From: an uncultured Acidobacteriia bacterium
Lineage (GTDB): Bacteria; Acidobacteriota; Terriglobia; Bryobacterales; Bryobacteraceae
Assembly: GCA_903907865.1 (NCBI GenBank)
Contig: CAIVPR010000035.1
Coordinates: 1-64,000, forward strand
Direction: 5' to 3'
DNA: 64,000 bases
How positions within the stretch are numbered: the first letter of the stretch is position 1; the number at the start of each line of letters is the position of its first letter. This document shows positions 1-64,000 of this stretch, one piece after another. Made by a program: the position numbers and the translations under genes. The notes below the pieces were generated by a model. The model was not told the DNA's origin, searched no databases, and was given only the letters and a program-made list of their open reading frames with translations.

Positions 1-1
1 C

Positions 2-121
2 GCCACCCAGACCTGCCGCATCCAAGGCCGCAATCCTCTCGACTACCTCAAACAGGCTGTCCACTCACACCGCGCGGGCCTTCCCGCACCTTCGCTCCTA
101 CCCGCCAAACCACGGGCCTGA
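2..121 (+). CDS. C-terminal fragment of a probable transposase (IS66-like), cut by window start
   Basis: An open frame runs from the window edge to a TGA at 119-121 and ends in a 39-residue tail containing TCRIQGRNPLDYLKQAV. This looks like the C-terminal helix of IS66-family transposases, which typically carry an arginine/glutamine-glycine-arginine stretch followed by a leucine-rich helix. Only the last residues are visible, so the family call rests on resemblance of a short tail. No clear terminal inverted repeat was recognised downstream. Confidence 0.4.
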   Translation, partial: ATQTCRIQGRNPLDYLKQAVHSHRAGLPAPSLLPAKPRA

Positions 122-605
122 ACTGTTACCTCTTGTTCCGGCAGCCTCCCAATAAGCGGAGCTCAGATCCTATGGTGGCAGTATGGCCCCACCGTTGGAT
201 CGGGCACCGGCAGCAACGGTGCCGTTCTCATCACGACGCCATGTAACTAACGCATTCTCGTCACTTCCTGCAAATCAGGGAGGGACCTCACACGGGGCTC
301 CTCCATTCGACCAAGGGCGGGCCCAACCGGGTTCCGCCCTTTTCATTTCGGGCGGGTCCAGGCTTGGTTCGTGCTTTTGTGACGCCTTTGAAATATGACT
401 TCCGGGTGGCCGCTTGCGTCGCCATGGGCACCCAAAATCGGCGGTCGCGCGGATACTACTTCTGTAGTCAAATAGCCCTCTTCTCCGTTAACAATTGCCG
501 GCGAAACCGCGCAAGATTTCCCTTGCATTTTCCCGTAGAATTCTGATAGCATGAACCACAGCCTCGACTGAGACCGGGGCGGACTTCGAAAGGACTCACA
601 TCTTC
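122..605. other. Intergenic region without a convincing gene
   Basis: About 480 bases separate the transposase tail from the first tail-collar gene. Short open frames here do not look like proteins. A perfect 7-bp hairpin (GGCACCG/CGGTGCC) lies at 203-223 and a stronger one at 313-341. The last 100 bases before 606 are relatively A+T-rich and probably hold the promoter of the tail-collar genes. Confidence 0.5.
313..341 (+). terminator. Rho-independent terminator-like hairpin
   Basis: AAGGGCGG at 313-320 pairs perfectly with CCGCCCTT at 334-341, closing a loop that can form a second small stem, and the sequence continues with T-rich bases. It could end transcription arriving from the transposase side before the tail-collar genes. 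Confidence 0.5.
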
Positions 606-1181
606 ATGGCAGAACCATTCATTGGGCAGATCAGTTTGTTTGCGGGCACTTATCCGCCTCGCGATTGGCTGGATTGCAACGGCCAGGTGCTCCCTATCCA
701 GCAGTACGCAGCCCTCTTTTCAATTTTGGGCAACACCTATGGCGGCAACGGCACGACCAACTTCGCCTTGCCCGACCTCCGCGGCCGTATCGCGATCCAC
801 CCCGGCCAAGGCCCCGGCCTCACCGGGAACTACGTCCAAGGCGCAGCTGGCGGTACCGAGAACGTCACCCTCACGGCGGCCCAGATGCCCGCCCACAGCC
901 ACAATGTGGGTAGTTCCACGGGTATCCCCGGGACCAGCGCGACTGGCAATGCCACAACTCCAGGCGGCAACATCCTCGCCACATATTCGGATCCCAACAC
1001 GGGCGCTCAGGCCACGCCTTACGCAGCGGCAAACTCGACACCCGCGACCCCGATGGCAGCACCTGCCGCGTCCCAGCCAACAGGCGTTGCTGGTGGGGGA
1101 CAACCCCACGGCAACCTTCAACCCTACCTGACCCTCCGGTACTGCATCGCCACCCAAGGGGTGTTCCCAACCCGCAATTAG
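606..1181 (+). CDS. Tail-collar (Mdp/microcystin-dependent-like) protein, copy 1
   Basis: A 191-aa protein of the phage tail-collar fold (PF07484), the family that includes MdpB-like microcystin-dependent proteins. The N-terminus (FIGQISLFAGTYPPRDW) and the central FALPDLRGR motif are diagnostic. A Thr/Ala/Pro/Gly-rich middle (about residues 100-160) precedes a conserved C-terminal LQPYLTLRYCIA segment. There is no signal peptide. It is the first of three tandem paralogues, each starting xxxYIGQI or FIGQI and each with a GAAAGGA ribosome-binding leader. Such proteins can be phage tail fibre tips or stand-alone chromosomal proteins of unknown role; no other tail gene is nearby, so a free-standing role is more likely. 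Confidence 0.85.
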   Translation: MAEPFIGQISLFAGTYPPRDWLDCNGQVLPIQQYAALFSILGNTYGGNGTTNFALPDLRGRIAIHPGQGPGLTGNYVQGAAGGTENVTLTAAQMPAHSHNVGSSTGIPGTSATGNATTPGGNILATYSDPNTGAQATPYAAANSTPATPMAAPAASQPTGVAGGGQPHGNLQPYLTLRYCIATQGVFPTRN

Positions 1182-1281
1182 CTCCCGGCGATCGGTCCAA
1201 AGGCGAATGCCCTTGAAACCGGCCGCCGAGACAGCGACTGCTTGCGCCGCACGGAATCTATACGAAAGGACTCATATCAAA

Positions 1282-1848
1282 ATGGACCCATACATCGGTC
1301 AAATCATACTCTTCGCCGGAAAGTTCAATCCCGTTGGATGGCAGAACTGCGAAGGCCAACTGCTCTCCATCGCCGACTACAGCCCGCTTTACTCCCTCAT
1401 CGGGACCACGTACGGGGGCAATGGCAGCACGAACTTCGCGTTGCCCGACCTCCGGGGGCGAGCCCCTATCCACGTGGGGAAAAACCCCTCCGGCAGCAAC
1501 TACCTGCTCGGCCAGATCGGCGGCGTCGAAAATGTTACGCTGACACTCCCCCAGATCCCGGTCCATACGCATCCGTCGACGCTGACTGGAGTTGCGGCCA
1601 CATCCGCGACTGCAACCAAGAACACACCGGGCGGGAACATTCTTGCCCAGTGGGTGGACGGCAGCACAGGCGCGGCAAATGCAATCTACGCCACTCCGGC
1701 CACAACGCCCAGCACACCCCTATCAGGCCCGGCCACTGGTGGGACGACCGGGGTCGCAGGCTCGAGCCAAGCGCACTCGGATATGCAGCCGTACCTCCCG
1801 GTTCGCTACATCATCGCGCTGGTCGGCGTCTGGCCGCAACATCCCTAG
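1282..1848 (+). CDS. Tail-collar (Mdp-like) protein, copy 2
   Basis: The 188-aa second paralogue. I chose the ATG at 1282 because it matches the MDPYIGQI start of its neighbours and follows a GAAAGGACTCATATC leader that nearly repeats the one before copy 1; the frame is open further upstream to 1207 but that extension has no counterpart. It has the same architecture: an N-terminal collar segment with FALPDLRGR near residue 55, a low-complexity Thr/Ala/Gly middle, and a C-terminal MQPYLPVRYIIAL segment. It lies 100 nt after copy 1 and 50 nt before copy 3, consistent with one transcription unit. The cellular function is unknown; the family assignment is firm. Confidence 0.85.
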   Translation: MDPYIGQIILFAGKFNPVGWQNCEGQLLSIADYSPLYSLIGTTYGGNGSTNFALPDLRGRAPIHVGKNPSGSNYLLGQIGGVENVTLTLPQIPVHTHPSTLTGVAATSATATKNTPGGNILAQWVDGSTGAANAIYATPATTPSTPLSGPATGGTTGVAGSSQAHSDMQPYLPVRYIIALVGVWPQHP

Positions 1849-1898
1849 CCTTCAAGTCAGAAAGCTCAAGCACCCGAACGAACTGAAAGGAAAAAAGC

Positions 1899-2453
1899 AT
1901 GTCAGAATCTTACATCGGGCAAATCACTTTGTTTGCGGGCGCTTACGCCCCGGTGGGTTGGCAGGACTGCAGCGGCCAATTGCTGCCCATCAACCAGAAC
2001 CAAGCGCTTTACGCCATCCTCGGTACAAACTACGGTGGCAACGGCACCACGACATTCGCCTTGCCCGATCTCCGCGGACGCGTGGCGATCCACACCGGAC
2101 AGGGCCCGGGCCTGTCCAACTACACCCTCGGCCAAAATGGCGGCTCGGAGACAGTGACCCTCCTTGCGACGCAACTGCCGGCACACGTTCACACAACGAC
2201 CGCCGCCGCGCAGCCAGCCACAAGCGCGGGGGCGGGTTCCCCGACTCCGGGGGGCAACATCCTTGGCAGCCCCGTTGACGCCACCGGTGCCGGGTTCAAC
2301 CTGTACGCACCGGCGGGCACCACGCCAGCCACGCCGATGGTTGCTCCTCCAATCCAGGTTGCGGGCGGCAGCCAGCCCCATGCCAACATGCAGCCGATCC
2401 TCACGATGCGGTACATCATCTGCGTGTCCGGGCTTTTCCCGAGCCGTAACTAG
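1899..2453 (+). CDS. Tail-collar (Mdp-like) protein, copy 3
   Basis: The 184-aa third paralogue, starting MSESYIGQITLFAG after a strong AAAGGAAAA ribosome-binding stretch. It keeps FALPDLRGR, the QLPAH(V)H segment that follows it in all three copies, and the C-terminal MQPILTMRYIICVSG. The middle is again Ala/Thr/Pro-rich and is the part that differs most between copies, as expected for a variable tip between a conserved base and tail. It is the last gene of the run and is followed at once by a strong bidirectional terminator. Confidence 0.85.
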   Translation: MSESYIGQITLFAGAYAPVGWQDCSGQLLPINQNQALYAILGTNYGGNGTTTFALPDLRGRVAIHTGQGPGLSNYTLGQNGGSETVTLLATQLPAHVHTTTAAAQPATSAGAGSPTPGGNILGSPVDATGAGFNLYAPAGTTPATPMVAPPIQVAGGSQPHANMQPILTMRYIICVSGLFPSRN

Positions 2454-2464
2454 CTGCATCAGTG

Positions 2465-2503
2465 GAACCCCGCCGAGTATCCTTGGGAAACTCGGCGGGG
2501 TTC
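2465..2503. terminator. Strong bidirectional terminator between convergent genes
   Basis: GAACCCCGCCGAG at 2465-2477 pairs with CTCGGCGGGGTTC at 2491-2503, a perfect 13-bp stem with a 13-nt loop. It sits between the stop of tail-collar copy 3 (2453) and the stop of the minus-strand secretin-like gene (2509), and so can serve both. Confidence 0.75.
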
Positions 2504-2508
2504 GATTG

Positions 2509-4209
2509 CTACAGCGGTGAGTGCGGCCTCGCCTCGGAGCCCACCCACAACGCCGGGGTCAGGCGCTGGTCCGGCGGTAGCGACAGCACTCTGGGACGCA
2601 GCGCGATCAGCACCATATTCCGTTCCTTGTCCGTCGAAGTCTGCCGGAACAGATACCCCAACAGCGGAAGCTGCGCCAACCCCTCGAAGCCTGTGACCGC
2701 CTTCGAGTCCGTGTTCGACATAATCCCCCCGATCACGGCCCATTCCCCCGAATGCAGCCGCACCTGCGATTTCAAATCCCGCCGCCCGATCACAGGAATG
2801 TTGTTGATGGCCTGCCCCGAAAGCACCTCGAAGCTCGTTTCCACCCCGAGCGATACCTCGCCCATCCCGTGGACGAACGGCGTCACCTTCAACTCCAGCC
2901 CCAGATTCTCGTAGGTGAACGAGGGCGGGGGAGCGAATACCGTCCCCGACCCCGCTGGCACGTTGCCGAAGTACCCGCCGGTCAGCACCGGATACTTCTC
3001 GCCAACGTGGATCGTCGCGGGCATGCCGGCCAGCGACCGGATCTGCGCTTGGTAGAGGGAACTCGAAGTCGTCATGTTCTCGTTGAACATTGCCTGGGCC
3101 TGCGCCACGCCCAGTCCGATTAGCGTCCTGCCGCCGCCGAAGGCCATCAGGTTCGTAACGCCGGTCAGCGAGGGCGCGGCGCTGTTCAAGACTTTGCCCA
3201 AATAGTAAGCGGAAATCGTGTCCGTGACGTTGAAGCCGTAATTCTTCAGGTCGCTCTCGGAAACTTGGATGAACTGCAGGTCCACCATGACCTCGGGCCG
3301 GTAGTCGAGCAGCTGGTGCATCAGCTCTACGGCGGGCACGACGCGCGAAATCCGGTCCCGCATCACGACGCGGTTGGCCGAAGTGTCCCAAGCCACCTTT
3401 TCGATGTTCGAGGCTTGGCGGACCAGCGTGACCACCTCGGTCAGCTCCTGCTGGGACATGAACTGGGGCACGGGGACCGAGACCGCGATGGTCTGCTCCA
3501 ACTCGTTTCGCTTCTGCAGCGTGTCGCGCGCCACCATGAGGACACGGGAGGAAATCGGGATCACGAAGGACGACGTGGCGGCTTCGAGGCCGTGCAATGC
3601 GTCCCGGTAGTTGACGCCGGACATCTTGAAGTGCGTGGCTTGGCCGAGCGTGGGGTAGTCGCCGTCGAAGACCGTCTGGAGCCCGAAGGCGGCAGCGACC
3701 TTGTCGAAGAGCACACGGGGGTCGCCGTCGAGATCGAAGGTCTGGGTGCCGGGGGAGGCCTTGAGGACGGGGGGAGGGAGGAGCTCTCGGGCGTTGGACA
3801 ATTCGCGCTCGGTGAGGCTGTCGAAGAACTTTTCGGGCTCGGTCTGCTCGGACGCGGGGGGCGTCTCGTCTTGGGATTGGGGCTTGGCCTCCGGCTTGGG
3901 CTTGGCCTGTTGGTGGGCGCGGGTCTGAAGCAGGACCATCCTGCCCCGGTACCGGGAATTGCGGGGCTGCAGCGCCGAGGCCTCGGCGTAGTAGATGTAG
4001 GCCTGCGCCGACTGGCCGGCCTTTTCGGCACGGGCGGCCTTGCGGGCGAGCACCATCGCCAGTTCCTTGGGCGAATCCTGCTCTGCGGCGATGCACATCC
4101 CCGCGGCTACGATCAAGATTGCGAAAGCGCGTGGCGCAAGCACGATGCTGCGCTTGACGCCTTTTGCCAACTCGTGCCCGACCTGGCCGCTTATACAGTC
4201 CAAACCCAT
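2509..4209 (-). CDS. Secretin-like protein (type II/III secretion or type IV pilus family)
   Basis: A 566-aa protein with a hydrophobic signal segment near residues 20-45, a charged Lys/Pro/Gln linker, a repeat domain of the secretin_N kind, and a C-terminal secretin domain (about 370-545) with the typical NNIPVIGRRDLKSQ and LPLLGYLFR motifs. Secretins form outer-membrane pores, but this one is solitary: no gspC-N or pilM-P genes are adjacent. The early AEKAGQSAQAYIYYAEASAL stretch resembles a tetratricopeptide unit. The start is uncertain; I use the ATG at 4209, while the frame is open to 4266, where it would run into the divergent mscS gene. It could be a secretin-domain lipoprotein-type assembly factor rather than a full pore. 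Confidence 0.8.
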   Translation of the reverse strand: MGLDCISGQVGHELAKGVKRSIVLAPRAFAILIVAAGMCIAAEQDSPKELAMVLARKAARAEKAGQSAQAYIYYAEASALQPRNSRYRGRMVLLQTRAHQQAKPKPEAKPQSQDETPPASEQTEPEKFFDSLTERELSNARELLPPPVLKASPGTQTFDLDGDPRVLFDKVAAAFGLQTVFDGDYPTLGQATHFKMSGVNYRDALHGLEAATSSFVIPISSRVLMVARDTLQKRNELEQTIAVSVPVPQFMSQQELTEVVTLVRQASNIEKVAWDTSANRVVMRDRISRVVPAVELMHQLLDYRPEVMVDLQFIQVSESDLKNYGFNVTDTISAYYLGKVLNSAAPSLTGVTNLMAFGGGRTLIGLGVAQAQAMFNENMTTSSSLYQAQIRSLAGMPATIHVGEKYPVLTGGYFGNVPAGSGTVFAPPPSFTYENLGLELKVTPFVHGMGEVSLGVETSFEVLSGQAINNIPVIGRRDLKSQVRLHSGEWAVIGGIMSNTDSKAVTGFEGLAQLPLLGYLFRQTSTDKERNMVLIALRPRVLSLPPDQRLTPALWVGSEARPHSPL

Positions 4210-4272
4210 TAGACGTGCGGGCGGCTGATTCCGTTGAGTCGCCGTGTCCCGTGCGAAGATCGTCAAGTAGGG

Positions 4273-5340
4273 ATGGGACAGTTCAAATTATTTATCGCGC
4301 TCGTCGCGGACGACCCGCTCGTGGTGCTGACGCCCATCGCGGTCTTCGCGACCATCGTCGCCATAGCGATGGTGCTCCGAAGGCTGGTCTTCGACGCGCT
4401 GAACCGCTGGGCGGATAACGCCGACAGCCACCTCGGGACACTCCTGACCGAAACCCTGCGCGGTCCCTTGCTGATATGGGCCGTGATCCTCGGGGCGCAC
4501 CTTGCATCGGAAAGTTCGGCGATCCCGCCCCGATACCTTGTGCACCTGCCGGTGGTGCTGCAAGCGCTCGCTGTCTGGTCTCTGACCGTGGCTTGCAGCC
4601 GTCTTGCCGGAAACGCGGTCCGGTTCTACGGCAGCGTCACGGGCGTGAAGTCGGTCACCAGTCTGACGCAGAAGGTCGTACAGGTAAGCGTCTTCGCAGT
4701 CGGCATGGTCTGGATGCTGAAGGTCGTTTTCGACGTCAACCCGACCCCCATTCTGACCACTCTGGGCGTGGGCGGCATCGCCGTGGCGCTGGCCCTTCAG
4801 GACACGCTGTCGAACCTCTTCGCCGGGTTCTACGTGTCGGTATCCGGCTTGGTGCGCGTGGGCGATTACGTGAAGCTGGCGACGGGCGAAGAGGGCTACG
4901 TTTCCGATATTACTTGGCGGTGCTCCACCCTGCGGACGATGGCGAACAACTTGGTGGTGATCCCGAACAACAAGCTCGGACAGACCATCTTCACCAACTT
5001 CAGCTTGCCCGAAGCCAAGATGGGGATTTCGATTGCCGTTGGAGTCGCCATGGACTCCGATATCGACCGTGTGGAGGCGATTCTGCTGGACGAGGTACTG
5101 GCTGCGGTCGACTCAGTCACCGGTCTGGTAGCGGATCCCGCACCCAGCGTCCGGTTCAACCCCGGTCCGGGTGACTGGGCCCTCGGCTTCCAAGTGAACT
5201 TCCAAGTCTCCCGCCACGCCGATCACCTGCTGGCCCAAAGCGAGTTGCGGAAGCGAATCTTCAAGCGCCTGGTGCGCGAAGGCGTGGTGATGCCGTACCC
5301 CACAAGGAGTGTCATTGTCGAACAGGCTCCCCGCGCATAG
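4273..5340 (+). CDS. MscS-family mechanosensitive ion channel
   Basis: A 355-aa small-conductance mechanosensitive channel. Several membrane segments occupy roughly residues 10-150. The pore-lining TM3 region and signature follow in LTTLGVGGIAVALALQDTLS and NLFAGFYV. The beta domain has VRVGDYVKL and WRCSTLRTMANNLVVIPNN, and an alpha/beta C-terminal domain completes the fold. These channels release solutes during osmotic downshock. I prefer the ATG at 4273 to the upstream one at 4234, because the upstream 13 residues are not membrane-like and would run into the leader of the divergent secretin. Its end overlaps the following methyltransferase gene. Confidence 0.9.
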   Translation: MGQFKLFIALVADDPLVVLTPIAVFATIVAIAMVLRRLVFDALNRWADNADSHLGTLLTETLRGPLLIWAVILGAHLASESSAIPPRYLVHLPVVLQALAVWSLTVACSRLAGNAVRFYGSVTGVKSVTSLTQKVVQVSVFAVGMVWMLKVVFDVNPTPILTTLGVGGIAVALALQDTLSNLFAGFYVSVSGLVRVGDYVKLATGEEGYVSDITWRCSTLRTMANNLVVIPNNKLGQTIFTNFSLPEAKMGISIAVGVAMDSDIDRVEAILLDEVLAAVDSVTGLVADPAPSVRFNPGPGDWALGFQVNFQVSRHADHLLAQSELRKRIFKRLVREGVVMPYPTRSVIVEQAPRA

Positions 5341-5767
5341 TCCACCGGCACCGGAACTGGTTGCGGCGCTGGAGTCCCTCCCGCCGGGTGCGGCCTTGGA
5401 CCTCGCCTGCGGGGCGGGACGCCATTCGCTCTGGCTGGCCGAAAGGGGCTGGCGAGTCACGGCCATCGACCAGGAGCCGGTACCGATTCCGGGCGCGCTG
5501 GTGTTGAAAGCCGACTTGGAGGACCGCGACTTCGGCGTCTACCCGGAGGCGTGGGACCTGATCGTGTGCTGGCTGTATTGGCAGGAGACTTTGTTGCCCG
5601 ACATTGCCGCTGGCGTACGACCCGGAGGCGTGGTGGCCTTGGCGGGAAAGACGTCGGGTAGGTTTGCGACTTCGCTGGCCCGATACCGCGCGGCGTTCCC
5701 CGGGTGGCAGGAAATCGCTTCGGGGGAAGATGAACGGCGGGCTTACTTTATTGCCCGGAGGCCTTGA
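5315..5767 (+). CDS. Small class I SAM-dependent methyltransferase
   Basis: A protein of about 150 aa with SAM-binding motif I LDLACGAGRHSLWLAERG and the acidic end of beta-2 (VTAIDQEP). The fold is complete only to about strand 6, so this is a short member of the Methyltransf_11/25 or TehB-like group. The start is decided by the ribosome-binding site: AAGGAG at 5304-5309 sits 5 nt before TTG at 5315, whereas the GTG at 5309 overlaps that Shine-Dalgarno. The gene starts 26 nt inside the end of the MscS gene, suggesting translational coupling. The substrate is unknown. Confidence 0.75.
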   Translation: MSNRLPAHSPPAPELVAALESLPPGAALDLACGAGRHSLWLAERGWRVTAIDQEPVPIPGALVLKADLEDRDFGVYPEAWDLIVCWLYWQETLLPDIAAGVRPGGVVALAGKTSGRFATSLARYRAAFPGWQEIASGEDERRAYFIARRP

Positions 5768-5800
5768 TCTTTACCCCTTCCAGATCCGTACAATGGGGTG

Positions 5801-6823
5801 ATGCAGGAAATGAATCCAACTGCCCCGCCACCCCCCGACGCCGTCCTGATGCAATTGCTGATGGGAAAAGTCCCCAGCTTCTGCCTTGGTGCGATTGCCC
5901 GCTTGGGTGTGGCCGACCACATCGCCGACGAACCGGCTTCCGTTGAGGAGATCGCCAAATCTTCCGGGACCCATGCGCCATCGCTCTACCGGGTTCTGCG
6001 AATCCTCTCGGCTTTCGGCGTTTTTCAGGAACTTCCAGGCCGCCAGTTCTCACTTGCCCCCGCTGGCCGACTTCTGCGGTCGGACGCTCCGCACTCGCTG
6101 CGCAACATGGCCGTGATGCAGACGGATTCCTGGAGTGTCCAAAGCTATCTCCAACTGCCCCATAGCATCCGCACGGGCGGGGACGGGACAACCAAGGCCT
6201 TCGGTAAGAACACGTTTGAACTCTTCCGCGACATTCCGGACCAGGCGCAGACCTTCCATGCCGCGATGACTGACTTCACCGCGGTAGCTGTGTCCGCGTT
6301 GGAGGGGATGTTCGATTTCAGCCCGTTTCGGCGTCTTGCGGATGTTGGCGGCGGTCATGGAATCCTGTTGCGCGGAATCCTGGCGCGCACTCCCGGCCTG
6401 GAAGGGGTCCTTTTTGACTTGCCCGAGGTGGTCGCCGGTGCCCCGGACGCGCCCCGCCTCAGCAAACAGGGCGGTAGCTTCTTCGAGCGCGTTCCGGACG
6501 GCTGTGACGCCTTCCTGATGAAGAACATCATCCATGACTGGGACGACGGCAGTTGTCGCCGAGTCCTCGCCCTGATGCGCGATGTTCTTGCCAAGACCGC
6601 GCCGGAGAACGGTCGTGTCTTCGTCTACGACATGCTGGTGGGCGACGAGCCCGGTCCGACGTTCGCGAAGCTGCTGGACATCGAGATGCTTGTCAATACG
6701 TCGGGCGGCAAGGAACGCACGAAAGCGGAGTTCGACGAATTGGTGGGAGCTGTCGGGATGGAGATCGCTGCCGTCCATCCAACGCGCGGCCCCCTGTGCC
6801 TGATCGAGATCCGATTGTCGTAG
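5801..6823 (+). CDS. O-methyltransferase of the plant/bacterial small-molecule family
   Basis: About 340 aa with the two-domain architecture of PF00891-type O-methyltransferases. An N-terminal winged-helix dimerisation domain (about 15-105, containing GVADHIADEPASVEEIA and SLYRVLRIL) is followed by a Rossmann domain with LADVGGGHGILLRGIL (motif I). The MKNIIHDWDDGSC segment holds the catalytic His of this family. GTG at 5798 and ATG at 5801 are adjacent possible starts. Family members methylate hydroxyls of quinones, carotenoids or polyketides; no biosynthetic neighbours define the substrate. Confidence 0.85.
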   Translation: MQEMNPTAPPPPDAVLMQLLMGKVPSFCLGAIARLGVADHIADEPASVEEIAKSSGTHAPSLYRVLRILSAFGVFQELPGRQFSLAPAGRLLRSDAPHSLRNMAVMQTDSWSVQSYLQLPHSIRTGGDGTTKAFGKNTFELFRDIPDQAQTFHAAMTDFTAVAVSALEGMFDFSPFRRLADVGGGHGILLRGILARTPGLEGVLFDLPEVVAGAPDAPRLSKQGGSFFERVPDGCDAFLMKNIIHDWDDGSCRRVLALMRDVLAKTAPENGRVFVYDMLVGDEPGPTFAKLLDIEMLVNTSGGKERTKAEFDELVGAVGMEIAAVHPTRGPLCLIEIRLS

Positions 6824-6838
6824 GGCTCGGTCGTGCAA

Positions 6839-7168
6839 TTACCGCTTCATCCGCGTCCGGATGCGCTTGGTGAGTTTCTCCATGTCGTCCAGGCGCTTGA
6901 GGAGTGGCAAGGAGAGCACAAACCGGTCGTTCTTCTCGAGGTCCAATTCGAACGATTTCGCCATGGAGGATAGCTCGCGCGCGTCCTTGAGATTCTGCTC
7001 GTACTCCAACTTCAGGATCTCGTCGCGTTGGCTCTTGCCGTTTGGGAGTTTCGTGTCGTCCGGTGGATGTCCTGGCGCGTCGGGTGGTCCCTGTTGGGCC
7101 GCGACTACGGTCGGAAGCACGGCCGCCACCGCCATCCGAACACCAGCACGCCGGGTTAGAGCCTTCAT
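6839..7168 (-). CDS. Small secreted coiled protein of unknown function
   Basis: A 109-aa protein with an N-terminal signal peptide (basic MKALTRR, hydrophobic core, VVAAQQ cleavage region), a short proline-rich linker (about 25-45) and a charged alpha-helical tail rich in Lys, Glu and Leu. It is convergent with the O-methyltransferase (15-nt gap) and divergent from homoserine dehydrogenase (19-nt gap). I do not recognise a named family, but short signal-bearing proteins of this composition are common in Acidobacteriota. Confidence 0.65.
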   Translation of the reverse strand: MKALTRRAGVRMAVAAVLPTVVAAQQGPPDAPGHPPDDTKLPNGKSQRDEILKLEYEQNLKDARELSSMAKSFELDLEKNDRFVLSLPLLKRLDDMEKLTKRIRTRMKR

Positions 7169-7187
7169 ATCGCTATGATAACGAAAG

Positions 7188-8492
7188 ATGAAGGACGTTC
7201 ATGTCGGCGTAATCGGCCTCGGCAACGTGGGCTCGGGGACACTGGCGATTCTCAATAGGAATGCAGCGCAGATTGCGCAAAAGCTCGGATTCGGGCTGAA
7301 AGTGACGGCGGTGTGCAGCCGTTCGGTCGGGTCGATGGAACCAGCCGACGTGCCCACCGACGTGTTCCGGACTACCGATTGGCGGGACGTGGTTTCGCAT
7401 CCAGGCGTCGACATCGTGGCCGAACTGGTCGGGGGCCGGGGCGCCGCGCGCGAGATGATCGAGGCTGCGATCGCCAACGGCAAGTCAGTCGTGACCGCGA
7501 ACAAGGAATTGATGGCGCTCGAAGGCGCCGAGATTTGGGACAAGGCCATCGCGGCGGGTGTGAACCTCGCCATGGAGGCCAGCGTGGCGGGCGGGATTCC
7601 GATCCACGCCGTCCTGCGCGAAGGCATTTCGGGCGACCGCGTGGCCGCCATCGCAGGCATTCTCAACGGCACCAGCAACTACATCCTGACCGAGATGGAA
7701 CGCCGCGGCGATTCGTTCGAGACGGTGCTCAAGGAAGCTCAGGAGCTGGGTTACGCCGAGGCCGATCCGGCGGCGGACGTGGACGGTTACGACGCGCGGT
7801 CGAAGCTGGCGATCCTTGCCGCCCTGGCGTTTGGCGAGCGCATCGTCCCCGACGACATCTTCGTCGAGGGCATCCGCCGCATCACGGCCCAGGATTTCGA
7901 CTATGCGCACCAGCTCGGCCACACGATCCGGCTCGTTTGCTCCGCGCAGCGTACGGAAAAGGGGCTGATCCTGTCGGTCCGACCGGCGCTGATCCAGCAA
8001 TCGACGATTCTCGCAGGGGTCAAGGGTGCCTACAACGCCATTTGGGTGAAGGGCGAATTCGGAGCCGACACGTTCTACTACGGCCGCGGCGCGGGTCCGC
8101 ATCCGACGGGTGTGGCGGTGGTGAGCGACCTGATGCGCGTGGCGCGCGAGATCCGCAACGGCAGCCCGGAGCGCGTTTCCCCGTTCGCGCACGAACGGTT
8201 GGGCGAGTACCAGCCGGTTTCGGTGCTGCTGCAACAGCGCCCGTATTACCTGCGCTTCCGCGTGGACGACCGTCCCGGCATCATCGCCGAACTGGCGGGG
8301 ATCCTGGCCGAGAAGAAGATCGGCTTGGAGGCGGTGCTGCAACTACCCTGCGACACCAAGCACGACCTGCCGTTCGTGATCACGGTGGAGTCGTCGCCGG
8401 AGAGCGCGGTGCGCGAGGCGGTGGAGCAGATGTCGAAGCTCGACTTCCTGCGCGAACCGCCTCTCGCGCTGCCGATGGAACCACCGCTCTAA
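7188..8492 (+). CDS. hom: Homoserine dehydrogenase with C-terminal ACT domain
   Basis: A 434-aa NAD(P)-dependent enzyme reducing aspartate semialdehyde to homoserine, the branch point to threonine and methionine. The N-terminal nucleotide-binding loop is GLGNVGSGTL. The substrate domain carries GILNGTSNYILTEM and EAQELGYAEADPAADVDG with the catalytic Lys/Asp region. The C-terminal 80 residues (from about YYLRFRVDDRPGIIAELAG) form an ACT domain, implying feedback inhibition by an amino acid such as threonine. It is monofunctional (no aspartokinase part). Its stop overlaps that of the convergent oxidoreductase gene by 4 nt. Confidence 0.95.
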   Translation: MKDVHVGVIGLGNVGSGTLAILNRNAAQIAQKLGFGLKVTAVCSRSVGSMEPADVPTDVFRTTDWRDVVSHPGVDIVAELVGGRGAAREMIEAAIANGKSVVTANKELMALEGAEIWDKAIAAGVNLAMEASVAGGIPIHAVLREGISGDRVAAIAGILNGTSNYILTEMERRGDSFETVLKEAQELGYAEADPAADVDGYDARSKLAILAALAFGERIVPDDIFVEGIRRITAQDFDYAHQLGHTIRLVCSAQRTEKGLILSVRPALIQQSTILAGVKGAYNAIWVKGEFGADTFYYGRGAGPHPTGVAVVSDLMRVAREIRNGSPERVSPFAHERLGEYQPVSVLLQQRPYYLRFRVDDRPGIIAELAGILAEKKIGLEAVLQLPCDTKHDLPFVITVESSPESAVREAVEQMSKLDFLREPPLALPMEPPL

Positions 8493-9118
8493 TACGATAC
8501 GGTGAACCGTTCGCGCACGTGGGCTCTGTTTTCCACCTCGTCCGCAATCGCGATGGCGAAGTCGGCGGTTGAGATCTTGCTGTCGCCGTTGGCATCGGTC
8601 AGCAGTTGGTCCTTGCCCAATCGGAACGCGCCGGTGCGTTCGCCGGGCTGGATCATCGCAGCAGGGCTGACCGAGGTCCAGTCCAGCGACGAGGCCTTCA
8701 GAACGTCCAACGCTTCCGTATGCGCCAACGCGATGGCGCGCCAAGCTTCCGGGAATCCTGGGGCATCCACCAACTGGAGCCCAGGCGCGACCTCGAGGCT
8801 CCCCGCGCCGCCGACCGCGATCAAACGCCGGACGCCAGCCGCCGCGATGCCTTTCATCAGGCTCTGGATCGCGTCCACCAGGATGTGCGCGTTTTCCGGG
8901 CCCGGCCCGTAGGCGCTCACAACAAGGTCGGCACCCGAGACGGCGGCCGCGACGCAGTCGGCATTGAAGATGTCGGCTTGGACGGGCGTGACGCCGGGCA
9001 GCACCGCCAGCTTGGACGTGTCGCGCACGACGGCCTTCACTTCGTGGCCGCGCGCGGAAAGCTCTTGGAGGATGGGGGCACCAATCATTCCACTGGCACC
9101 AAAGAGTACGATTTTCAT
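8489..9118 (-). CDS. NAD(P)-binding (NmrA/SDR-like) oxidoreductase
   Basis: A 209-aa atypical short-chain dehydrogenase. The N-terminal MKIVLFGASGMIGAPILQEL is the GxxGxxG dinucleotide loop, and VTPVQADIFNADCVAAAV places the acidic residue of the second strand. The active-site Tyr/Lys pair of classical SDRs is not evident, as in NmrA- or YwnB-like proteins (COG2910). It is convergent with hom with a 4-nt overlap of coding ends. The substrate is unknown; some family members act as redox sensors. Confidence 0.8.
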   Translation of the reverse strand: MKIVLFGASGMIGAPILQELSARGHEVKAVVRDTSKLAVLPGVTPVQADIFNADCVAAAVSGADLVVSAYGPGPENAHILVDAIQSLMKGIAAAGVRRLIAVGGAGSLEVAPGLQLVDAPGFPEAWRAIALAHTEALDVLKASSLDWTSVSPAAMIQPGERTGAFRLGKDQLLTDANGDSKISTADFAIAIADEVENRAHVRERFTVSY

Positions 9119-9227
9119 ATCCGTCCATCATGATGACGGCGGATGGGTTGTCGTCGCACTGTTTTCGCCCACACGATCTGGTCAACCGTTCGCGGTGGAG
9201 TTCGAGGGAGCCTCAGGCATGATCGGG

Positions 9228-9503
9228 CTACGCCTCGTAGTGGTAGCGACCCTGCAGGAACGTCACGGACTCCGCGGTGACTTCGTACACCAAACGGTGC
9301 TCGCCGGTTATTCGGCGGGACCAACAACCCGCAAATTCATATCGCATCGGCTCCGGTTTGCCGATCCCGGCGAACGGGCTCCGCATCACATCTTCCACGA
9401 GGTCCAAGACCCGCAGCGCGATCTTGCGGTCGTTCTTGGTCCAATAGTGGAGGTCCTCGCGGAACTTTGTCGTGAATATAGACGTCCGGTCAGTCTTGCC
9501 CAA
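9228..9503 (-). CDS. YoeB/Txe-type toxin (RelE superfamily mRNA interferase)
   Basis: About 91 aa. The core TTKFREDLHYWTKNDRK, PFAGIGKPEPMRYEFAGCWS and RRITGEHRLVYEV, with the terminal QGRYHYE, is that of YoeB: a ribosome-dependent endoribonuclease with catalytic Glu, Arg, His and C-terminal Tyr residues. The start is inferred: no ATG precedes the domain in frame, and TTG at 9503 lies inside the end of the antitoxin gene, giving a 14-nt overlap typical of yefM-yoeB operons. All key residues are visible, so the toxin looks functional. Confidence 0.85.
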   Translation of the reverse strand: MGKTDRTSIFTTKFREDLHYWTKNDRKIALRVLDLVEDVMRSPFAGIGKPEPMRYEFAGCWSRRITGEHRLVYEVTAESVTFLQGRYHYEA

Positions 9504-9774
9504 GCCCCAACTCCAGGCGCAAGTCTGCGACCGACGATGGCTGCAGCTGCCCGCTCCGTCCCTCTTGAAGGGCGCTGAGCAGCCTCGCGGCATTCGCGGG
9601 AGAGCGAAGAAGATGGGCCGTTTCCATCAGGCTGGACAGTTCGTCGGCTGGAATCAGGGCCACTGCACCCCGATCACGACGCCGAACGACGACCACTTCC
9701 TGGTCGTTGCAGACGCTATCCAGCACCGATGACAGGTTTTGGCGCAGATTGGTGTAGGTTGTCTCAATGGGCAT
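9490..9774 (-). CDS. YefM/Phd-type antitoxin
   Basis: 94 aa starting MPIETTYTNLRQNLSSVLD, the PhdYeFM fold that dimerises and binds DNA, followed by VVVVRRRDRGAVALIPADEL and a flexible C-terminal tail that should wrap the toxin. The frame is open to 9861, but the ATG at 9774 matches the family start. It lies 43 nt downstream of the YetA-like lyase gene, so the pair might be co-transcribed with the polysaccharide locus as well as autoregulated. Confidence 0.85.
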   Translation of the reverse strand: MPIETTYTNLRQNLSSVLDSVCNDQEVVVVRRRDRGAVALIPADELSSLMETAHLLRSPANAARLLSALQEGRSGQLQPSSVADLRLELGLGQD

Positions 9775-9817
9775 CGTTGACTCCTGCTTGTAGCGTACAG
9801 CATAGCTGTACGTGGTC

Positions 9818-12469
9818 TCACGCGATCTGGTCGCCGCACAACTCCAGCAGCTCAATCGCATGCAGCGACGCCTGCGCCACGCTGTTGGTGGAGACGCCCG
9901 TGGCTTCCTCGATGGGACTCAGCACCTCGGGGCCCTTCAGCTTGGTGGTCGCCAGCCGTGGACGGTCAGGCCCCGCTCCCGCCAACTGCTGCAGCGCCTT
10001 CTTGGCGAAGGCCACGTTCTTCGTCTGCGAGTAGACGTACCCGGAGAGTCGGCCAGCCCCGCCGTATCGCGCGTCCTCGCCCTCGGTGCCGGTCGCGATG
10101 TCGCGCACAACGACATCCGCCCGCGCCGTGATCAGGCGACAGTATTGCAGCCACGCCTGCTTCCAGCCGGGGTGGTCGATCAGCTCGTTCAGTTCGAACA
10201 CCACCTCGGCACCACCCATAATGGTGGTCAAATTGTAGCCGCCGAAGCCGTTTTCGCTCAGCGGGAAGAGCTTCGAGGTGGCCGGATCGTAGCCCATCAG
10301 GCTGTCGGGACCGGTGAAGAAGCGGTACTTCATGCTCGCGATGGAGTCGAAGCCCGCCACGATCTTGTCGCGGTATTTGGTGTCGCCCGTGCGCTCCCAC
10401 TCGGCCATCCAATTGCCGATGAAGGCCAGCCAGTCAGGGCCGCCGCGTACCCGCCCGGGGAATTTCAGCGGTTCCCGCAGCGGCGAGGCGAGGCGCATGG
10501 GGTCGATCTCGATGGTCTTCCGGTCGATGTCGAGCACCTCCCGCATCAGGTCGCCGGTGCGTTCGTCGGTCGTGAGGTAGTAGTGAAACCGCCGGTAGGC
10601 CGCCTGGCTGATGCGAGGCTCCTTGGCCCCGCAGCCCCAATGGCGCACATTGTGGCGGGAACCGAGGCCCGCGAACCGGCCCAGGTGGTAGACATCGACC
10701 TCGCTTGTGTGCCGGGTCATCGCCTCCGCCATTCGGAACGCGTCGGCGCGACCGGTGCGCAGGAAGGTGTACCAGAGCCACATGTCGGTGCCCAATTCCG
10801 TGTTGTCCCAGGCGAAACCGCCCACGTCGTAGCGCCACATGTGGCGGGGGCCGTCATGCTGGTGCATCACGTCGCCGAAGTTCCAGAAGCCGTACCAGCG
10901 CCGCTGGTCCACCTCCCGGTGGTAGAGGGCGAACGAGGCGTCGAGTTGGTCCTCGATGACCCGCTTCGCCGCCACTGAGCGGTCCGGCAGGCTCCAGGCA
11001 CCAAAGACTTTTGTGGAATGCAGGTGGGCGGGCATGGCCGCGAGTTGCGGGGGCTGGGCGGCATTCCGGGCCTGGGCGACGGCTTCCGATTTGGAGGGCA
11101 ACCCGGCGGACGGCCAGAGCATGAATTCGCTGGTCCGGGCGACGCCGTGGGGCGTGCTGAAGCCGGGCTGGACGTCCTCGTAGCTTGAATCGAGGTCATG
11201 GGCTCGCGTGTCGTAGTGGCGCATGTCCATGGCGGGCGCGTCGGGCGACCACAGCCAAGCGTGGACTTCGGCCTGCGCGGCGGAAGCGCCGGTGATCTCG
11301 AAGCCGGTCGGGTAGGACTGCCAGAAGTTCTTGATCGAGATGCCGAGGCCGCCGGAGACGTCGCCCGCGAAGGCCATGCCGGTGGCACGCGCGCCCGCCG
11401 CCGCGTCGAGCCAGCAACTCTGCGGATTGGTGCGCTTGTGGATCGTGAAGGCGTCGGGGGTGGGCTGGACGATCTTGTACTCGTCCCAGACGGCCCAGTC
11501 GGCGAGGAGTTTCTTGCCGCGGTTGTCGAAATTGGCGCGGTTGGGCAGGCGTTTGCCGTCCAGTTGTTCGGTGAAGAGGTTGGGATGGCCGGGCGTAGAG
11601 AGCGGGCGTCGGCCGGTGGCGGGTTGGACGGGCTCTTCCCAGAGTCCGTCGTCTTGGCCGGAGAAGCGGACGTGGCGGTTGTGGACCTCCTCGCGCATGG
11701 GCACCGAGACCACCAGGCCGAGGGCGCGGATGAAGTCCTTCTGGTCGTCGCCGTCGAAAACGATGGTGTGGACGGCGCGGATCTGGGCGCATCCTGCGTG
11801 GAAGTAGAGGCGGACGGTGAACGGGAGCCATTCGCGGGTGCCCTGTTCGGCGCGGTGGGTGCCTTCGAGTTTGACGACGGCGCGCACGGGGCCAGTCTGT
11901 TCGGCTTTGACGGTGGCGAGGCGGCTGGTGAAGTCGTCGAAGCGGAGGGTGCGCGGCGTGGAGCGGTCTTCGAGGGTGCAGCGGAGGCGCGCCTGCCGGG
12001 CGACCTCGCGGCCCTCCATGGTGATCGAATCGATCAGGAAAGCGCCCTGTTTCGGGATCCGGCACTGCATGCGGCCGGTATCGACGGTGATTCCGGTTGC
12101 CTCTTCCTTAAGAGTTACGCCCGAGCTGACGGGGCCTGCGGCCTTCAATAAACGCAGTCTGGCAGCATCACTTCCGGCCACGGTGGCGAATCCGGTCCAT
12201 TTCATCGACCCGTCAGGCCAGTACGCGAGCGGCCAGGTTTGCAACGGATACGACTTGCCGCCGGAATTCGCCAGCGAGAAGGACTGCGTCGGACGCACTT
12301 CGCCGCGCGGCCAGGACACGCCCCAACTGACGCCTGTTTCGAGGACGGGTGGCGCCCCGTCGATCCACGTCAGTTCGACAGGTCCATCGTTCGGGGCCGG
12401 TTGTGCACTCGCGACCTGCGCCGCGATTCCGGCAACGCTGCCGATCAGTTCTCGTCTGTTCAATTTCAT
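9818..12469 (-). CDS. YetA/PcRGLX-like exo-rhamnogalacturonan lyase
   Basis: An 883-aa exported protein. Its N-terminus NRRELIGSVAGIAAQVASAQ carries a twin-arginine-like motif. The first domain starts VELTWIDGAPPVLETGVSWG and WPRGEV, the hallmark of the RIFT-barrel domain of PcRGLX/YetA-like proteins. A large all-alpha toroid-like catalytic region (about 480-880) follows. Characterised relatives cleave rhamnogalacturonan from the non-reducing end. It lies 45 nt after the sulfatase in the same direction, so the two probably act on the same sulfated or rhamnose-rich polysaccharide. The family assignment comes from remembered sequence pattern, and the exact substrate is inferred. Confidence 0.75.
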   Translation of the reverse strand: MKLNRRELIGSVAGIAAQVASAQPAPNDGPVELTWIDGAPPVLETGVSWGVSWPRGEVRPTQSFSLANSGGKSYPLQTWPLAYWPDGSMKWTGFATVAGSDAARLRLLKAAGPVSSGVTLKEEATGITVDTGRMQCRIPKQGAFLIDSITMEGREVARQARLRCTLEDRSTPRTLRFDDFTSRLATVKAEQTGPVRAVVKLEGTHRAEQGTREWLPFTVRLYFHAGCAQIRAVHTIVFDGDDQKDFIRALGLVVSVPMREEVHNRHVRFSGQDDGLWEEPVQPATGRRPLSTPGHPNLFTEQLDGKRLPNRANFDNRGKKLLADWAVWDEYKIVQPTPDAFTIHKRTNPQSCWLDAAAGARATGMAFAGDVSGGLGISIKNFWQSYPTGFEITGASAAQAEVHAWLWSPDAPAMDMRHYDTRAHDLDSSYEDVQPGFSTPHGVARTSEFMLWPSAGLPSKSEAVAQARNAAQPPQLAAMPAHLHSTKVFGAWSLPDRSVAAKRVIEDQLDASFALYHREVDQRRWYGFWNFGDVMHQHDGPRHMWRYDVGGFAWDNTELGTDMWLWYTFLRTGRADAFRMAEAMTRHTSEVDVYHLGRFAGLGSRHNVRHWGCGAKEPRISQAAYRRFHYYLTTDERTGDLMREVLDIDRKTIEIDPMRLASPLREPLKFPGRVRGGPDWLAFIGNWMAEWERTGDTKYRDKIVAGFDSIASMKYRFFTGPDSLMGYDPATSKLFPLSENGFGGYNLTTIMGGAEVVFELNELIDHPGWKQAWLQYCRLITARADVVVRDIATGTEGEDARYGGAGRLSGYVYSQTKNVAFAKKALQQLAGAGPDRPRLATTKLKGPEVLSPIEEATGVSTNSVAQASLHAIELLELCGDQIA

Positions 12470-12514
12470 GCGGGGTTGGGCCTGAGGTATGAGACTTTGC
12501 TGCGGCTTCCGATG

Positions 12515-14050
12515 TTACGAGGCGCCCGGCAGACCCTTGCTGGCGACCCGCCAACCGGCATGCAACTGCCGTGCAAGCCGGTCCTGGATCCCGTGCTCGT
12601 CCTTGAGGCTCACGTTTTCGAGGGGATCGCGCCTCACGTCGTACAACTCCTTCGCCACGAGCACGTGGTCCTCCCAGCGGTACCACTCCACATAACGGTA
12701 CTGCTCGGTGCGGATGCTGTAGCCCATGTACACGATGTCGTCGGGTGCCACCCAGATGCCGTCGCGCAGGAATTGGCTGAAGACCGCGGGCTTCCAATGC
12801 CGACGGGGATCGCGAAGCAGCGGGACCATGCTGGTGCCCTCGAGTTCCGGCCGCCGCGCGATGCCCGCGAGTTCGCACAGCGTCGGGTAGAGGTCCACCA
12901 ACTCGACCAACCCGTGGCAAACCTGTCCCGCCCGCGTCCCGGGCGCGCGGATGATGAGGGGCACGCGGGTGTCGATCTCGTAGTTGGTCATCTTGCCCCA
13001 GCCGTTGTGGTCGCCCAGCTTCCAGCCGTGGTCGCCCCAGAGGACGACGATGGTGTTTTCGGCAAGTCCCAAGTGCTCCAGTTCGTCGAGCAGGCGGCCG
13101 ATCTGCGCGTCGATGTAGCTGACGGACGCGAAGTAGCCGTGGCGGAGGAGTCGGGCCTGGTCCTCGGTGACGGAGCCTTGGTGCGGGGTCGGAGCGCTGG
13201 CGAAATCCCGGTAGCCGCGCAGTTCGCGGTTCATATTGGCGGCCATGGGCGGGGCGTTCTTCGGCAGGAAGGGGTTGGGCGAGAGGGGGATCTTGGAGCG
13301 GTCGTAGAGGTCCCAGTATTTCTTCGGCGCGTTAAAGGGCAGGTGGGGGCGGTAGTAGCCGACTCCGAAGAAGAAGGGCTGGTTGCGGTCGCGGAGTTGG
13401 CGGAGTTTGAGGATGGCGGCGTCGGTCTGCGCCCCGTCGTAGTAGGCGTTGTCGGGGACGTCGGCGCTTTCGGTGGCCGAGCTCTTGAGGTACCACTGGC
13501 CGAACTGGTCGATGTGGCGCGCGGCCTCGCCCGCCGCCTGGAGCTGCTGCTTGCGGTGTTCGATCCAGACGGTGTCATCGTCGCTGCGGTAGACGGCGTC
13601 GGGATCGAATGGGAAGCCGTCGAGGTACATTTCGGGCTCGCTCCAAGAGGCGGGGTCGGGCAGGACGTTGTGGAAGATCTTCCCGATGGTGGCCGCGTGG
13701 TAGCCGTTGGCCATGAAGGACTGGGTGACGGTGACGGCGTCGGGGGTGGTTTTGCGGAAATCGGTCTGGAGGTTCCAGACGCGGAGGGTGTCCGGGCGGA
13801 GGCCGGTCATGAGGCTGGCGCGCGAGGGATTGCAGACGGCCTGCTGGCAATAGGCGTGGGTGAAGACCGTTCCGCTGCGGCCGAGGGCGTCGATCCGGGG
13901 GCTATGGACGTGGGACGCGCCGTAGATGCCGAGTTCGGGGCGGAGGTCGTCGACGGCGATGAAGAGGACGTTGGGGGGCTGTTTGGCAGGAGCCGCTTGG
14001 GCGAGGGCGGCGAGGCCGAGGGTCTTCATGAAATCGGCGCGGGTCATCAT
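12515..14050 (-). CDS. Type I sulfatase, iduronate-2-sulfatase-like
   Basis: About 511 aa with a short hydrophobic N-terminal export signal (MTRADFMKTLGLAALAQAAP). PPNVLFIAVDDLRPELG supplies metal-binding aspartates (about 34-35) and VCNPSRASLMTGLRPD the CxPSR motif; Cys-73 must be converted to formylglycine by a maturase not present here. HHxx-type metal ligands continue in VVLWGDHGWKLGDHNGWGK. The architecture matches iduronate-sulfatase-like family S1 enzymes. I chose the tandem ATGs at 14047-14050; the longer open frame to 14275 overlaps the nucleotidyltransferase gene. It is likely co-transcribed with the downstream lyase. Confidence 0.9.
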   Translation of the reverse strand: MMTRADFMKTLGLAALAQAAPAKQPPNVLFIAVDDLRPELGIYGASHVHSPRIDALGRSGTVFTHAYCQQAVCNPSRASLMTGLRPDTLRVWNLQTDFRKTTPDAVTVTQSFMANGYHAATIGKIFHNVLPDPASWSEPEMYLDGFPFDPDAVYRSDDDTVWIEHRKQQLQAAGEAARHIDQFGQWYLKSSATESADVPDNAYYDGAQTDAAILKLRQLRDRNQPFFFGVGYYRPHLPFNAPKKYWDLYDRSKIPLSPNPFLPKNAPPMAANMNRELRGYRDFASAPTPHQGSVTEDQARLLRHGYFASVSYIDAQIGRLLDELEHLGLAENTIVVLWGDHGWKLGDHNGWGKMTNYEIDTRVPLIIRAPGTRAGQVCHGLVELVDLYPTLCELAGIARRPELEGTSMVPLLRDPRRHWKPAVFSQFLRDGIWVAPDDIVYMGYSIRTEQYRYVEWYRWEDHVLVAKELYDVRRDPLENVSLKDEHGIQDRLARQLHAGWRVASKGLPGAS

Positions 14051-14102
14051 AACAGGACGCTCGTATTCGTTCAGGTTAGCCGACTCGGCTGGATTCGTGG
14101 AC

Positions 14103-14672
14103 CTATACCTCTTGGAAGGCTTGGTCCAAGAGACTGCTGATTCCGAGCCTTCCGGCGCTCTGTTTGAGATAGTCCCGGTCAAGCGTCCCGCCGCAATTGC
14201 GAAGGAGGCCCTGGATATCCCGCCATTGGACCTCGGAAACCCCGCCGCCCGTCTTGAACCAATGCAGTTTGGCAATCAGGATGTCTTCCGGAGTCACAAA
14301 CGGGGCTGGCGATTGCGATAGCCCTGTGTCGGGGAGGAAGATCGCGCGCTCCAGTTCCTCCATGCCGAGCGGGAATGCGCGGGCGGGAAAGAAATCAAAC
14401 TTGAACGCCATCGGCATGTAGATCACATTGAATGATCGTCCGCGGCGGATCGCCTGACTGGCGTCTTCCGGATCCGCGTAGAAAGTGTCCGGCAGAAGCT
14501 GAAAGAACTGGCCGAGGTTGTCCAACGTGAAATCGGCGAGGATGTCGACATCGTTGGTGAACCGAGGCTCCCCAAACGCCGTGCTTGCCCACGAGCCGCC
14601 AATCGCGTAGCGAATGTCCGACTGTTCCAGGGCCAGCCGCAGTGGGGTAAAGCCATCACCGACCTGCATCAT
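14103..14672 (-). CDS. Nucleotidyltransferase-fold protein (NTase module 1)
   Basis: 189 aa. IRYAIGGSWASTAFGEPRFT followed by NDVDILADFT is the G-S / DxD core of minimal nucleotidyltransferases (AbiEii-, DUF6036- or MNT-like). A second acidic position follows in KFDFFPARAFPLG. Its ATG at 14672 overlaps the stop of the small upstream gene (ATGA), so the pair is translationally coupled. A second, diverged copy of the same two-gene arrangement lies at 19766-20366. Such pairs behave as candidate toxin-antitoxin modules; the activity is inferred, not known. The module is wedged between the TonB receptor and the sulfatase gene. Confidence 0.7.
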   Translation of the reverse strand: MMQVGDGFTPLRLALEQSDIRYAIGGSWASTAFGEPRFTNDVDILADFTLDNLGQFFQLLPDTFYADPEDASQAIRRGRSFNVIYMPMAFKFDFFPARAFPLGMEELERAIFLPDTGLSQSPAPFVTPEDILIAKLHWFKTGGGVSEVQWRDIQGLLRNCGGTLDRDYLKQSAGRLGISSLLDQAFQEV

Positions 14673-14905
14673 GTCCGCTGGTACGCTTTGCGTGCGAGTT
14701 CGGCACCGTAGCGGGTGACCGCAATTTGGAAGTTGATTTCTAGGTCGGCGGCGCCTGGATGCTTGCGGCGCATCGCGGCGCGTTGGAGGGCGTGGCCCGA
14801 TTCCCACAGGGCCGCCCCGACACCGATCCGTTCAGCGGGTGTCATTGCGGCGAGGCGCTGAAAGTAAACCTCCTGCGCGCGCTCCGAGGTGTCGTTCGGC
14901 AACAT
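14669..14905 (-). CDS. Small partner protein of NTase module 1
   Basis: A 78-aa charged helical protein (MLPNDTSERAQEVYF..., with MTPAERIGVGAALWESG in the middle) ending in the overlap with the nucleotidyltransferase gene. The central xSPEQR/TPAER-type motif, followed by a helix and a His-Pro or Tyr-Pro-Asp/Gly-Ala stretch, is shared with the small gene at 19766, supporting a common partner role. It begins 32 nt after the stop of the TonB receptor gene. I recognise no named domain; an antitoxin-like role is inferred from gene order. Confidence 0.6.
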   Translation of the reverse strand: MLPNDTSERAQEVYFQRLAAMTPAERIGVGAALWESGHALQRAAMRRKHPGAADLEINFQIAVTRYGAELARKAYQRT

Positions 14906-14937
14906 AACTACCAGTGTCCTCCACGTCCAGGATTCCA

Positions 14938-17900
14938 TCAGAACACGATGCGCGCCATGACCCGCATTGACCGGTTGTTGGTGCCTTGTCCACCGCCTCC
15001 GGCTACCGTCGCGGTCACCTGTCCGAAGTTCGCGGCCGAGGGGCTTGTGCTCGGGGTGTTGAACTGCGAGTGGTTGGTCACGTTGTAGACGTCCCATCGC
15101 AGTTGCAGAGTCAGGCTTTCGCGGACCTTGATGTCGCGGGCCATGCCGGCGTTGGCGCGCTTCAGGGAGTCGCCGCGGCAGCCGCCGTAGCCGCTGATGT
15201 AGTTGGGGAAGGTCCGGGCCTGGCCGGTGGTCGAGACGAGCGTCGGATTGGTCTGGAAGCCGGTCGTGTTGAACCATTGGGCAAGCGTGTGCGGGCCGGT
15301 GTTGCAGATGTCGGTCAGGTTCGCGCCCGTGTAGTAGCTGGTGGAGTTGAACGCCACCAGCGCGCCGGGCTGGTACTCCTGCAGCATGGTGAGCTGGAAT
15401 CCGCCGATGATCCAGCTGGCGAGGCCGTGGTTCACGAAACGCCGGCCCTTGCCGAACGGCAGTTGGTAGACGGCGCTGGTGGTCAGACGGAACGGACGTC
15501 CGAGATTGCTGGGCTCGAAGGCCGGGGATGCGTCGAAGGGATTCGGGAAATAGTCCGCGGCCAGGTTCCACAGCTTCACGAAGGACGCGTTCAAATTCAA
15601 ACCCGATGAGAAGCGCCGGGTGGCGGTGAGGTCGAATTGCTCTGTCTTGGCCCGGCCCAGCGGCACCGTCTCGGTGAGGCCGTTCATCTGCGGGAAAGGG
15701 GCCCAGATCGCGCTCTTGCGGATGGTGGTCGAGGTGAAGAAGGAGTTGTTCGCGAGGTACTGGTAGAGGAACGGGTTGGAGGATTGCAAGCCCGTAAAGT
15801 TGCTGATGTTGAACGGGTTGGTCAGGTTGGTGTTCCAGTTGTTGGCAACCGTGTTGTTACGCGAATTGTCGAACGAGTAGTACTGCGCGGGCACGGCGGA
15901 CAGGCTCTGGTTGATGGAAATGTGGTCGGAGTAGGACCCGGAATAGCCCGCATTGACGGTGGTCGACGCCCCGAACTGGCGCTGGTAGTCGAAGCGCCAG
16001 CGGTATTGGCGGGCGTGGGGGCGGTCGTAGGGCGCGTAGGTGAAACCCTTGCCAACCGGGGCCATGGCCCCCAGGGTATTGCCGGGAGGCGCTTGGAAAC
16101 GGGTGCCGGTGGAGAGGACGGGGAACGGGTCGCTCATGGGCGAAACACCCGCGCCAGGGCTCCCGACTAGCCAGCTCTGTCCGAAGTTGTTGGTGAAGGT
16201 AGTGCTGGTGGGCCAACTGTAGCCCAGTTGGTTCAAGGTCTCGGTCTGGACGTTGCGGGTGTCCGAGAAGATGCCCGCGCCCACGCGGATCACGGCCTTG
16301 TCGCCGAGCCGGTACGCGGCGGCAAGCCGGGGCTGCCAGTTGATGGCGTTGTTCCAGACCGCGCGAGGGCTGTCGCCGACCCCGGGATAGGTCGCGCCGC
16401 CGAGCACTTGGAAGGAGGAGGCCGGAACTTCCGGGATCGCGACCTTCGCGTAGGCCGCCTGGGCCGCCGCCGTGATCGGCAGCGACAGGGTCGGGTCAAA
16501 CTGGCTGATCAGGCGGTTGTAGCGCTCGGTGCCGCCAAACTCGTAGTCCATGCGGAGACCGAAGTTGAGTGAGAGCCGGTCGCTGAAGCGCCAGTTGTCC
16601 TGGACGTAGGCGCCGAAGTAGCTGTCGTAGGCGGCGCTGCTGGCGTTGGTGTCGGCGGAGGCGCTGGAGGGGAGGCCCATCATGAACGCGGCCCAGGACC
16701 CGCCGTAAGCGCCGGTTCCGGCGGACTGGAAACCGTCGTCGGTGCGCTGCGTGTAGGTGCTGTCGAAGCCGAAGACGCCGGCGTTGTTGCCCGCGGTGTA
16801 GGCCGAGAAATACTGGGCGCGCATCTCCACCCCCATTTTGATGGTGTGGCGGGTGGTCTGGTGCGAGACATCGGCCTTGGTGGACAGGATGCGGTTCTTC
16901 GGGCTGACGCCGGGGGCGACGGACGGGCCGAAGCCGGTCCAGCCGCTCCAGTTGATGCTGGGCAGCAGGGGGGCGTTGGAACTCTTGGTGTCGAGGTAGG
17001 AGGGGAAGCCGATGGACGATGGCGGCGTGTTCTGGAAGCCGGGGTCGAGCGTGATGCCGGTGTAGATCTGCGAGCCGACGGCCACGTCGAGGACGGTCCT
17101 GGATCCGAAATTATGAACCCAATCGATGCCCGCGGCCACGTTGTGCCGGATGGAACCGCTGCCCTGCCAGAGGCTGGGGTTGGACTGCGAGTAGTACTGC
17201 CAAGTGGGATTCGAATTGCGCCAGTTGTTCCAGCTCCAACGGGCCATGATGCGGTTGTTGGAGTTCATGTTGTAGTCGTAGCGGTTGGTGTAGGAGTTGT
17301 AAAGCTCGGTGTAGGGCGAGCTGTAGGCGATGAAGTCCTGGTTGGGCTGGACGCCGAGGGCGGGAATCGAGTTCGGATTGGGCAGGTATCCGGCGTAGAA
17401 CTTGTAGACGGGATTGGTCAGGCGCGACAGGGGGACGATGTTGCCGGCGAAGGGCGTGCGGACGACGTGGCCGGATCGGGTGGGATCGGGCTGGACGCTC
17501 AGCGGGTCGTAGACCTGGTAGTTGGTGGTGTTGATGGGCAGCAGGCTGGAGAAATCGCCCTGGCGCATGGCCGAGGTGGGGAAGGCGGCGTAGGATTGCC
17601 GGTATTCGTTGATCTTGAAGCCCGCGTAGCCGAAGAAGAAGAAGAGCTTGTTGCGGCCGTTGAAGAGCTTCGGGATTTCCACCGGACCGCCGATGGTGCC
17701 CGCGTATTGGTTGTGGTGGAAGGGGGTGAGGGCGGGATGGGAGGCGATCTGGTCTGCCAGGGCGTTGTTGCCGGAGGCGTGGGCGGCGGCGATTCGGTTG
17801 TAATAGGTCTGTTTGGTGAAGAAGTCGAGGGCGGCCCAACTGGCTTGGTCGTAGGATTCGCGGAGGGCTCCGTGGAACTGGTTGGTGCCGGAGCGGGTCA

Positions 17901-18618
17901 TGACGGAAACGCCCATCCCGGTGCTGTGGCCGAAGGAGGCGTCGAAGCCGGAGCTCTCGACGCGGATGGCCTCGACCAGTTCGGAGGCGGGGCTGAAGCC
18001 CATGCCGCGACCGGACTGGTTGGAGACGCCATCGATGGAATATTCGTTGCCGCCGACGCCGCCCGCGACGTAGACATTGCCGGGGCCGCCACTGTGGAGG
18101 CGCACGGAGTAGTCGGAAATGGTGTTGGTTGTCTGCGAGCCCGGCGCGAGGGAGAGAAGGACCATGGGGTTGTCGCCGGGCCAGGGCAGGTTCATCATGC
18201 TTTTGGCGTCGATGGAAATGCCGGAGGTAAGGGTGTCGCTGTCGATAAGCGGGGGCGCGGCGCTGACGGTGACCGCGTCGGAGACGCCGCCGACCTCGAG
18301 CTTGACGTCGACTTCGAGGTGGGCCCCGACGGTGAGTTGGATCGCGTCGCGCTCGGCGTGGCGGAAGCCGGGCGCGGCGACGGTGACTTGGTAGTTGCCC
18401 GCGACGAGGAGGGGGGCCTCGTAGTATCCCGCGGCGTCGGTGGCGACCTCGGTGTTCACGTTGGTGTCGGTGTTTCGGACCGAGACCTTGGCCTGGGCGA
18501 CGGCGGCGGAACTGCTGTCGGTTACGTGGCCGAGGATCTTGCCGCGGGTTTCCTGGGCGAGGCTTGCGGTTGCGCAGACGAGTAGTAAGGCCAAGGCGGT
18601 GCGGGTCGGGTGAGTCAT
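14938..18618 (-). CDS. Oar-like TonB-dependent receptor (carboxypeptidase-regulatory domain)
   Basis: A 1226-aa outer-membrane protein. A signal peptide (residues 1-21) is followed by a carboxypeptidase-regulatory-like beta-sandwich (about 24-105, GKILGHVTDSSSAAVAQAKV), a plug domain (about 110-235) and a long beta-barrel ending ...SMRVMARIVF with a C-terminal aromatic. This Oar/CirA-like class is greatly expanded in Solibacter-type Acidobacteriota and is thought to import large or polymeric nutrients. It is the first gene of the minus-strand block reaching to 9490, so sugar polymer uptake is the most natural role. It shares architecture but not close sequence with the receptor at 33164. Confidence 0.9.
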   Translation of the reverse strand: MTHPTRTALALLLVCATASLAQETRGKILGHVTDSSSAAVAQAKVSVRNTDTNVNTEVATDAAGYYEAPLLVAGNYQVTVAAPGFRHAERDAIQLTVGAHLEVDVKLEVGGVSDAVTVSAAPPLIDSDTLTSGISIDAKSMMNLPWPGDNPMVLLSLAPGSQTTNTISDYSVRLHSGGPGNVYVAGGVGGNEYSIDGVSNQSGRGMGFSPASELVEAIRVESSGFDASFGHSTGMGVSVMTRSGTNQFHGALRESYDQASWAALDFFTKQTYYNRIAAAHASGNNALADQIASHPALTPFHHNQYAGTIGGPVEIPKLFNGRNKLFFFFGYAGFKINEYRQSYAAFPTSAMRQGDFSSLLPINTTNYQVYDPLSVQPDPTRSGHVVRTPFAGNIVPLSRLTNPVYKFYAGYLPNPNSIPALGVQPNQDFIAYSSPYTELYNSYTNRYDYNMNSNNRIMARWSWNNWRNSNPTWQYYSQSNPSLWQGSGSIRHNVAAGIDWVHNFGSRTVLDVAVGSQIYTGITLDPGFQNTPPSSIGFPSYLDTKSSNAPLLPSINWSGWTGFGPSVAPGVSPKNRILSTKADVSHQTTRHTIKMGVEMRAQYFSAYTAGNNAGVFGFDSTYTQRTDDGFQSAGTGAYGGSWAAFMMGLPSSASADTNASSAAYDSYFGAYVQDNWRFSDRLSLNFGLRMDYEFGGTERYNRLISQFDPTLSLPITAAAQAAYAKVAIPEVPASSFQVLGGATYPGVGDSPRAVWNNAINWQPRLAAAYRLGDKAVIRVGAGIFSDTRNVQTETLNQLGYSWPTSTTFTNNFGQSWLVGSPGAGVSPMSDPFPVLSTGTRFQAPPGNTLGAMAPVGKGFTYAPYDRPHARQYRWRFDYQRQFGASTTVNAGYSGSYSDHISINQSLSAVPAQYYSFDNSRNNTVANNWNTNLTNPFNISNFTGLQSSNPFLYQYLANNSFFTSTTIRKSAIWAPFPQMNGLTETVPLGRAKTEQFDLTATRRFSSGLNLNASFVKLWNLAADYFPNPFDASPAFEPSNLGRPFRLTTSAVYQLPFGKGRRFVNHGLASWIIGGFQLTMLQEYQPGALVAFNSTSYYTGANLTDICNTGPHTLAQWFNTTGFQTNPTLVSTTGQARTFPNYISGYGGCRGDSLKRANAGMARDIKVRESLTLQLRWDVYNVTNHSQFNTPSTSPSAANFGQVTATVAGGGGQGTNNRSMRVMARIVF

Positions 18619-19145
18619 CGATAATCCCTCTTTACGGTAAACAAGTCTATAACAGAGGTGGGGATTGTCGGGTTCGTTTGGAGAAATTGTGCGAGCGGAA
18701 CCCGGGGATGGGTGCGGGTGTCGGGTTCGTTTGGCAAAAATCGTTTTTGCAACCCAAGGAGATGCTTGGGACGGCGGGGTGGGGCGTGACCGGGGCGCTC
18801 GGGTTCGTTTTGTGGTTTTGTGTTTTGGCGGCGCGCGGCGAGGTTCTCCATCAACAGCGCACGTCCAGCCGCGCCGAGCTGTTGATGGTCCTTGCTAGTC
18901 GTGCCTCGCGCGGCTCGTGCGCTGCTGGTCGGGGCGTGTGCGGGTTGGCGTAGGGTTGCATCCGGCGCGATTGTACCCCGCCCGTGCTTGGAAAAGGGCA
19001 TCGCGAAGGACGCAGCGCGTTCGTGGTTGGCTCGTATGCCTCTGATTGCAAAGAGCTTGCCCCAAGAGGCGGAATAATTCGACAAGTCGTGACCGTCAGG
19101 CCCGCCCGGTGCTAGGATGGGGGCGACTGACCGAGGAACCATCCG
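18619..19145. other. Intergenic region upstream of the TonB receptor and the first Uma2 gene
   Basis: About 530 bases without a convincing gene; open frames on both strands are low-complexity. The minus-strand promoter of the receptor should lie near 18640-18670, where the sequence becomes A+T-richer. An inverted repeat (CATCAACAG at 18849-18857, CTGTTGATG at 18879-18887) with a G+C-rich loop may be a mobile palindrome or attenuator. The last 60 bases resemble the sequence upstream of the other Uma2 gene at 23704. Confidence 0.5.
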
Positions 19146-19673
19146 ATGCCGCTGGCTGCGCTTGCCGATCCCGGTTCAACCCCGCTGCTGTTCGAAGGCG
19201 ACTCGCTGACGAGCGAGGAGTTTCTGCGCCGGTGGGAGGACATCCCCGACCTCAAACATGCGGAACTGATCGATGGAATTGTCTACATGCCTCTTCCCGT
19301 AAGCTGCTACCACCAGAACTGGTTTGTATCGTCGGGAACACCGGAGTTGATTGTTGAAGTAGCCGTGACGAGCCGATCCCGCGATTTCGGGGCGAAGAAG
19401 CGGCTCTACGAGCGGGCGGGAGTCCGGGAATACTTGATCGCGGTGCCGCCCCGCCAAGAGTTCGCGGCGTTTTCACTGACCCCGTTTGGCTTCCGGCCCC
19501 GTGTAACCGATGCCGACGGCATCTTCCGCTCGGAGGCTTTTCCGGGAATGTGGCTGGACACCAAGGCGCTGTGGGCTCGGGACCGCCAAGGCAGGAACGC
19601 GGCGCTCCAGCAGGGTCTGGTGACGCCGGAACATGCGGAATTCGTGGCGCAGATGGAAGCCCGGAAGCTCTGA
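19146..19673 (+). CDS. Uma2-family PD-(D/E)XK-like protein with internal deletion
   Basis: A 175-aa member of the Uma2/DUF820 family (PF05685), whose members have a restriction-endonuclease-like fold and unknown biological roles. It is closely related to the 226-aa gene at 23704: both share GDSLTSxEFLRRW, AEL(I/M)DGIVYMP and SRSRDFGAKKRLYERAGV. This copy lacks about 55 residues between residue ~52 (PVS) and ~66 (TPELIVEVAV). The lost part includes the N-x-V-P-Q-PDL strand that supplies an active-site Asp, so it is probably catalytically dead although the frame is intact. The duplicated copies also share upstream sequence. Confidence 0.8.
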   Translation: MPLAALADPGSTPLLFEGDSLTSEEFLRRWEDIPDLKHAELIDGIVYMPLPVSCYHQNWFVSSGTPELIVEVAVTSRSRDFGAKKRLYERAGVREYLIAVPPRQEFAAFSLTPFGFRPRVTDADGIFRSEAFPGMWLDTKALWARDRQGRNAALQQGLVTPEHAEFVAQMEARKL

Positions 19674-19765
19674 GGCATCGGGCGTAGGCCATAGTCCACA
19701 CCCTGATGTCGTCGTACGAGCCCAACCTCCGCGCGTTCCCCCCGCACATTCGATACAATTACGGC

Positions 19766-19954
19766 ATGGAGAAGACGGTCCGAATCTTCACAAACTTCGC
19801 CGACGCCGAGGCCGCCGACATCGAAGAAGACATGCGCATGAGCCCGGAGCAGCGCATCTCCATTGTCCTCGACCTCCAGAAACGGATCTATCCCGATGCA
19901 GCTGAGCAAGGATTTGAGAGAGTTTGTCGAATTACTCAATTCCAACGGGGTTGA
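19766..19954 (+). CDS. Small partner protein of NTase module 2
   Basis: 62 aa, MEKTVRIFTNFADAEAADIE..., with MSPEQRISIVLDLQKRIYPD in the middle. Short proteins of this pattern occur directly upstream of nucleotidyltransferase genes in many bacteria. The nucleotidyltransferase start lies inside its last 59 nt, an unusually deep overlap. I chose the ATG at 19766; the frame opens earlier at 19706 but those residues are not typical. Function unknown; an antitoxin-like partner role is inferred. Confidence 0.65.
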   Translation: MEKTVRIFTNFADAEAADIEEDMRMSPEQRISIVLDLQKRIYPDAAEQGFERVCRITQFQRG

Positions 19955-20366
19955 GTATTTGGTGGTTGGCGGGTTTGCCGTCGCTTGGTACGGATACCCG
20001 AGGTTCACTGCGGACATAGACTTTTTTCTCAGTACGGCACCGGCGAATGCCGAGGCAGTACTTCGCACTCTGCGGACGTTCGGTTTTGGCAGTCTCCCTT
20101 TGACCGCTGCCGACTTCACCCGCCCTGACCAGATCGTGCAATTGGGTGCGAAGCCGAACCGAATCGACCTGCTGACCTCCCTTACGGGCGTCGAGTTTGA
20201 GGCCGCATGGCCCCACCGGGAGCAGGGCTTGATCGATGGTCTTGCGGCATCGTTCGTTGGCTTCGAGGATCTGATTCGCAACAAGGAGTCAACCGGGCGG
20301 CCCCAGGATCTGACCGATGCGGGGGAATTGCGGAAACGGCGAGGGACCAAGACGTCTGGACGGTAG
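19896..20366 (+). CDS. Nucleotidyltransferase-fold protein (NTase module 2)
   Basis: 156 aa starting MQLSKDLREFVELLNSNGVE. The sequence YLVVGGFAVAWYGYPRFT followed by ADIDFF gives the GG-x(8-12)-D-x-D nucleotidyltransferase core, and RIDLLTSLTGVEF supplies the third acidic residue. The C-terminal helix FEDLIRNKESTGRPQDLTD is typical of this DUF6036-like group. It shares module architecture with the gene at 14103 but the two are clearly diverged in sequence. It overlaps the small gene before it by 59 nt. Likely an intracellular nucleotidyl-modifying enzyme or toxin; the target is unknown. Confidence 0.75.
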   Translation: MQLSKDLREFVELLNSNGVEYLVVGGFAVAWYGYPRFTADIDFFLSTAPANAEAVLRTLRTFGFGSLPLTAADFTRPDQIVQLGAKPNRIDLLTSLTGVEFEAAWPHREQGLIDGLAASFVGFEDLIRNKESTGRPQDLTDAGELRKRRGTKTSGR

Positions 20367-20606
20367 CCCGTTATCCCGTCCTCTGGACGGTGACTGCCGG
20401 AATAAGGTGCGGGACGGAGGGGTTTCGGGCCGACCGGTACCACAGACTCAATGTGGTTGCACTGAGGACGCCGCCGCTGCGGGCGAAGGGGGCGAGAAGG
20501 TGCGCCGCCAGCAGCGGGATGTCCTCCTCGGTCTGGGATGCCGCGCAGCGGACGACCTGGGCGCTTTCCAGTCCTCGGTCTCCACGCGCATCTGTAAAGT
20601 TCGACG

Positions 20607-21881
20607 CTACGCCTCGAACGCCCCGGCCATCAGATCCTGCTCCCCTTTTGGGATCCCCAGCCTCCGCGCCTCGTCGCGCCATGACGCAACCGCGGCCCGC
20701 GACCGGCCGATGATCGTGTCGGCCTCGGGCGCCGAGACTCCATAGAGCGCCCGCGCGTCGAGCGCCAGCGAAAGGTCGCAAGCGTTTTCCACCTCATTGA
20801 TGGCGAGGGAAAGCCCCCTGCCGTCGAGGGACGGGTTGATGTCATACGCGGGTGAGAGCGAGATTCCCGTTCGGGGGCCCTCTCCTGAATCAATGAAGAA
20901 GCCGTGGTTCCGCAGATGGTCGTCCGTGTTGTGGATCAGAATGCTGAACACAACCCGGCGGTAGAGTTCCAAGCAGTCGCGGTGGGTGTCCGTGCCGCGC
21001 GACTGCAACAGATCGACCAACTCCAAATAGCTCGCGCCCCCGTCCCCGTCCATGCGCTGAGTTAGCGTCATGGCCGAGACGAACGCGATTCGTCCGCCCT
21101 CCGGCGTCCGGTCGAACCTTTTCGCCACAAACGTGGTTCCGGCGCTTTCCGCAACCCGCAGCCCGCGCGCCACGGGTACGTTGATTCCCGCCTTCGCCGC
21201 CAGCCGGTGCGCGACGAGTTCCCAAGCCCCCGTATCGCGTGTGTCCTGCCGACTGGGGAACTTCGCCAAGCATAGCGACCCTTCTTCATCCCGTACGCAC
21301 GCCTTCGGGCGCGCTCCGCCCAGCGACGTTCCAGGCGCGAACAACTGCCTAAGCCACCGCCCGTAGTCTGGATGGTCCTCGTCGTCCGCGTGCCGCTCGA
21401 AATCCAGGCTCGCAGCCTGCAGTTCCCGCAGCGACGTCAACGGAGGGGCTGCCAGTTCGTCGTCGGACGACTCAATGTATGGTCCGCCGCCGGGCGGCGC
21501 GAACCGCAACGCGCCCATGCGGGTTTTGTCGTGGACTCCCAGGAGGAAATCCCACTCCGTCAGCGCTCCCGGCCTGCGCCCTTCGCGGCGCGCCCTCAGG
21601 TTCTCGCGGCGTTGCATCAACACACGACCCCAGCGGTCAGGCGACGAGTCCATGAAGATTCCGAAACTCGCCCGTCCCGGTGCCGGGTATTGCGGTCCCT
21701 GCGACATGGCCAGATCGGGGTCGAACGAAAACGCCGACGGTCCGCGCAGCCATTCGGGCGAGTATGCAAAGGAGAAGATGTCGCCGCTCCGGGTTCGCTG
21801 CCGACGCAACGACCCCATGCGCCGGACTTGCCCGGACAGGTCGGCGTCCACGTCCACCATGTCCAGTTCGCGCGAGATCAT
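20607..21881 (-). CDS. hipA: HipA-like serine/threonine kinase toxin
   Basis: 424 aa. An N-terminal HipA_N-like region (FSFDPDLAMSQGPQYPA, FGIFMDSSPDRWG) precedes the kinase part. TSLGGARPKACVRDEEG is the Ser-containing P-loop of HipA kinases and LCLAKFPSR the lysine strand. FSILIHNTDDHLRNHGFF is the catalytic HxxDxxxxN loop, and LSPAYDINPS the metal-binding Asp. HipA toxins phosphorylate a tRNA synthetase or other targets. The ATG at 21881 overlaps the stop of the regulator gene (ATGA). The key kinase residues are present. HipA here has a long N-terminus, as in the single-polypeptide form. Confidence 0.9.
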   Translation of the reverse strand: MISRELDMVDVDADLSGQVRRMGSLRRQRTRSGDIFSFAYSPEWLRGPSAFSFDPDLAMSQGPQYPAPGRASFGIFMDSSPDRWGRVLMQRRENLRARREGRRPGALTEWDFLLGVHDKTRMGALRFAPPGGGPYIESSDDELAAPPLTSLRELQAASLDFERHADDEDHPDYGRWLRQLFAPGTSLGGARPKACVRDEEGSLCLAKFPSRQDTRDTGAWELVAHRLAAKAGINVPVARGLRVAESAGTTFVAKRFDRTPEGGRIAFVSAMTLTQRMDGDGGASYLELVDLLQSRGTDTHRDCLELYRRVVFSILIHNTDDHLRNHGFFIDSGEGPRTGISLSPAYDINPSLDGRGLSLAINEVENACDLSLALDARALYGVSAPEADTIIGRSRAAVASWRDEARRLGIPKGEQDLMAGAFEA

Positions 21882-22231
21882 GACGGACCCTCCGTCGGAG
21901 TAGCCTTCTTCCGAGCGGTCGGTCTCTTCGGGGCCCGCGCCCGCGGCTCCAGCCCCGCGTCCTGGAGTTTCCGGCCCAGGAGATCGTCCTGCGCCAACAG
22001 CGCGAGGTCGTTTTCCAACTGCAGCGCCTGCAGCACCCGCGCATAGATCCCGAGCGCCACCACGGGATCGCCCTGTTCCACCCGGTAGAGGGTTTTGCGC
22101 GAGATCTCCGCGCGCTGCGCGACAGTTTCCGCTGAATACGCACGGCGCAACCTCGCCTTGCGGATGTTTCCGCCCAGCCCCTCGAGCAGGCGGGTCAGGC
22201 GGGGCAGCAGCGAGGGAGTTTGCCGTGGCAT
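21878..22231 (-). CDS. hipB: HipB-like XRE-family antitoxin/regulator
   Basis: A 117-aa DNA-binding protein with a helix-turn-helix (ARLRRAYSAETVAQRAEISR, about 25-60) and a Lys/Arg/Pro-rich C-terminal tail. It is the first gene of the hipBA operon. A 7-bp inverted repeat (ATACCCA/TGGGTAT) immediately upstream at 22245-22272 is a natural autoregulatory operator. Confidence 0.85.
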   Translation of the reverse strand: MPRQTPSLLPRLTRLLEGLGGNIRKARLRRAYSAETVAQRAEISRKTLYRVEQGDPVVALGIYARVLQALQLENDLALLAQDDLLGRKLQDAGLEPRARAPKRPTARKKATPTEGPS

Positions 22232-22244
22232 AACAAGTCATAGT

Positions 22245-22272
22245 ATACCCAGTTTTAACGCTTCTTGGGTAT
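22245..22272 (-). promoter_or_regulatory. Candidate HipB operator palindrome
   Basis: ATACCCA at 22245-22251 and TGGGTAT at 22266-22272 form a perfect inverted repeat with a 14-bp spacer, 13 bases upstream of the hipB start. The surrounding bases are A+T-rich (TAGTATACCC), as expected for the promoter. Binding by HipB is inferred from position only. Confidence 0.5.
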
Positions 22273-22295
22273 TCAATGACCGGTTGTCTCGCGTC

Positions 22296-23108
22296 TCAGT
22301 TCCCGGTAGGAATCCGCTCCATGCGGTCGATGACCAGCATCCGGAGCGGGATGGTTTTCGCCGTCGCTTTCAGCCCCAGCTGTTTTTCGAGCGCCTTTAG
22401 CAGTTCCGTCTGGGCGGGCTTGTTGTCCTGCGCCTCCGCCGGAGCGGTCAACTCGATGTCGAAGTTTCCGGTGAGGCCGGTCGCGTCGACCAGCGGGCGG
22501 TCCAGAATGCGGGTGGCATCGAGGGCTTCGAGCAGGCCCGCGACCGTCAATCCGGATGGCGCGGTGCCGAGTTGACTGCTGAAGTGCCACAGGCCTTCTT
22601 GTGCCCGTGCGGTGTACTTCGGGAAATCGGTCGGCGGGGCGGGGTTCTTGGCTTCACGCAGCTTGGTCCCTTGGTCGGAAACGCGGACCTCGAAGGCTTT
22701 CACGTCGCGGGTCTCCCAGTGCGTCACAAGGCCGAAGCGGGTCGCCAGCAGGTCTTGAAACATGAGGTTCAGGTTGGCGGGGCTGGTATCGCGGGGGAAG
22801 GTGACGGAAACGTCGTAGCCGCGCATGCCGCGCTGGGCGTCCACCCACACGGGCCATACGATTTGGTAATCAGGCAGGGGCCAGGCGCGGCGGACGAGGT
22901 GTTTGACGCTGGCCTTGTGGAGGTCGACGCGGATGGGGTCGTAGCGGGTGGCGGGCCGGTCGGAAGTTTCGTTGACCTTGATGGACGCGGCGTCGAATTG
23001 CGGTCGGGCGGAGGTGACCTGCGCGAGGACGGTTGTTGGCACGAATGCGAGCGCCGCCAGTGTGGTCCAGATCAGGGCTGGCGGGAGGCAGGTGGCGGAT
23101 CGGTGCAT
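22296..23108 (-). CDS. TIGR03435-family secreted protein
   Basis: 270 aa with a clear signal peptide (about 1-30, ending VLAQ). The opening PQFDAASIKVNE, then LVRRAWPLPDYQIVWP, GMRGYDVSVTFPRDT, FQDLLATRFGLVTHWETRDV and the ending VDATGLTGNFDIELTAP are the hallmarks of TIGR03435, a family first noted as highly multiplied in Solibacter. The function is unknown, but members are periplasmic or surface-associated. This supports the acidobacterial assignment. It is transcribed away from hipBA, whose operator lies 24 bases beyond its stop. Confidence 0.9.
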   Translation of the reverse strand: MHRSATCLPPALIWTTLAALAFVPTTVLAQVTSARPQFDAASIKVNETSDRPATRYDPIRVDLHKASVKHLVRRAWPLPDYQIVWPVWVDAQRGMRGYDVSVTFPRDTSPANLNLMFQDLLATRFGLVTHWETRDVKAFEVRVSDQGTKLREAKNPAPPTDFPKYTARAQEGLWHFSSQLGTAPSGLTVAGLLEALDATRILDRPLVDATGLTGNFDIELTAPAEAQDNKPAQTELLKALEKQLGLKATAKTIPLRMLVIDRMERIPTGN

Positions 23109-23237
23109 GTCTTCTCAAATGAGGATGACACAACCGGATGAAATGCCATACCGGCAGGTGAAAGGCCCTGCGGCTTCAATTCATTGAGGAACGCTGCGGC
23201 GTCTCTCTTCCCAAGACCACATCTACGCCCGCCAAGA

Positions 23238-23476
23238 TCAACCGAAGCTTGGAAGTCGGGCCAATCCGGTCGCTGTCGATTCAAGGACAACATTGCCGGG
23301 TGCCCCGCCCCAATTCAAATTGCTGGTCAGCGGTACGCATATTACGGTTCCAATTCGACTTTGGTTGAGTGCCTCACCCTGAACGACAACGACAGGCCGA
23401 CGGTATCCCGGCGCGGAACCGGTGGGCGAAGGGAGGTCCGCCCACCATATGTCGCCAAGTCGCCCTGCGCAATCAC
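23238..23476 (-). pseudogene. Decayed MazF/PemK toxin gene
   Basis: The frame with IWWADLPSPTGSAPGYRRPV and VICVPLTSNLNWGGAPGNVV is clearly MazF/PemK. The expected start, GTG at 23476, gives VVIAQGD but is then out of frame because GGCGACTT is followed by a near-duplicate GGCGACAT, an 8-base tandem expansion. The toxin frame runs into a TGA at 23238, just after TGLAR, where intact MazF would continue with a conserved DSVANVSQ-like segment. The gene therefore carries two frame-breaking lesions. GTG at 23476 overlaps the stop of the antitoxin remnant by GTGA, preserving the ancestral operon layout. Confidence 0.75.
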
Positions 23477-23631
23477 CACTCGACCTGTTCCAACGCGCGA
23501 TTTGCCGCGAGCGAAACGAAAGGATCTGAGCCCGTGCCTCCAACGGCGTCGAGCGCCGAATTCATGGCTTCGGTGACGGCATCGCGTGAATGGCGCGCAA
23601 GGTATTCCTTGACCGCGACGCTGTCTTCATG
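23473..23631 (-). pseudogene. Remnant of a MazE/CopG-type antitoxin (C-terminal part)
   Basis: The minus-strand frame ending at TGA 23475-23473 reads EYLARHSRDAVTEAMNSAL and ...ANRALEQVEW. This is the C-terminal half of antitoxins usually linked to MazF (ending in the typical LExVEW). The N-terminal DNA-binding half is missing: upstream of 23640 the sequence becomes the promoter region of the Uma2 gene and no start codon with a matching domain is found. It is read as a 5'-truncated antitoxin left after a rearrangement. Confidence 0.6.
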
Positions 23632-23703
23632 CTGAAAGTATAACCAGAACGGGCATCCGCCCGCGCGGTGTTAGGGTGGGGTGACCGCCGAAGGAAACAT
23701 CCA

Positions 23704-24384
23704 ATGCTGCTGGCCGAACTCATTTCCGCCCCGACTCTGATCGAAGGCGACTCGCTCACGAGCGACGAGTTCCTGCGCCGCTGGGACGAGATCTCCGATC
23801 TCAAATACGCCGAACTGATGGATGGAATCGTCTACATGCCCGCTCCCGTCAGCCATCCCCATGGACGATGCAAACTGTTCTTGGCCAGTTGGCTCGACGC
23901 TTACGCAACTGCGACTCCCGGATGCGAACCGATTATCGACGGAACATGGCTGATGGGAGAAAACCAAGTGCCCCAACCGGACTTGGCACTTCGGATTCTG
24001 TCAGAGTACGGCGGCCAGTCGGCCGTGAAGGGATTGTACCCCTCCGGGGCACCGGAGCTGGTAGTGGAGGTGGCCGTATCCAGCCGGTCGCGCGACTTCG
24101 GGGCGAAGAAGAGGCTGTACGAGCGAGCGGGCGTCCACGAATACGTGATTGCGCTGCCGCGAAGCGAAGAACTGCTGGCCCTATCGCTGACACCGCATGG
24201 CTTCCGTCCCTTGGAGGTAGAGGACAGCGGCGTATTCAAATCGCACTGTTTCCCCGGACTCTGGTTGGACACGGCGGCTCTTTGGAGCCAGGACCGTGTA
24301 CGCAGGAACACCGTCCTTCAGCAAGGACTGGCCACACCCGAACATGTTCGGTTCCTCGGGGAACTAGCCGCCCGAAAGCGTTGA
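23704..24384 (+). CDS. Uma2-family PD-(D/E)XK-like protein, full length
   Basis: 226 aa. It has the complete Uma2 core: GDSLTSDEFLRRWDE, then GTWLMGENQVPQPDLALRI (the Asp strand), APELVVEVAVSSRSRDFGAK (the E-x-V strand) and KKRLYERAGVHEYVI. It serves as the reference for the shortened paralogue at 19146. The start ATG at 23704 is fixed by the match of the first residues to the paralogue. The upstream bases (GGTGACCGCCGAAGGAAACATCC) resemble those before the paralogue, so the duplication included the promoter. Cellular role unknown; the family is often multiplied in cyanobacteria and acidobacteria. Confidence 0.85.
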   Translation: MLLAELISAPTLIEGDSLTSDEFLRRWDEISDLKYAELMDGIVYMPAPVSHPHGRCKLFLASWLDAYATATPGCEPIIDGTWLMGENQVPQPDLALRILSEYGGQSAVKGLYPSGAPELVVEVAVSSRSRDFGAKKRLYERAGVHEYVIALPRSEELLALSLTPHGFRPLEVEDSGVFKSHCFPGLWLDTAALWSQDRVRRNTVLQQGLATPEHVRFLGELAARKR

Positions 24385-24478
24385 TGCTTTGCGGGGGCCG
24401 CACCTTGATGACGGCGTCGGCCCTATCCCGCCTCGGGCGTTTCGCTCCTTGGCAGGTCGTGGCAAGATGCTGACAAGG

Positions 24479-24503
24479 ACGCTCCCTCGCGGTCGCGGCT
24501 CGG
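24479..24503. repeat. Dispersed short repeat, family A, copy 1
   Basis: ACGCTCCCTCGCGGTCGCGGCTCGG. Related copies lie at 31663-31686, 33063-33090, 39128-39151, 47966-48011 and 52538-52564, in both orientations, always between genes. It lies between the Uma2 and ECF sigma genes, which converge. Confidence 0.75.
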
Positions 24504-24558
24504 CTTGAATCAGTACGGTACCGAGTGATTGCGCGCGCCACGAGGCGTCGGGAGGATG

Positions 24559-25125
24559 CTACTGCTGCATCCGCCTCAACAACCACGCATGGGCCACGCG
24601 GATCTCGCGTCCGATCGTAGCCGCGGAGATTTCCATCACTTCCCCGATTTCCTGCACGGTCATCCCGCCGAAGTACTTCATCTCGATGATCTTGGCTTTC
24701 CGCTCATCCTGCAGCGCCAAGGCCTCGAGCGCTTCGTGCAACTGCAGGATGTCGGTGCCGCTTTCCGGGGCGGCCGCGAGGTCGTCGCGCAGGGTCAGCA
24801 CTGCACCCCCGCCGCCGCGCTTGGCTGCCGACTTGCTCCGGGCGTGGTCCACAAGGATGGTCCGCATCACTTGCGCGGCCAGCCCGAAGAATTGCGCCCT
24901 GTTCTGAAATACGAGCTGGTCCTGGTCGGCCAGCTTCAGGTATGCTTCGTGCACCAGCGACGTCGGCTGGATTGTCTCCGCTTCATACCCGCGCCTCAGA
25001 TGGGACGCGGCGAGCCTCCGAAGCTCGCCATAAAGGATCGGGGTGAGCTGGTCGAGGGCGCTCCGATCGCCCTTGCTCCAGCTCATCAAGAGCTGCGTTA
25101 CCTCGTTCGTTGCCACGGCTGTCAT
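24559..25125 (-). CDS. ECF-type RNA polymerase sigma factor (TIGR02999-like)
   Basis: 188 aa. Sigma region 2 begins MSWSKGDRSALDQLTPILYG and continues with LHRRG-like ETIQPTSLVHEAYLKL. Region 4 is QDERKAKIIEMKYFGGMTVQ followed by EIGEVMEISAATIGREIRVA. The TIGR02999 subfamily is common in Acidobacteriota and Planctomycetota and is often linked to Ser/Thr kinases or secreted proteins, neither of which is adjacent here. I chose the ATG at 25125 because residues further upstream are unlike the family. Confidence 0.85.
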   Translation of the reverse strand: MTAVATNEVTQLLMSWSKGDRSALDQLTPILYGELRRLAASHLRRGYEAETIQPTSLVHEAYLKLADQDQLVFQNRAQFFGLAAQVMRTILVDHARSKSAAKRGGGGAVLTLRDDLAAAPESGTDILQLHEALEALALQDERKAKIIEMKYFGGMTVQEIGEVMEISAATIGREIRVAHAWLLRRMQQ

Positions 25126-25269
25126 TGTCTTACATAAAGGAGAACGCTGTCCAACCGGCAAATCGCTCACCCTGCGGCAAGAAAATTTTCGAACTGTGGT
25201 AGCCTGATGTTTCCAGCGCTGCTGCAAATGTAGCGTAACGGTTCAACCTCCCGAGGAGTCTTCCAAAAC

Positions 25270-25791
25270 ATGTTTCGTGATTTCCGCGCCGCGCGCGCCA
25301 TTGTTTTCGCCCTCGCCTTGTCCGGCTTTGCCGGTTTGGCATCCGCCCAGGTGAAGGTCGCCGTGATCAACACCCAGAAGGCCATGGCCGACACCGACGA
25401 GCTCAAGAAGGCCTCCGCCGCCGTCGAAGCCAAGTACAAGCCCCGCCAAGACGAGTTGGCCAAGATCCAGGCCGACCTCCAGTCGATTGAGCAGCAGCTC
25501 AACAGCGGCAAGCTGAACCAGAACGCGATGGCCGAACTGCAGGCCCAGGGTACGCGCAAGCAGCGCGACGCCCAGCGGATCTCCGACGACCTCCAGGCCG
25601 ACTTCGAGCGCGACCGCCAGGACATCCTCGGCAAGGCGTCCACCAAGATGCAGGCGATCATCCAGAAGCTGGCCGAAGAGAAGGGCGTTGACGTCATCAT
25701 CGACGCCTCCCAGACCCTGTTCTTCAAGCCGGCCCTCGAGCTGACCACCGACGCCACCGCCGCCTACAACAAGGCCAATCCGGCCAAGTAG
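25270..25791 (+). CDS. OmpH/Skp-family periplasmic chaperone
   Basis: 173 aa with a signal peptide (about 1-26, ending ASAQ), then VKVAVINTQKAMADTDELKK, the beginning of the Skp/OmpH body domain, followed by long coiled-coil tentacles (about 45-130, rich in Gln, Lys, Asp, Glu) and a closing VDVIIDASQTLFFKPALELT strand. It binds unfolded outer-membrane proteins in the periplasm. The usual neighbours bamA and lpxD are absent. A good terminator follows at 25809. Confidence 0.9.
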   Translation: MFRDFRAARAIVFALALSGFAGLASAQVKVAVINTQKAMADTDELKKASAAVEAKYKPRQDELAKIQADLQSIEQQLNSGKLNQNAMAELQAQGTRKQRDAQRISDDLQADFERDRQDILGKASTKMQAIIQKLAEEKGVDVIIDASQTLFFKPALELTTDATAAYNKANPAK

Positions 25792-25808
25792 GCCCAACCG
25801 GACCTCAA

Positions 25809-25849
25809 TGATCCCGGCCGCGGAAACATTTGCCCGTCGGCCGGGGTCA
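25809..25849 (+). terminator. Terminator after the OmpH-like gene
   Basis: TGATCCCGGCCG at 25809-25820 pairs with CGGCCGGGGTCA at 25838-25849 (12 bp with one G-U wobble). It is followed by TAATAAAT, A+T-rich but without a long T tract. It separates ompH from the next gene at 25868. Confidence 0.6.
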
Positions 25850-25867
25850 TAATAAATACGGGATCGA

Positions 25868-26383
25868 ATGCCGGGCTATCTGGACAACTACGGCGCTGGC
25901 GAAGAGCAGCGCAACCGCATTGTAAGCCGGATCGGGATAGCGGTCGTTTCCCTGTCGATAGTCGGTGCCCTCGGCTGGTACCTTTTCGAGAACCACCACC
26001 AGGAGAGCGTGGTGAAGAGCTTTCTGACCACCCTCCGCTCGGGCGACCTCCAATCCGCCTACCGCATCTGGGGCTGCACTCCGCAGAAACCCTGTTCCAG
26101 CTACAATTTCACCAAATTTTCCGGGGACTGGGGTCCAGCGGGAGCCTCCAAGCCGGAGGACACCCCCGATTTGGCCGTCCTCGCCCTCACGGACAGCCAG
26201 TCCTGCAACAACGGCGTCCTCCTCACGGTCGATGTCAACAAAAACCGCACCGAGAAGCTCTGGGTCGACAAGAACGGTGACGGAATCAGCTTTGCACCGT
26301 ATCCGATTTGCCCCCACAAGAGCCCGTGGTCGATCATGATTCACCGCACGGTGGGTCGGCTGAGGCAGCCGCTCCTGCGTTAG
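25868..26383 (+). CDS. Single-pass membrane protein of unknown function
   Basis: 171 aa. A short cytoplasmic N-terminus (MPGYLDNYGAGEEQRNR) is followed by one membrane segment (about 20-40, IGIAVVSLSIVGALGWYLF). A soluble extracytoplasmic domain contains SFLTTLRSGDLQSAYRIWGC and several cysteines (GCTPQKPCSSY, SQSCNNG, YPICPH) that could pair as disulfides. Its mild similarity to small lipoprotein-like domains that carry a DUF4878-type helix-plus-sheet fold is uncertain. It lies 43 nt before the citrate synthase gene. Confidence 0.6.
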   Translation: MPGYLDNYGAGEEQRNRIVSRIGIAVVSLSIVGALGWYLFENHHQESVVKSFLTTLRSGDLQSAYRIWGCTPQKPCSSYNFTKFSGDWGPAGASKPEDTPDLAVLALTDSQSCNNGVLLTVDVNKNRTEKLWVDKNGDGISFAPYPICPHKSPWSIMIHRTVGRLRQPLLR

Positions 26384-26426
26384 GGCCGAGAAAACGACTG
26401 CTGGATTAGACTAGGAAGTTATCGAC

Positions 26427-27557
26427 ATGAGCACTACTACCACAACGGGCGCGGGACTGGAAGGCGTCGTCGCCGGCGAATCCGAGATCTGTTACATTGA
26501 TGGCAACGAGGGCATTCTCAGCTACCGTGGCTACAACATCCACGTGCTGGCTCAGGAAGCCACCTTCGAGGAGGTCATTTGGCTCCTCTGGAAGGGCTGG
26601 CTCCCCAAGGCCGACGAACTGGCGGGCCTCAAGGCCGCCCTGTTCGCCCATGCCGCGATTCCGGCGCAGGTGGAGGCCTTCCTGGCCGCCAACGCCTCGC
26701 ATTCGCCCATGGACGTGCTGCGCACGGCCGTGTCCATGCTGAGCCTGTACGACCCGCTTGCCAAGGACATGTCGCCCGAGGCCAACCAGTTGAAGGCTAC
26801 GCAGCTCATGGCGCAGACTTCGACGATTGTCACCTCGCTCAACCGGCTCCGCCTTGGACTTCCGATTCTCCAGGCCGATTCCTCGCTCAGCTTCGCGGGC
26901 AACTTCCTGTATTGCCTCACCGGCAAGAAGCCCGACGACGTGATGGAGCACGTTTTCGACGTCGCCCTCACGCTGCACGCCGACCACGAACTGAACGCCT
27001 CCACCTTCGCGGCGCGCGTCACGGCGGCCACGCTTTCTGACATCTACTCCTCGGTCACCTCCGGCATCGGCGCCCTCAAAGGACCGCTGCACGGCGGCGC
27101 GAACGAGGAAGTGATCAAGATGCTGCTCGAAGTCGGCACGTCGGACAAGGCCGTTGAGCGCGCCCAGGACATGCTGGCCCGCAAGGTTAAGATCCCCGGT
27201 TTCGGCCACCGCGTCTACCGCACGGAAGACCCGCGCGCCACGCACCTGCGCAAGATGTCGGAAGCGCTCGGCAAGAGCACCGGCCATGAGGACCTGTACC
27301 TGATGTCCAGCCGCGTCGAGGAAGTGGTAAAGGAAGCGAAGAAGCTGAACCCGAACGTGGATTTCTACTCCGCCTCGGCCTACTATTCCCTCGGCATTCC
27401 GATCGACCTGTACACCCCGATCTTCGCCGTCAGCCGCATGGCTGGCTGGACGGCTCACGTTTTGGAACAGTACCACAACAACCGCCTGATCCGGCCCCGC
27501 GCCGAGTACAAGGGCAACGCCGACGGCATGCCATGGATTCCCATGGCCGAGCGGTAA
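26427..27557 (+). CDS. gltA: Citrate synthase
   Basis: A 376-aa type II-like citrate (or 2-methylcitrate) synthase. It starts GLEGVVAGESEICYIDGNEG and ILSYRGYNI, with the conserved fold entry. The catalytic residues sit in the usual motifs LHADHELNAST, KGPLHGGANEEVIKML and KIPGFGHRVYRTEDPRATHL, and the ending is the CoA-binding AGWTAHVLEQYHNNRLIRP. It condenses oxaloacetate with acetyl-CoA. The class with about 375 aa is common in Acidobacteriota and Gram-positive bacteria. Citrate versus 2-methylcitrate preference cannot be told from sequence alone. Confidence 0.9.
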   Translation: MSTTTTTGAGLEGVVAGESEICYIDGNEGILSYRGYNIHVLAQEATFEEVIWLLWKGWLPKADELAGLKAALFAHAAIPAQVEAFLAANASHSPMDVLRTAVSMLSLYDPLAKDMSPEANQLKATQLMAQTSTIVTSLNRLRLGLPILQADSSLSFAGNFLYCLTGKKPDDVMEHVFDVALTLHADHELNASTFAARVTAATLSDIYSSVTSGIGALKGPLHGGANEEVIKMLLEVGTSDKAVERAQDMLARKVKIPGFGHRVYRTEDPRATHLRKMSEALGKSTGHEDLYLMSSRVEEVVKEAKKLNPNVDFYSASAYYSLGIPIDLYTPIFAVSRMAGWTAHVLEQYHNNRLIRPRAEYKGNADGMPWIPMAER

Positions 27558-27559
27558 AA

Positions 27560-27832
27560 GTGGAAGAGAAGGACTATTACACGGAAGCACCGGCTACCAA
27601 GCCGATCATGCTGAACTGTCCTTGGTGCCGCACGCAGGACACCTACGACATCAAATGGCTGGTGCGCACCAAGCGCGCCAGCCTTCCTCCCCGCGCCGAC
27701 GAGCGCGACCGCGCCAAGTTCGCCAAAGCCCAGAGCTACATGGTGCTGCTTGACACCCAGACCATGTGCAAGAACATGCGCTGCCGGAAGCGGTTTGACA
27801 TTTCCGGCATCAAGACGATGGCGTTTATCTAG
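27560..27832 (+). CDS. Small zinc-ribbon-like protein
   Basis: A 90-aa protein starting at GTG 27560, 2 nt after the citrate synthase stop (a likely operon). It has two CxxC-like pairs, LNCPWCRTQDTYD and MCKNMRCRKRFD, separated by about 50 residues. The arrangement resembles a zinc ribbon with an insertion. The function is unknown; small ribbon proteins like this often bind nucleic acids. Confidence 0.65.
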   Translation: MEEKDYYTEAPATKPIMLNCPWCRTQDTYDIKWLVRTKRASLPPRADERDRAKFAKAQSYMVLLDTQTMCKNMRCRKRFDISGIKTMAFI

Positions 27833-27846
27833 TCGGGTGTGTGAGA

Positions 27847-27937
27847 TCAGGGCACCCCAGCCCTGAGCGGTCCGCATTGTCTCCGTTAATGGTGACAGAA
27901 TCATCAGCAGCCAAGCCTTTTCTGGCTGCCGATGATT
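27847..27937 (+). terminator. Two tandem hairpins downstream of the citrate synthase operon
   Basis: TCAGGGC at 27847-27853 pairs with GCCCTGA at 27860-27866. AATCATCAGCAGCCA at 27899-27913 pairs with TGGCTGCCGATGATT at 27923-27937 (15 bp, one mismatch). Neither has a long T tract, but the pair probably ends transcription before the next operon. Confidence 0.55.
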
Positions 27938-28001
27938 CCTCTGCGGTATCCTATTCGAGGGGCTAAACTGCTGAATTCAGCCGCCAGTGCGTCTGCTGAC
28001 C

Positions 28002-28412
28002 ATGGATTCGATTCGTCTCCAACCCAAAGAACCAATTGCGCCGCGCGAGATCATGCGGAACGATGTGACGATATCGGTCCTCAGCGCCATGCCGGGGGAC
28101 AGGCTTGTGCTGGGTTTTGACGTTCACAGCGACAACTACTTTCCGATCACTTCCGTCCCGGTGGGCCGGACCCCGCTTGTAGCAGATGCCTGCCAACTTT
28201 CGTTGGAATGCGATATTCTGATTACACCCGCTGTATATCCGGTCGTGCCCAATGACCGGAGTGTGTTACGTTTCCCGATCACCGCATCCAATACTGACGG
28301 TGAAATTGATAGGGCGCTCAAAGGGTTGGCCCGCGTCCGGCAACTCGTCGAGAGTGCCAATCCGACAAGCACATTTCCATTTTCACGAGGCGAACAACCC
28401 CAATGCAATTGA
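28002..28412 (+). CDS. Free-standing C-terminal domain of an alpha-oxoamine synthase-like PLP enzyme
   Basis: 136 aa. The second half reads DILITPAVYPVVPNDRSVLR and FPITASNTDGEIDRALKGLA, the C-terminal small domain of the 8-amino-7-oxononanoate synthase / class II aminotransferase family (G-x-NPVVYPAVP...RLRFxxTAxHT). The large PLP-binding domain with its catalytic lysine is absent: the N-terminal 60 residues do not resemble it. It is either a stand-alone domain or the remnant of a longer gene. Its end overlaps the methyltransferase start by 10 nt, so it is probably translated with it. Start at ATG 28002. Confidence 0.55.
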   Translation: MDSIRLQPKEPIAPREIMRNDVTISVLSAMPGDRLVLGFDVHSDNYFPITSVPVGRTPLVADACQLSLECDILITPAVYPVVPNDRSVLRFPITASNTDGEIDRALKGLARVRQLVESANPTSTFPFSRGEQPQCN

Positions 28413-29224
28413 CATCGGTACTGATTGGCAAGAGCTACGACGATCTGAATGCACTGTTCACCATTGCGTTCGGTTCGCACATTCATAACGGCTACTGGTA
28501 CTCCCCGGAGGATCATAGTCCACTGGAGGTCGCGCTGCAGCGCATGAATGACCTGATCATCGAGAAACTGGCGGCCCACAGGGATTGGTCCGTGCTGGAT
28601 GTGGGCTGCGGCGGGGGCGCAATCATGCGTCAGCTTGCCACAAGGGTGGGTTGCCAGACGTTGGGCATCTCGAACAGCCACGTCCAGATCGACGCAGCCA
28701 ATGCGCAGGCGCGAGCGGTGGGGATCGACCAGTTGGCCAAATTCCAATTCGCCGACGCCAATTCCCTCCCTTTTCCAGACGCGCACTTCGACGGTGCCCT
28801 GACGATAGAGTCGCTCTGCCATATGGGCAATCGGCCCCGTGTGTTGCGCGAACTCGCGCGGGTCCTGCGCCCGGGGGGGCGCATCGTTGTGGTCGATTTC
28901 GCGCAGAGTAGTGCGCCTCTGTCGCAGGCTGAGAAGGACTTCCTCGACGACAACGAATTGGATTTCTTACTGTTCGACGAGATCGGGGATTTGTTCCGTG
29001 GCGCAGGATTCGAGGTCCTGGAATCCGTGGACTTGAGCTGGACCACCGTAATGTCCCAAGATGCCATGCTCGAGAGCGTTAGGCAGCGGCGGGCCGAACT
29101 GCTGGCCCACTACACAGATGACTTTATCGATGCGTTCGAAGCCAACTGGCTCCAGCTCACGGATGTCTTCGAGAAACATGTGTCCTACCTACTGCTCGTG
29201 GTGCAAAAGCCCATTGACGGGTAG
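28403..29224 (+). CDS. SAM-dependent methyltransferase (gamma-tocopherol MT / RebM-like)
   Basis: 273 aa. The N-terminal HIHNGYWYSPEDHSPLEVAL is the cap characteristic of small-molecule C-, N- or O-methyltransferases such as RebM, sterol and tocopherol methyltransferases. Motif I is VLDVGCGGGAIMRQLA. QFADANSLPFPDAHFDGALT and ESLCHM follow with RVLRPGGRIVVVDF, all typical. The substrate is unknown. It overlaps the upstream orphan domain gene by 10 nt and precedes a small gene and the P-type ATPase, all co-directional with tight spacing. Confidence 0.85.
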   Translation: MQLTSVLIGKSYDDLNALFTIAFGSHIHNGYWYSPEDHSPLEVALQRMNDLIIEKLAAHRDWSVLDVGCGGGAIMRQLATRVGCQTLGISNSHVQIDAANAQARAVGIDQLAKFQFADANSLPFPDAHFDGALTIESLCHMGNRPRVLRELARVLRPGGRIVVVDFAQSSAPLSQAEKDFLDDNELDFLLFDEIGDLFRGAGFEVLESVDLSWTTVMSQDAMLESVRQRRAELLAHYTDDFIDAFEANWLQLTDVFEKHVSYLLLVVQKPIDG

Positions 29225-29257
29225 GCCGGCGACTGACGCCAGACTTCGGAAACCAAT

Positions 29258-29506
29258 ATGCCGCTAGAGAAATCGAAGTGTCCGGTCTATTCCGTCAAAG
29301 AGTGGGATCCAAGCTATGCGGTCGCCAAACGCTTGCTCGAAGCGAACAGAGGCACGTTCACGGGAGAGCTCGTCATTCAACTGAGCTCCGGGGGCGAGGA
29401 CCCCGCCATGTTCGACGCCTTGGCGCGCCTCTACGAGCTCGGCATGGTCACGGGCCGGAGCTTTGACGACAGCCTGTGCGTGGCGGATTTGCAAGCTCAC
29501 GTTTGA
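29258..29506 (+). CDS. Small hypothetical protein between the methyltransferase and the ATPase
   Basis: 82 aa, MPLEKSKCPVYSVKEWDPSY..., mixed charged and helical without a membrane segment. One early cysteine (Cys-8) is present. DPAMFDALARLYELGMVTGR is an amphipathic helix. It ends 10 nt before the ATPase start, with the frames not coupled. I do not recognise a family; its conserved place in the operon would be its best clue. Confidence 0.55.
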   Translation: MPLEKSKCPVYSVKEWDPSYAVAKRLLEANRGTFTGELVIQLSSGGEDPAMFDALARLYELGMVTGRSFDDSLCVADLQAHV

Positions 29507-29516
29507 GAACCTCGAG

Positions 29517-31643
29517 ATGGTCCACATTCCCGTTCTATTGCTAATGGCTGGCGGAGGGGCTCTCCTTTCCGGAGTCGGTCGACGGAAGACACCCAAGAAG
29601 GGTGCAATCCGACCGATGGCACGCCCATCAGCCGCGACGCAGACCGCAACCAAGTTGAAGGGAACCACAGTCACCTTTCAAACGCGGGCCCGGAAGCTGG
29701 CGACCCAAGTGGTGCAGCCCCTTGTCGGCAAAGAGAGGGATCGGCAGTTTGCCGTATTGCATGCGGACAGCGAAAACGCCCTCCGCTCGATCGAGGCGCG
29801 GGAGGAAGAAGAAGAGGCGCAACTGCAGCTGGGAGTTTCGCTGCTTACGCTGGGAGTGACGGTCGCGGGCCAGCTCTTCTACCCGCCATTGATGCTCTTG
29901 AGCCTGCCCGGCCTTGTGTATACAACGATTCCCTATCTGAGGAAGGGATACGAGGACCTGAAGGCGAAGGGTCGGCCGACGGTAACGACGCTGGATCTAA
30001 TTCTGCTCCCCGGTGTGCTGCTGCTCGGAGATTTCGTTGCCCTCTCTTTGACAACAACGGCTCTAGCCGTGGCGCATTTGCTGGTCCATAGGATGGAAAA
30101 CCAGTCGATGCACCGCGTCGTGGATATCTACGGCAAGCAGCCGATGAAAGTCTGGATCTTGTCGCACGGCGTGGAAGTCGAGATACCCTTCGCGCAACTG
30201 GCCGCGGGCGACCTGCTGGTCATCGGTGCCGGTCAGGTGATTCCGGCGGACGGCGAGATTGTTGAGGGCGAGGCTTCCATAGACCAGCGGGTGCTGACCG
30301 GTGAAAGTCAACCGGTGGAAAAAGGCTCGGGCGACCCGGTGCTGGCTGCAACTCTGGTGTTGGCGGGCCGCATCGTGGTGAAGGTGGAACGTACGGGGCC
30401 GGCGACTTCCGCCGCCAAGATTGCCGAAGTGCTGGCCAACACGTCGGCCTACAAACAAACCTTTGAAGCGAAGAGTTTGGCTGTCTCGGATCAATGGGTG
30501 GGGCCCACGCTCATGATGTCGGCCATCGCAACAACGTTTCGCGGATTCCAAGGTGGACTCGCGATGCTGCTATCCACTCCAGGCTATGACCTCAGAGTCC
30601 TCGGGCCTTTGAGCATGTTGACCTTCTTGAGAGTCGCTGTCGAGAACGGAGTGCTGATCAAGGACGCGCAGGCATTGGAGCGGCTGACGTCGATCAATAC
30701 GATCGTGTTCGATAAGACGGGTACGCTAACACTGGAACAGCCCCATGTGCGCGAGGTCCACGCTTATCAGGGCTGGCCGGAGAAGGAAGTGCTGCGATTT
30801 GCCGCAGCTGCGGAACAGCGCCAGTCCCATCCGATTGCCCGCGCGATCATCCTGGCGGCCCAAGCGCAAAATCTCGAACTGCCTCATCCCAGCGAGGCAC
30901 GCTATGAGATGGGGCTTGGCATCAAGGTTTCGCTTGGCACGGTTGTCGTTCGGGTTGGCAGTGCCAGGTTCATGACACAGGAAGGGATTCCCTTGCCGAC
31001 GGCGAGTACGGAGTTGCAGGCAAGAGTTCATGCACTGGGGCACTCACTTGTGCTGGTAAGCGTCGGCGACGTGTTGGTTGGGGCGATTGAACTGGAGCCC
31101 GCCATTCGGCCGGAGGCTCGTCAACTTGTCGCGCAGTTGAAGGCACGGAGAAAGAAAGTATACATCATCTCCGGCGACCATGAAGAGCCCACCAGGGCGC
31201 TCGCGCAAGCACTGGGAGTTGATCGCTACTTCGCCAACACGCTTCCGACCCAAAAAGCTGACTTGGTGAAACAGTTGCAGGCTGAAGGCAAGGTAGTCTG
31301 CTTTGTCGGCGACGGGCTCAACGATGCCATCGCGTTGCAGCAAGCAGACGTCTCCATTTCCCTTCGCGGCGCGACTACGCTCGCGACCGACACCGCCCAG
31401 ATCGTTTTGATGGGTGGATCGTTGCAGGCGTTGGACCGGCTGCTTTCCATTGGTCAGGAGTACGCGCGTACGATGCTGAGTAACTATGCCATATCCTTCG
31501 CGCCTTCAATGGTTACGGTCGGGGGCGTTCTGTTCCTGCATTTTGGCGTAACATCGGCGCTGACCGTATATAGTCTGGGTCTGGCTGCCGGGGTTGTGAA
31601 CAGCCTGTCGCCTCCGTTGGTGGAGTCGGTTCGGGTAAAGTAA
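29517..31643 (+). CDS. P1B-like P-type ATPase lacking the CPC metal site
   Basis: About 708 aa. Catalytic motifs are all present: LTGESQPVEKG (actuator, about 260), DKTGTLT (phosphorylated Asp about 399), SHPIARAI (the P1B-type HP motif) and GDGLNDAIAL (about 598). The transmembrane CPC of heavy-metal pumps is replaced: aligned at about 353-355 the sequence is LLSTPGYDLRVLGPLSM, keeping the proline but replacing both cysteines by Thr and Gly. There is no N-terminal HMA domain; instead a basic, then acidic stretch (EAREEEEEAQ) precedes the membrane part. It should transport a cation, but not by the usual soft-metal ligands. I start at ATG 29517 (MVHIPVLLLMAGGG). Confidence 0.85.
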   Translation: MVHIPVLLLMAGGGALLSGVGRRKTPKKGAIRPMARPSAATQTATKLKGTTVTFQTRARKLATQVVQPLVGKERDRQFAVLHADSENALRSIEAREEEEEAQLQLGVSLLTLGVTVAGQLFYPPLMLLSLPGLVYTTIPYLRKGYEDLKAKGRPTVTTLDLILLPGVLLLGDFVALSLTTTALAVAHLLVHRMENQSMHRVVDIYGKQPMKVWILSHGVEVEIPFAQLAAGDLLVIGAGQVIPADGEIVEGEASIDQRVLTGESQPVEKGSGDPVLAATLVLAGRIVVKVERTGPATSAAKIAEVLANTSAYKQTFEAKSLAVSDQWVGPTLMMSAIATTFRGFQGGLAMLLSTPGYDLRVLGPLSMLTFLRVAVENGVLIKDAQALERLTSINTIVFDKTGTLTLEQPHVREVHAYQGWPEKEVLRFAAAAEQRQSHPIARAIILAAQAQNLELPHPSEARYEMGLGIKVSLGTVVVRVGSARFMTQEGIPLPTASTELQARVHALGHSLVLVSVGDVLVGAIELEPAIRPEARQLVAQLKARRKKVYIISGDHEEPTRALAQALGVDRYFANTLPTQKADLVKQLQAEGKVVCFVGDGLNDAIALQQADVSISLRGATTLATDTAQIVLMGGSLQALDRLLSIGQEYARTMLSNYAISFAPSMVTVGGVLFLHFGVTSALTVYSLGLAAGVVNSLSPPLVESVRVK

Positions 31644-31662
31644 GGGCGCGGCCTGCAACGAA

Positions 31663-31686
31663 CACTCCCTTGCGGTCGTGGCTCGG
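31663..31686. repeat. Dispersed short repeat, family A, copy 2
   Basis: CACTCCCTTGCGGTCGTGGCTCGG, differing at a few positions from copy 1. It lies between the ATPase gene and the convergent DUF1080 gene; a truncated GCCGAGCCGCG follows near 31708. Confidence 0.7.
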
Positions 31687-31728
31687 TAACAATGGTGATT
31701 CCGCCGAGCCGCGCGGTGGGGGGCGGAG

Positions 31729-32361
31729 CTAAAGTTCCTTGATCCGGATGTTCCGGAACTCGACGTGCGATCCGTGTCCGAGGAAACCGATGTGTCCGGT
31801 TTTCCGCGCGAGGCCCGGGTGCTTCTCCAGCACCTTCGGCTCTTTCACCATGTCCAAGCTCGCGTCGAGGATGATCACGCCGTTCAGCGTCACGGTGATG
31901 TGGCGTCCTTCGACTCGGATCTCCTCCTCATTCCATTCGCCCACCGGCTTGCGGAAGCCGGTCCGCGCGGGAATCGCGTCGTAAACCGACCCGTGGTACT
32001 GCTCGGGCTTGATCACACCCTTGTACACGGCGTCGCCGTCGTCGAGGATCTGGATCTCCATGCCTTTGTAGGCTGCGTCGCCCTCGTAGGGGGCGCGGAT
32101 GCCGATGCCGTTGTTGGCACCCGGGGTCAGTAGGAACTCGAAGCGGAAGGCGAAATTGGCGTATTCCTTCTCGGTGAACAGGTTTCCGCCGCCCTCCTTG
32201 GGGCAGACGATCTTGTTGTCCTGCACCACGTAGCCGGGTCCGTGGCCGCCGACCAGCTTCCAGCCCGTGAGGGTCTTGCCGTCAAACAAAGGTTGGAAGC
32301 CAGCCTCGTCGGCGGCGAAAAGACTGGTGGCGAGGACGAGCATCGTCAGTAGAAAGCGCAT
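31729..32361 (-). CDS. Secreted DUF1080 (3-keto-disaccharide hydrolase-like) protein
   Basis: 210 aa with a signal peptide (about 1-17, LFAADEA). It is of the concanavalin-like DUF1080 family (PF06439), recognised by [45 protein letters not shown] and the ending [20 protein letters not shown]. Some members hydrolyse 3-keto-glycosides; many are abundant in Planctomycetota and Acidobacteriota. It probably acts outside the cytoplasm on sugars. Its start is 55 nt from the divergent SRPBCC gene. Confidence 0.9.
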
Positions 32362-32416
32362 GTATAGGACTTTACCTCATGTCCCCGATTCGTGCGAATA
32401 TGGGATCAAGGGCCCT

Positions 32417-33034
32417 GTGACGAACCACTATCATTTCCTGACCCGTTGGCGCGTGCGGGCGACGCCGGAGGAGGTCTACGCCATCGTTTCTGCCCCGCTC
32501 GAGTATCCGCGGTGGTGGCCCTCGGTCTATCTGGCGGTGGACGAAACCGGTCCCCGTAGGTTCCGACTGCATACGCGCGGGTGGTTGCCGTACACGCTGC
32601 GGTGGGATGCGGAGACGGTGGTTGCGGAACGGCCGGGGCGGATTGAGGTGGCCGCCAGCGGGGATTTCGAGGGTCGGGGGATCTGGTCGATCCGCGCCGA
32701 CGGGGAGTTCACGGACATCTCTTTCGACTGGAACCTACGGGCCGAGAAGCCGGTGCTGCGGAACCTCACGTTCCTGCTGCGACCGGTGTTCGAGGCCAAC
32801 CACCGGTGGGCCATGGAGATGGGACTGCAGTCGCTGGAGCTAGAATTGGAGCGGTCGCGGGCCATGACGGCGCGGGCTATGAACTCGATTCCGGCTCCGC
32901 CACGTCCGCCGCATCTTTCGGAGCGGACGATTTTGGCCGGGGCGTTGTTGGCGGGCGGGATTGTGGCTGCGTTGGTGATTTCGGCGGGTGGTGAGGGGGA
33001 TAAAGTATCGCAACCTGCGCGTGGCAGCGCATGA
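32417..33034 (+). CDS. SRPBCC-superfamily protein with C-terminal membrane anchor
   Basis: 205 aa starting at GTG 32417. The body is a START-like/polyketide-cyclase fold: YHFLTRWRVRATPEEVYAIV, YPRWWPSVYLAVDETGPRRF and LRWDAETVVAERPGRIEVAA. A C-terminal hydrophobic segment (about 165-192, ILAGALLAGGIVAALVISAGG) should anchor it to the membrane. Such proteins bind hydrophobic ligands; no ligand is evident. I chose GTG because the longer frame upstream would overlap the divergent DUF1080 gene. Confidence 0.75.
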   Translation: MTNHYHFLTRWRVRATPEEVYAIVSAPLEYPRWWPSVYLAVDETGPRRFRLHTRGWLPYTLRWDAETVVAERPGRIEVAASGDFEGRGIWSIRADGEFTDISFDWNLRAEKPVLRNLTFLLRPVFEANHRWAMEMGLQSLELELERSRAMTARAMNSIPAPPRPPHLSERTILAGALLAGGIVAALVISAGGEGDKVSQPARGSA

Positions 33035-33062
33035 GGTGGCTGAAAGCCACATGCTGATTCAG

Positions 33063-33090
33063 CCGAGCCGCGACCGCGAGGGAGCGTTTG
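33063..33090. repeat. Dispersed short repeat, family A, copy 3
   Basis: CCGAGCCGCGACCGCGAGGGAGCGTTTG, the opposite orientation to copies 1 and 2. It sits just before the bidirectional terminator between the SRPBCC and TonB receptor genes. Confidence 0.75.
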
Positions 33091-33115
33091 TGGCAGGCAA
33101 CTGCCCTAAATGGGA

Positions 33116-33148
33116 GAATGGGGACGGCCTGAGCGTCCCCATTCTTTT
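33116..33148. terminator. Bidirectional terminator
   Basis: GAATGGGGACG at 33116-33126 pairs perfectly with CGTCCCCATTC at 33134-33144 and is followed by TTTT. It lies between the ends of the SRPBCC gene (plus) and TonB receptor (minus). Confidence 0.75.
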
Positions 33149-33163
33149 GTGGTGTGATCTGAA

Positions 33164-36100
33164 CTAGAAGTTCAGACGCATGGTGACCTGCATGGTGCGC
33201 GGGTCGGTGGTGCCGCTCTTCGCTCCCCAGTTGGCCGTGGTGCTGGTAATGGCCCCTGTGGTCGCGTTGGTCGAGTAGCCGTTGAAGCTGCCGGTGTTCA
33301 CGCTCGACGTCACCAAGTGGTTGGCGACGTTGTACATCTCGAACCGGACGTCCAACTTGACACCTTCCATTACCTTATATGTCTTCACGAACGACGCGTT
33401 CACGTTGACCCAGTTGGGCAGGAAGATGTTGTAGGCACCGAGGTTGCCGAAGGTCCCGAGGGCCGGCAGCGCGAACGCCGTCGGATTCAGGATCTGGCTG
33501 CCGCCGACGTTGCCGCCCGCGTAGGGATTGCCCACAAGGTTGGGGCGCTGGCTGCCGTCGCCGGTACCGGCTTGGTCGGGCGAGATGGTGAGGTTGACGG
33601 GGAGGCCGGTCTGGAGTTGGGCCACGCCGTTGACCTGCCAGCCACCGAGCAACTGCTTGTACCAGGTGTCGCCGCCGCGCCAGAACGGGATCGGATAGAC
33701 CCAACTGGCCACGAGGACCTTGCTGCGGCTGTAGCTGGAAGTGCCCCAGTCGCCGCGAAGGTTGTAGCTGTCCATCGGCTGGTAGGCGTAATTGTTGGCG
33801 TCGCTGCGGCCCTTGGCCCAGGTAAACGCGATGCTCAGACTGCCGCCCTTGCTAAACTGCTGGCGGAACTGCGATTGCAACGAGTTGTAGATGAAGTTCG
33901 CGCCCGAGTTGTATTCCTGGATCACGGCGTATCCGGCGTAGGGCCGTAGGGAGTTCGTGTTTGCCAAGGCCGTGGTGCTACCGGGGACGAAGTGGGTCTT
34001 GCCGTAGCCCAGCGGCTCCTGGTTGATGTCCTGCACATAGGAGAGGTTGGCGGCGGAAGATCCGACGTAGGTCAAAGTCAGAACCGACGTGCGGGTGATC
34101 TTGCGCTGTCCGCCGAGGCTCCACGTCATGGTGCGGGGGACACGCATGTCGAGGAAGTGCGAGTTGTTGATCGTCTGGACCGACGTCGGGCCGCTGGCCG
34201 CCGCGCCGGGATTCAGCACCGTGCCGTTGAGGACGCTGGCCGAGGCGTTGAACGGGGCGTTGTTGATGCCGCTGAAGATGAAGTTGCCCTGGATGCGCTC
34301 ATAGGCGATGCCGTAGCCGCCGCGGATCACGGTGGACTGGTTGCCGGTCGGATCCCACGCAAAACCGAGGCGCGGGGAGTAGAGACCCCAGCGGGTGTAG
34401 GCTCCGCCCTTGGGCAGGTCATGGAACAGCGCCTTGACTGCGGCGTCATTGTACTGCGCCACACGGCCCTTGGCGGTGTCCGGGAAGCCGTTGCCGGGGA
34501 TCACGAGACCGTTGTAGGGGTTCGGAGCGGAAATAACCTGGCCGTTAGAGGGGTTGATCACCGCAGCCGTCTTCGGGTCGAAGTACTGGGGCAGGAACTG
34601 GACCGTGTTGTTGAGGGCGCTGTACTGCGGTTGCATGTAGGACCAGCGGAGGCCGATGTTCAGGGTCAGGTGTCGCGTTGCCTTCCAATCGTCCTGGACG
34701 TAGGGTTCCACCTGGCTGAAGCGGTACCAGCCCTGGCGGACGCTGCCAAACTCGGTGTAGGACTGGAAGTTGCCCATGAGGGCGTCGCCCAGCGCCTGCC
34801 CGGAGGTCGGGGTGCGCGAAGTGCTAAAGGAGTATTGGCCGTTGATGGCTGGCGGGTTGTCCTGGTTCTTGCGGCTGCGCATGATCAGGATGCCGGTCTT
34901 GATGGTGTGGGGGCCGTTGGTGTAGGTCAGGCCGTCCTTCCAGTCGAAGATGCGATTGAAGTTGTTGAAGCTTAGCGGGGAGACCGAGAGCGTCGTGAAA
35001 CCGCTGACCGCCACCTGCGGGATGTCGGGCGAAGCGTTATAGATGCTGGGCAGGCCGATGCCGAAGCCTTGGCGCGTGTAGCTCTTGATGAACGTGTCGT
35101 TCGGGATCACATTGCCCTGCTCGATGATCACGTTGCCCGTGTAGGTGAACTGGGCGACGTTGACCCAGTGGGCGTTGATCACATGGTTCCACTGGATGGA
35201 GGAGTTGAGGCCCGGGATCTGGCGGTAGTATTCGATCAGGTTGGTGGTGTTTTCGAGCTGGTTGTAGTGGTCGTGCGCCCAGTGGACGTTGATCTGGTCG
35301 TTGTCGCTCAGGTTGTAGTCGCCCTTGAGGATTTCCTGGTGGACGTTGGTGGGCGTCGTCTTGTTGAACGAGAACGTCGACGTGCCCTGGTTGGCGAGCG
35401 GGTAGATGTTGATCAGCTTCTGCATGTCGGCGTTGATGAGGCTCGCCGGAATGGTGTTGCCGGGATAGGCGACCTGCGTGGCTGGATCCCGGACCGTGGA
35501 GGTGCCGAAGTTGCCGCTCTTCTGGGCGGCCGTGGGAACGGTCCACGAGGTGGTGGCACCGATGCGCATGATCTTGATGTCCTCGGCGAAGAAGACGAAG
35601 AGCTTGTCGCGGTTCTTGTTGAACTTGGTGAACGGGAGGATCACCGGGCCGCCGATGTTGCCGCCGAAGTTGTTCCAGCGGATCTTGGGCTTGCCGACGG
35701 CGGCCGCGTTGTAGGGGCTGGCGGCCAGGTAGTCGCTGCGCCAGTATTCATAGAGCTTGCCGTGGAAGTTCTTGGTGCCGCTGCGGATCGACATGTTGAC
35801 GACCGCCCCCGCGCTCGTGCCGGCCTCGGCGCTGAAGTTCGAGGTCAGGACGCGGAATTCGCCGATGGCGTCCGGGTTGATGTTGACGAAGTTGTTGCCG
35901 CCGCCGCCGTTATCCTTATTGTCCGCACCGTCGAGGTTCCACGTGGTGGTGTCGGTGCGCCCGCCGTTGATCGACTGGCCGCTGTTGTTGACGCCGTAGC
36001 CACCGAACAGGCCGAAACCGCTGTTGTAGTTGGTGGAGACGCCGGGCAGGAGCGCCAGGAGTTCGGGGAAGTTGCGGCCGTTGAGCTGGAGTTCGCTGGC

Positions 36101-36532
36101 CTGTTCGCCGGTGACGGTGAAGCCGAGTTCGCCGGTGGTGGTTTCGACGACGACCGCGTCGGCCTGGACCGTGATGGCCTCGGACTGGCTGCCGACCTGC
36201 ATCTTGCAGTTGACCTGGATGCTGACGTCGGTGTTCAGGGGGTTGTCGGCGATGACTTCCTTCTTGAAGCCGGGGCTGTCGCAGGAAACCGTGTACTTGC
36301 CGACGGGCAGGCTGGGGAACGAGTACGCACCGGATTCGTCGGTCTTGGTGGAGCGCGCGAGGCCCGTGCCCTGGTCGGTCAGGGTTATCGAGACATTGGC
36401 GACCGCGGAACCGGTGGCGTCGACGGCCTGGCCGGAGATCTGCTGGTTGAGACTGCTTTGCGCGAAAAGGCTCGCCCCGGCTAGGGCGGCCAGCGCGAGA
36501 ACGCGTTGGATGGTGTGCAGCTTTATGTACAT
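33164..36532 (-). CDS. Second Oar-like TonB-dependent receptor
   Basis: A 1122-aa outer-membrane protein. A signal peptide (1-24, ending LFAQS) is followed by a carboxypeptidase-regulatory domain (about 30-110, QISGQAVDATGSAVANVSIT), a plug (about 115-240, with a Gly/Asn-rich loop FGGYGVNNSG) and a barrel ending RTMQVTMRLNF, with the C-terminal Phe of outer-membrane proteins. It is monocistronic: divergent or unrelated genes flank it. A TATAAAAT element at 36562-36570 (minus strand) is a possible -10. Same class as the receptor at 14938 but with its own plug loops, so a different ligand is likely. Confidence 0.9.
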   Translation of the reverse strand: MYIKLHTIQRVLALAALAGASLFAQSSLNQQISGQAVDATGSAVANVSITLTDQGTGLARSTKTDESGAYSFPSLPVGKYTVSCDSPGFKKEVIADNPLNTDVSIQVNCKMQVGSQSEAITVQADAVVVETTTGELGFTVTGEQASELQLNGRNFPELLALLPGVSTNYNSGFGLFGGYGVNNSGQSINGGRTDTTTWNLDGADNKDNGGGGNNFVNINPDAIGEFRVLTSNFSAEAGTSAGAVVNMSIRSGTKNFHGKLYEYWRSDYLAASPYNAAAVGKPKIRWNNFGGNIGGPVILPFTKFNKNRDKLFVFFAEDIKIMRIGATTSWTVPTAAQKSGNFGTSTVRDPATQVAYPGNTIPASLINADMQKLINIYPLANQGTSTFSFNKTTPTNVHQEILKGDYNLSDNDQINVHWAHDHYNQLENTTNLIEYYRQIPGLNSSIQWNHVINAHWVNVAQFTYTGNVIIEQGNVIPNDTFIKSYTRQGFGIGLPSIYNASPDIPQVAVSGFTTLSVSPLSFNNFNRIFDWKDGLTYTNGPHTIKTGILIMRSRKNQDNPPAINGQYSFSTSRTPTSGQALGDALMGNFQSYTEFGSVRQGWYRFSQVEPYVQDDWKATRHLTLNIGLRWSYMQPQYSALNNTVQFLPQYFDPKTAAVINPSNGQVISAPNPYNGLVIPGNGFPDTAKGRVAQYNDAAVKALFHDLPKGGAYTRWGLYSPRLGFAWDPTGNQSTVIRGGYGIAYERIQGNFIFSGINNAPFNASASVLNGTVLNPGAAASGPTSVQTINNSHFLDMRVPRTMTWSLGGQRKITRTSVLTLTYVGSSAANLSYVQDINQEPLGYGKTHFVPGSTTALANTNSLRPYAGYAVIQEYNSGANFIYNSLQSQFRQQFSKGGSLSIAFTWAKGRSDANNYAYQPMDSYNLRGDWGTSSYSRSKVLVASWVYPIPFWRGGDTWYKQLLGGWQVNGVAQLQTGLPVNLTISPDQAGTGDGSQRPNLVGNPYAGGNVGGSQILNPTAFALPALGTFGNLGAYNIFLPNWVNVNASFVKTYKVMEGVKLDVRFEMYNVANHLVTSSVNTGSFNGYSTNATTGAITSTTANWGAKSGTTDPRTMQVTMRLNF

Positions 36533-36710
36533 CTTGGACTCCCGAAAACGTTAAGGTAGGTCTATTTTATACCAAGGCGACCGTCCTTGTGCGATGAAAG
36601 CTTACAAATCGTGGCGGGGGGGGCGGGATGCGGGGAGCGCGAAAATTCAAAGCCGATAGTTAGCGGGGAGCCCCAGGGCCCCGGCCTCCTCACCTTAACG
36701 TTGAGGACTG

Positions 36711-37040
36711 CTAAGGGTCCACAAGCAGCGTGTTGCCCAGCAGGACCTGTTGTGGGTCTGGCTGGCCACTGGCACCGATGGTCCCGTCTGCATTCCTGTA
36801 AAAATGGACCGATGCGATCAGGAGCGTCTTCCCGGTCTGCTGATCGCATTCATACCAATCGTGCACATGGCTGGTTGTGCCCGGCAACTGTCCGGCGTTG
36901 ACCGGGGCAAGCTTACTGTAACTTTCAACGCGCTGGCATGTCCGACGCGTCAGGTCGGCCCGAATTGCGGGATCGTTAAAGGCACGCCGCAGTTCGCCTT
37001 GGTCGACCTTCTGGAGGATAATCTTAGGAGGAGGAGTCAT
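36711..37040 (-). CDS. Hypothetical 109-aa protein, divergent partner
   Basis: MTPPPKIILQKVDQGELRRA..., with SHVHDWYECDQQTGKTLLIA and SVHFYRNADGTIGASGQPDP, which reads like a structured, small globular protein. No signal or membrane segment. Its ATG (37038-37040) overlaps the ATG of the plus-strand gene at 37039 by two bases, so each gene lies on the other's promoter. An in-frame TTG at 37067 is an alternative start. Family not recognised. Confidence 0.55.
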   Translation of the reverse strand: MTPPPKIILQKVDQGELRRAFNDPAIRADLTRRTCQRVESYSKLAPVNAGQLPGTTSHVHDWYECDQQTGKTLLIASVHFYRNADGTIGASGQPDPQQVLLGNTLLVDP

Positions 37041-37443
37041 GGGCGAGATCCACGCGCGGCTGAACAACTTGGCGTCCGGCTATGCGGCGGGAAGGGTCTC
37101 CCTTGGGGACTTCCGGGCCGAGTTTGGGCTGCTCTATTTCCTGTCGAGGCAGGCACCCGAAGACAAACAAGCGAATGCTTTGGCCAGCAGCATCGCTGGA
37201 CCACTCGCCGAGTTTGGGAGGGGCCATCGGGATGAGGCGTCGCTTCGGCAGGTTGTGGCCCGAGCCATCCCAGCCCTGGAACGTGAGGCTCAGACGATCC
37301 GCGATGCGGGTATGTGGGCACGCTTCCAACCTCCGTTAAAGGCCTGCGGATTCCCGATGCAAGGAAACCCGCTGCCCATAAAAATCCCAGCTGGCATGGT
37401 GTTGCCGACTGTGCCTACCCGTTGGCACTCGGTTTTAGTGTAA
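37039..37443 (+). CDS. Hypothetical 134-aa protein, divergent partner
   Basis: MGEIHARLNNLASGYAAGRV... is a helical protein with LYFLSRQAPEDKQANALASS and RQVVARAIPALEREAQTIRD. A strong GGAGGAGGAG ribosome-binding site precedes the ATG, favouring this gene as translated. The C-terminal 30 residues (Pro/Ile/Leu-rich) may be disordered. Its 3' end overlaps the convergent gene at 37415 by 29 nt. Family not recognised. Confidence 0.55.
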   Translation: MGEIHARLNNLASGYAAGRVSLGDFRAEFGLLYFLSRQAPEDKQANALASSIAGPLAEFGRGHRDEASLRQVVARAIPALEREAQTIRDAGMWARFQPPLKACGFPMQGNPLPIKIPAGMVLPTVPTRWHSVLV

Positions 37444-37867
37444 GCGGTGCCTCAGCCACGAGAGCCCCATCCAACAGCAGCTGAATGTAGCAGGTCCCGA
37501 AGGTCCTGACCCCGAGGAGGATCGGATAAGCGAACGTGCAGCCTGCGGGTGTTGTTTCTTCTTCGGGACGAAACTCCACGTGCAATGGCGTCCCTAGATC
37601 CGAACTGACACCGGTGGAACTCACCAGGCGAACTTGGGCGGAATGCTGGCCCGCATGACCTGGCTTCGACCTGAGCAGTGCCAACGTTTGAAGAAAAATC
37701 TCCGCGTGGGTTCCGTTTGGTCCTGCTAGACCGGCAGGATTTGGCGTAATCGCAACCGTGTCGATGATGCGGATGGCACTGACCACGTTGTCCGACTCGG
37801 TCAATACCCTGTCGCACAGAAGAAAGTTGGCTGAGATCACGAAGGGCGGCCATTCCATGGCTTGCAT
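37415..37867 (-). CDS. DUF6941-like hypothetical protein
   Basis: About 150 aa. MEWPPFVISANFLLCDRVLT followed by SAIRIIDTVAI is the start of a small beta-rich family (resembling DUF6941) found next to regulatory genes. GCTFAYPILLGVRTFGTCYI and LLLDGALVAEAPLTL form the closing strands. I used the ATG at 37867 (MQAMEWPP); the frame is open to 37951. Function unknown. Confidence 0.55.
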   Translation of the reverse strand: MQAMEWPPFVISANFLLCDRVLTESDNVVSAIRIIDTVAITPNPAGLAGPNGTHAEIFLQTLALLRSKPGHAGQHSAQVRLVSSTGVSSDLGTPLHVEFRPEEETTPAGCTFAYPILLGVRTFGTCYIQLLLDGALVAEAPLTLKPSANG

Positions 37868-37941
37868 CGTAGCACACGTCCGGGAGCTATTGGAATCCGC
37901 GTGGACAGGGGTCACCGAGGGAATCGGGGCGACTCGAAAAT

Positions 37942-38358
37942 TCAGAGCCATTTTGCTTGCAAGGTTATTGATGGCGTGTTGTTTAGGCGTCTTGGGGAAC
38001 TGGGTTGGCGGAGGGGGAGCGGCGGGGCGAGGCGTCCGCAGCAGCGCTTGTACTTTTGGCCCGATTTGCAGGGGCAGGGGGCGTTGCGGGCGATGGGCGG
38101 TGTCGCGGGTGGGGGAGTCGCGGGGACTTCGGGGCAGACTTCCGGGGCCGGGACCTGTTCGACCGGGACGTGCTTCAACATCGTCATAGCGCGGCGGAGG
38201 GCGACGAAGGCCCGGTCACGGTCGCGGTCGTTGGCGGCTCGGAGCTTGGGCTCGGGGCGGGCGGCTTCGACGGCCTCGCATTCGTTGATGCGTGCGACGC
38301 AGCGTTCGATTTCGCGCTGCAGGACGGCGGCAAGCCGGGTTTCTAGTTCGTTGGACAT
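37942..38358 (-). CDS. SEC-C motif protein
   Basis: 138 aa. A charged helical N-terminus (MSNELETRLAAVLQREIERC, RVARINECEAVE-like) is followed by a Pro/Ala-rich linker and the C-terminal zinc-binding SEC-C motif RNAPCPCKSGQKYKRCCG, as found at the end of SecA and in many stand-alone proteins. The ATG at 38358 has a good GAAGGAG ribosome-binding site. It may bind nucleic acid, or act in protein quality control; inferred. Confidence 0.75.
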   Translation of the reverse strand: MSNELETRLAAVLQREIERCVARINECEAVEAARPEPKLRAANDRDRDRAFVALRRAMTMLKHVPVEQVPAPEVCPEVPATPPPATPPIARNAPCPCKSGQKYKRCCGRLAPPLPLRQPSSPRRLNNTPSITLQAKWL

Positions 38359-38537
38359 GAGATGGCTCCTTCTTTTGTGGTTGTCCGCAGTGGGTCGGAC
38401 GCTGACGATCATACGAAGGCGAGGGGGCGTTTCCGGACTGTCGGTTTTGTAAGTAACTGAAACGAAACGGAAGATTGGCCGAAAATTCTTGTCACCGGGT
38501 GTTGCGGCGGGCGACCGAGTCCCGCTATCATCTCTAG

Positions 38538-39095
38538 ATGATTCGTCCCCTAGCGGTTTCCCTATTCTTAGTCGCACTTGCATCCACGGCCACGGCCGGG
38601 ATGATCGGCACCCAAGTCAACCTCGTGGTGACCCAAACCAAGTCGTCCGGCTCAACCCAGGCGTTGAGCGCGTCCAACGTCACGATCACGGACCCCGGCG
38701 CGGAATTCGACATTCCGAACACCATCTTCGCCGACTTCACCGACACCGGTCTGACGTTCCAGTGGCTTCTCGCCAACTGGAACTCCGAGGAGCTCACGTT
38801 CACCTGGACGGACTCGACCCCGGGCGCATTCACCGGCCTCCAGCTGGCCACGAACAACTTTCCCGCACCCAACGCCAACAACTCGCTCCCCTCCACGCCA
38901 TCGGTCTTCACCAACGACGGAACGGTCATCAGCTTTTCCGCCTTCTCCCACACCACGCACTATGCGACCACGAATTTCACCGCGACGTTTACCGGGGTGA
39001 CCGCGTCCTCGTCAGCGCCGGAACCCTCCAGCCTTGTGCTCCTGGGTGTGGCTGCTGCCGCGTTGGTCGGTCGTCGGGCCCGTTTGCGTCGGTAG
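38538..39095 (+). CDS. PEP-CTERM sorted exoprotein
   Basis: 185 aa with a signal peptide (about 1-20, TATAGM) and the C-terminal PEP-CTERM signal APEPSSLVLLGVAAAALVGR followed by RARLRR. Exosortase (EpsH/XrtA-type) should recognise and process it. The mature part is Thr/Ser/Asn-rich, as in exopolysaccharide-linked surface proteins. No exosortase gene lies in the window. Confidence 0.9.
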   Translation: MIRPLAVSLFLVALASTATAGMIGTQVNLVVTQTKSSGSTQALSASNVTITDPGAEFDIPNTIFADFTDTGLTFQWLLANWNSEELTFTWTDSTPGAFTGLQLATNNFPAPNANNSLPSTPSVFTNDGTVISFSAFSHTTHYATTNFTATFTGVTASSSAPEPSSLVLLGVAAAALVGRRARLRR

Positions 39096-39127
39096 TTGAA
39101 GCGGATTTGACCGGCGGTCTTGTTGGG

Positions 39128-39151
39128 CACTCCCTTGCGGTCGCGGCTCGG
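39128..39151. repeat. Dispersed short repeat, family A, copy 4
   Basis: CACTCCCTTGCGGTCGCGGCTCGG, between the PEP-CTERM gene and the SnoaL-like gene. Confidence 0.75.
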
Positions 39152-39216
39152 TTGGCATTTGTGATGCTATCGGGCAGCGACGGCCGGGAGTTCTTTCCTC
39201 CTTGTTGATCGAAATC

Positions 39217-39606
39217 ATGCCCGCGTATCAGGCCGCCCAACTCCATTCGCTGTTCCAAGATGCCTTCAACCGTGCGGATGGCGCGGCGATAGCGGCACTG
39301 TACGAGGAGGACGCCGTGTTGGTGGTCGATGGTGCGGAAGTGCGGGGGCGGGACGCGATTCGGGCTTCCTACGAGGAGTCGTTCGAGCGGAACGCGCGGA
39401 TGACGCTGGTCACGCGGGCGGTTTTCGAGGGTCCGGACGGGTTGGCCGTATTGCATGGCGCTTGGGTGGTGTCGCCCGTGGGGGAGGGTTTGACGACGCG
39501 GGGGTTGAGCACGGAGGTCGTCAGGCGGCAGGCAGACGGGCACTGGTTGTTCGTGATCGACAATCCGTTCACGCCGACTGGGCGTGCGGGGATACTGGAA
39601 GCATGA
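39217..39606 (+). CDS. SnoaL/DUF4440-like NTF2-fold protein
   Basis: 129 aa. AAQLHSLFQDAFNRADGAAI followed by AALYEEDAVLVVDGAEVRG and RDAIRASYEESF is the NTF2/SnoaL-like pattern (DUF4440 or SgcJ). It is typically a small enzyme or binding protein with an open pocket. It ends in a 4-nt ATGA overlap with the following dehydrogenase gene, so the two are translationally coupled. Confidence 0.8.
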   Translation: MPAYQAAQLHSLFQDAFNRADGAAIAALYEEDAVLVVDGAEVRGRDAIRASYEESFERNARMTLVTRAVFEGPDGLAVLHGAWVVSPVGEGLTTRGLSTEVVRRQADGHWLFVIDNPFTPTGRAGILEA

Positions 39607-40484
39607 GCGAGACGATTGGATTCATTGGATTGGGCAAGCTGGGGTTGCCGATGGCGGAGAACCTGGTGGCGTCCGGGTTTGCGGTGCGGGTGTACAACCG
39701 GACGGCGGAGAAGGCCTCGGGGTTGGTGGCGAACGGGGCGGTTCTGGCGGCGTCGGCGTTGGACGCGGCGGTGGCGGGGGGCGTGGTTTTGTCCGTGGTT
39801 TCGGACGACACGGCGCTGCTGGCGGTCGCGTCGGAGGAGTTCTGCGCGGCGTTGGGGGCGGGCGTGCACGTGTCGATGAGCACGGTGTCGCCGGAGACGT
39901 CGCGGATTCTGGCGGAACGGCACGCGCGGTTCGGGGGGAGCCTGGTGGCGGCTCCGGTGTTCGGGCGTCCGGCGGCGGCTGCGGCGCGGAAGCTGTGGAT
40001 CTGCGTGTCGGGCGACGAATCGGCGAAGGCGCGGGTGAAACCGGTGTTCGACGCGCTGGGGCAAGGGGTGTTCGACTTCGGCGGCGAGGTGGGGGCGGCG
40101 AACGTGGTGAAGCTGGCGGGGAACTTCATGCTGACGGCGGCGATCGAGGCGATGGCCGAGGCGTCGGCGCTGGGCGAGAAGAACGGCGTGCCGCGCGAGG
40201 CGCTGCTGAACATGTTCATGACGACGCTGTTCAATTGCCCGATCTATGTGAACTACGGGAAGTCAGTGATCGCGGCGGACTGGGATACGGTCGGGTTCTC
40301 GAATTTGTTGATTTTGAAGGACATGCATCTGGTGCAGCGGACGGCGGCGGAGAGCCGGGCTCCGATGCCGATGGTGAATCTGCTGGTGGACCGGTATTTG
40401 CGGCTGATTGCGAACGGGCGGGCGGGGTCGGACGCGGTGAGTTTGGCGCTGGGTGCGGCGGGGGATGCTGGGTTGGATTGGTGA
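39603..40484 (+). CDS. 3-Hydroxyisobutyrate dehydrogenase-like NAD(P)-dependent enzyme
   Basis: 293 aa of the 6-phosphogluconate/hydroxyisobutyrate dehydrogenase family. ETIGFIGLGKLGLPMAENLV is the Rossmann loop, the NRTAEKA segment suggests NADP preference, and KLAGNFMLTAAIEAMAEASA contains the catalytic Lys/Asn region. KDMHLVQRTAAE is the C-terminal helix. It starts on ATG 39603 overlapping the NTF2-like gene. It may act on glyoxylate, succinate semialdehyde or a similar small carbonyl. Confidence 0.85.
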   Translation: MSETIGFIGLGKLGLPMAENLVASGFAVRVYNRTAEKASGLVANGAVLAASALDAAVAGGVVLSVVSDDTALLAVASEEFCAALGAGVHVSMSTVSPETSRILAERHARFGGSLVAAPVFGRPAAAAARKLWICVSGDESAKARVKPVFDALGQGVFDFGGEVGAANVVKLAGNFMLTAAIEAMAEASALGEKNGVPREALLNMFMTTLFNCPIYVNYGKSVIAADWDTVGFSNLLILKDMHLVQRTAAESRAPMPMVNLLVDRYLRLIANGRAGSDAVSLALGAAGDAGLDW

Positions 40485-40677
40485 TGGGGGGATGGGGGCT
40501 TACGTCCGGTAGTGGGTTTTATCAGACGCAACGAGATTCAGCCTAGGGACTGAAGGGTTCTCCCCACAAGACACTGGTGGCGCGATGCCATTGGGCAAGC
40601 CGCATACAACAAGCAGTGCAGGAAGACACCACCCACACCACAGGTAGATTGTGGTAGCCTTTGTATGGAGGCAACAA

Positions 40678-40887
40678 ATGGCGAACAAAGATCAACTTTA
40701 CGTGGAACGACGACCCCAAGGGGATTACGCGGTGCGGAAACCAAATTCGGAACGCGCCAGCGCGGTGCTACCGACGCAGGCCGAAGCCATTGAGCGGGCG
40801 AGGGAGCTGAATCCCGATGGGCGGCCGCTTGTGGAGCGTGTCCGTGAAACGGTGCGTGGTGGTCGTGATCAGTGGCGGAAGGCGTAG
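40678..40887 (+). CDS. DUF2188-like protein
   Basis: 69 aa, MANKDQLYVERRPQGDYAVR..., with the pattern V-x-R-P-x-G-x-YAVRKPNSERASAVLPTQAE and EAIERAREL of the DUF2188 family, small proteins that often sit in toxin-antitoxin or phage-related islands. It begins the A+T-richer island. Start chosen at ATG 40678, preceded by GGAGGCAACA. Confidence 0.7.
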   Translation: MANKDQLYVERRPQGDYAVRKPNSERASAVLPTQAEAIERARELNPDGRPLVERVRETVRGGRDQWRKA

Positions 40888-40928
40888 CTGGAGCGCCCAA
40901 CGAGATCCAACCAAGAATAAACACGACG

Positions 40929-41597
40929 ATGCGCCCGCAACTTTCTGAGCATAATTACAGTGTGTCCGCCAATTGCCCGGCGTGCAAGGCTATTACTAGC
41001 TTCGAGCAGAAACATGCCATCATTTGGAACGGTACTCGTACTTACAAAGAGAAAAGCTTCAACCGCGTGCTTTACATACTCAACCAATGTGCGAGATGTG
41101 GGCGCTGTGGGTTTGCCGAAGTCCCCGACAACGGTGCCCGTGTAAATGGTTCTGCTTTAGAAAACTTCTTTCCATTTTCTCCCGATGTGTTGCCCGTGCC
41201 TCAGTCTGTGCCTAAAGATATTGAGACGGAATTCCGGGAAGCGGAGCTATGTGCGGCGCTAAAGACAAATCGCGCCGCATCTGCTCTCTTTCGTTCTGTC
41301 CTCGAAAAGACTCTTAAGGCCAACGGCTACACAAAAGGGAACGACCGCAGTCTGACCGACCTTCAGAAGCGAATTGATGCGGCGGCAGGAGACGGGGTTA
41401 TTACAGATGCTCGCCGGAAGAAAGCGCATGAGGATATCCGTGCACTCGGAAATGACGTGCTCCATGACGATTGGCGGGAGGTCAGCGATGATGAGGTGGA
41501 AGATGCTCATCGATATACTCAAAGAATTCTTGAGGACTTATATGATGATAGGGCCACCGTTGAGGCCATTCTGAAAACGAAAGGTAGGATTCAATAG
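40929..41597 (+). CDS. DUF4145 protein with zinc-ribbon N-terminus
   Basis: About 222 aa. An N-terminal zinc ribbon (SANCPACKAIT and NQCARCGRCGF) is followed by a DUF4145 domain (about 90-215) with ALFRSVLEKTLKANGYTKGN, SLTDLQKRIDAA and ARRKKAHEDIRALGNDVLHD followed by DWREVSDDEVEDA. DUF4145 is frequent in restriction-modification and abortive-infection loci, where it is thought to act as a helical sensor or accessory module. Base composition is more A+T-rich than average for the window, suggesting transfer. It is 4 nt before the next gene. Confidence 0.8.
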   Translation: MRPQLSEHNYSVSANCPACKAITSFEQKHAIIWNGTRTYKEKSFNRVLYILNQCARCGRCGFAEVPDNGARVNGSALENFFPFSPDVLPVPQSVPKDIETEFREAELCAALKTNRAASALFRSVLEKTLKANGYTKGNDRSLTDLQKRIDAAAGDGVITDARRKKAHEDIRALGNDVLHDDWREVSDDEVEDAHRYTQRILEDLYDDRATVEAILKTKGRIQ

Positions 41598-41601
41598 AGG
41601 T

Positions 41602-41877
41602 ATGGCTATGATCGACCGCCGTTTGTTCGGGCCGGAGCAGCCCAGTTCGCTGTATTGCACTAACGGCCACTATTGTGGCGTCGTCAATCCAAGGAACCCG
41701 ACGTCCGGTCCCGGTTTCTGTCCGGTTTGTGGGGCACAAACGATAAATAGATGCCCAAACTGCCAAACGCTATTCGAGAACGCTATGCCGTCCATCAGCG
41801 GTCCGACGGTGCCGCCGTCGTTCTGTAACGGGTGCGGCCACGGTCTGCCTTGGCAGCTTTCACAATCGCCCTTTTGA
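41602..41877 (+). CDS. Small zinc-ribbon protein (DUF2321-like)
   Basis: 91 aa. SSLYCTNGHYCGVVN, then GPGFCPVCGAQTINRCPNCQ and SFCNGCGHGLPWQ give three CxxC-type pairs, the pattern of DUF2321-like rubredoxin-type small ribbons. It follows the DUF4145 gene by 4 nt and precedes the TIR-like gene, so these three may form one unit. Two Met codons (41602 and 41608) are possible starts. Confidence 0.65.
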   Translation: MAMIDRRLFGPEQPSSLYCTNGHYCGVVNPRNPTSGPGFCPVCGAQTINRCPNCQTLFENAMPSISGPTVPPSFCNGCGHGLPWQLSQSPF

Positions 41878-42001
41878 AATTGGCCCCCTTCCGTTCCGCC
41901 ATCGGTTCACTTCCGGCTTTGGGTTTTATCGGACATAAGCAAGACTCGGCGTGCATGACTGGCGCGGGCTGCGCGGTCGAATGTAGGTATTGAGGTTATA
42001 A

Positions 42002-42832
42002 ATGGCTCGGCAAACACAACCACAACCCATTCAGACGAACAAGGGAAGGGGCGGGATTGCGCGTCTCGAAAAGCGTCTCGGAGACCTTGAGGATTTCGAT
42101 CCGAGTAGTGTCCAAGGGCGCTGGAGCCCTGAGGTCAAAGCACTCGAGGTGGCCATCGACGAAAGCTTAGCGTGGGTGTTCGGGCACAACACGGTTGAAT
42201 ATAGAAGGTACCGGGATGCTGCCCAATTGGATAACGGCCCAGTCTATGCGGGCGGAGCGGGCCGTGACAACCCACGCGTAGTGCAAGGTTACCTCACCGA
42301 TGGTAAGCAGAACGCTCTAACGTTGCTACGGCAGGCGGTCCGCGGAGTGCGAGAAGAACTTGAGCAGGTGGAGCCTGCATCCTCCCGTGAGAATCGAGAG
42401 GTTTTCCCCGAAGTGCAATCGCGAAAGGTCTTCATCGGACATGGTCGGTCGTTGGTTTGGCTTCAGCTCAAAGAGTTTTTGGCCAGTCGGCTGCATCTCG
42501 AATGCAACGATTTCAACGCCGAGGCGGTGGCAGGTATCAGTACGACAGAGCGCCTGCAAACATTGCTTGACGATACGGGTTTTGCCTTCCTCGTGATGAC
42601 GGCAGAGGATGCCCATGCCGATAGCAGCACCCACGCGCGCGAAAATGTCATTCACGAAACTGGGCTATTTCAGGGTAAACTCGGATTCAAACGTGCCATC
42701 ATTCTTTTGGAAGACGGTTGTGCTCAGTTCTCCAATATTCACGGCCTTACCTACATCGGGTTTCCGAAGGAAAATCTGACAACAGCATTTGAGGAAATAC
42801 GTCGCGTTCTTGAGAGGGAACAGCTTCTGTAA
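42002..42832 (+). CDS. TIR-like (CAP12/PycTIR, PF10137) predicted nucleotide-binding protein
   Basis: 276 aa. The N-terminal helical part (1-125) resembles nothing I recognise. The C-terminal domain starts at about 141, RKVFIGHGRSLVWLQLKEFL, and continues GISTTERLQTLLDDTGFAFL and VMTAEDAHAD. NVIHETGLFQGKLGF holds the conserved Glu (about 219) expected for NAD+ cleavage in TIR-like enzymes. This family includes the TIR effectors of CBASS and Pycsar. No cyclase gene is adjacent; the partner might be the DUF4145/zinc-ribbon pair upstream. The gene has an A+T-rich composition. Confidence 0.8.
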   Translation: MARQTQPQPIQTNKGRGGIARLEKRLGDLEDFDPSSVQGRWSPEVKALEVAIDESLAWVFGHNTVEYRRYRDAAQLDNGPVYAGGAGRDNPRVVQGYLTDGKQNALTLLRQAVRGVREELEQVEPASSRENREVFPEVQSRKVFIGHGRSLVWLQLKEFLASRLHLECNDFNAEAVAGISTTERLQTLLDDTGFAFLVMTAEDAHADSSTHARENVIHETGLFQGKLGFKRAIILLEDGCAQFSNIHGLTYIGFPKENLTTAFEEIRRVLEREQLL

Positions 42833-43340
42833 CGATTTCGAAGACTGGCAGCGGCGAAGTCGTGCGGCCCCAACTTCCGATAATGGGCGTTACGTCAAAT
42901 TCTAGATCCAGGCCCTTTGTTTCCAATGGCTTGGCTGGCATAATGATAACATCAGGATTTCGCGCGTCGGGGCGGTCGGACAGGTTGTTGCGAGGCAGCA
43001 GACCTCATCGGGCGTGGGTGCCATAGCCAGCCACCCAAATTCCTTGTAAATATTTGTCAGTCTTGTTCGGGGGAGGCTGGTTCGCTCTCGTGGTGTTGAC
43101 CGGCGGGCGGACTGCGACGGGAACTGCGCCGCGTGCGTGATCATGTTGCGGCTGTCGACGTCCCACTTTCCCGACGCGGACGAGCTGCTCGAAAAGGCCC
43201 TTGACGCCCTCCAAGGAAAAACGCCCGCGCCGGGCGCTTTCACGCCGTCTGATGGCAACGCGATCCAGAACAGAAAGTGCAATGGAACCGACGTGCCGTA
43301 ATGGTCTGTTGAATCCCGCCCTGCTGGCTGCCCGGACGGG
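42833..43340. other. Intergenic region with one doubtful small ORF
   Basis: About 500 bases between the TIR-like gene and the HAD-domain gene. A possible small plus-strand reading frame ends at 43301: from ATG 43143 it gives about 52 aa (MLRLSTSHFPDADELLEKAL...). In-frame codons upstream of that ATG add an odd Cys-rich stretch, DCDGNCAAC, without a standard start. I do not annotate it as a gene. Nothing else is recognised. Confidence 0.35.
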
Positions 43341-43784
43341 CTAAACCCGAGTCACCCTCAGAAATTCCACCGCCTGCCGGGCGTATTCCATCGTCAAGCC
43401 GGTTTCAAACTCTGTGTTGATCCGGTGTGATGCCAGCTTTCCCATGTCTGAAAAATCGTCCAGGATCACGAAGCTGTCAATCGCGGCAGGTCCGCCGAAC
43501 CGGTCGAGCCACTGCTGGATTTCATCACCCCGGGAAGGTCCGGATGGTGTGGCGCCAAGGACGTCCGCCCTGACCATCCAGGATTGCAGGATCTCCGAGA
43601 GTTCGCTGAGCGAGTATTCCAAGCGCCAGGTGCTGGTGACGACCAGGAGTGCAGCGGTTTCAGCGACCAGATGATTAAGCGCGCGAACGGCATCTGGATC
43701 GACAACAGTTCCGGTGGTGGATCGCCGAAATGAAGACTTGGGGGTAACCAGGACACCATCGAAATCCAGAAAGACGACCTTCAG
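43341..43784 (-). CDS. HAD-fold protein (Swiss Army Knife RNA-repair type) with apparent CTG start
   Basis: About 147 aa. KVVFLDFDGVLVTPKSSF is the DxDx(V/T) nucleophile loop of HAD phosphatases. AALLVVTSTWRLEYSLSELS contains the motif-II Ser/Thr and FVILDDFSDMG the motif-IV acids. This is the pattern of HAD domains found with RNA-repair systems (PF18143). The coding frame is open from a TAG upstream, with no ATG, GTG or TTG before the first motif. CTG at 43784 is placed exactly where the initiator Met of homologues sits. Either CTG is used or the start has been lost and the gene is inactive. Confidence 0.65.
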   Translation of the reverse strand: MKVVFLDFDGVLVTPKSSFRRSTTGTVVDPDAVRALNHLVAETAALLVVTSTWRLEYSLSELSEILQSWMVRADVLGATPSGPSRGDEIQQWLDRFGGPAAIDSFVILDDFSDMGKLASHRINTEFETGLTMEYARQAVEFLRVTRV

Positions 43785-43886
43785 CGACCGCCGAGCGAGG
43801 GTGCTTTCAGGACTCGTCCCTGGATCGGTTCCTCCCGAGGTTACTAACCGCTATCGGTGCCCAATGCCGCGGTCCGGGAAATCGGC

Positions 43887-44192
43887 CTATACGGTTGTGT
43901 TGTCGTAGATCAACAGCGTGGCGCCGCCGGAAGCGAAGTTCGGCAAATCGCCTGCTGCCGCTTGGCCTTCCGGTGATGCCATGGCCGCCTGGATGTCGGC
44001 CAGCGAATCAAAATCGAGGATCGCTATCAGGTGTGGAACGGTTCCGGCCAGGGCTTGCACGGGGCCTTTGTTGATCGTGTATTTGCGCAAGCCAGGAATG
44101 TTCTTGGCCAGGGGAACGTGTATCTGATGGTAGTGCTGTTCGAAAGCGGCTGGGTCTGCCGGAGCGCCGTACAAGACGAGAAGTTGAGCCAT
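43887..44192 (-). CDS. EthD-domain protein
   Basis: 101 aa starting MAQLLVLYGAPADPAAFEQH. YHQIHVPLAKNIPGLRKYTI is the ferredoxin-like fold of EthD/YciI-type proteins (PF07110). Such small proteins bind or transform aromatic or ether-type compounds, or simply chaperone them. No pathway genes are adjacent. A codon 9 nt upstream (ISMAQ) is an alternative start. Confidence 0.8.
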   Translation of the reverse strand: MAQLLVLYGAPADPAAFEQHYHQIHVPLAKNIPGLRKYTINKGPVQALAGTVPHLIAILDFDSLADIQAAMASPEGQAAAGDLPNFASGGATLLIYDNTTV

Positions 44193-44521
44193 GGAAATCA
44201 ATTGTATATCGGCGTCCGAGCCGCGAGGACCTGTCTAGCAATGGACATTTCCGCAGCCGGTCAAAGGAAGACCGGCGACGTCCCGGCGTGCTGCGCGGGA
44301 GCCGGAACCGCCCGGAAACCCAATGTGTGGAATTCTGCAACGGATGCGGCGGGAAGCGGCATCGGCCCACCGCTCCCTGGTTTCCAACGGCTTGGCGGGT
44401 GCAATGATCCCGAGTATTCGAGGAAGCGGACCGCAGCCCGATCCCCGGCCCCGGGCGACAAGAGCCGGAAACACGGACCCCGCCGTGTCTGCAGAGATGG
44501 CCGTTTTGGACAGGGAGCAGA
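44193..44521. other. Intergenic region, nothing recognised
   Basis: About 330 bases. Open frames on both strands do not look like conserved proteins. One minus-strand frame has HTLGFRAVPAP, faintly like the end of a formylglycine-generating enzyme domain, but nothing else supports this. Confidence 0.4.
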
Positions 44522-44803
44522 CTACACCAGTTCCAGTCTTTTCAGCTTCATCCGGTCGCGGCGCACTTGTGCGAGGTCGTACTGCGCTTGTTGCACAAGC
44601 CAGCCTTCCTCGGTGCCGCCGAAAACCAGGGACAGTCTGACGGCCATTTCCGGCGAGATGCCGCGCCTTCCGTTCACCAGTTCCGATAGCGTGTTGCGCG
44701 TCACTCCAAGGGCTTGAGCGGCACCTGTGACGGTCAGGCCTAACGGCTCGATGCACTGTCGGAAGACAACGCCTCCGGGGTGGGGTGGGTTCCTCATGGT
44801 CAT
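44522..44803 (-). CDS. higA: HigA-type antitoxin (XRE/VapI family)
   Basis: 93 aa. [20 protein letters not shown] followed by [20 protein letters not shown] and [20 protein letters not shown] is the HigA/VapI helix-turn-helix, and [19 protein letters not shown] is the typical C-terminal helix. It follows higB by 12 nt, the usual higBA order. It would repress its own operon and neutralise HigB. Confidence 0.9.
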
Positions 44804-44815
44804 GATTGGTTCCTT

Positions 44816-45124
44816 TCAGTGGTAGTCGACATAGTCAACATCCGTCGCGCCATCGTCAAAACGAAAAATCACCCGCCAGTTGGCCCGGACGGTCACAGCC
44901 CAAAAACCCTTGAGCTGGCCTTTGAGCGGATGCAGCCGAAGCCCCGGCAAATCCATATGGGCCACGGTCGGCGCGGCGTGGAGGGTCGCGAGGATATCCC
45001 GCAGCTTTTCGACATGTTCGGGGTTCACGCCGCTTGGGTCGTCCAGTTCGAACAGGCGCTTCAGTCCCTTGTGGCTATCATCTCGAACCGGCGAGATGCA
45101 CGCAACCTGCGCCTTGCGGCGCAT
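44816..45124 (-). CDS. higB: HigB-type toxin (RelE superfamily), start uncertain
   Basis: About 102 aa. The domain is clear: SHKGLKRLFELDDPSGVNPE followed by HVEKLRDILATLHAAPTVAH, LPGLRLHPLKGQLKGFWAVT, and VRANWRVIFRFDDGATDVDY, a HigB/RelE-like ribosome-dependent RNase. Homologues start with MIxSFRHKGLKR; here ISPVRDD precedes SHKGLKR and the only in-frame ATG (45124) adds about 18 non-homologous residues. A repeat-rich region lies directly upstream, so the native start may have been altered by insertion. Confidence 0.8.
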   Translation of the reverse strand: MRRKAQVACISPVRDDSHKGLKRLFELDDPSGVNPEHVEKLRDILATLHAAPTVAHMDLPGLRLHPLKGQLKGFWAVTVRANWRVIFRFDDGATDVDYVDYH

Positions 45125-45172
45125 GAGGCCAGGAATGGTGGCCCGCAGAGCGGCGGAGTCGCAACCAAATCC

Positions 45173-45340
45173 GCGCCTTCAGGGCGCGTGGCGGTGTTGA
45201 CCAGTGGCGACGGCTTACAGACGAGGGACCACCTGGATAAGTCCGGCACAGGTCTGCGATTGAAGACCCCGCCGCAGGTTGCCAACCTGCCCCACAACGG
45301 AAATCGATGCAAGCTGCAAAGAAGTTGCGGGCAGGTAATA
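45173..45340. repeat. Composite repeat, family B, copy 1 (within the 45125-45444 gap)
   Basis: GCGCCTTCAGGGCGCGTGGC at 45173 and GCAGGTTGCCAACCTGCCCC near 45274 are each self-complementary units. Followed by CACAACGG and a TTGCGGGCAGGTA segment, they match, in inverted orientation, the cluster at 55587-55735. Between the two units lies about 65 nt not present in the other copy. The rest of the 45125-45444 gap holds no gene. Confidence 0.7.
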
Positions 45341-45444
45341 CACAGACGCGGCGAGGCATGCTCGGTGAGGGCCGGGGCTGGCTGTCTTTGATCTGGAAAC
45401 GGTTGCACGCGGGGCGGGGGGGCGTCGTCATAACATACAGAGTG

Positions 45445-45972
45445 ATGGCTACCTTGTTCGTTTCCCGCCCCCGCGATTTGCGGAATCGCACCGCCAGAAG
45501 AGGCTTCTCGCTGATCGAGCTGCTGATCGTGATCGCGATCATCCTCATCATCCTTACGGTCGCCGTGCCGAAGTTGACGAACATCCGTCGGTCGGGCCAG
45601 GAGATGGCTGCGATTGTGGCGCTGAAGACGCTGCATACGGCGCAGACGCAGTACTATTCGCAGTACGGGACCTATGCGACGTCGTTGACCCAGCTGGGAC
45701 CGCCGGCGAACGGGGCGGCGAGCGCGGCCGGGGCGGAGATTATCGACCGCGATTTGTCGAGCGGGGAAAAGGGCGGGTTCAAGTTCACGCTGCAGCCGAC
45801 GCCGACCGGGTATGCGGTGACGGCGGTGCCGATGCAGTTCGGGACGTCGGGAACGCATACGTATTTCACGGACCAGAGCCAGTCGATCCATGTGCACAGC
45901 GGGCAGGAGCCGGCGTCGTTGACCGATCCGCTGGCGGGCGAGACGGCGCAGCAGCAACAGCAGACGAAGTAG
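45445..45972 (+). CDS. Type IV pilin/type II pseudopilin-like prepilin
   Basis: 175 aa starting MATLFVSRPRDLRNRTARRG. The prepilin peptidase site is RRG followed by FSLIEL (cleavage after Gly-20, Glu at +5), then a hydrophobic helix (LIVIAIILIILTVAVPKLTN). The mature part includes QTQYYSQYGTYATSLTQLGP, a pattern shared by GspG-like and minor pilins. It is solitary; the secretin-like gene at 2509 is far away. The Q-rich C-terminus (AQQQQQ) is unusual. Confidence 0.85.
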   Translation: MATLFVSRPRDLRNRTARRGFSLIELLIVIAIILIILTVAVPKLTNIRRSGQEMAAIVALKTLHTAQTQYYSQYGTYATSLTQLGPPANGAASAAGAEIIDRDLSSGEKGGFKFTLQPTPTGYAVTAVPMQFGTSGTHTYFTDQSQSIHVHSGQEPASLTDPLAGETAQQQQQTK

Positions 45973-46031
45973 GGTGGAAGGACTGCCGACAGAAAGTCGG
46001 CTGCGAAGCCAAAATTGGCGGCCACACACAA

Positions 46032-46994
46032 ATGACGCAGATTCGACGATATCCGCAGGTGGCGTTTCTGGCTTTGGCCGTGTTGGTCAACGTCTTGGCC
46101 AGCGCGGCGGTGCGGCTTGCGGTTAGTCCGGGGCGCTTGCGGGTGGTCGAAACCGCTGCGGTGTTCGACATGACGCTGACGGTGACCGCGCTGTACTACT
46201 TTTTGGTGGTCCGGCCCGGCATCCGGCCCAAGGCGAGCTTGGCGGTGGTCGCGTTTCTCGGATTGCTGCGGGCGTCGTTTGCCTTTCCGGCCGTGGTGCC
46301 GGGCAGGGAATTGCTGCTGGCGGCCGGGGAAGTGGCCTTGGTGTCCGCCGTGGTGGTGGGGTTGCGGCGGTCGCGGTCGCTTTCGGTGTCGGAGCCGGAT
46401 GCGGATCCGCTCGACCGGCTCCGCGCCGTCCTTTCCGGCTTGCTGCCGTCCGACGGTTTGGCGCGCGTCCTGGTGGGCGAGTTGGTCCTCCTTCAGTACG
46501 CCTTCACCCCGAACCTGAAACCCCACGTTCCCGCCGGAGCCACCCCGTTCACGCTCCACAAGCGCGCGGCGTTCAACGACCTCATCCTGGGGTTGGCGCT
46601 GGTGTCGCTGCTGGAGGTGGTGCCTGTGCACCTGGTGGCGTCGCACTGGAGCCACACGGCGGCGTGGATTCTCACCGGACTGAGCCTGTACGGCGGGATG
46701 GCGGCGTTCGCGCTGTCGCGGTCGTTTGACGCCCGTCCGTGCTACCTGGCGGGCGACAGGGTGGTACTGCGATTCGGGCTGATCTTTACGCTGGTGATTC
46801 CGTTGGACCAGATCGCGGGGGCTGGCACCGAGCCTGTTGCGGATGCCTTGGTGCTGCCGCGCAATACGGAGCCGCAGTTCTACTTGACGTTCCGGGCCCC
46901 GCTGCGGGCGGAACGGATGTTCGGAATGTCCAAGACGGTGCGCGCGGTCGGGCTGAGCACGGACGAGTTCGACCTGCGCCGCTTCATCGCATAG
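46032..46994 (+). CDS. Polytopic membrane protein of unknown function
   Basis: 320 aa with about five to six predicted membrane segments (for example near 10-30, 45-62, 68-90, 95-110, 178-196, 205-226). A C-terminal soluble part of about 90 residues resembles a small PH-like beta domain (GDRVVLRFGLIFTLVIPLDQ). No named family recognised. It starts 59 nt after the prepilin gene and may be co-transcribed with it. Confidence 0.65.
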   Translation: MTQIRRYPQVAFLALAVLVNVLASAAVRLAVSPGRLRVVETAAVFDMTLTVTALYYFLVVRPGIRPKASLAVVAFLGLLRASFAFPAVVPGRELLLAAGEVALVSAVVVGLRRSRSLSVSEPDADPLDRLRAVLSGLLPSDGLARVLVGELVLLQYAFTPNLKPHVPAGATPFTLHKRAAFNDLILGLALVSLLEVVPVHLVASHWSHTAAWILTGLSLYGGMAAFALSRSFDARPCYLAGDRVVLRFGLIFTLVIPLDQIAGAGTEPVADALVLPRNTEPQFYLTFRAPLRAERMFGMSKTVRAVGLSTDEFDLRRFIA

Positions 46995-47043
46995 GCGAAT
47001 ACTACTACTCGAAAGTATTCACATTGCTTATGTTGGCGCAATC

Positions 47044-47943
47044 GTGATACAGTGGCCTTTGATCTTCCCCGATTGCAAGCTGTTTCGCGATGTCGCACAC
47101 TCGCGGAGTCTCAGCAAGGCCGCCCAACTGAACAAGATGAGCCAGCCGGCGGCGACGCAGCGCATCCGCGAGATGGAGCGGCGGGTCGGGGCGGAGTTGC
47201 TGGACCGGACGACGCGGCCGGTGGGGCTCACGCCGGCGGGCAAGCTGTTCGCGAGTCTTTGCCGGGACGTGGTGCGGGTGGAGGACGACTTCATCGCGGG
47301 CTTGGCGGACATGGAGCACTCGGCGGAAGGCACGGTGCGGGTGGCGTCCATCTATTCGATCGGACTCTCCGAAATGGGCGGGTTGCGCGACGAGTTCCTC
47401 AGGCTTCATCCCGACGGCCACCTGCACGTGGAACTGCTGCGTCCCAACAAGGTCTACGAGGCGGTGCTGGAGGACCGGGCGGATCTCGGTTTCATCAGCT
47501 ACCCGGAACACAAGAGGGAACTGGCCATCATCCCCTGGCGCGACGAGCGGATGACGGTGGCCGTTTATCCGGGGCATCCCCTGGCGGGTAGGGCCGCGAT
47601 CCAGCCGCAGGACTTGCAGGGGCAGGACTTCGTGGCGTTCGACGAGGAAGTCATCATCCGCCGCGAACTGGACAAGTTCTTCCGGGAGAACGGCGTGGCC
47701 GTCGAGATCACGGCGAGTCTGGACAATATACAGTCCATCAAGGAAGCGGTGGCGAAGGGCGCGGGCATCAGTATTCTGCCTGAGCGGGCCATGCGGGAGG
47801 AAATCGCGGACAAGCGGTTGGTCTCGATTCCGCTGGCTGCCCCGAATCTGCGCCGACCTGTGGCCGTGATCCACAGGAAGAAGAAGAAGCTGAACCGGGC
47901 GGGAATGGACTTGCTGGAACTGGTGCGGGCTTCGGCGGGGTAG
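47044..47943 (+). CDS. LysR-family transcriptional regulator
   Basis: 299 aa starting at GTG 47044. The N-terminal winged helix FRDVAHSRSLSKAAQLNKMS followed by QPAATQRIREMERRVGAELL is the LysR DNA-binding domain. The C-terminal part (about 90-290) is a periplasmic-binding-protein-like effector domain with VAIYS-like LSEMGGLRDEFLRLHPDGHL. It resembles CysB/CbbR-like members. The target genes are not evident: no divergent metabolic operon adjoins. Confidence 0.85.
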   Translation: MIQWPLIFPDCKLFRDVAHSRSLSKAAQLNKMSQPAATQRIREMERRVGAELLDRTTRPVGLTPAGKLFASLCRDVVRVEDDFIAGLADMEHSAEGTVRVASIYSIGLSEMGGLRDEFLRLHPDGHLHVELLRPNKVYEAVLEDRADLGFISYPEHKRELAIIPWRDERMTVAVYPGHPLAGRAAIQPQDLQGQDFVAFDEEVIIRRELDKFFRENGVAVEITASLDNIQSIKEAVAKGAGISILPERAMREEIADKRLVSIPLAAPNLRRPVAVIHRKKKKLNRAGMDLLELVRASAG

Positions 47944-47965
47944 GCACGCGGCTCCGCACAACGAA

Positions 47966-48011
47966 CACTCCCTTGCGATTCTGCCGAGCCGCGACCGCGA
48001 GGGAGCGTCTG
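47966..48011. repeat. Dispersed repeat, family A, copy 5 (paired inverted form)
   Basis: CACTCCCTTGCGATTCTGCC is joined to GAGCCGCGACCGCGAGGGAG and then CGTCTG, so one half-copy and one full copy face each other and can form a long hairpin. It suggests the element can dimerise, or has been inserted next to itself. Confidence 0.7.
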
Positions 48012-48047
48012 TTCGGGGCACCGGAAATACCCCTCGCCGTTTCCAAC

Positions 48048-48834
48048 CTATCGGCGCCGCCCCGGGATTGGAACCACAAACAAAGCAATCGCCGCCGTAA
48101 TGCCGACCGCCACGAACACAACGAATCCGGGGTCATAGGCTATTGGCCAAGCACCCGTGAAGACGATGCGGAACAGGCTCGGCTCCCCCGACATCCCCCC
48201 TATGCGGTGCAACAGGGTGTTCCCAAACGCATGCATGCCAATTGCAGCCCAGAGCGTGCCCGTCCTGACGTACGCGAGCCCGAATACGATGGACCAAGCC
48301 GCCGTCGTGCACACCATCTTGATCGCGGCCATGCCCGCCAAGCCTGGAAGGTGAAACAGCCCGAACAAGGCGGCAAGGACAAGGAGCGAGCGGAGGGAGC
48401 CTATCGACCGGCTTACCACCACCAGCAGATAGCCATGGAACATCAGTTCCTCAAGCGCGTTTCCGGTAAAGTACTCGCAAAACGCCCATGCGACTTCTCG
48501 CGGGTCCAAGGGTCCCGAAACCCAACGAAACGGGACCAGGAGCCCAAGGCCCAGAGCCACAATCAGTACCAACGGCACCATCAACAGCCCTCCGCCCAGA
48601 AACCACGGAAAATCTACAACTCCCATGCGCAGTGCGGTCTTGTCCACGCGGTCTTTCGCGAGGAGCCGCCGACTCAGCCATGCGACGGCGACAACAGATA
48701 AGGATGCGTGCGACGTTTTGGAACGGCGTGTGAACGGGGAAGGCGCCAAGCGAAACCTGCAACACGCCTCGAAGGACGAGCATGGCGGCGGCAAAGGTGC
48801 CGACACTGCGGACCGGGAAGTTCGTACGTTCCAA
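48048..48834 (-). CDS. CPBP-family intramembrane metalloprotease with a frameshift
   Basis: The downstream frame (48048 to about 48720) encodes membrane helices and the CPBP motifs GNALEELMFHGYLLV and LFGLFHLPGL, with the later TLWAAIGMHAFGN. The expected first membrane helix (VGTFAAAMLVLRGVLQVSLG, preceded by MERTNFPVRS) lies in another frame running from 48834. The two frames meet near 48715-48725, around the CGTTCCAAAACG sequence. A one-base indel there would restore one protein of about 260 aa. Either the gene is broken or the window has a sequencing error. Family members act as prenyl-type or bacteriocin-immunity proteases. Confidence 0.65.
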
Positions 48835-48891
48835 TCCATGAGTCTACTGGATCGGGCGGCTGATAACGGGGTTGTATCGGCGGAAACGGAA

Positions 48892-48921
48892 AGAGCCCGT
48901 CCGGGGGGCCGGACGGGCTCT
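48892..48921 (-). terminator. Terminator of the YncE-like gene
   Basis: AGAGCCCGTCCGG at 48892-48904 pairs perfectly with CCGGACGGGCTCT at 48909-48921 (13 bp, 4-nt loop). On the minus strand it is followed by TTTCCGTTTCC, suiting a rho-independent terminator for the gene ending at 48943. Confidence 0.75.
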
Positions 48922-48942
48922 GGGGTGGCACGGGTGAATCCG

Positions 48943-49953
48943 TTAGCGGCCGACGACGACGATCATGAAGCTGTCGGGAATGGGCTGCGGGCGTCCGGCC
49001 TTGCCGTCCTTCGGAGCCGGGGCGGGACCCATTTCGGCGGCGGGCAGGTACAGCTTGTGGGCCTTCTGGTCGGCACCGATGGTGCGGGCACCGGCGGTGG
49101 TCGGAATGGTGGCGACCACGGTGAACTTGCCCGGGGCGGTCTCGCCGACCATGCTGATGGTGCCGTCCCTGCCGTTGGCGCTGAACGCGTAGCCGTCGTC
49201 ATAGGCGACGCCGTCCGGGCCGGAGCCGATGGCGGGGGTCGCGAGGACCTTCCCGGCGGCGGGGTCGCTGACCGCCATCACCTTGTCACAGACCGAGTAC
49301 AGGCGGTTCTTGGGGTCGATGGTCAGGCCGCTGGGGCCGTCGCACGGGGCAATGGAGTAGCGCTTGGTCACCGTGGCGGTCTTGGCGTCGATGGTGATCA
49401 CCTCGTTGGTGTTTTCGATGTTGGCGAAGACGTGGCCCTTGCCATCCACCTGCGCGAATTCCGGCTTGCCGCCGACGGGCACCGAGGCCGCGATCACTTC
49501 GCCGGTCTTGGCGTCGAAGATGGTGGCGTCGTTGGACTTGCCGTTGAAGGTGAGGACGCGGTGCGTGACGGGCTCGTAGATGATGGCGTCCGGGTTGGCA
49601 CCGGTCTTGACGTTGCCAGTGGCCTTGCTGGTCTTGAGGTCGAAGATGGTGACTTCGTTGGTGGTGCCGTTGCTGGTGTAGCCCTTGCCGAGGTCGTTGG
49701 CGACGGCGATGCCGTGGACGCCCTTGGTGTCGGGGATGGTGGCGACGAGCTTGTCGGTGGTGGTGTCGACAACCTCGGTCTGGGTGCCGTGGGAGACGTA
49801 GAGGCGGTGGTTGGTGCTGTCGACGTAGATATAGTCCCAGCGGGTTGCGCCGCCGATCTTGATCTTGCTGAGCACCTTGTAGGTGGGCGGCGCGGCGAGA
49901 GCGGTGGTCGCCAGGGCGGCGACCGCCAGGGACAGGGTGAGGAGGTGTTTCAT
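48943..49953 (-). CDS. YncE-like secreted beta-propeller protein
   Basis: 336 aa with a signal peptide (about 1-20, ALAAPP). It is of the YncE/surface-layer 40-residue repeat family: repeated WD-like units such as NHRLYVSHGTQTEVVDTTTD, GVHGIAVANDLGKGYTSNG and NRLYSVCDKVMAVSDPAAGK. It forms a seven-bladed propeller that may bind other proteins or DNA. An AAAGGA ribosome-binding site precedes the ATG at 49953. It follows the ECF/ChrR pair by about 98 nt. Confidence 0.85.
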   Translation of the reverse strand: MKHLLTLSLAVAALATTALAAPPTYKVLSKIKIGGATRWDYIYVDSTNHRLYVSHGTQTEVVDTTTDKLVATIPDTKGVHGIAVANDLGKGYTSNGTTNEVTIFDLKTSKATGNVKTGANPDAIIYEPVTHRVLTFNGKSNDATIFDAKTGEVIAASVPVGGKPEFAQVDGKGHVFANIENTNEVITIDAKTATVTKRYSIAPCDGPSGLTIDPKNRLYSVCDKVMAVSDPAAGKVLATPAIGSGPDGVAYDDGYAFSANGRDGTISMVGETAPGKFTVVATIPTTAGARTIGADQKAHKLYLPAAEMGPAPAPKDGKAGRPQPIPDSFMIVVVGR

Positions 49954-50051
49954 GGAATCCTTTCGATTGAAGCCAAAGGGATTATACCCGACCAAGCTGA
50001 ATGTTCGCTGAACCACCGCGAAGGCCAAAAGGCCGTCCCGTTGACCGCGGG

Positions 50052-50519
50052 TCAGGCGTGTACCAGTTCGTTGTGGCCGGCGATGATGAGCAGGAGGTTG
50101 CCTGTCTCCGAGCGCACCTCGGGATGCGTTGTGTTCTTCGCCATGGCGACGAAATCGCCCGCGTTGTAGGCGATGCTGCCCCAGCGGATGTCGCCTTCGA
50201 TGACCAGACACTGTTCGTCGTCACCGTGGGTATGGGATGGAAGGCGGGAACCGGGTTCCATGCGGATGAGCATGGTGGTGCGGTCGGTGGCAGTGTCGTG
50301 GAAGAGCGTTCGGGCCTTGACGCCACGGCCCATCGGTTCCCACGGGGTGTCGTGGGTGCGGACGTCGGCCAAGGGCCGCAAAGTCGAATGGGCGGCGACG
50401 CGGGACATCAGTCGGGCCTTCAAATCGGCGCGCGGAGGCACGGGCCGGATCGACTCCGCAACCAGCAGGTCGATTTCGGGATCCGAGTATTCCATGTCCA
50501 ATCGTTCGTTCGTGTCCAT
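50052..50519 (-). CDS. ChrR-like cupin anti-sigma factor
   Basis: 155 aa. The N-terminal half (about 1-50) is an anti-sigma helical part, DPEIDLLVAESIRPVPPRAD. The C-terminal half is a cupin: GSRLPSHTHGDDEQCLVIEG followed by DIRWGSIAYNAGDFVAMAKN and TTHPEV, with His ligands for zinc. ChrR-type proteins hold ECF sigma factors inactive until oxidative or singlet-oxygen stress. It lies 17 nt after the sigma gene, the standard order. Confidence 0.85.
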   Translation of the reverse strand: MDTNERLDMEYSDPEIDLLVAESIRPVPPRADLKARLMSRVAAHSTLRPLADVRTHDTPWEPMGRGVKARTLFHDTATDRTTMLIRMEPGSRLPSHTHGDDEQCLVIEGDIRWGSIAYNAGDFVAMAKNTTHPEVRSETGNLLLIIAGHNELVHA

Positions 50520-50536
50520 TCCGTAATCCAGGCCGC

Positions 50537-51178
50537 TCACGCGGCGGGTTCTAACAATCTTCGCAGACGGGAGATCGCCATTCGTATCCGGCTCTTGACA
50601 GTTCCCAAGGGTTGTCCCGTCCACCTTGCCAACTCGGAGTGTGTCATGCCGCGGAAGAAAGCCAGTTCCAGAAGTTCGCGCTGCTCGTGCGGCAATTCGT
50701 GCAGCGCGGCGCGGATCATGAGGCGGCGCTGGGCCTCGACGGTGCGCTGTTCGGGGTCGGCGTCGAGCGAGATGAACTCGAAGCCGAGGTCGGAATCCAT
50801 TGGGACAGCCTTGGGCAGCGCCCGCTTGTGGCGAATGCGGTCGATGGCGATGGAGCGCGCCATCACGACCAGCCAGGCTTGCACGTTGCCTCGCTCCGTG
50901 GAGTAGCGGGCGGCGTTTTTCCAAGCCTTCATGTAGACGTCGAGGAGTGCCTCCTCGGCATCCTCCGGGTATTCCAGCATGCGCAGGAGCAGGCCGTTGA
51001 TCAGGGGCGACGTTTCGTCGTAAAGGGATGCCATCGCGTCCTGGTCGCCGTCGGCCATGCGGGTGACCAGCGCGGGAAGGTGCGCTCCCGCCGGGACTGG
51101 CAATAACCGGGGTAGCGGGCCTTGGATCTGGGGAAACTCCGGCAACGGGACTAGCATAGCGCAGCCCGACCGGAGCAT
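50537..51178 (-). CDS. ECF sigma factor of the ChrR-linked (RpoE/ECF11-like) type
   Basis: 213 aa. The sequence from about 46 reads ADGDQDAMASLYDETSPLIN (region 2.1) with LEYPEDAEEALLDVYMKAWK (region 2.4), and the end is ELLELAFFRGMTHSELARWT followed by GQPLGTVKSRIRMAISRLRR (region 4.2). A GGAAGGA ribosome-binding site precedes the ATG at 51178. A stress-responsive pair with the downstream anti-sigma factor. The N-terminal 45 residues are Pro/Leu-rich and atypical. Confidence 0.85.
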   Translation of the reverse strand: MLRSGCAMLVPLPEFPQIQGPLPRLLPVPAGAHLPALVTRMADGDQDAMASLYDETSPLINGLLLRMLEYPEDAEEALLDVYMKAWKNAARYSTERGNVQAWLVVMARSIAIDRIRHKRALPKAVPMDSDLGFEFISLDADPEQRTVEAQRRLMIRAALHELPHEQRELLELAFFRGMTHSELARWTGQPLGTVKSRIRMAISRLRRLLEPAA

Positions 51179-51236
51179 CGAGAATCCTTCCACACCTTTG
51201 CTACGGAGGGAGGTGGGGTTTGGATCATTTGGAGGG

Positions 51237-52457
51237 TCACAGTTTTTCCGAAGACCGCCAATTTCGTAGCGCTGGCGACACCCACGCCGTCCCCGCGACC
51301 ACCAGCAACGTGGCGACGCCGCCCGTCCAGACGCTGGCGACCGCTCCCGCGGCCCCGCCGCCGAAGAGGGCGGCGGCCCAGCCGGACTCAACGGCTCCCA
51401 ACTGGTTCGAGCAGTTGATGAAGATGCTGGTGGCGGCGAAGACGCGGCCGCGCAGATGGTCCGGCGTGCGCAGTTGCAGCAGGGATTGGCGCAGCACCAC
51501 GCTGACGTTGTCGAAAGCCCCGAGCAGGGCCAGCAGCAGCAGGCTAAGCCAGAGTCGCCGCGAAAACGCGAAGCCGATGGTGGCGAGGCCGAAACCCGAG
51601 ACCGTCGCGAGGAGTGCCCAGCCGGCATGCTCGATGCGGCGCGAGTGGGCTTGGACGGTCGCCATCAGGACGGCTCCGGCCGAGGGGGCGGCACGCAGCC
51701 AGCCGAGGGCCTGGGGTCCGGCGTGGAGAATGTCGGCGGCGAAGATCGGGAGCAGCGCGACGGCACCGCCGAAGAGCACGCCGAAAAGGTCGAGGGAGAT
51801 GGCGGAGAGGACGAGCTTGTTGTGGCGGAGGAAGCGGATTCCGTCGAGGACGGATTGTGGGCCCTTGTCCGGGGTGGTCGGGGCCGGGTTCAAGTGGCCG
51901 GGCAAGGAGGAGAAGCAGGCCAGGGCAAGGAGGGCGAGGCCGACCTGAATGGCGTAAACGGTGCGGCTTCCGGCGAGGGCGACGAGGAGGCCGGCTGCGG
52001 CGGGTCCAGCCATGTTGGCGATCTCCATGGCGCTGCTGTTCCATGTGACAGCGTTGCCCATGGCGTCCGGGGGGACGATTTGGTTCAAGATGGCGCTGCG
52101 GGCTGGCCATTGGAAGGCGCGGGCGGTGGCGGTGAGGAGGAGGCAGGCGTAGACGAGGGCGACGGACCGGGGTCCGAAGGCCAGCAGCAGGGAAACGGCG
52201 AGCTGGAGCACCTGGCCGGCGAGGATGATCGTGCGGCGGTTGAGCCGGTCTGCCAGATGTCCGGCGGAGAGCGCGAAGAAGAGGAAGGGCGCGACTTGGA
52301 CGAAACCGACGTTGCCGAGGACGAGGGCGGAGCGGGTCTGGACGTAGAGGTCCCAGCTAACCGCCACCGCCACCATTTGGAGGCCGAAGGCGGAGAGGAA
52401 GTTGCCCGCAAGCAGAGGGAGGTAGCCCCGGAGGCGGAAGGCTGCGTAGGCGTCCAA
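51237..52457 (-). CDS. MFS transporter (EntS/MFS_3-like)
   Basis: 406 aa with twelve predicted membrane segments. RGYLPLLAGNFLSAFGLQMV and WDLYVQTRSALVLGNVGFVQ followed by PFLFFALSAGHLADRLNRRT (with the intracellular GxLaDRxxRR motif) are typical of MFS_3 (EntS- or enterobactin-exporter-like) transporters. It probably exports a siderophore, drug or similar small molecule. No biosynthetic genes adjoin it. Confidence 0.85.
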   Translation of the reverse strand: MDAYAAFRLRGYLPLLAGNFLSAFGLQMVAVAVSWDLYVQTRSALVLGNVGFVQVAPFLFFALSAGHLADRLNRRTIILAGQVLQLAVSLLLAFGPRSVALVYACLLLTATARAFQWPARSAILNQIVPPDAMGNAVTWNSSAMEIANMAGPAAAGLLVALAGSRTVYAIQVGLALLALACFSSLPGHLNPAPTTPDKGPQSVLDGIRFLRHNKLVLSAISLDLFGVLFGGAVALLPIFAADILHAGPQALGWLRAAPSAGAVLMATVQAHSRRIEHAGWALLATVSGFGLATIGFAFSRRLWLSLLLLALLGAFDNVSVVLRQSLLQLRTPDHLRGRVFAATSIFINCSNQLGAVESGWAAALFGGGAAGAVASVWTGGVATLLVVAGTAWVSPALRNWRSSEKL

Positions 52458-52976
52458 GTTCTAGTTTCGCGCAGGGGTTTTGGGGGGGGAGGCGTGGTGC
52501 AGTCGGGTTGGCCGCGGCGCATCTCGCGGTCGGTTGCCGAGCCACGACCGCAAGGGAGTGTCCGTGGGCCGGGCCCGCCAATGCGGATGAAAAGGCGCGC
52601 CACCTACCGCGGTACTGCCCGATGCAATCCCGCCGATGCCTGCCCATTTCGCCAGTACCATTTCCTGAGAACGCGGGAGCCGCCCGACGCGGTGCGGAAG
52701 GCAAGAGTAACCACCCGTCCAGCCGCTGCCGACGGCGTAACACGCGCGTGTTCCTCAAGAGTGTCCGCGCCGCCGAACGCGGCAGCAATGGAACAGGAAC
52801 TCACCCCCTCTTTGCCGCGCGGCTCAAGACGGGCAGAAACCCTGTCCTCCGTGGCTAGGTCCTCCGCTCGCTTCTTAGAGGCGTGTCATAACCGCCCCGC
52901 CCGTTGCGCCAGCAGTGGCAGTTACCCTTGCCCCCCCTACTCCACCCCGCAATCGCGTATCCTAATAATTACCCGG
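52458..52976. other. Intergenic region upstream of hsdR
   Basis: About 520 bases without a convincing gene. It includes repeat family A copy 6. The sequence is G+C-rich and C-rich on the plus strand just before hsdR, with an A+T-rich patch (CCTAATAATTACCC) ending about 6 bases before the hsdR ATG, a plausible promoter or leader. Confidence 0.5.
52538..52564. repeat. Dispersed short repeat, family A, copy 6
   Basis: CCGAGCCACGACCGCAAGGG followed by AGTGTCC, the plus-strand orientation of copy 3. It lies between the MFS gene and the restriction locus. Confidence 0.7.
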
Positions 52977-55505
52977 ATGCCGCCATCCCCAGCACTCCCG
53001 ACCGTCCCAATCAACAAAAAGGACCTCAACGAGCGCGACATCTGCACCAAATTCATCACCCCCGCCATCGTCACCGCAGGCTGGGCCCCCCTCACCCAAC
53101 TCCGCCAGGAAGTCGACTTCACCAAAGGCCGCATCATCGTCCGCGGCCGCCTCGTCACCCGCGGCAAAGCCAAGCGCGCCGACTACATCCTTTACTACAA
53201 GCCCAACATCCCCATCGCCGTCATCGAAGCCAAGGACAACCACCACTCCCCCTGCGACGGCATCCAGCAGGCCCTCGACTACGCCGAGACCCTTGGCATC
53301 CCCTTCGTCTTCTCCTCCAACGGCGACGCCTTCCTCTTCCACGACCGTTCCGGCCACCTCCCCCTCGGCCCCGCCTCCGCCAAGGAAACCCTCCTCGCCC
53401 TCGACGCCTTCCCGCCCCCAGGCCAGCTCTGGGCCGCCTACTGCCGCTGGCGCAACATCACCCCCGACCAGGAACCCCTCGTCCTCCAGCCCTACTACGA
53501 CTTCGGCGACTCCAAGCCGCCCCGCTACTACCAGTCCAAAGCCATCAACACCACCATCGAGGCCATCGCAGCCGGTCAAAGCCGCGTCCTTCTCGTCATG
53601 GCCACCGGCACCGGCAAAACCCTCACCGCCTTCCAAATCATCTGGCGGCTCTGGAAGTCCGGCCGCAAGAAGCGCATCCTCTTCCTTGCCGACCGCAACA
53701 TCCTCGTCGACCAAACCATGGTCAACGACTTCCGCCCCTTCGGCCCCGCCATGGGCAAGCTCTCCACCGCCTCCAAAACCATCGAACGCGCCGACGGCAC
53801 CAAGACCGACCTCCCCCTCGCCCTCGACCGCCACCGCCGCATCGACACCAGCTACGAAATCTACCTCGGGCTCTACCAGGCCATCACCGGTCCCGACGAT
53901 TCCGACAAGCTCTTCCGCGAATTCTCCCCCACCTTCTTCGACCTCGTCGTCATCGACGAATGCCACCGTGGCAGCGCCGCCGACGATTCCGCCTGGCGCG
54001 AAATCCTCGAATACTTCTCCTCCGCCACGCAGATCGGCATGACCGCCACCCCCAAGGAAACCGAAACCGTCTCCAATACCGACTACTTCGGTCCCGCCGT
54101 CTACACCTACTCCCTCCGCGAAGGCATCCGCGACGGTTTCCTCGCCCCCTACAAAGTCATCCGCGTCCACCTCGACCTCGACGTCAACGGCTTCCGCCCC
54201 GAACTCGGCCAAACCGACCGCGACGGCCTCCAAATCGAGGACCGTCTCTACAACACCCGCGACTTCGACCGCAACCTCGTCATCGACAACCGCACCGCCG
54301 CCGTCGCCCGCCGCATCACCGAGTTCCTCACCGAAACCCGCGACCCCTTCCAAAAGACCATCGTCTTCTGCGTCGACGAGGAGCACGCCGCCCGCATGCG
54401 CCAAGCCCTCGTCAACGAAAACCCGGAACAGTGCGCCGCCAACCACCGCTACGTGATGCGCATCACCGGCACCGACACCGAAGGCCAAGCCCAACTCGGC
54501 AACTTCATCGATCCCGAATCCCGCTACCCCGTCCTCGTCACCACCTCCCGGCTTCTTTCCACCGGCGTCGACGCCCAGACCTGCCGCCTCATCGTCCTCG
54601 ACCGCGCCGTCTACACCGTCACCGAGTTCAAGCAGATCTTGGGCCGCGGCACCCGAGTCCACGAGGACACCAAGAAGTTCTACTTCACCCTCATGGACTT
54701 CCGGGGAGCCAGCACTCACTTCGCCCGTCCCGACTTCGACGGCCCGCCGCTCGACTCCACCGACGTCTCCCCGGACGACCCGATCACGGGCGGAGCAACA
54801 GGAGGAGAAGCCGCCACTGACGAAGATCCGACCACCCACCTGCTCCCCGATGAGGCCCCAATCCCGGCCAGCCCGGACCCCGACGAAACGGTGGTCGACG
54901 ACGGCCAAATCCCCGACATCACATTCACGCCCGAACCCACCCCTCGCGGGAAGATCTATGTCGACGGCGTCGAGGCCCGAATCATAGCCGAGCGTGTCGA
55001 GTACCTCGACGAGGCGGGCCGCCTCGTAACCGAAAGCCTCCGCGACTTCGGTCGCCACGCCCTACGCCAACAGTTCGGCAGCCTGGACGACTTCCTCCAC
55101 CGCTGGACCGCCGCCGAACGCAAGCAAGCCATCCTCGACGAATTGGAAATGCCCCTCGAACCCCTGGCCGAAGAGGTGGGCAAAGACCTCGACGCCTTCG
55201 ACCTCATCTGCCACGTGGCTTTCGACCAACCCCCGCTCACCCGACGCGAGCGTGCCGACAACGTCCGCAAGCGCAACGTCTTCACCAAATACGGCCCCCA
55301 GGCCCGCCAAGTTTTGGAAGCCCTGCTCCAGAAGTATCAGGACCAAGGCAGCATGAACATCGACGACCCGAAGGTGCTCCAAATCCCCCCGTTCAGCTCA
55401 ATGGGCACCCCAATCGAGTTGGTCCGCCAATTCGGAACCCGCAAAGACTTCGAGGCCGCCGTCCACGACCTCCAGTCCGCCCTCTACAATCAAAAAGCCG
55501 CCTAA
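52977..55505 (+). CDS. hsdR: Type I restriction enzyme, R subunit (HsdR)
   Basis: 842 aa. An N-terminal nuclease part with RADYILYYKPNIPIAVIEAK (PD-(D/E)XK, about 65-86). The translocase has MATGTGKTLTAFQ (Walker A, about 207), VVIDECHRG (DEAD-type Walker B, about 326), GMTATPKETET (motif III) and GRGTRVHEDT (motif VI). The C-terminus resembles the EcoEI_R_C domain. It cuts DNA with HsdM and HsdS after translocation. The coding strand is very C-rich, with C in almost every third position. The gene is separated from hsdM by a repeat cluster. The ATG at 52977 follows an A+T-rich patch. Confidence 0.95.
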   Translation: MPPSPALPTVPINKKDLNERDICTKFITPAIVTAGWAPLTQLRQEVDFTKGRIIVRGRLVTRGKAKRADYILYYKPNIPIAVIEAKDNHHSPCDGIQQALDYAETLGIPFVFSSNGDAFLFHDRSGHLPLGPASAKETLLALDAFPPPGQLWAAYCRWRNITPDQEPLVLQPYYDFGDSKPPRYYQSKAINTTIEAIAAGQSRVLLVMATGTGKTLTAFQIIWRLWKSGRKKRILFLADRNILVDQTMVNDFRPFGPAMGKLSTASKTIERADGTKTDLPLALDRHRRIDTSYEIYLGLYQAITGPDDSDKLFREFSPTFFDLVVIDECHRGSAADDSAWREILEYFSSATQIGMTATPKETETVSNTDYFGPAVYTYSLREGIRDGFLAPYKVIRVHLDLDVNGFRPELGQTDRDGLQIEDRLYNTRDFDRNLVIDNRTAAVARRITEFLTETRDPFQKTIVFCVDEEHAARMRQALVNENPEQCAANHRYVMRITGTDTEGQAQLGNFIDPESRYPVLVTTSRLLSTGVDAQTCRLIVLDRAVYTVTEFKQILGRGTRVHEDTKKFYFTLMDFRGASTHFARPDFDGPPLDSTDVSPDDPITGGATGGEAATDEDPTTHLLPDEAPIPASPDPDETVVDDGQIPDITFTPEPTPRGKIYVDGVEARIIAERVEYLDEAGRLVTESLRDFGRHALRQQFGSLDDFLHRWTAAERKQAILDELEMPLEPLAEEVGKDLDAFDLICHVAFDQPPLTRRERADNVRKRNVFTKYGPQARQVLEALLQKYQDQGSMNIDDPKVLQIPPFSSMGTPIELVRQFGTRKDFEAAVHDLQSALYNQKAA

Positions 55506-55586
55506 TGATTCGTCCGTACAAAGCTTCCGAGCCGCGCGCGTTAGCAAGCGGTCCCAACATCCCAACCAAAACGATGTTCTTGCTTT

Positions 55587-55735
55587 GTACTACCTGCCAG
55601 CAACGATTGCCGTTGTGGGGCAGGTTGGCAACCTGCGGCGGGGTCGCCGACACCGCCACGCGCCTTGAAGGCGCGCATCCGCCCCCAACCCCTTGTAGGG
55701 CAGGCATTCTTGCCTGCTCCGGGCTTTCAGCCCGG
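55587..55735. repeat. Composite repeat cluster, family B, copy 2, between hsdR and hsdM
   Basis: The segment reads, in order: a TACCTGCC unit, CCGTTGTGGGGCAGGTTGGC and AACCTGCGGCGGGGTC at 55610-55645, CACCGCCACGCGCCTTGAAG then GCGCG at 55651-55675, GGGCAGGCATTCTTGCCTGC at 55698-55717 and CCGGGCTTTCAGCCCGG at 55719-55735. Several are palindromes able to fold as hairpins. The first part matches the inverted copy at 45173-45340. It fills nearly all of the 291-nt gap between the two subunit genes. Confidence 0.75.
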
Positions 55736-55796
55736 CATAACCGCATGCCCCAAAGCGCCAGCCCCACAATCCCCAACTAACCAACCACCCCAACCC

Positions 55797-57254
55797 ATGT
55801 CCGTCCGAAACACAGTAAAATCCATCCAGGACATCATGCGCCAGGACACCGGCGTCGATGGCGACGCCCAGCGCATCTCCCAGCTCTGCTGGATGTTCTT
55901 CCTCAAGATCATCGACGACCAGGACCAGCAGCTCGAACTCCTCCAGGACGCCTACACCTCCCCCATCCCCGCACCACTCCAATGGCGCGCCTGGGCCGCC
56001 AATCCCGAAGGCCTCACCGGCGACGACCTCATGGCCTTCGTCAACACCAAGCTCTTCCCCCAACTCAAGAACCTCCCCGTCTCCGGCCCCAACTCCGGCC
56101 GCCGCCGCGTCGTCCACGACGTCTTCGAGGATGCCTACAACTTCATGAAGTCCGGCCAGCTCATGCGCCAGGTCCTCAACAAGATCAACCTCGTCGACTT
56201 CAACAACCTCGCCGAACGCCAGCACTTCGGCGACATCTACGAACAAGTCCTCAACGACCTCCAGTCCGCCGGAAACGCTGGCGAATACTACACCCCCCGC
56301 GCCGTCACCGCCTTTATGGTCGACCGCATCGACCCCCACCCCGGCGAAATCCTCCTCGACCCCGCCTGCGGCACCGGCGGCTTCCTCACCTGCGCCCTCC
56401 GCCACATGCGCGACCGCTACGTCCAAACCCTCCAGGACGAGCAGCGCCTCCAAGCCGGACTCCGCGCCGTCGAAAAGAAGCAGCTCCCCCACATGCTCTG
56501 CGTCACCAACATGCTGCTGCACGGCATCGAGAACCCCAGCTTCGTCCACCACGACAACACCCTCGCCCGCCCCTACACCAGCTACGGCAACGCCGACCGC
56601 GTCGACATCGTCCTCACCAACCCGCCCTTTGGCGGCCGTGAGGAGGACGGCATCGAAAGCAACTTTCCCGCCCACTACCGCACCAAGGAAACCGCCGACC
56701 TCTTCCTCGCCCTCATCATCCGCCTCCTGAAACCAGGCGGACGCGCCGCCGTAGTCCTCCCCGACGGCAGCCTCTTCGGCGAAGGGGTCAAGACCCGGCT
56801 CAAGGAGGCGTTGATGGCGGACTGCAACCTGCACACCATCGTCCGGCTCCCCAACAGCGTCTTCAAACCCTACGCCAGCATCGGCACCAACCTGCTCTTT
56901 TTCGAAAAGGGGGAGCCGACCCGCGAAACCTGGTTCTACGAGCACCGCGTCCCCGACACCCAAAAAGCGTACTCGATGACCAAGCCGATCCGCTTCGACC
57001 ACTTCCAGCCCTGCATCGACTGGTGGGGTGGCGCGACACGCAAAGGCCGCGAGCCCAACGAACAGGCTTGGAAGGTCACAATTGAGGAGGTCAAGGACCG
57101 CAACTACAACCTCGACTGCAAGAATCCCCACTCCGTGGCCGACGACCACGGCGACCCCGTGGTCCTCCTCAAGAAACTGGAGGACGCCGAGCGCGAAACC
57201 AACCGCCTCCGCGACCAGCTCAAAACGATTCTTGCCGAGGCCTTGCTCCGATGA
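55797..57254 (+). CDS. hsdM: Type I restriction-modification DNA methyltransferase (HsdM)
   Basis: 485 aa. An N-terminal helical HsdM_N domain (about 5-130, VKSIQDIMRQDTGVDGDAQR) is followed by the N6-adenine methyltransferase domain: LDPACGTGGFLTCALRHMRD (SAM motif I, about 187), then TNPPFGGREEDGIESNFPAH (catalytic NPPF, about 274). The last 60 residues contact HsdS. Its stop overlaps the start of hsdS (ATGA), so they are coupled. The plus strand is C-rich as in hsdR. Confidence 0.95.
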   Translation: MSVRNTVKSIQDIMRQDTGVDGDAQRISQLCWMFFLKIIDDQDQQLELLQDAYTSPIPAPLQWRAWAANPEGLTGDDLMAFVNTKLFPQLKNLPVSGPNSGRRRVVHDVFEDAYNFMKSGQLMRQVLNKINLVDFNNLAERQHFGDIYEQVLNDLQSAGNAGEYYTPRAVTAFMVDRIDPHPGEILLDPACGTGGFLTCALRHMRDRYVQTLQDEQRLQAGLRAVEKKQLPHMLCVTNMLLHGIENPSFVHHDNTLARPYTSYGNADRVDIVLTNPPFGGREEDGIESNFPAHYRTKETADLFLALIIRLLKPGGRAAVVLPDGSLFGEGVKTRLKEALMADCNLHTIVRLPNSVFKPYASIGTNLLFFEKGEPTRETWFYEHRVPDTQKAYSMTKPIRFDHFQPCIDWWGGATRKGREPNEQAWKVTIEEVKDRNYNLDCKNPHSVADDHGDPVVLLKKLEDAERETNRLRDQLKTILAEALLR

Positions 57255-58945
57255 ACGCGGAATTGCTGCTGCAACATTTTGCGAAGGTTGCCGAGGCCCC
57301 CGACGCGGTTGTACGGTTGCGGTGTTTCATTTTGGACCTTGCGATCCGGGGCCAGCTCGTCCCGCAGGACGCCAACGAAGAGCCCGCTAGCGCGCTGCTT
57401 CGAAGGATTCGGGCAGAACGAGACCTGATGGCCTCGAGACGCGAAATAGCTCCCCCCGCTGTGAAGGCCTCCGATACGATCCAGAGCCATGGAAAACTTG
57501 GCTGGGCATCCGCCACGCTGGCCGATGTCCTTCTAGAACTGCAAACAGGGCCATTCGGCAGTTCTCTGCGGCAGAGCGACTACGAACTGGGTGGGACGCC
57601 AGTAATCAATCCTGCGTCAATCCAGAATGGTCGAATCATTCCCGTCGTCGGAATGGCCGTGGGCCCGTCAACACTCGAACGGCTGGCCTCGTTTCGGCTC
57701 AAAGCTGGTGACATAATAATGGCGCGCCGCGGCGAAATGGGCCGGTGTGCTGCGATTACGAGCGCCGAGGATGGCTGGTTGTGCGGAACGGGCAGTCTGG
57801 TCCTTCGGTTTCCGAAACCGATTAGCCGACGCTATATGGTCCTTCTCATCGGATCGCCACAAGCCCGCTCTTACCTCGGTGGTAGTGCGGTCGGCTCCAC
57901 TATGCAGAACTTGAACCAGTCGGTTGTGTTGGGCATGCCTGCGCCCCTCCCGCCCCTACCCGAACAACACCGCATCGTAGCCAAAGTCGACGAACTAATG
58001 GCCATCTGCGACCGTCTGGAAGAATCCCGCCAGCACCGCGAGGCCACCCGCGACCGCCTAACCGCCGCCACGCTCCACCGCCTCAACACCGCCCCGGACC
58101 CCGACTCCCTCCGCGAACCCGCCCGCTTCTTCATCAACCACCTCCCCACCCTCACCGCCCGCCCCGACCAAATCAAGCAAATCCGCCAAACCATCCTCAA
58201 CCTAGCCGTCCGCGGCCGCCTCGTCCCCCAAGACCCGAACGATCAGCCAATCTGGCGAGAACTGGCCCCCACGGAACTGAGCCGCGAGGTTAAGAGTGCC
58301 CGTGCCACTGAGTCTGCCGCAACCGGGCTTGAAATTGAGGTCCCGTTCGAACTGCCACCGTCGTGGGCATGGCTAAAGATCGGGGATGTGTTTGACGTGA
58401 CCGGGGGGATACAGAAGACTCCGGCTCGCACTCCAGTCAACAATCCTTACCCCTACGTCGGCGTGGGAAATGTGCAACGTGGCAGCTTGGATCTATCCCG
58501 CTTGGCGACGTTCGAACTGCAGCCCGGCGAACTAGACCGTTTTCGACTGTTGCCAGGAGACATTCTTGCCGTCGAAGGGAACGGGAGTCCGAATGAGGTC
58601 GGGCGTTGCGCTCTGTGGTCCGGCGAAGTCCCCGATTGCGTCCACCAGAACCACATCATCCGCTGCCGCCCCAAGCGCAGAGAGATCGCCCCCTACGCGT
58701 TGTGCTACCTGAACTCGCCTATCGGAATTGCCACCATGAAATCCTTGGCGGTGACATCGAGCGGCCTGTACAACCTCAGTGTTGGCAAGATCAGGGAGAT
58801 CGCGGTAGCGATGCCGCCCCTAGCGGAACAGTCTCGAATTGTCGCTGCGATCCAACAATTTGCCAGCCTATGCGAGTCACTCAGCCAACAAGTCGGTGTG
58901 ACCCAAGCCGCCTCAACCGATCTCCTAAAACAGTTGATTGCCTAA
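57251..58945 (+). CDS. hsdS: Type I restriction specificity subunit (HsdS)
   Basis: 564 aa with two target-recognition domains (about 90-235 and 340-545). Each is followed by a helical conserved region: PPLPEQHRIVAKVDELMAIC (about 237) and MPPLAEQSRIVAAIQQFASL (about 518). An imperfect internal repeat, LAIRGQLVPQDANEEPASAL near 35 and LAVRGRLVPQDPNDQPIWRE near 318, shows the two halves are duplicated. The codon usage is less C-biased than hsdR/hsdM in the TRDs, as expected if these have been exchanged. The target is bipartite but cannot be predicted. No further gene follows co-directionally. Confidence 0.95.
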   Translation: MNAELLLQHFAKVAEAPDAVVRLRCFILDLAIRGQLVPQDANEEPASALLRRIRAERDLMASRREIAPPAVKASDTIQSHGKLGWASATLADVLLELQTGPFGSSLRQSDYELGGTPVINPASIQNGRIIPVVGMAVGPSTLERLASFRLKAGDIIMARRGEMGRCAAITSAEDGWLCGTGSLVLRFPKPISRRYMVLLIGSPQARSYLGGSAVGSTMQNLNQSVVLGMPAPLPPLPEQHRIVAKVDELMAICDRLEESRQHREATRDRLTAATLHRLNTAPDPDSLREPARFFINHLPTLTARPDQIKQIRQTILNLAVRGRLVPQDPNDQPIWRELAPTELSREVKSARATESAATGLEIEVPFELPPSWAWLKIGDVFDVTGGIQKTPARTPVNNPYPYVGVGNVQRGSLDLSRLATFELQPGELDRFRLLPGDILAVEGNGSPNEVGRCALWSGEVPDCVHQNHIIRCRPKRREIAPYALCYLNSPIGIATMKSLAVTSSGLYNLSVGKIREIAVAMPPLAEQSRIVAAIQQFASLCESLSQQVGVTQAASTDLLKQLIA

Positions 58946-59143
58946 ATGAACGGTTAAGCCAGCGGCCGGCAAGGGCTTGACCGCTTTGTGAAGGGAATTC
59001 GGGCAGAACACTACCGGGAAGACTCACGCCGCCGCATCACTCGGTAGCTTCGCGGGCTCTCGACGGGGCAAGTAGTGGCCGACCATCGCCCTGAAGCTCC
59101 ATCCCAAGATTCCACGCACCGCCGGACTGTGTTACAACACCCT

Positions 59144-61048
59144 TCATGCGCTAGGTGCCCGCTGCACATTCGCATTCCGTGTTGGCATCGGTGCCGTAGT
59201 GGTGGCGTACCACGCGGATTCGCTATCCGGAAAACGTAGAACCCAGCCAATGCAGGATTCGCATAGCACCCAGTACGACCAGTCCCGCCAGGAGCGCAAC
59301 TTGGCTCTTTCGTCAGTCCCCCGCGACAAAACATCCGTGACTTTTCTTGCTAGCCAGGCGAGCAAGCCCCGCCTTTCCTTAACTTCGAAAACGCGCTTTG
59401 GGTTCAGGCCAAAGACGAGCTGCATAATGCTCAAAGTTGTTAAGCTATAGCGAAAAAACCAAGGGGAAACGGTGTGGAAAGGGTCGCCATCATGTATTTC
59501 GGCTCGACACTTGTCACAGAGGATGGGAAATCCTGGCCGAAAAGCTCTGAACGTTCGGCCAACCTCAAGTGTGTCTTCAGAAGGGAAGGCATACATTGGG
59601 TCTAGGAGCAAATTCACGCCAAACGTGCCGGCCGCGAACTGCTTCGCGAACACCATTTCTGGTCCAACCGCAGTGCGATAACGATTTCCATTTAACAATA
59701 CTTTAGCGATGGGAGCCGCTTCGGTAGTGAGCTTCAGCCATGCTTGCGGAGCTTTCATCCCCAGACCGGACGAGCCCGCTGCGGGCCACCTTGGATCCAT
59801 GGTCGACCAGTACCACCTCCCGGCCTTGAGCTTTGACTGGGGATCGCGATAGCCATAAACACTCCAAGTATCCCCAGCTGGAGCGCCGACGATACCCCAT
59901 GGGTAAGTCACAACGACTAACGGCCGCAACTGTGGCAAGAGTGTGCTCGCGAATATGAGCGGGTCAAGCACCGCCGCTGGATTTTTGCGAAACAACTCGA
60001 TGATACTCCCTCGAAGTGCGTGATAGTCGCCAAAAACTTCAGTAACGCCCTCAGGTATATGATCGCTAATCTTCATTGTCTCGAGCATGTCGCCTTCGTA
60101 GGCGAAGTCGGCTTCAAGCTCCTCCATGATAGATCGCCCCCAAAGAGCCTCAGCTGCTTGGTCGACAATGTTCCAGCCTTCTTCGACTGTATCGGGTTTA
60201 CCATTGCTGCTCTTCTGAACCTCCCTCGCAAGCAAGCCCAATCGGTTCGACGGCAAGAGGGAGTCTTCGGACTTCGGAACTGTTTTTCCTTGCCCCCAGC
60301 TCCGAATCATCAACGATGCCATCAATAGAGGAATTATCAGATTCGTGTTGAAGAGAACGATCTTGCCAAAAACGGCTGGAGTCTCCGGCCAGAGTCCGGA
60401 CGACAGACGTGTGGCCCATTGGTATTTTGAAATGCTGGAGCCTGCTCGCGATAGCTCTCTGGAGACAGACTCCGAACCTTCGTAGCCGAGGTGGACTTGA
60501 ACTGCCGCCAGCTGGCAGTAAAATGCGAGTGCCTCCAATTGACCCTCGCCGCCGATGTGATATGCAGTTTCAACGCCCTCCGGAACTAGTGCGTCCTCGT
60601 TCAAAATAGCATCTGCAATATTGCAGGTCTCGGCGACTCTACTTAGAACGGGTGGGGCTACCAGCCCCCGATACTTCTGATTGAACGGGTCGAGGTACTG
60701 CCGAATCGGGCAGTGAATATCGCTGCCAGCCTGCTTGGATTCCTCCATCAGCAGTCCCAGGTTGCAATAAACTTGGAAGAAGTGCCGAAGCCGAAACGCG
60801 CCGTAATTCGTTAGAAGTAAATCCAGGAAGTGGCGCTTTTCGTGCCAGACGCTGCTAGCAAATGAGGCATAGATGTCTCGAAGCGTTCCAGGTGGTTCGC
60901 GCTCGATGACTTCCATGCACGCTTGCGGCCGGTCGGAGCATGCCGCCTCAAACAGTGCAGTCACCGTCGGATGAGTTGACGGATGGAACACTTGCGCGTC
61001 GAAGTTCAGCGTTAGTGTCGCGGGATCGAGGGCGACAACCGGGATCAT
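59144..61048 (-). CDS. Unrecognised 634-aa protein with HExxH motif and C-terminal CxxC pairs
   Basis: The N-terminal domain carries SSVWHEKRHFLDLLLTNYGA, where H69-E70-x-x-H73 is an HExxH metal-binding motif, with EGQLEALAFYCQLAAVQV later giving a possible third acidic ligand. The middle (about 200-500) is mixed helices and strands with YPWGIVGAPAGDTWSVYGYR. The C-terminus has ILCDKCRAEIHDGDPFHTVS and YWVLCESCIGW, two CxxC pairs suggesting a zinc site. No signal peptide. It is translationally coupled by ATGA overlap to the small gene at 61045, so the two must act together. It has average composition for an accessory region, and lies between hsdS and the DUF433/ietA locus. I recognise no named family; a metallopeptidase-like effector is an inference from the motif alone. 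Confidence 0.6.
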   Translation of the reverse strand: MIPVVALDPATLTLNFDAQVFHPSTHPTVTALFEAACSDRPQACMEVIEREPPGTLRDIYASFASSVWHEKRHFLDLLLTNYGAFRLRHFFQVYCNLGLLMEESKQAGSDIHCPIRQYLDPFNQKYRGLVAPPVLSRVAETCNIADAILNEDALVPEGVETAYHIGGEGQLEALAFYCQLAAVQVHLGYEGSESVSRELSRAGSSISKYQWATRLSSGLWPETPAVFGKIVLFNTNLIIPLLMASLMIRSWGQGKTVPKSEDSLLPSNRLGLLAREVQKSSNGKPDTVEEGWNIVDQAAEALWGRSIMEELEADFAYEGDMLETMKISDHIPEGVTEVFGDYHALRGSIIELFRKNPAAVLDPLIFASTLLPQLRPLVVVTYPWGIVGAPAGDTWSVYGYRDPQSKLKAGRWYWSTMDPRWPAAGSSGLGMKAPQAWLKLTTEAAPIAKVLLNGNRYRTAVGPEMVFAKQFAAGTFGVNLLLDPMYAFPSEDTLEVGRTFRAFRPGFPILCDKCRAEIHDGDPFHTVSPWFFRYSLTTLSIMQLVFGLNPKRVFEVKERRGLLAWLARKVTDVLSRGTDERAKLRSWRDWSYWVLCESCIGWVLRFPDSESAWYATTTAPMPTRNANVQRAPSA

Positions 61049-61404
61049 AGACCGAGCACGCGGGCGACGTCTTCGCGCTGACTGGCCGCTGTCAATTGGC
61101 CACTATGTCTTCTGGTTACATCATCGCTTACCGAGACGCGCTGCGGCCGGATTTTTTGAAGTAGGTCGACAGCTGCGTCAATGAGCTCGAGTCCAGCCTT
61201 GGTTGTGGTGATCGCAAGAGTGATAATTTCGAACACTTGGCGAATGTCTTCGCCGCTCATCGTCGAATCGAGAATCGCCGCACCGCTCGCGGAACCGGCC
61301 TTGGATACCTCCAGACCACTGATGTTTAGTCCGCGCAGGGCTGCAATCATTGCGGGCGGCGCTTCAATCGTCACCAATTTGAACTGGGGCGCATCTTGAA
61401 TCAC
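61045..61404 (-). CDS. Small helical partner protein, first gene of the unknown module
   Basis: 119 aa, MIQDAPQFKLVTIEAPPAMI..., with an N-terminal small alpha/beta part and a long helix (DIRQVFEIITLAITTTKAGL followed by ELIDAAVDLLQKI). A basic region RPQRVSVSDDVTRR precedes the C-terminal tail. The layout (a small beta part, a hydrophobic mid-helix, then a short strand) resembles the effector-associated constant component EACC1 described in bacterial conflict systems, but the similarity is only by shape and not proven. It overlaps the large gene by 4 nt (ATGA). Confidence 0.55.
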   Translation of the reverse strand: MIQDAPQFKLVTIEAPPAMIAALRGLNISGLEVSKAGSASGAAILDSTMSGEDIRQVFEIITLAITTTKAGLELIDAAVDLLQKIRPQRVSVSDDVTRRHSGQLTAASQREDVARVLGL

Positions 61405-61530
61405 GTTAAGTTTCTCCTTCCATCATGTCGGGACGAGTATACCATGACCGCCTTCCCTGTTGCGTGGCATTGACCAGAGGGATTCAACCACTTTTGGACC
61501 ACGCCTGTGTCAAACTTTTGCCCCCCTTCC

Positions 61531-62277
61531 TCACGCGGCCTTGTGCTGGATGTACGTGACCGCTTCTTGGATGGCACGGGGGCTTAAACGGTAGTCGCGC
61601 GCCAACGCCGCCACGCTCTCTCCGCCCTGGCTCCTTCTGGCAATCACCTCTGCCGGGATACCGGTGCCCTCTACCACCGGGCGACCGCCGCCGTAATTCG
61701 GGTCGATCACGATCCACGCGCGACCGCGTCCCGAACCGAATACAGGCGCAAAACGAAATGGCATCTTCTCCGAGTCCACATCGACGCGGGAAAGGAAACG
61801 CTGCACAATCTTCTCGAAGACCAGTTGGCGACGCCCCTTTTTATGCGGCTTGCCGAGGTTCAGCATTTCGCCAGCCGCCCTGTGGACCACATCCTGGCCG
61901 AACCGGTAGAACTCCTTCTCAAGGAGCGGGTACGGGCTCCCCGGATACTCCTCCCGCAAGGAGTTCACAATGTCGCGGAGATGGTCGCCGCCGACCCCGC
62001 CCTTCTTGAACGCGCACAGGATGTGGGCCGACGCGATGTCGTAAAACGACAACAGTTGCGGGTCGGCAGGAGCGTCGACGGGAGAGCCGATAGGAGGAAT
62101 GATGGGCTCAAACCGCCGCGTGTGCAGGTGGCGTCCGTATACAGTACCGTAGAACCAAGCCCGGATCGTGGATTCCGGCACATGGAGGTACCGGGCCACT
62201 TGGCCGGTCGTGTAGCGGGGCATGGCGCGCTCGTCGAGGCGCTTTAAGAATTCCGCCGGGCTGATCAGTTCACCCAT
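61531..62277 (-). CDS. DUF433 / MerR-like helix-turn-helix regulator or antitoxin
   Basis: 248 aa. An N-terminal MerR-like helix-turn-helix (YTTGQVARYLHVPESTIRAW, about 22-42) and a C-terminal DUF433 domain (GGRPVVEGTGIPAEVIARRS followed by AALARDYRLSPRAIQEAVTY). DUF433 antitoxins are usually paired with a DUF5615 (Mut7-C-like) toxin gene just downstream; here the downstream 125 nt hold none, so the gene appears orphaned. Start at ATG 62277 or 62223. Confidence 0.75.
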   Translation of the reverse strand: MGELISPAEFLKRLDERAMPRYTTGQVARYLHVPESTIRAWFYGTVYGRHLHTRRFEPIIPPIGSPVDAPADPQLLSFYDIASAHILCAFKKGGVGGDHLRDIVNSLREEYPGSPYPLLEKEFYRFGQDVVHRAAGEMLNLGKPHKKGRRQLVFEKIVQRFLSRVDVDSEKMPFRFAPVFGSGRGRAWIVIDPNYGGGRPVVEGTGIPAEVIARRSQGGESVAALARDYRLSPRAIQEAVTYIQHKAA

Positions 62278-62624
62278 GGACAGTCTCCAGGCCAGCCGGT
62301 GCCGGACGCAAACCCGCTATCGATCAAGCCCGCCATCCGCGATGTTGTCCACTTCCGGTTCACCAATGTCCCTCGCGTCTTCTCCATTGTAGCCAAATCG
62401 AAAAGGCCCGTGTTCGGGTCAACAACGGAATTTTGCAGGATACTGCTGCCCCGGGGCGGCTGGCTACCTTGCTTGGATGGTTGCCGGACGACCGACCTCG
62501 GCAGGGCTGTCGCTATGAGGGATCCGGAGCGTTTAGGCCAAACGAGCCACCGTCCTCTCTGGACTACAATACTACGAGGGCACGAAATATCGCCCTGTGA
62601 AGAATGCCATAAGGAAGAGGCAGT
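62278..62624. other. Intergenic region between the divergent DUF433 and ietA genes
   Basis: About 350 bases without a recognised gene. It must hold the two divergent promoters; I could not identify clear -35/-10 pairs. A GGAAGAGGC stretch ahead of 62625 is a plausible ribosome-binding region for ietA. Confidence 0.4.
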
Positions 62625-63722
62625 ATGACGGCACTGGACGAATCCAAGACCGCAATCGATGATCTAGCCCACCTTGCGCGCCTCGCCTTGGTCGGCAAGG
62701 AGCGGGACGTCCACACCTTCGTCCGACGCCTGGCAAACCGCTACCAGTTGCAAGCCCCCCAGCTGTCAAAGGATCTGGCGCAACTCCTCCGCCAAGCCGG
62801 AAGCAAGACCTCGGTCCTGCGCGGAACCACTGTCGAGGCTATCCCCGTCGATCTCGACTCCCGCCTCCAATTGGCCCGCCCCGAGTATCCCGTTCAGCTC
62901 GACATCGAGCCGCAATGGCGACCGGAAATCCAGAATCAACTTCGCCAGATCGTCGCGGAGCGCCTAAAGGAAGAGGAACTGCAAAATGAAAATCTCTCCC
63001 CGACCCGTACTGCTCTCCTCACAGGTCCACCGGGCGTTGGCAAGACACTTGCTGCCCGATGGATCGCGGCTCAACTGGACTTGCCCCTCATCGTCCTGGA
63101 CCTCTCCGCCGTCATGAGCAGCTTTCTCGGCAGAACCGGCAACAACGTGCGCAATCTGCTCGACTACGCCAAGGGAATCCGCTGCGTCCTGCTCTTGGAC
63201 GAGTTCGACGCCATTGCCAAGCGGCGCAACGACGATGCCGAGGTCGGGGAACTCAAACGCCTCGTTACCGTCCTCCTCCAGGAAATTGACAATTGGCCAT
63301 CGTCCAGCCTCCTGGTTGCGGCGACCAACCACGAAGATCTCCTCGATCCAGCCGTTTGGCGACGATTCGAAGCGATCATTCGCTTTGACATGCCAACCGC
63401 GGAAGACGTGAATCGTACGCTTCGGTTGCACTTGGGCGATCAACCCGGCGCGACCAGATGGCAAACCATTCTGACGCGGGTGCTGCAGGGCATGTCCTAT
63501 GCGGACATTGAGCGGGCCATTCGCTGTGCCCGTCGGGAGGCCGTCGTACAGGTCCTCCCCCTGGAAGAGACCCTGGGGCGTTTGGTCAAGGAACGCGTTG
63601 AGGCCCTACCCAAAGTTGATCGCCGGGGAATGGCGCTGAGCCTGATGGAAGCTGGCCTTTCGCAACGCGAAGCCAGCGAGTGGACGGGAGTGAGTCGGGA
63701 CACAATCCGCAAGTATCAATAG
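62625..63722 (+). CDS. ietA: AAA+ ATPase, IetA-like
   Basis: 365 aa. A helical N-terminus (1-120) with leucine-rich repeats of charge is followed by one AAA+ domain: LLTGPPGVGKTLAARWIAAQ (Walker A, 134-141), VLLLDEFDAIAKRR (Walker B, about 189), sensor 1 in LLVAATNHEDLLDPAVWRRF with the Arg finger, and a C-terminal lid. The last residues (QREASEWTGVSRDTIRKYQ) form a helix-turn-helix-like tail. It precedes the subtilase gene by 45 nt. IetA-IetS pairs act as a plasmid-stability/toxin-antitoxin system of Agrobacterium Ti plasmids and were listed as a defence system. Confidence 0.8.
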   Translation: MTALDESKTAIDDLAHLARLALVGKERDVHTFVRRLANRYQLQAPQLSKDLAQLLRQAGSKTSVLRGTTVEAIPVDLDSRLQLARPEYPVQLDIEPQWRPEIQNQLRQIVAERLKEEELQNENLSPTRTALLTGPPGVGKTLAARWIAAQLDLPLIVLDLSAVMSSFLGRTGNNVRNLLDYAKGIRCVLLLDEFDAIAKRRNDDAEVGELKRLVTVLLQEIDNWPSSSLLVAATNHEDLLDPAVWRRFEAIIRFDMPTAEDVNRTLRLHLGDQPGATRWQTILTRVLQGMSYADIERAIRCARREAVVQVLPLEETLGRLVKERVEALPKVDRRGMALSLMEAGLSQREASEWTGVSRDTIRKYQ

Positions 63723-63767
63723 CGGCCTTCGAAAAGGGGCCGGTCGAGGAATTCAAGGAGGAAAAGA

Positions 63768-64000
63768 ATGGCGGAGCGCCTAAACTACCTGCTCGGTTTC
63801 GGGGAACGGCTGACCCAGCCAATCGAAGCGCCGGGAAAGCGTGGTTCCAAAAATCATCCTTATACGTTCGCCGAGGCGCGCCAACGTCTCGCCCCTAGAA
63901 TCGAGCGTGCTGTCGCCGAGATTGCCGAGCTCCCTCTCGCCACGTGTCCACACAACGAATCCGTCGCGGCCATCATACTGCACCCCAAGTACTTGGCAAA
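63768..64000 (+). CDS. ietS: Subtilisin-like serine peptidase, IetS-like (partial, runs off the window)
   Basis: Only the first 77 codons are in the window, starting MAERLNYLLGFGERLTQPIE, preceded by a good AAGGAGG ribosome-binding site. This N-terminal segment (with EARQRLAPRIERAVAEIAEL and ATCPHNESVAAIILHPKYLA) is the distinct N-terminal extension of S8 peptidases linked to IetA. The catalytic domain with its Asp/His/Ser triad lies beyond position 64000, so activity cannot be assessed. Confidence 0.75.
   Translation, partial: MAERLNYLLGFGERLTQPIEAPGKRGSKNHPYTFAEARQRLAPRIERAVAEIAELPLATCPHNESVAAIILHPKYLA

Follow-up and report, generated by a model that had tools for sequence, protein, structure and literature searches.

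The four open reading frames (ORFs) that follow one another on the + strand at 28002-31643 of the window, the whole 64,000-nucleotide stretch of Acidobacteriia DNA analysed here, are the relic of an operon, not a new pathway. Judged from its sequence, the region is almost certainly what remains of a natural-product operon. Four internal deletions have removed nearly all of a polyketide synthase (PKS) gene and of an amidinotransferase gene, and most of a reductase gene, leaving two stub ORFs between which a methyltransferase and, further down, a P-type ATPase are retained at full length. What had seemed a puzzling four-gene operon can now be read as the loss of a pathway, in which self-protection may have been retained.

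The intact operon in two relatives

A five-gene operon was found intact in two relatives only: L028, an Acidobacteriia MAG whose operon contig, CAIRSA010000106.1, is the same contig as G788:C106, and G501, of the same genus, with the operon on G501:C58. For one of the two, the operon lies on a MAG contig whose genome shows 6% contamination. In both, the gene order is PKS (domains KS-AT-DH-ACP-alpha-oxoamine synthase, also the order in L028 taken by itself), methyltransferase, amidinotransferase, imine-reductase-like protein and P-type ATPase. An earlier note on this DNA had proposed an operon, to be abandoned if the genes were never linked elsewhere, and had argued that relatives with a whole PLP enzyme here would point to decay. 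The genes are linked in these other genomes, so the operon idea holds; a complete PLP enzyme occupies the equivalent spot in both, which under the note's own rule means decay. The 10-nt overlap and the 10-nt gap seen in the window where stubs border intact genes are kept in L028. In G501, PKS and methyltransferase are separated by a 10-nt gap, with no overlap, and the overlap is therefore not a fixed feature of the operon.

No published description of an operon of the type PKS-oxoamine synthase/amidinotransferase/imine-reductase-like protein/P-type ATPase was found in the open-licence literature. Around amidinotransferases elsewhere in the phylum, no relative of the ATPase was detected at E<=1e-8, neither in 11 short loci, each taken with some 1.5 kb of flanking sequence, nor in the three larger stretches examined for three of them. 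The best PDB match of the L028 amidinotransferase is SxtG (similarity only), and those of its oxoamine synthase are general AONS and serine palmitoyltransferase chains. The first steps of saxitoxin synthesis, as described in PMC2885083, rely on a carrier-protein fusion of an oxoamine synthase (SxtA) and on an amidinotransferase (SxtG). The L028 operon, with its carrier-fused oxoamine synthase and its amidinotransferase, resembles this pathway in logic only: it has a KS-AT-DH module where SxtA has methyltransferase-GNAT, and the window copy has lost both the oxoamine synthase and the amidinotransferase. In the intact operon, the oxoamine synthase would couple an amino acid with a polyketide acyl chain; an amidino group would be added and an imine reduced, and the resulting methylated guanidino compound would leave the cell through the ATPase.

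Composition of the stubs and deletion junctions

Compared with the intact operon of L028 and G501, the window shares the gene order and the full-length methyltransferase and ATPase. The remnants of all three reduced genes are collinear with L028, in order, at 72-84% nucleotide identity (Table 1). Stub 1 consists of the PKS start (residues 1-13), the tail of the ACP (about 14-35) and the C-terminus of the oxoamine synthase (37-136). Stub 2 joins the amidinotransferase start (about 18 residues) to two imine-reductase-like pieces. Both stubs retain their original start and the original end adjoining the next intact gene; where the first gene begins, stub 1 reads MDSIRLQPKEPIA and L028 MHSIAPQPKEPIA. 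The same starts as those of the reduced window genes are present in G501.

Table 1. Reading frames and deletion junctions of the relic operon (window positions).
Feature	Position	Strand	Remarks
ORF1, stub 1	28002..28412	+	136 aa from ATG; pieces from L028 block and register alignment and partial model matches
Junction 1, PKS start / ACP tail	28035..28039		a 5-nt word is compatible with either side; offset shifts by 3834 nt, divisible by 3
Junction 2 (approximate), ACP tail / oxoamine synthase C-terminus	28100..28112		offset shifts by 996 nt, divisible by 3
ORF2, SAM methyltransferase, intact	28403..29224	+	273 aa; 77% identity to L028, 62% to G501 (271 codons)
ORF3, stub 2	29258..29506	+	82 aa; L028 block and register alignment
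Junction 3, amidinotransferase / reductase	29305..29311		in-frame fusion; offset shifts by 1267 nt, in agreement with the difference in frame between the two L028 genes
Junction 4, within reductase	29398..29401		offset shifts by 462 nt, divisible by 3
ORF4, P-type ATPase, full-length	29517..31643	+	708 aa from ATG; TIGR01525, motifs, tree

These assignments modify the first description of the locus. Its layout stands, with four co-directional genes, a 10-nt overlap (ORF1/ORF2) and gaps of 33 nt (ORF2-ORF3) and 10 nt (ORF3-ORF4). A natural-product locus, or the 3' half of an operon whose start was deleted, had been suggested; the locus and the sequence loss are borne out in broad terms, but there was no block loss of the 5' half, as the first gene still has its beginning and four internal deletions in three genes are found instead. 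ORF1 had been taken for an alpha-oxoamine synthase C-terminal domain only, which is correct for residues 37-136 but not for residues 1-36, derived from the PKS start and ACP tail. The separate small protein does exist as an ORF, but all of it is made of biosynthetic-enzyme pieces, overlooked earlier.

By arithmetic on the L028 alignment offsets, all four junctions are in frame; the chance of four in-frame joins is (1/3)^4, about 0.012 or about 1 in 81. Four of the lost parts, the KS, oxoamine synthase, amidinotransferase and reductase, were searched for with L028 pieces in the window's own genome (assembly reported 98.27% complete). None of the four was found on any contig at orthologue-level identity, the best matches having 51% (KS), 29% (oxoamine synthase), 53% (amidinotransferase) and, leaving aside the stub itself, 27% (reductase) identity. 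It is thus extremely unlikely that the full operon exists and that the contig was misjoined, even though the genome is split over 186 contigs: four separate joins, every one in frame, are not expected from misassembly, and additional substitutions have accumulated in the stubs.

Could the stubs be small proteins with a function of their own, the first as a free-standing C-terminal domain of an oxoamine synthase and the second as a fusion peptide? Both ORFs are open and in frame. The oxoamine synthase piece is 76% identical to L028 over the last 100 residues, and its dN/dS relative to L028 is low (0.09). However, the catalytic parts are missing from the stubs. ORF1 keeps the last 100 or so residues of a 416-residue domain in L028, short of a full PLP-binding fold; its similarity to alpha-oxoamine synthase models (PRK07505, E=4.4e-7; glycine C-acetyltransferase, E=2.1e-6) is confined to their C-terminal end, the last 70-80 or so profile positions. 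The region that carries the PLP lysine in this family lies within the deleted stretch. All 24 phylum matches from other genomes are parts of open frames 399-516 aa long, with no free-standing case among them, and amino-acid changes in the stubs are mostly window-specific (21 against 6 L028-specific, one-sided P=0.003). Functional stubs are therefore very improbable, and a free-standing functional PLP domain is not favoured. The low dN/dS means rather that this piece spent most of its history within an enzyme that worked; the deletions may have occurred recently. A structure prediction of the 136-aa protein, which the earlier note had asked for, gave a pLDDT of 37 from a two-row alignment and was uninformative.

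The retained methyltransferase and ATPase

Both retained genes have their catalytic motifs. ORF2 contains a SAM-binding methyltransferase domain (Methyltransf_11, E=3.6e-23). The best PDB matches are MitM, with 3bus (RebM) in fourth place. Relative to L028, dN/dS is 0.25, and changes are evenly distributed (18 window-specific, 20 L028-specific).

ORF4, for which an alternative TTG start at 29463 is also open, resembles P1B (heavy metal) ATPases: it scores 377.1 bits with TIGR01525 (cut-off 346.25) and carries the P-type core motifs DKTGT, HP and GDGxND. It had been called unusual; the CPC-type motif is absent. The TM6 signatures given for P1B pumps in PMC4932525 are of the CPC, CPH, SPC or PCP type. 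In the TM6 region of ORF4, TPGYD stands in place of such a motif; CPC, CPH, SPC, TPC and PCP are all absent there, the window having TPG, L028 CPG and G501 SPG. No CxxC is found within the first 200 residues, and no HMA domain by Pfam at E<=1. Rather than grouping with the usual metal pumps, ORF4 belongs to a separate, well-supported P1B-related clade without the CPC-type motif. A metallophore or metal-resistance locus, the former suggested earlier, is not favoured, since the metal-site motifs usual in such pumps are missing from this one. The predicted structure of the ATPase (pLDDT 43, three-row alignment) was uninformative.

NRPS, PKS, AMP-ligase or amidinotransferase genes are often near members of this clade, and the clade may export cationic natural products. 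If so, pumps annotated as "heavy metal translocating" would have acquired a new role, and such annotations would mislead in these genomes. In the open-licence literature we noticed no report of natural-product export by a P-type ATPase. Three plasmid relatives of the ATPase (E<=1e-60) had no PKS, NRPS or amidinotransferase genes in their listed neighbourhoods, drawn from incomplete plasmid gene tables.

The main part of the ATPase has a dN/dS of 0.15 relative to L028. The ATPase shows 74 window-specific and 45 L028-specific changes (P=0.01). The stub ratio does not differ significantly from this one (P=0.18), so relaxed constraint is not confined to the stubs.

A proposed history of the locus

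We consider it probable that the locus is a relic operon in which production was lost, the stubs serve as coupling leaders, and modification and efflux were retained. Four internal deletions turned the biosynthetic genes into two stubs, sparing the methyltransferase and ATPase, as the comparison shows, and the window lineage would have ceased to make the compound. Ribosomes loading at the original start would translate each stub and stop where the methyltransferase or ATPase gene begins, a translational coupling; the start codon of ORF2 falls within the 3' end of stub 1. The stubs would then have persisted in frame because they lead ribosomes onto these genes, a reading of the joins to which we give about even chances. 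The lineage would now be a non-producer keeping modification and efflux, perhaps as protection from a neighbour's product; that the two retained genes are expressed and useful is, from their sequences, roughly a coin toss.

It could also be that the whole operon is simply dying, that the two genes have been spared so far, and that the in-frame joins were luck, at the odds calculated above. The excess of window-specific changes in the ATPase would fit, as would the lack of a promoter-like site in a scan of 27800-31800. Such plain decay is conceivable, if on the doubtful side: the methyltransferase shows no such excess and a dN/dS well below one, and both genes remain full length with their motifs.

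Beyond the relic with coupling leaders, a broader history can be proposed only tentatively, and we hold it to be unlikely as a whole: the ATPase clade would have left metal transport for export of cationic, often guanidino, products, its TM6 motif diversifying between clusters, and the window would represent a former producer turned immune non-producer by in-frame hollowing into leader ORFs. As in degraded biosynthetic gene clusters in general, biosynthetic genes were lost here; unlike in these, the cluster was hollowed in frame, and the ends of the reading units and two downstream genes were kept.

The scan revealed one terminator-like site, on the opposite strand within the ATPase gene, and Rfam gave no match in 27000-33000. 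The surroundings of the operon in the window are unlike those in L028 and G501. Two other genomes, G757 and G696, have a citrate synthase (95%) and a 99-aa gene (98%) in common with the window, and no match to the methyltransferase at E<=1e-25; either the window lineage therefore acquired the operon, or the lineages around it lost theirs.

Biosynthetic enzymes reduced to stubs beside a full-length methyltransferase and ATPase

The coordinates of the four ORFs bear out the arrangement described in the earlier note, with all genes on the + strand and the same overlap and gaps. A scan of genome contigs with ORF1 found one relative, an uncultured Acidobacteriia MAG (stretch L028, CAIRSA010000106.1), where the match makes up the C-terminal 100 residues of a 1746-aa protein. 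The domains of this protein are KS, AT, dehydratase, carrier and class I/II aminotransferase. Downstream lie a 276-aa methyltransferase, a 369-aa amidinotransferase whose best PDB match is SxtG, followed by HsvA and glycine amidinotransferase, a 295-aa imine reductase/6PGDH-type protein, and a 717-aa P-type ATPase. With the window methyltransferase as query, 3 of 237 family genomes matched at E<=1e-25, namely the window's own genome, G788 and G501. Because the G788 stretch matches the L028 genes at 100%, the two were taken as one source; G501 belongs to the window's genus and carries all five genes in unchanged order, and there are therefore two independent intact relatives. Class-wide, the L028 ATPase matched in 4 of 399 genomes (E<=1e-100, with only two candidates scored per genome). 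The G501 operon is intact except for one frame change in its ATPase, which is either genuine or due to an error in sequencing; the change maps to the reverse complement of stretch L059 near 10310 (G501:C58).

The intact operon shares its logic with the SxtA/SxtG steps but differs in loading architecture, and it was not assigned to that type of system.

ORFs of the window and blocks collinear with the intact relative L028 (nucleotide comparison)
Feature	Window	Strand	L028	Domain match
ORF1, stub 1 (136 aa)	28002-28412	+		C-terminal end of alpha-oxoamine synthase models (NCBIfam only)
ORF2, methyltransferase	28403-29224	+	10294-11124	SAM methyltransferase (Pfam, NCBIfam)
ORF3, stub 2 (82 aa)	29258-29506	+		no family above cut-off (Pfam, NCBIfam)
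ORF4, ATPase	29517-31643	+		P-type ATPase (Pfam, NCBIfam)
Collinear block	27996-28039		5057-5100	
Collinear block	28035-28085		8930-8980	
Collinear block	28109-29311		10000-11201	
Collinear block	29305-29401		12462-12558	
Collinear block	29398 onward		13017 onward	

Comparison with L028 shows that only stubs remain here of the biosynthetic enzymes, beside a methyltransferase and an ATPase that have kept their full length. As a degraded biosynthetic operon, the relic is of a known type in an unusual form. At each of the four junctions, register alignments leave about 2-5 nt that fit either side; microhomology is only suggested, the sequence compared being L028 and not the lineage's own parent. 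Three of the offset changes fall inside genes (3834, 996 and 462 nt); the fourth, of 1267 nt, falls between two genes that differ by one in reading frame. All four junctions therefore keep frame, an outcome with a chance of (1/3)^4, about 0.012, by simple arithmetic.

Stub 1 starts with MDSIRLQPKEPIA, where L028 has MHSIAPQPKEPIA and G501 has MQSIFPQLKEPIA, and the start of stub 2 resembles the amidinotransferase starts of both relatives. L028 shares the 10-nt methyltransferase overlap and the gap of 10 nt ahead of the ATPase, whereas in G501 the PKS and methyltransferase lie 10 nt apart, without overlap. The stubs could act as leader ORFs, the downstream genes staying translated by coupling, which would account for the in-frame joins and the retained starts and ends. 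The product of the intact operon would be a methylated guanidino compound, exported by the ATPase. The window lineage may retain its last two genes as protection, or their loss may simply not yet have happened.

In the window's own genome (98.27% complete), the best matches to the lost parts were 29% for the oxoamine synthase, 53% for the amidinotransferase (contig C77), 51% for the KS (within a 2513-aa frame) and 27% for the reductase, the stub itself excluded. The amidinotransferases of L028 and G501 share 88% identity with each other, so these matches are paralogues and not the lost pieces.

At 27533-27832, behind citrate synthase, the window encodes a 99-aa protein with no Pfam match at E<=1. 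Among 19 genomes from the genus, 18 have this protein.

Sequence change along the operon

Lineage-specific amino-acid changes were counted with G501 as outgroup, omitting the ten final codons of stub 1. Window- versus L028-specific changes were 9:1, 8:2 and 4:3 in the three stub pieces (sum 21:6, one-sided P=0.003). The methyltransferase gave 18:20, and the two parts of the ATPase gave 23:12 and 51:33 (sum 74:45, two-sided P=0.01). Stubs and methyltransferase differ in this ratio (P=0.02), whereas stubs and ATPase show no significant difference (P=0.18).

Pairwise dN/dS between window and L028 was 0.25 for the methyltransferase, 0.29 for the N-terminal part of the ATPase and 0.15 for its rest, 0.47 and 0.36, with wide intervals, for the reductase stubs, and 0.09 for the oxoamine synthase stub. 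This last value being low, the oxoamine synthase stub mostly evolved inside a working enzyme, and the deletions are probably young compared with the window/L028 split. Open stubs alone are therefore no evidence of selection.

Synonymous distance to L028 was 0.49 for the methyltransferase and 0.51-0.61 for the reductase stubs, roughly half the ATPase value (1.00-1.07) and one third of the value for the oxoamine synthase stub (1.71). Such unevenness hints that recombination may have occurred.

The pump clade and natural-product genes

When the 237 family genomes were searched with 124 residues of the L028 ATPase, running from the TM6 region as far as DKTGT, 8 of them yielded 22 matches in all (E<=1.7e-18), which scored higher than most metal pumps. 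A tree of 37 rows placed 18 members of this P1B-related clade in a single group (100/100 support), separate from 11 canonical rows (100/100). The other 8 rows, with mostly an FGTG-type motif, did not form a single group, and among them was the sister of the clade, a Methylobacterium plasmid protein. CPC, CPH, SPC, TPC and PCP in the TM6 region were found in 0 of the 18 members, as was an N-terminal CxxC. Their TM6 motif is variable: TPGYD in the window, CPGYD in L028, SPGYD in G501, elsewhere NTTT, SNFAP, IFGL, AIGL, MPGV and others. The motif filter used for this set screened out two more relatives: the ATPase of L106 (9025-11166, G501:C64), which has no DKTGT, and the second L100 copy (9719-12211, G000:C110, own genome), which has no GDGxND. 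Judging from these motif losses, some clade copies may be inactive.

The most interesting lead is the tie between this clade and natural-product genes. Clade and control loci were screened with one common set of tblastn markers (E<=1e-15, limited to the stretch fetched). A PKS, NRPS, AMP-ligase, amidinotransferase or related marker was found near 9 of 14 clade loci versus 0 of 14 control loci (P=0.0006), with some markers derived from clade loci themselves, some contigs short (one control 3.4 kb, G642 7.2 kb), 3 of the 14 controls of FGTG type, L028 and G501 representing one orthologous operon between them, the window scored through its stubs, and L108 through a short flavoprotein match (46%). 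The C110 copies counted as one locus, as did G757/G696; G851/G852, placed outside the clade by the tree, were excluded, and L106 was included though absent from it. In a stricter test, using condensation and acyltransferase domains alone in the own genome, G501 and G788, 6 of 17 clade copies lay within 10 kb of such a domain versus 0.24 expected from hand-estimated genome fractions (P=6e-8), or 4 of 12 by locus (P=2e-5). All six passing copies came from G501 or G788, and 0 of 6 clade copies passed in the own genome. No such link was seen in the few cases examined outside the window's family, and nothing on it was noticed in searches of open-licence papers.

On contig C77 of the own genome, an amidinotransferase is flanked by two ATPases. 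These three genes belong to the genome's second amidinotransferase cluster (L061, G000:C77 about 21900-35161), in which they are followed by iron-dependent oxygenase-, AMP-ligase-, carrier-, flavoprotein- and cysteine-synthase-like genes, labelled partly by eye. Contig C110 (31 kb; L100, L101) carries three clade ATPases without PKS or NRPS markers, one of them adjoined by an ABC glycine-betaine-type transporter gene.
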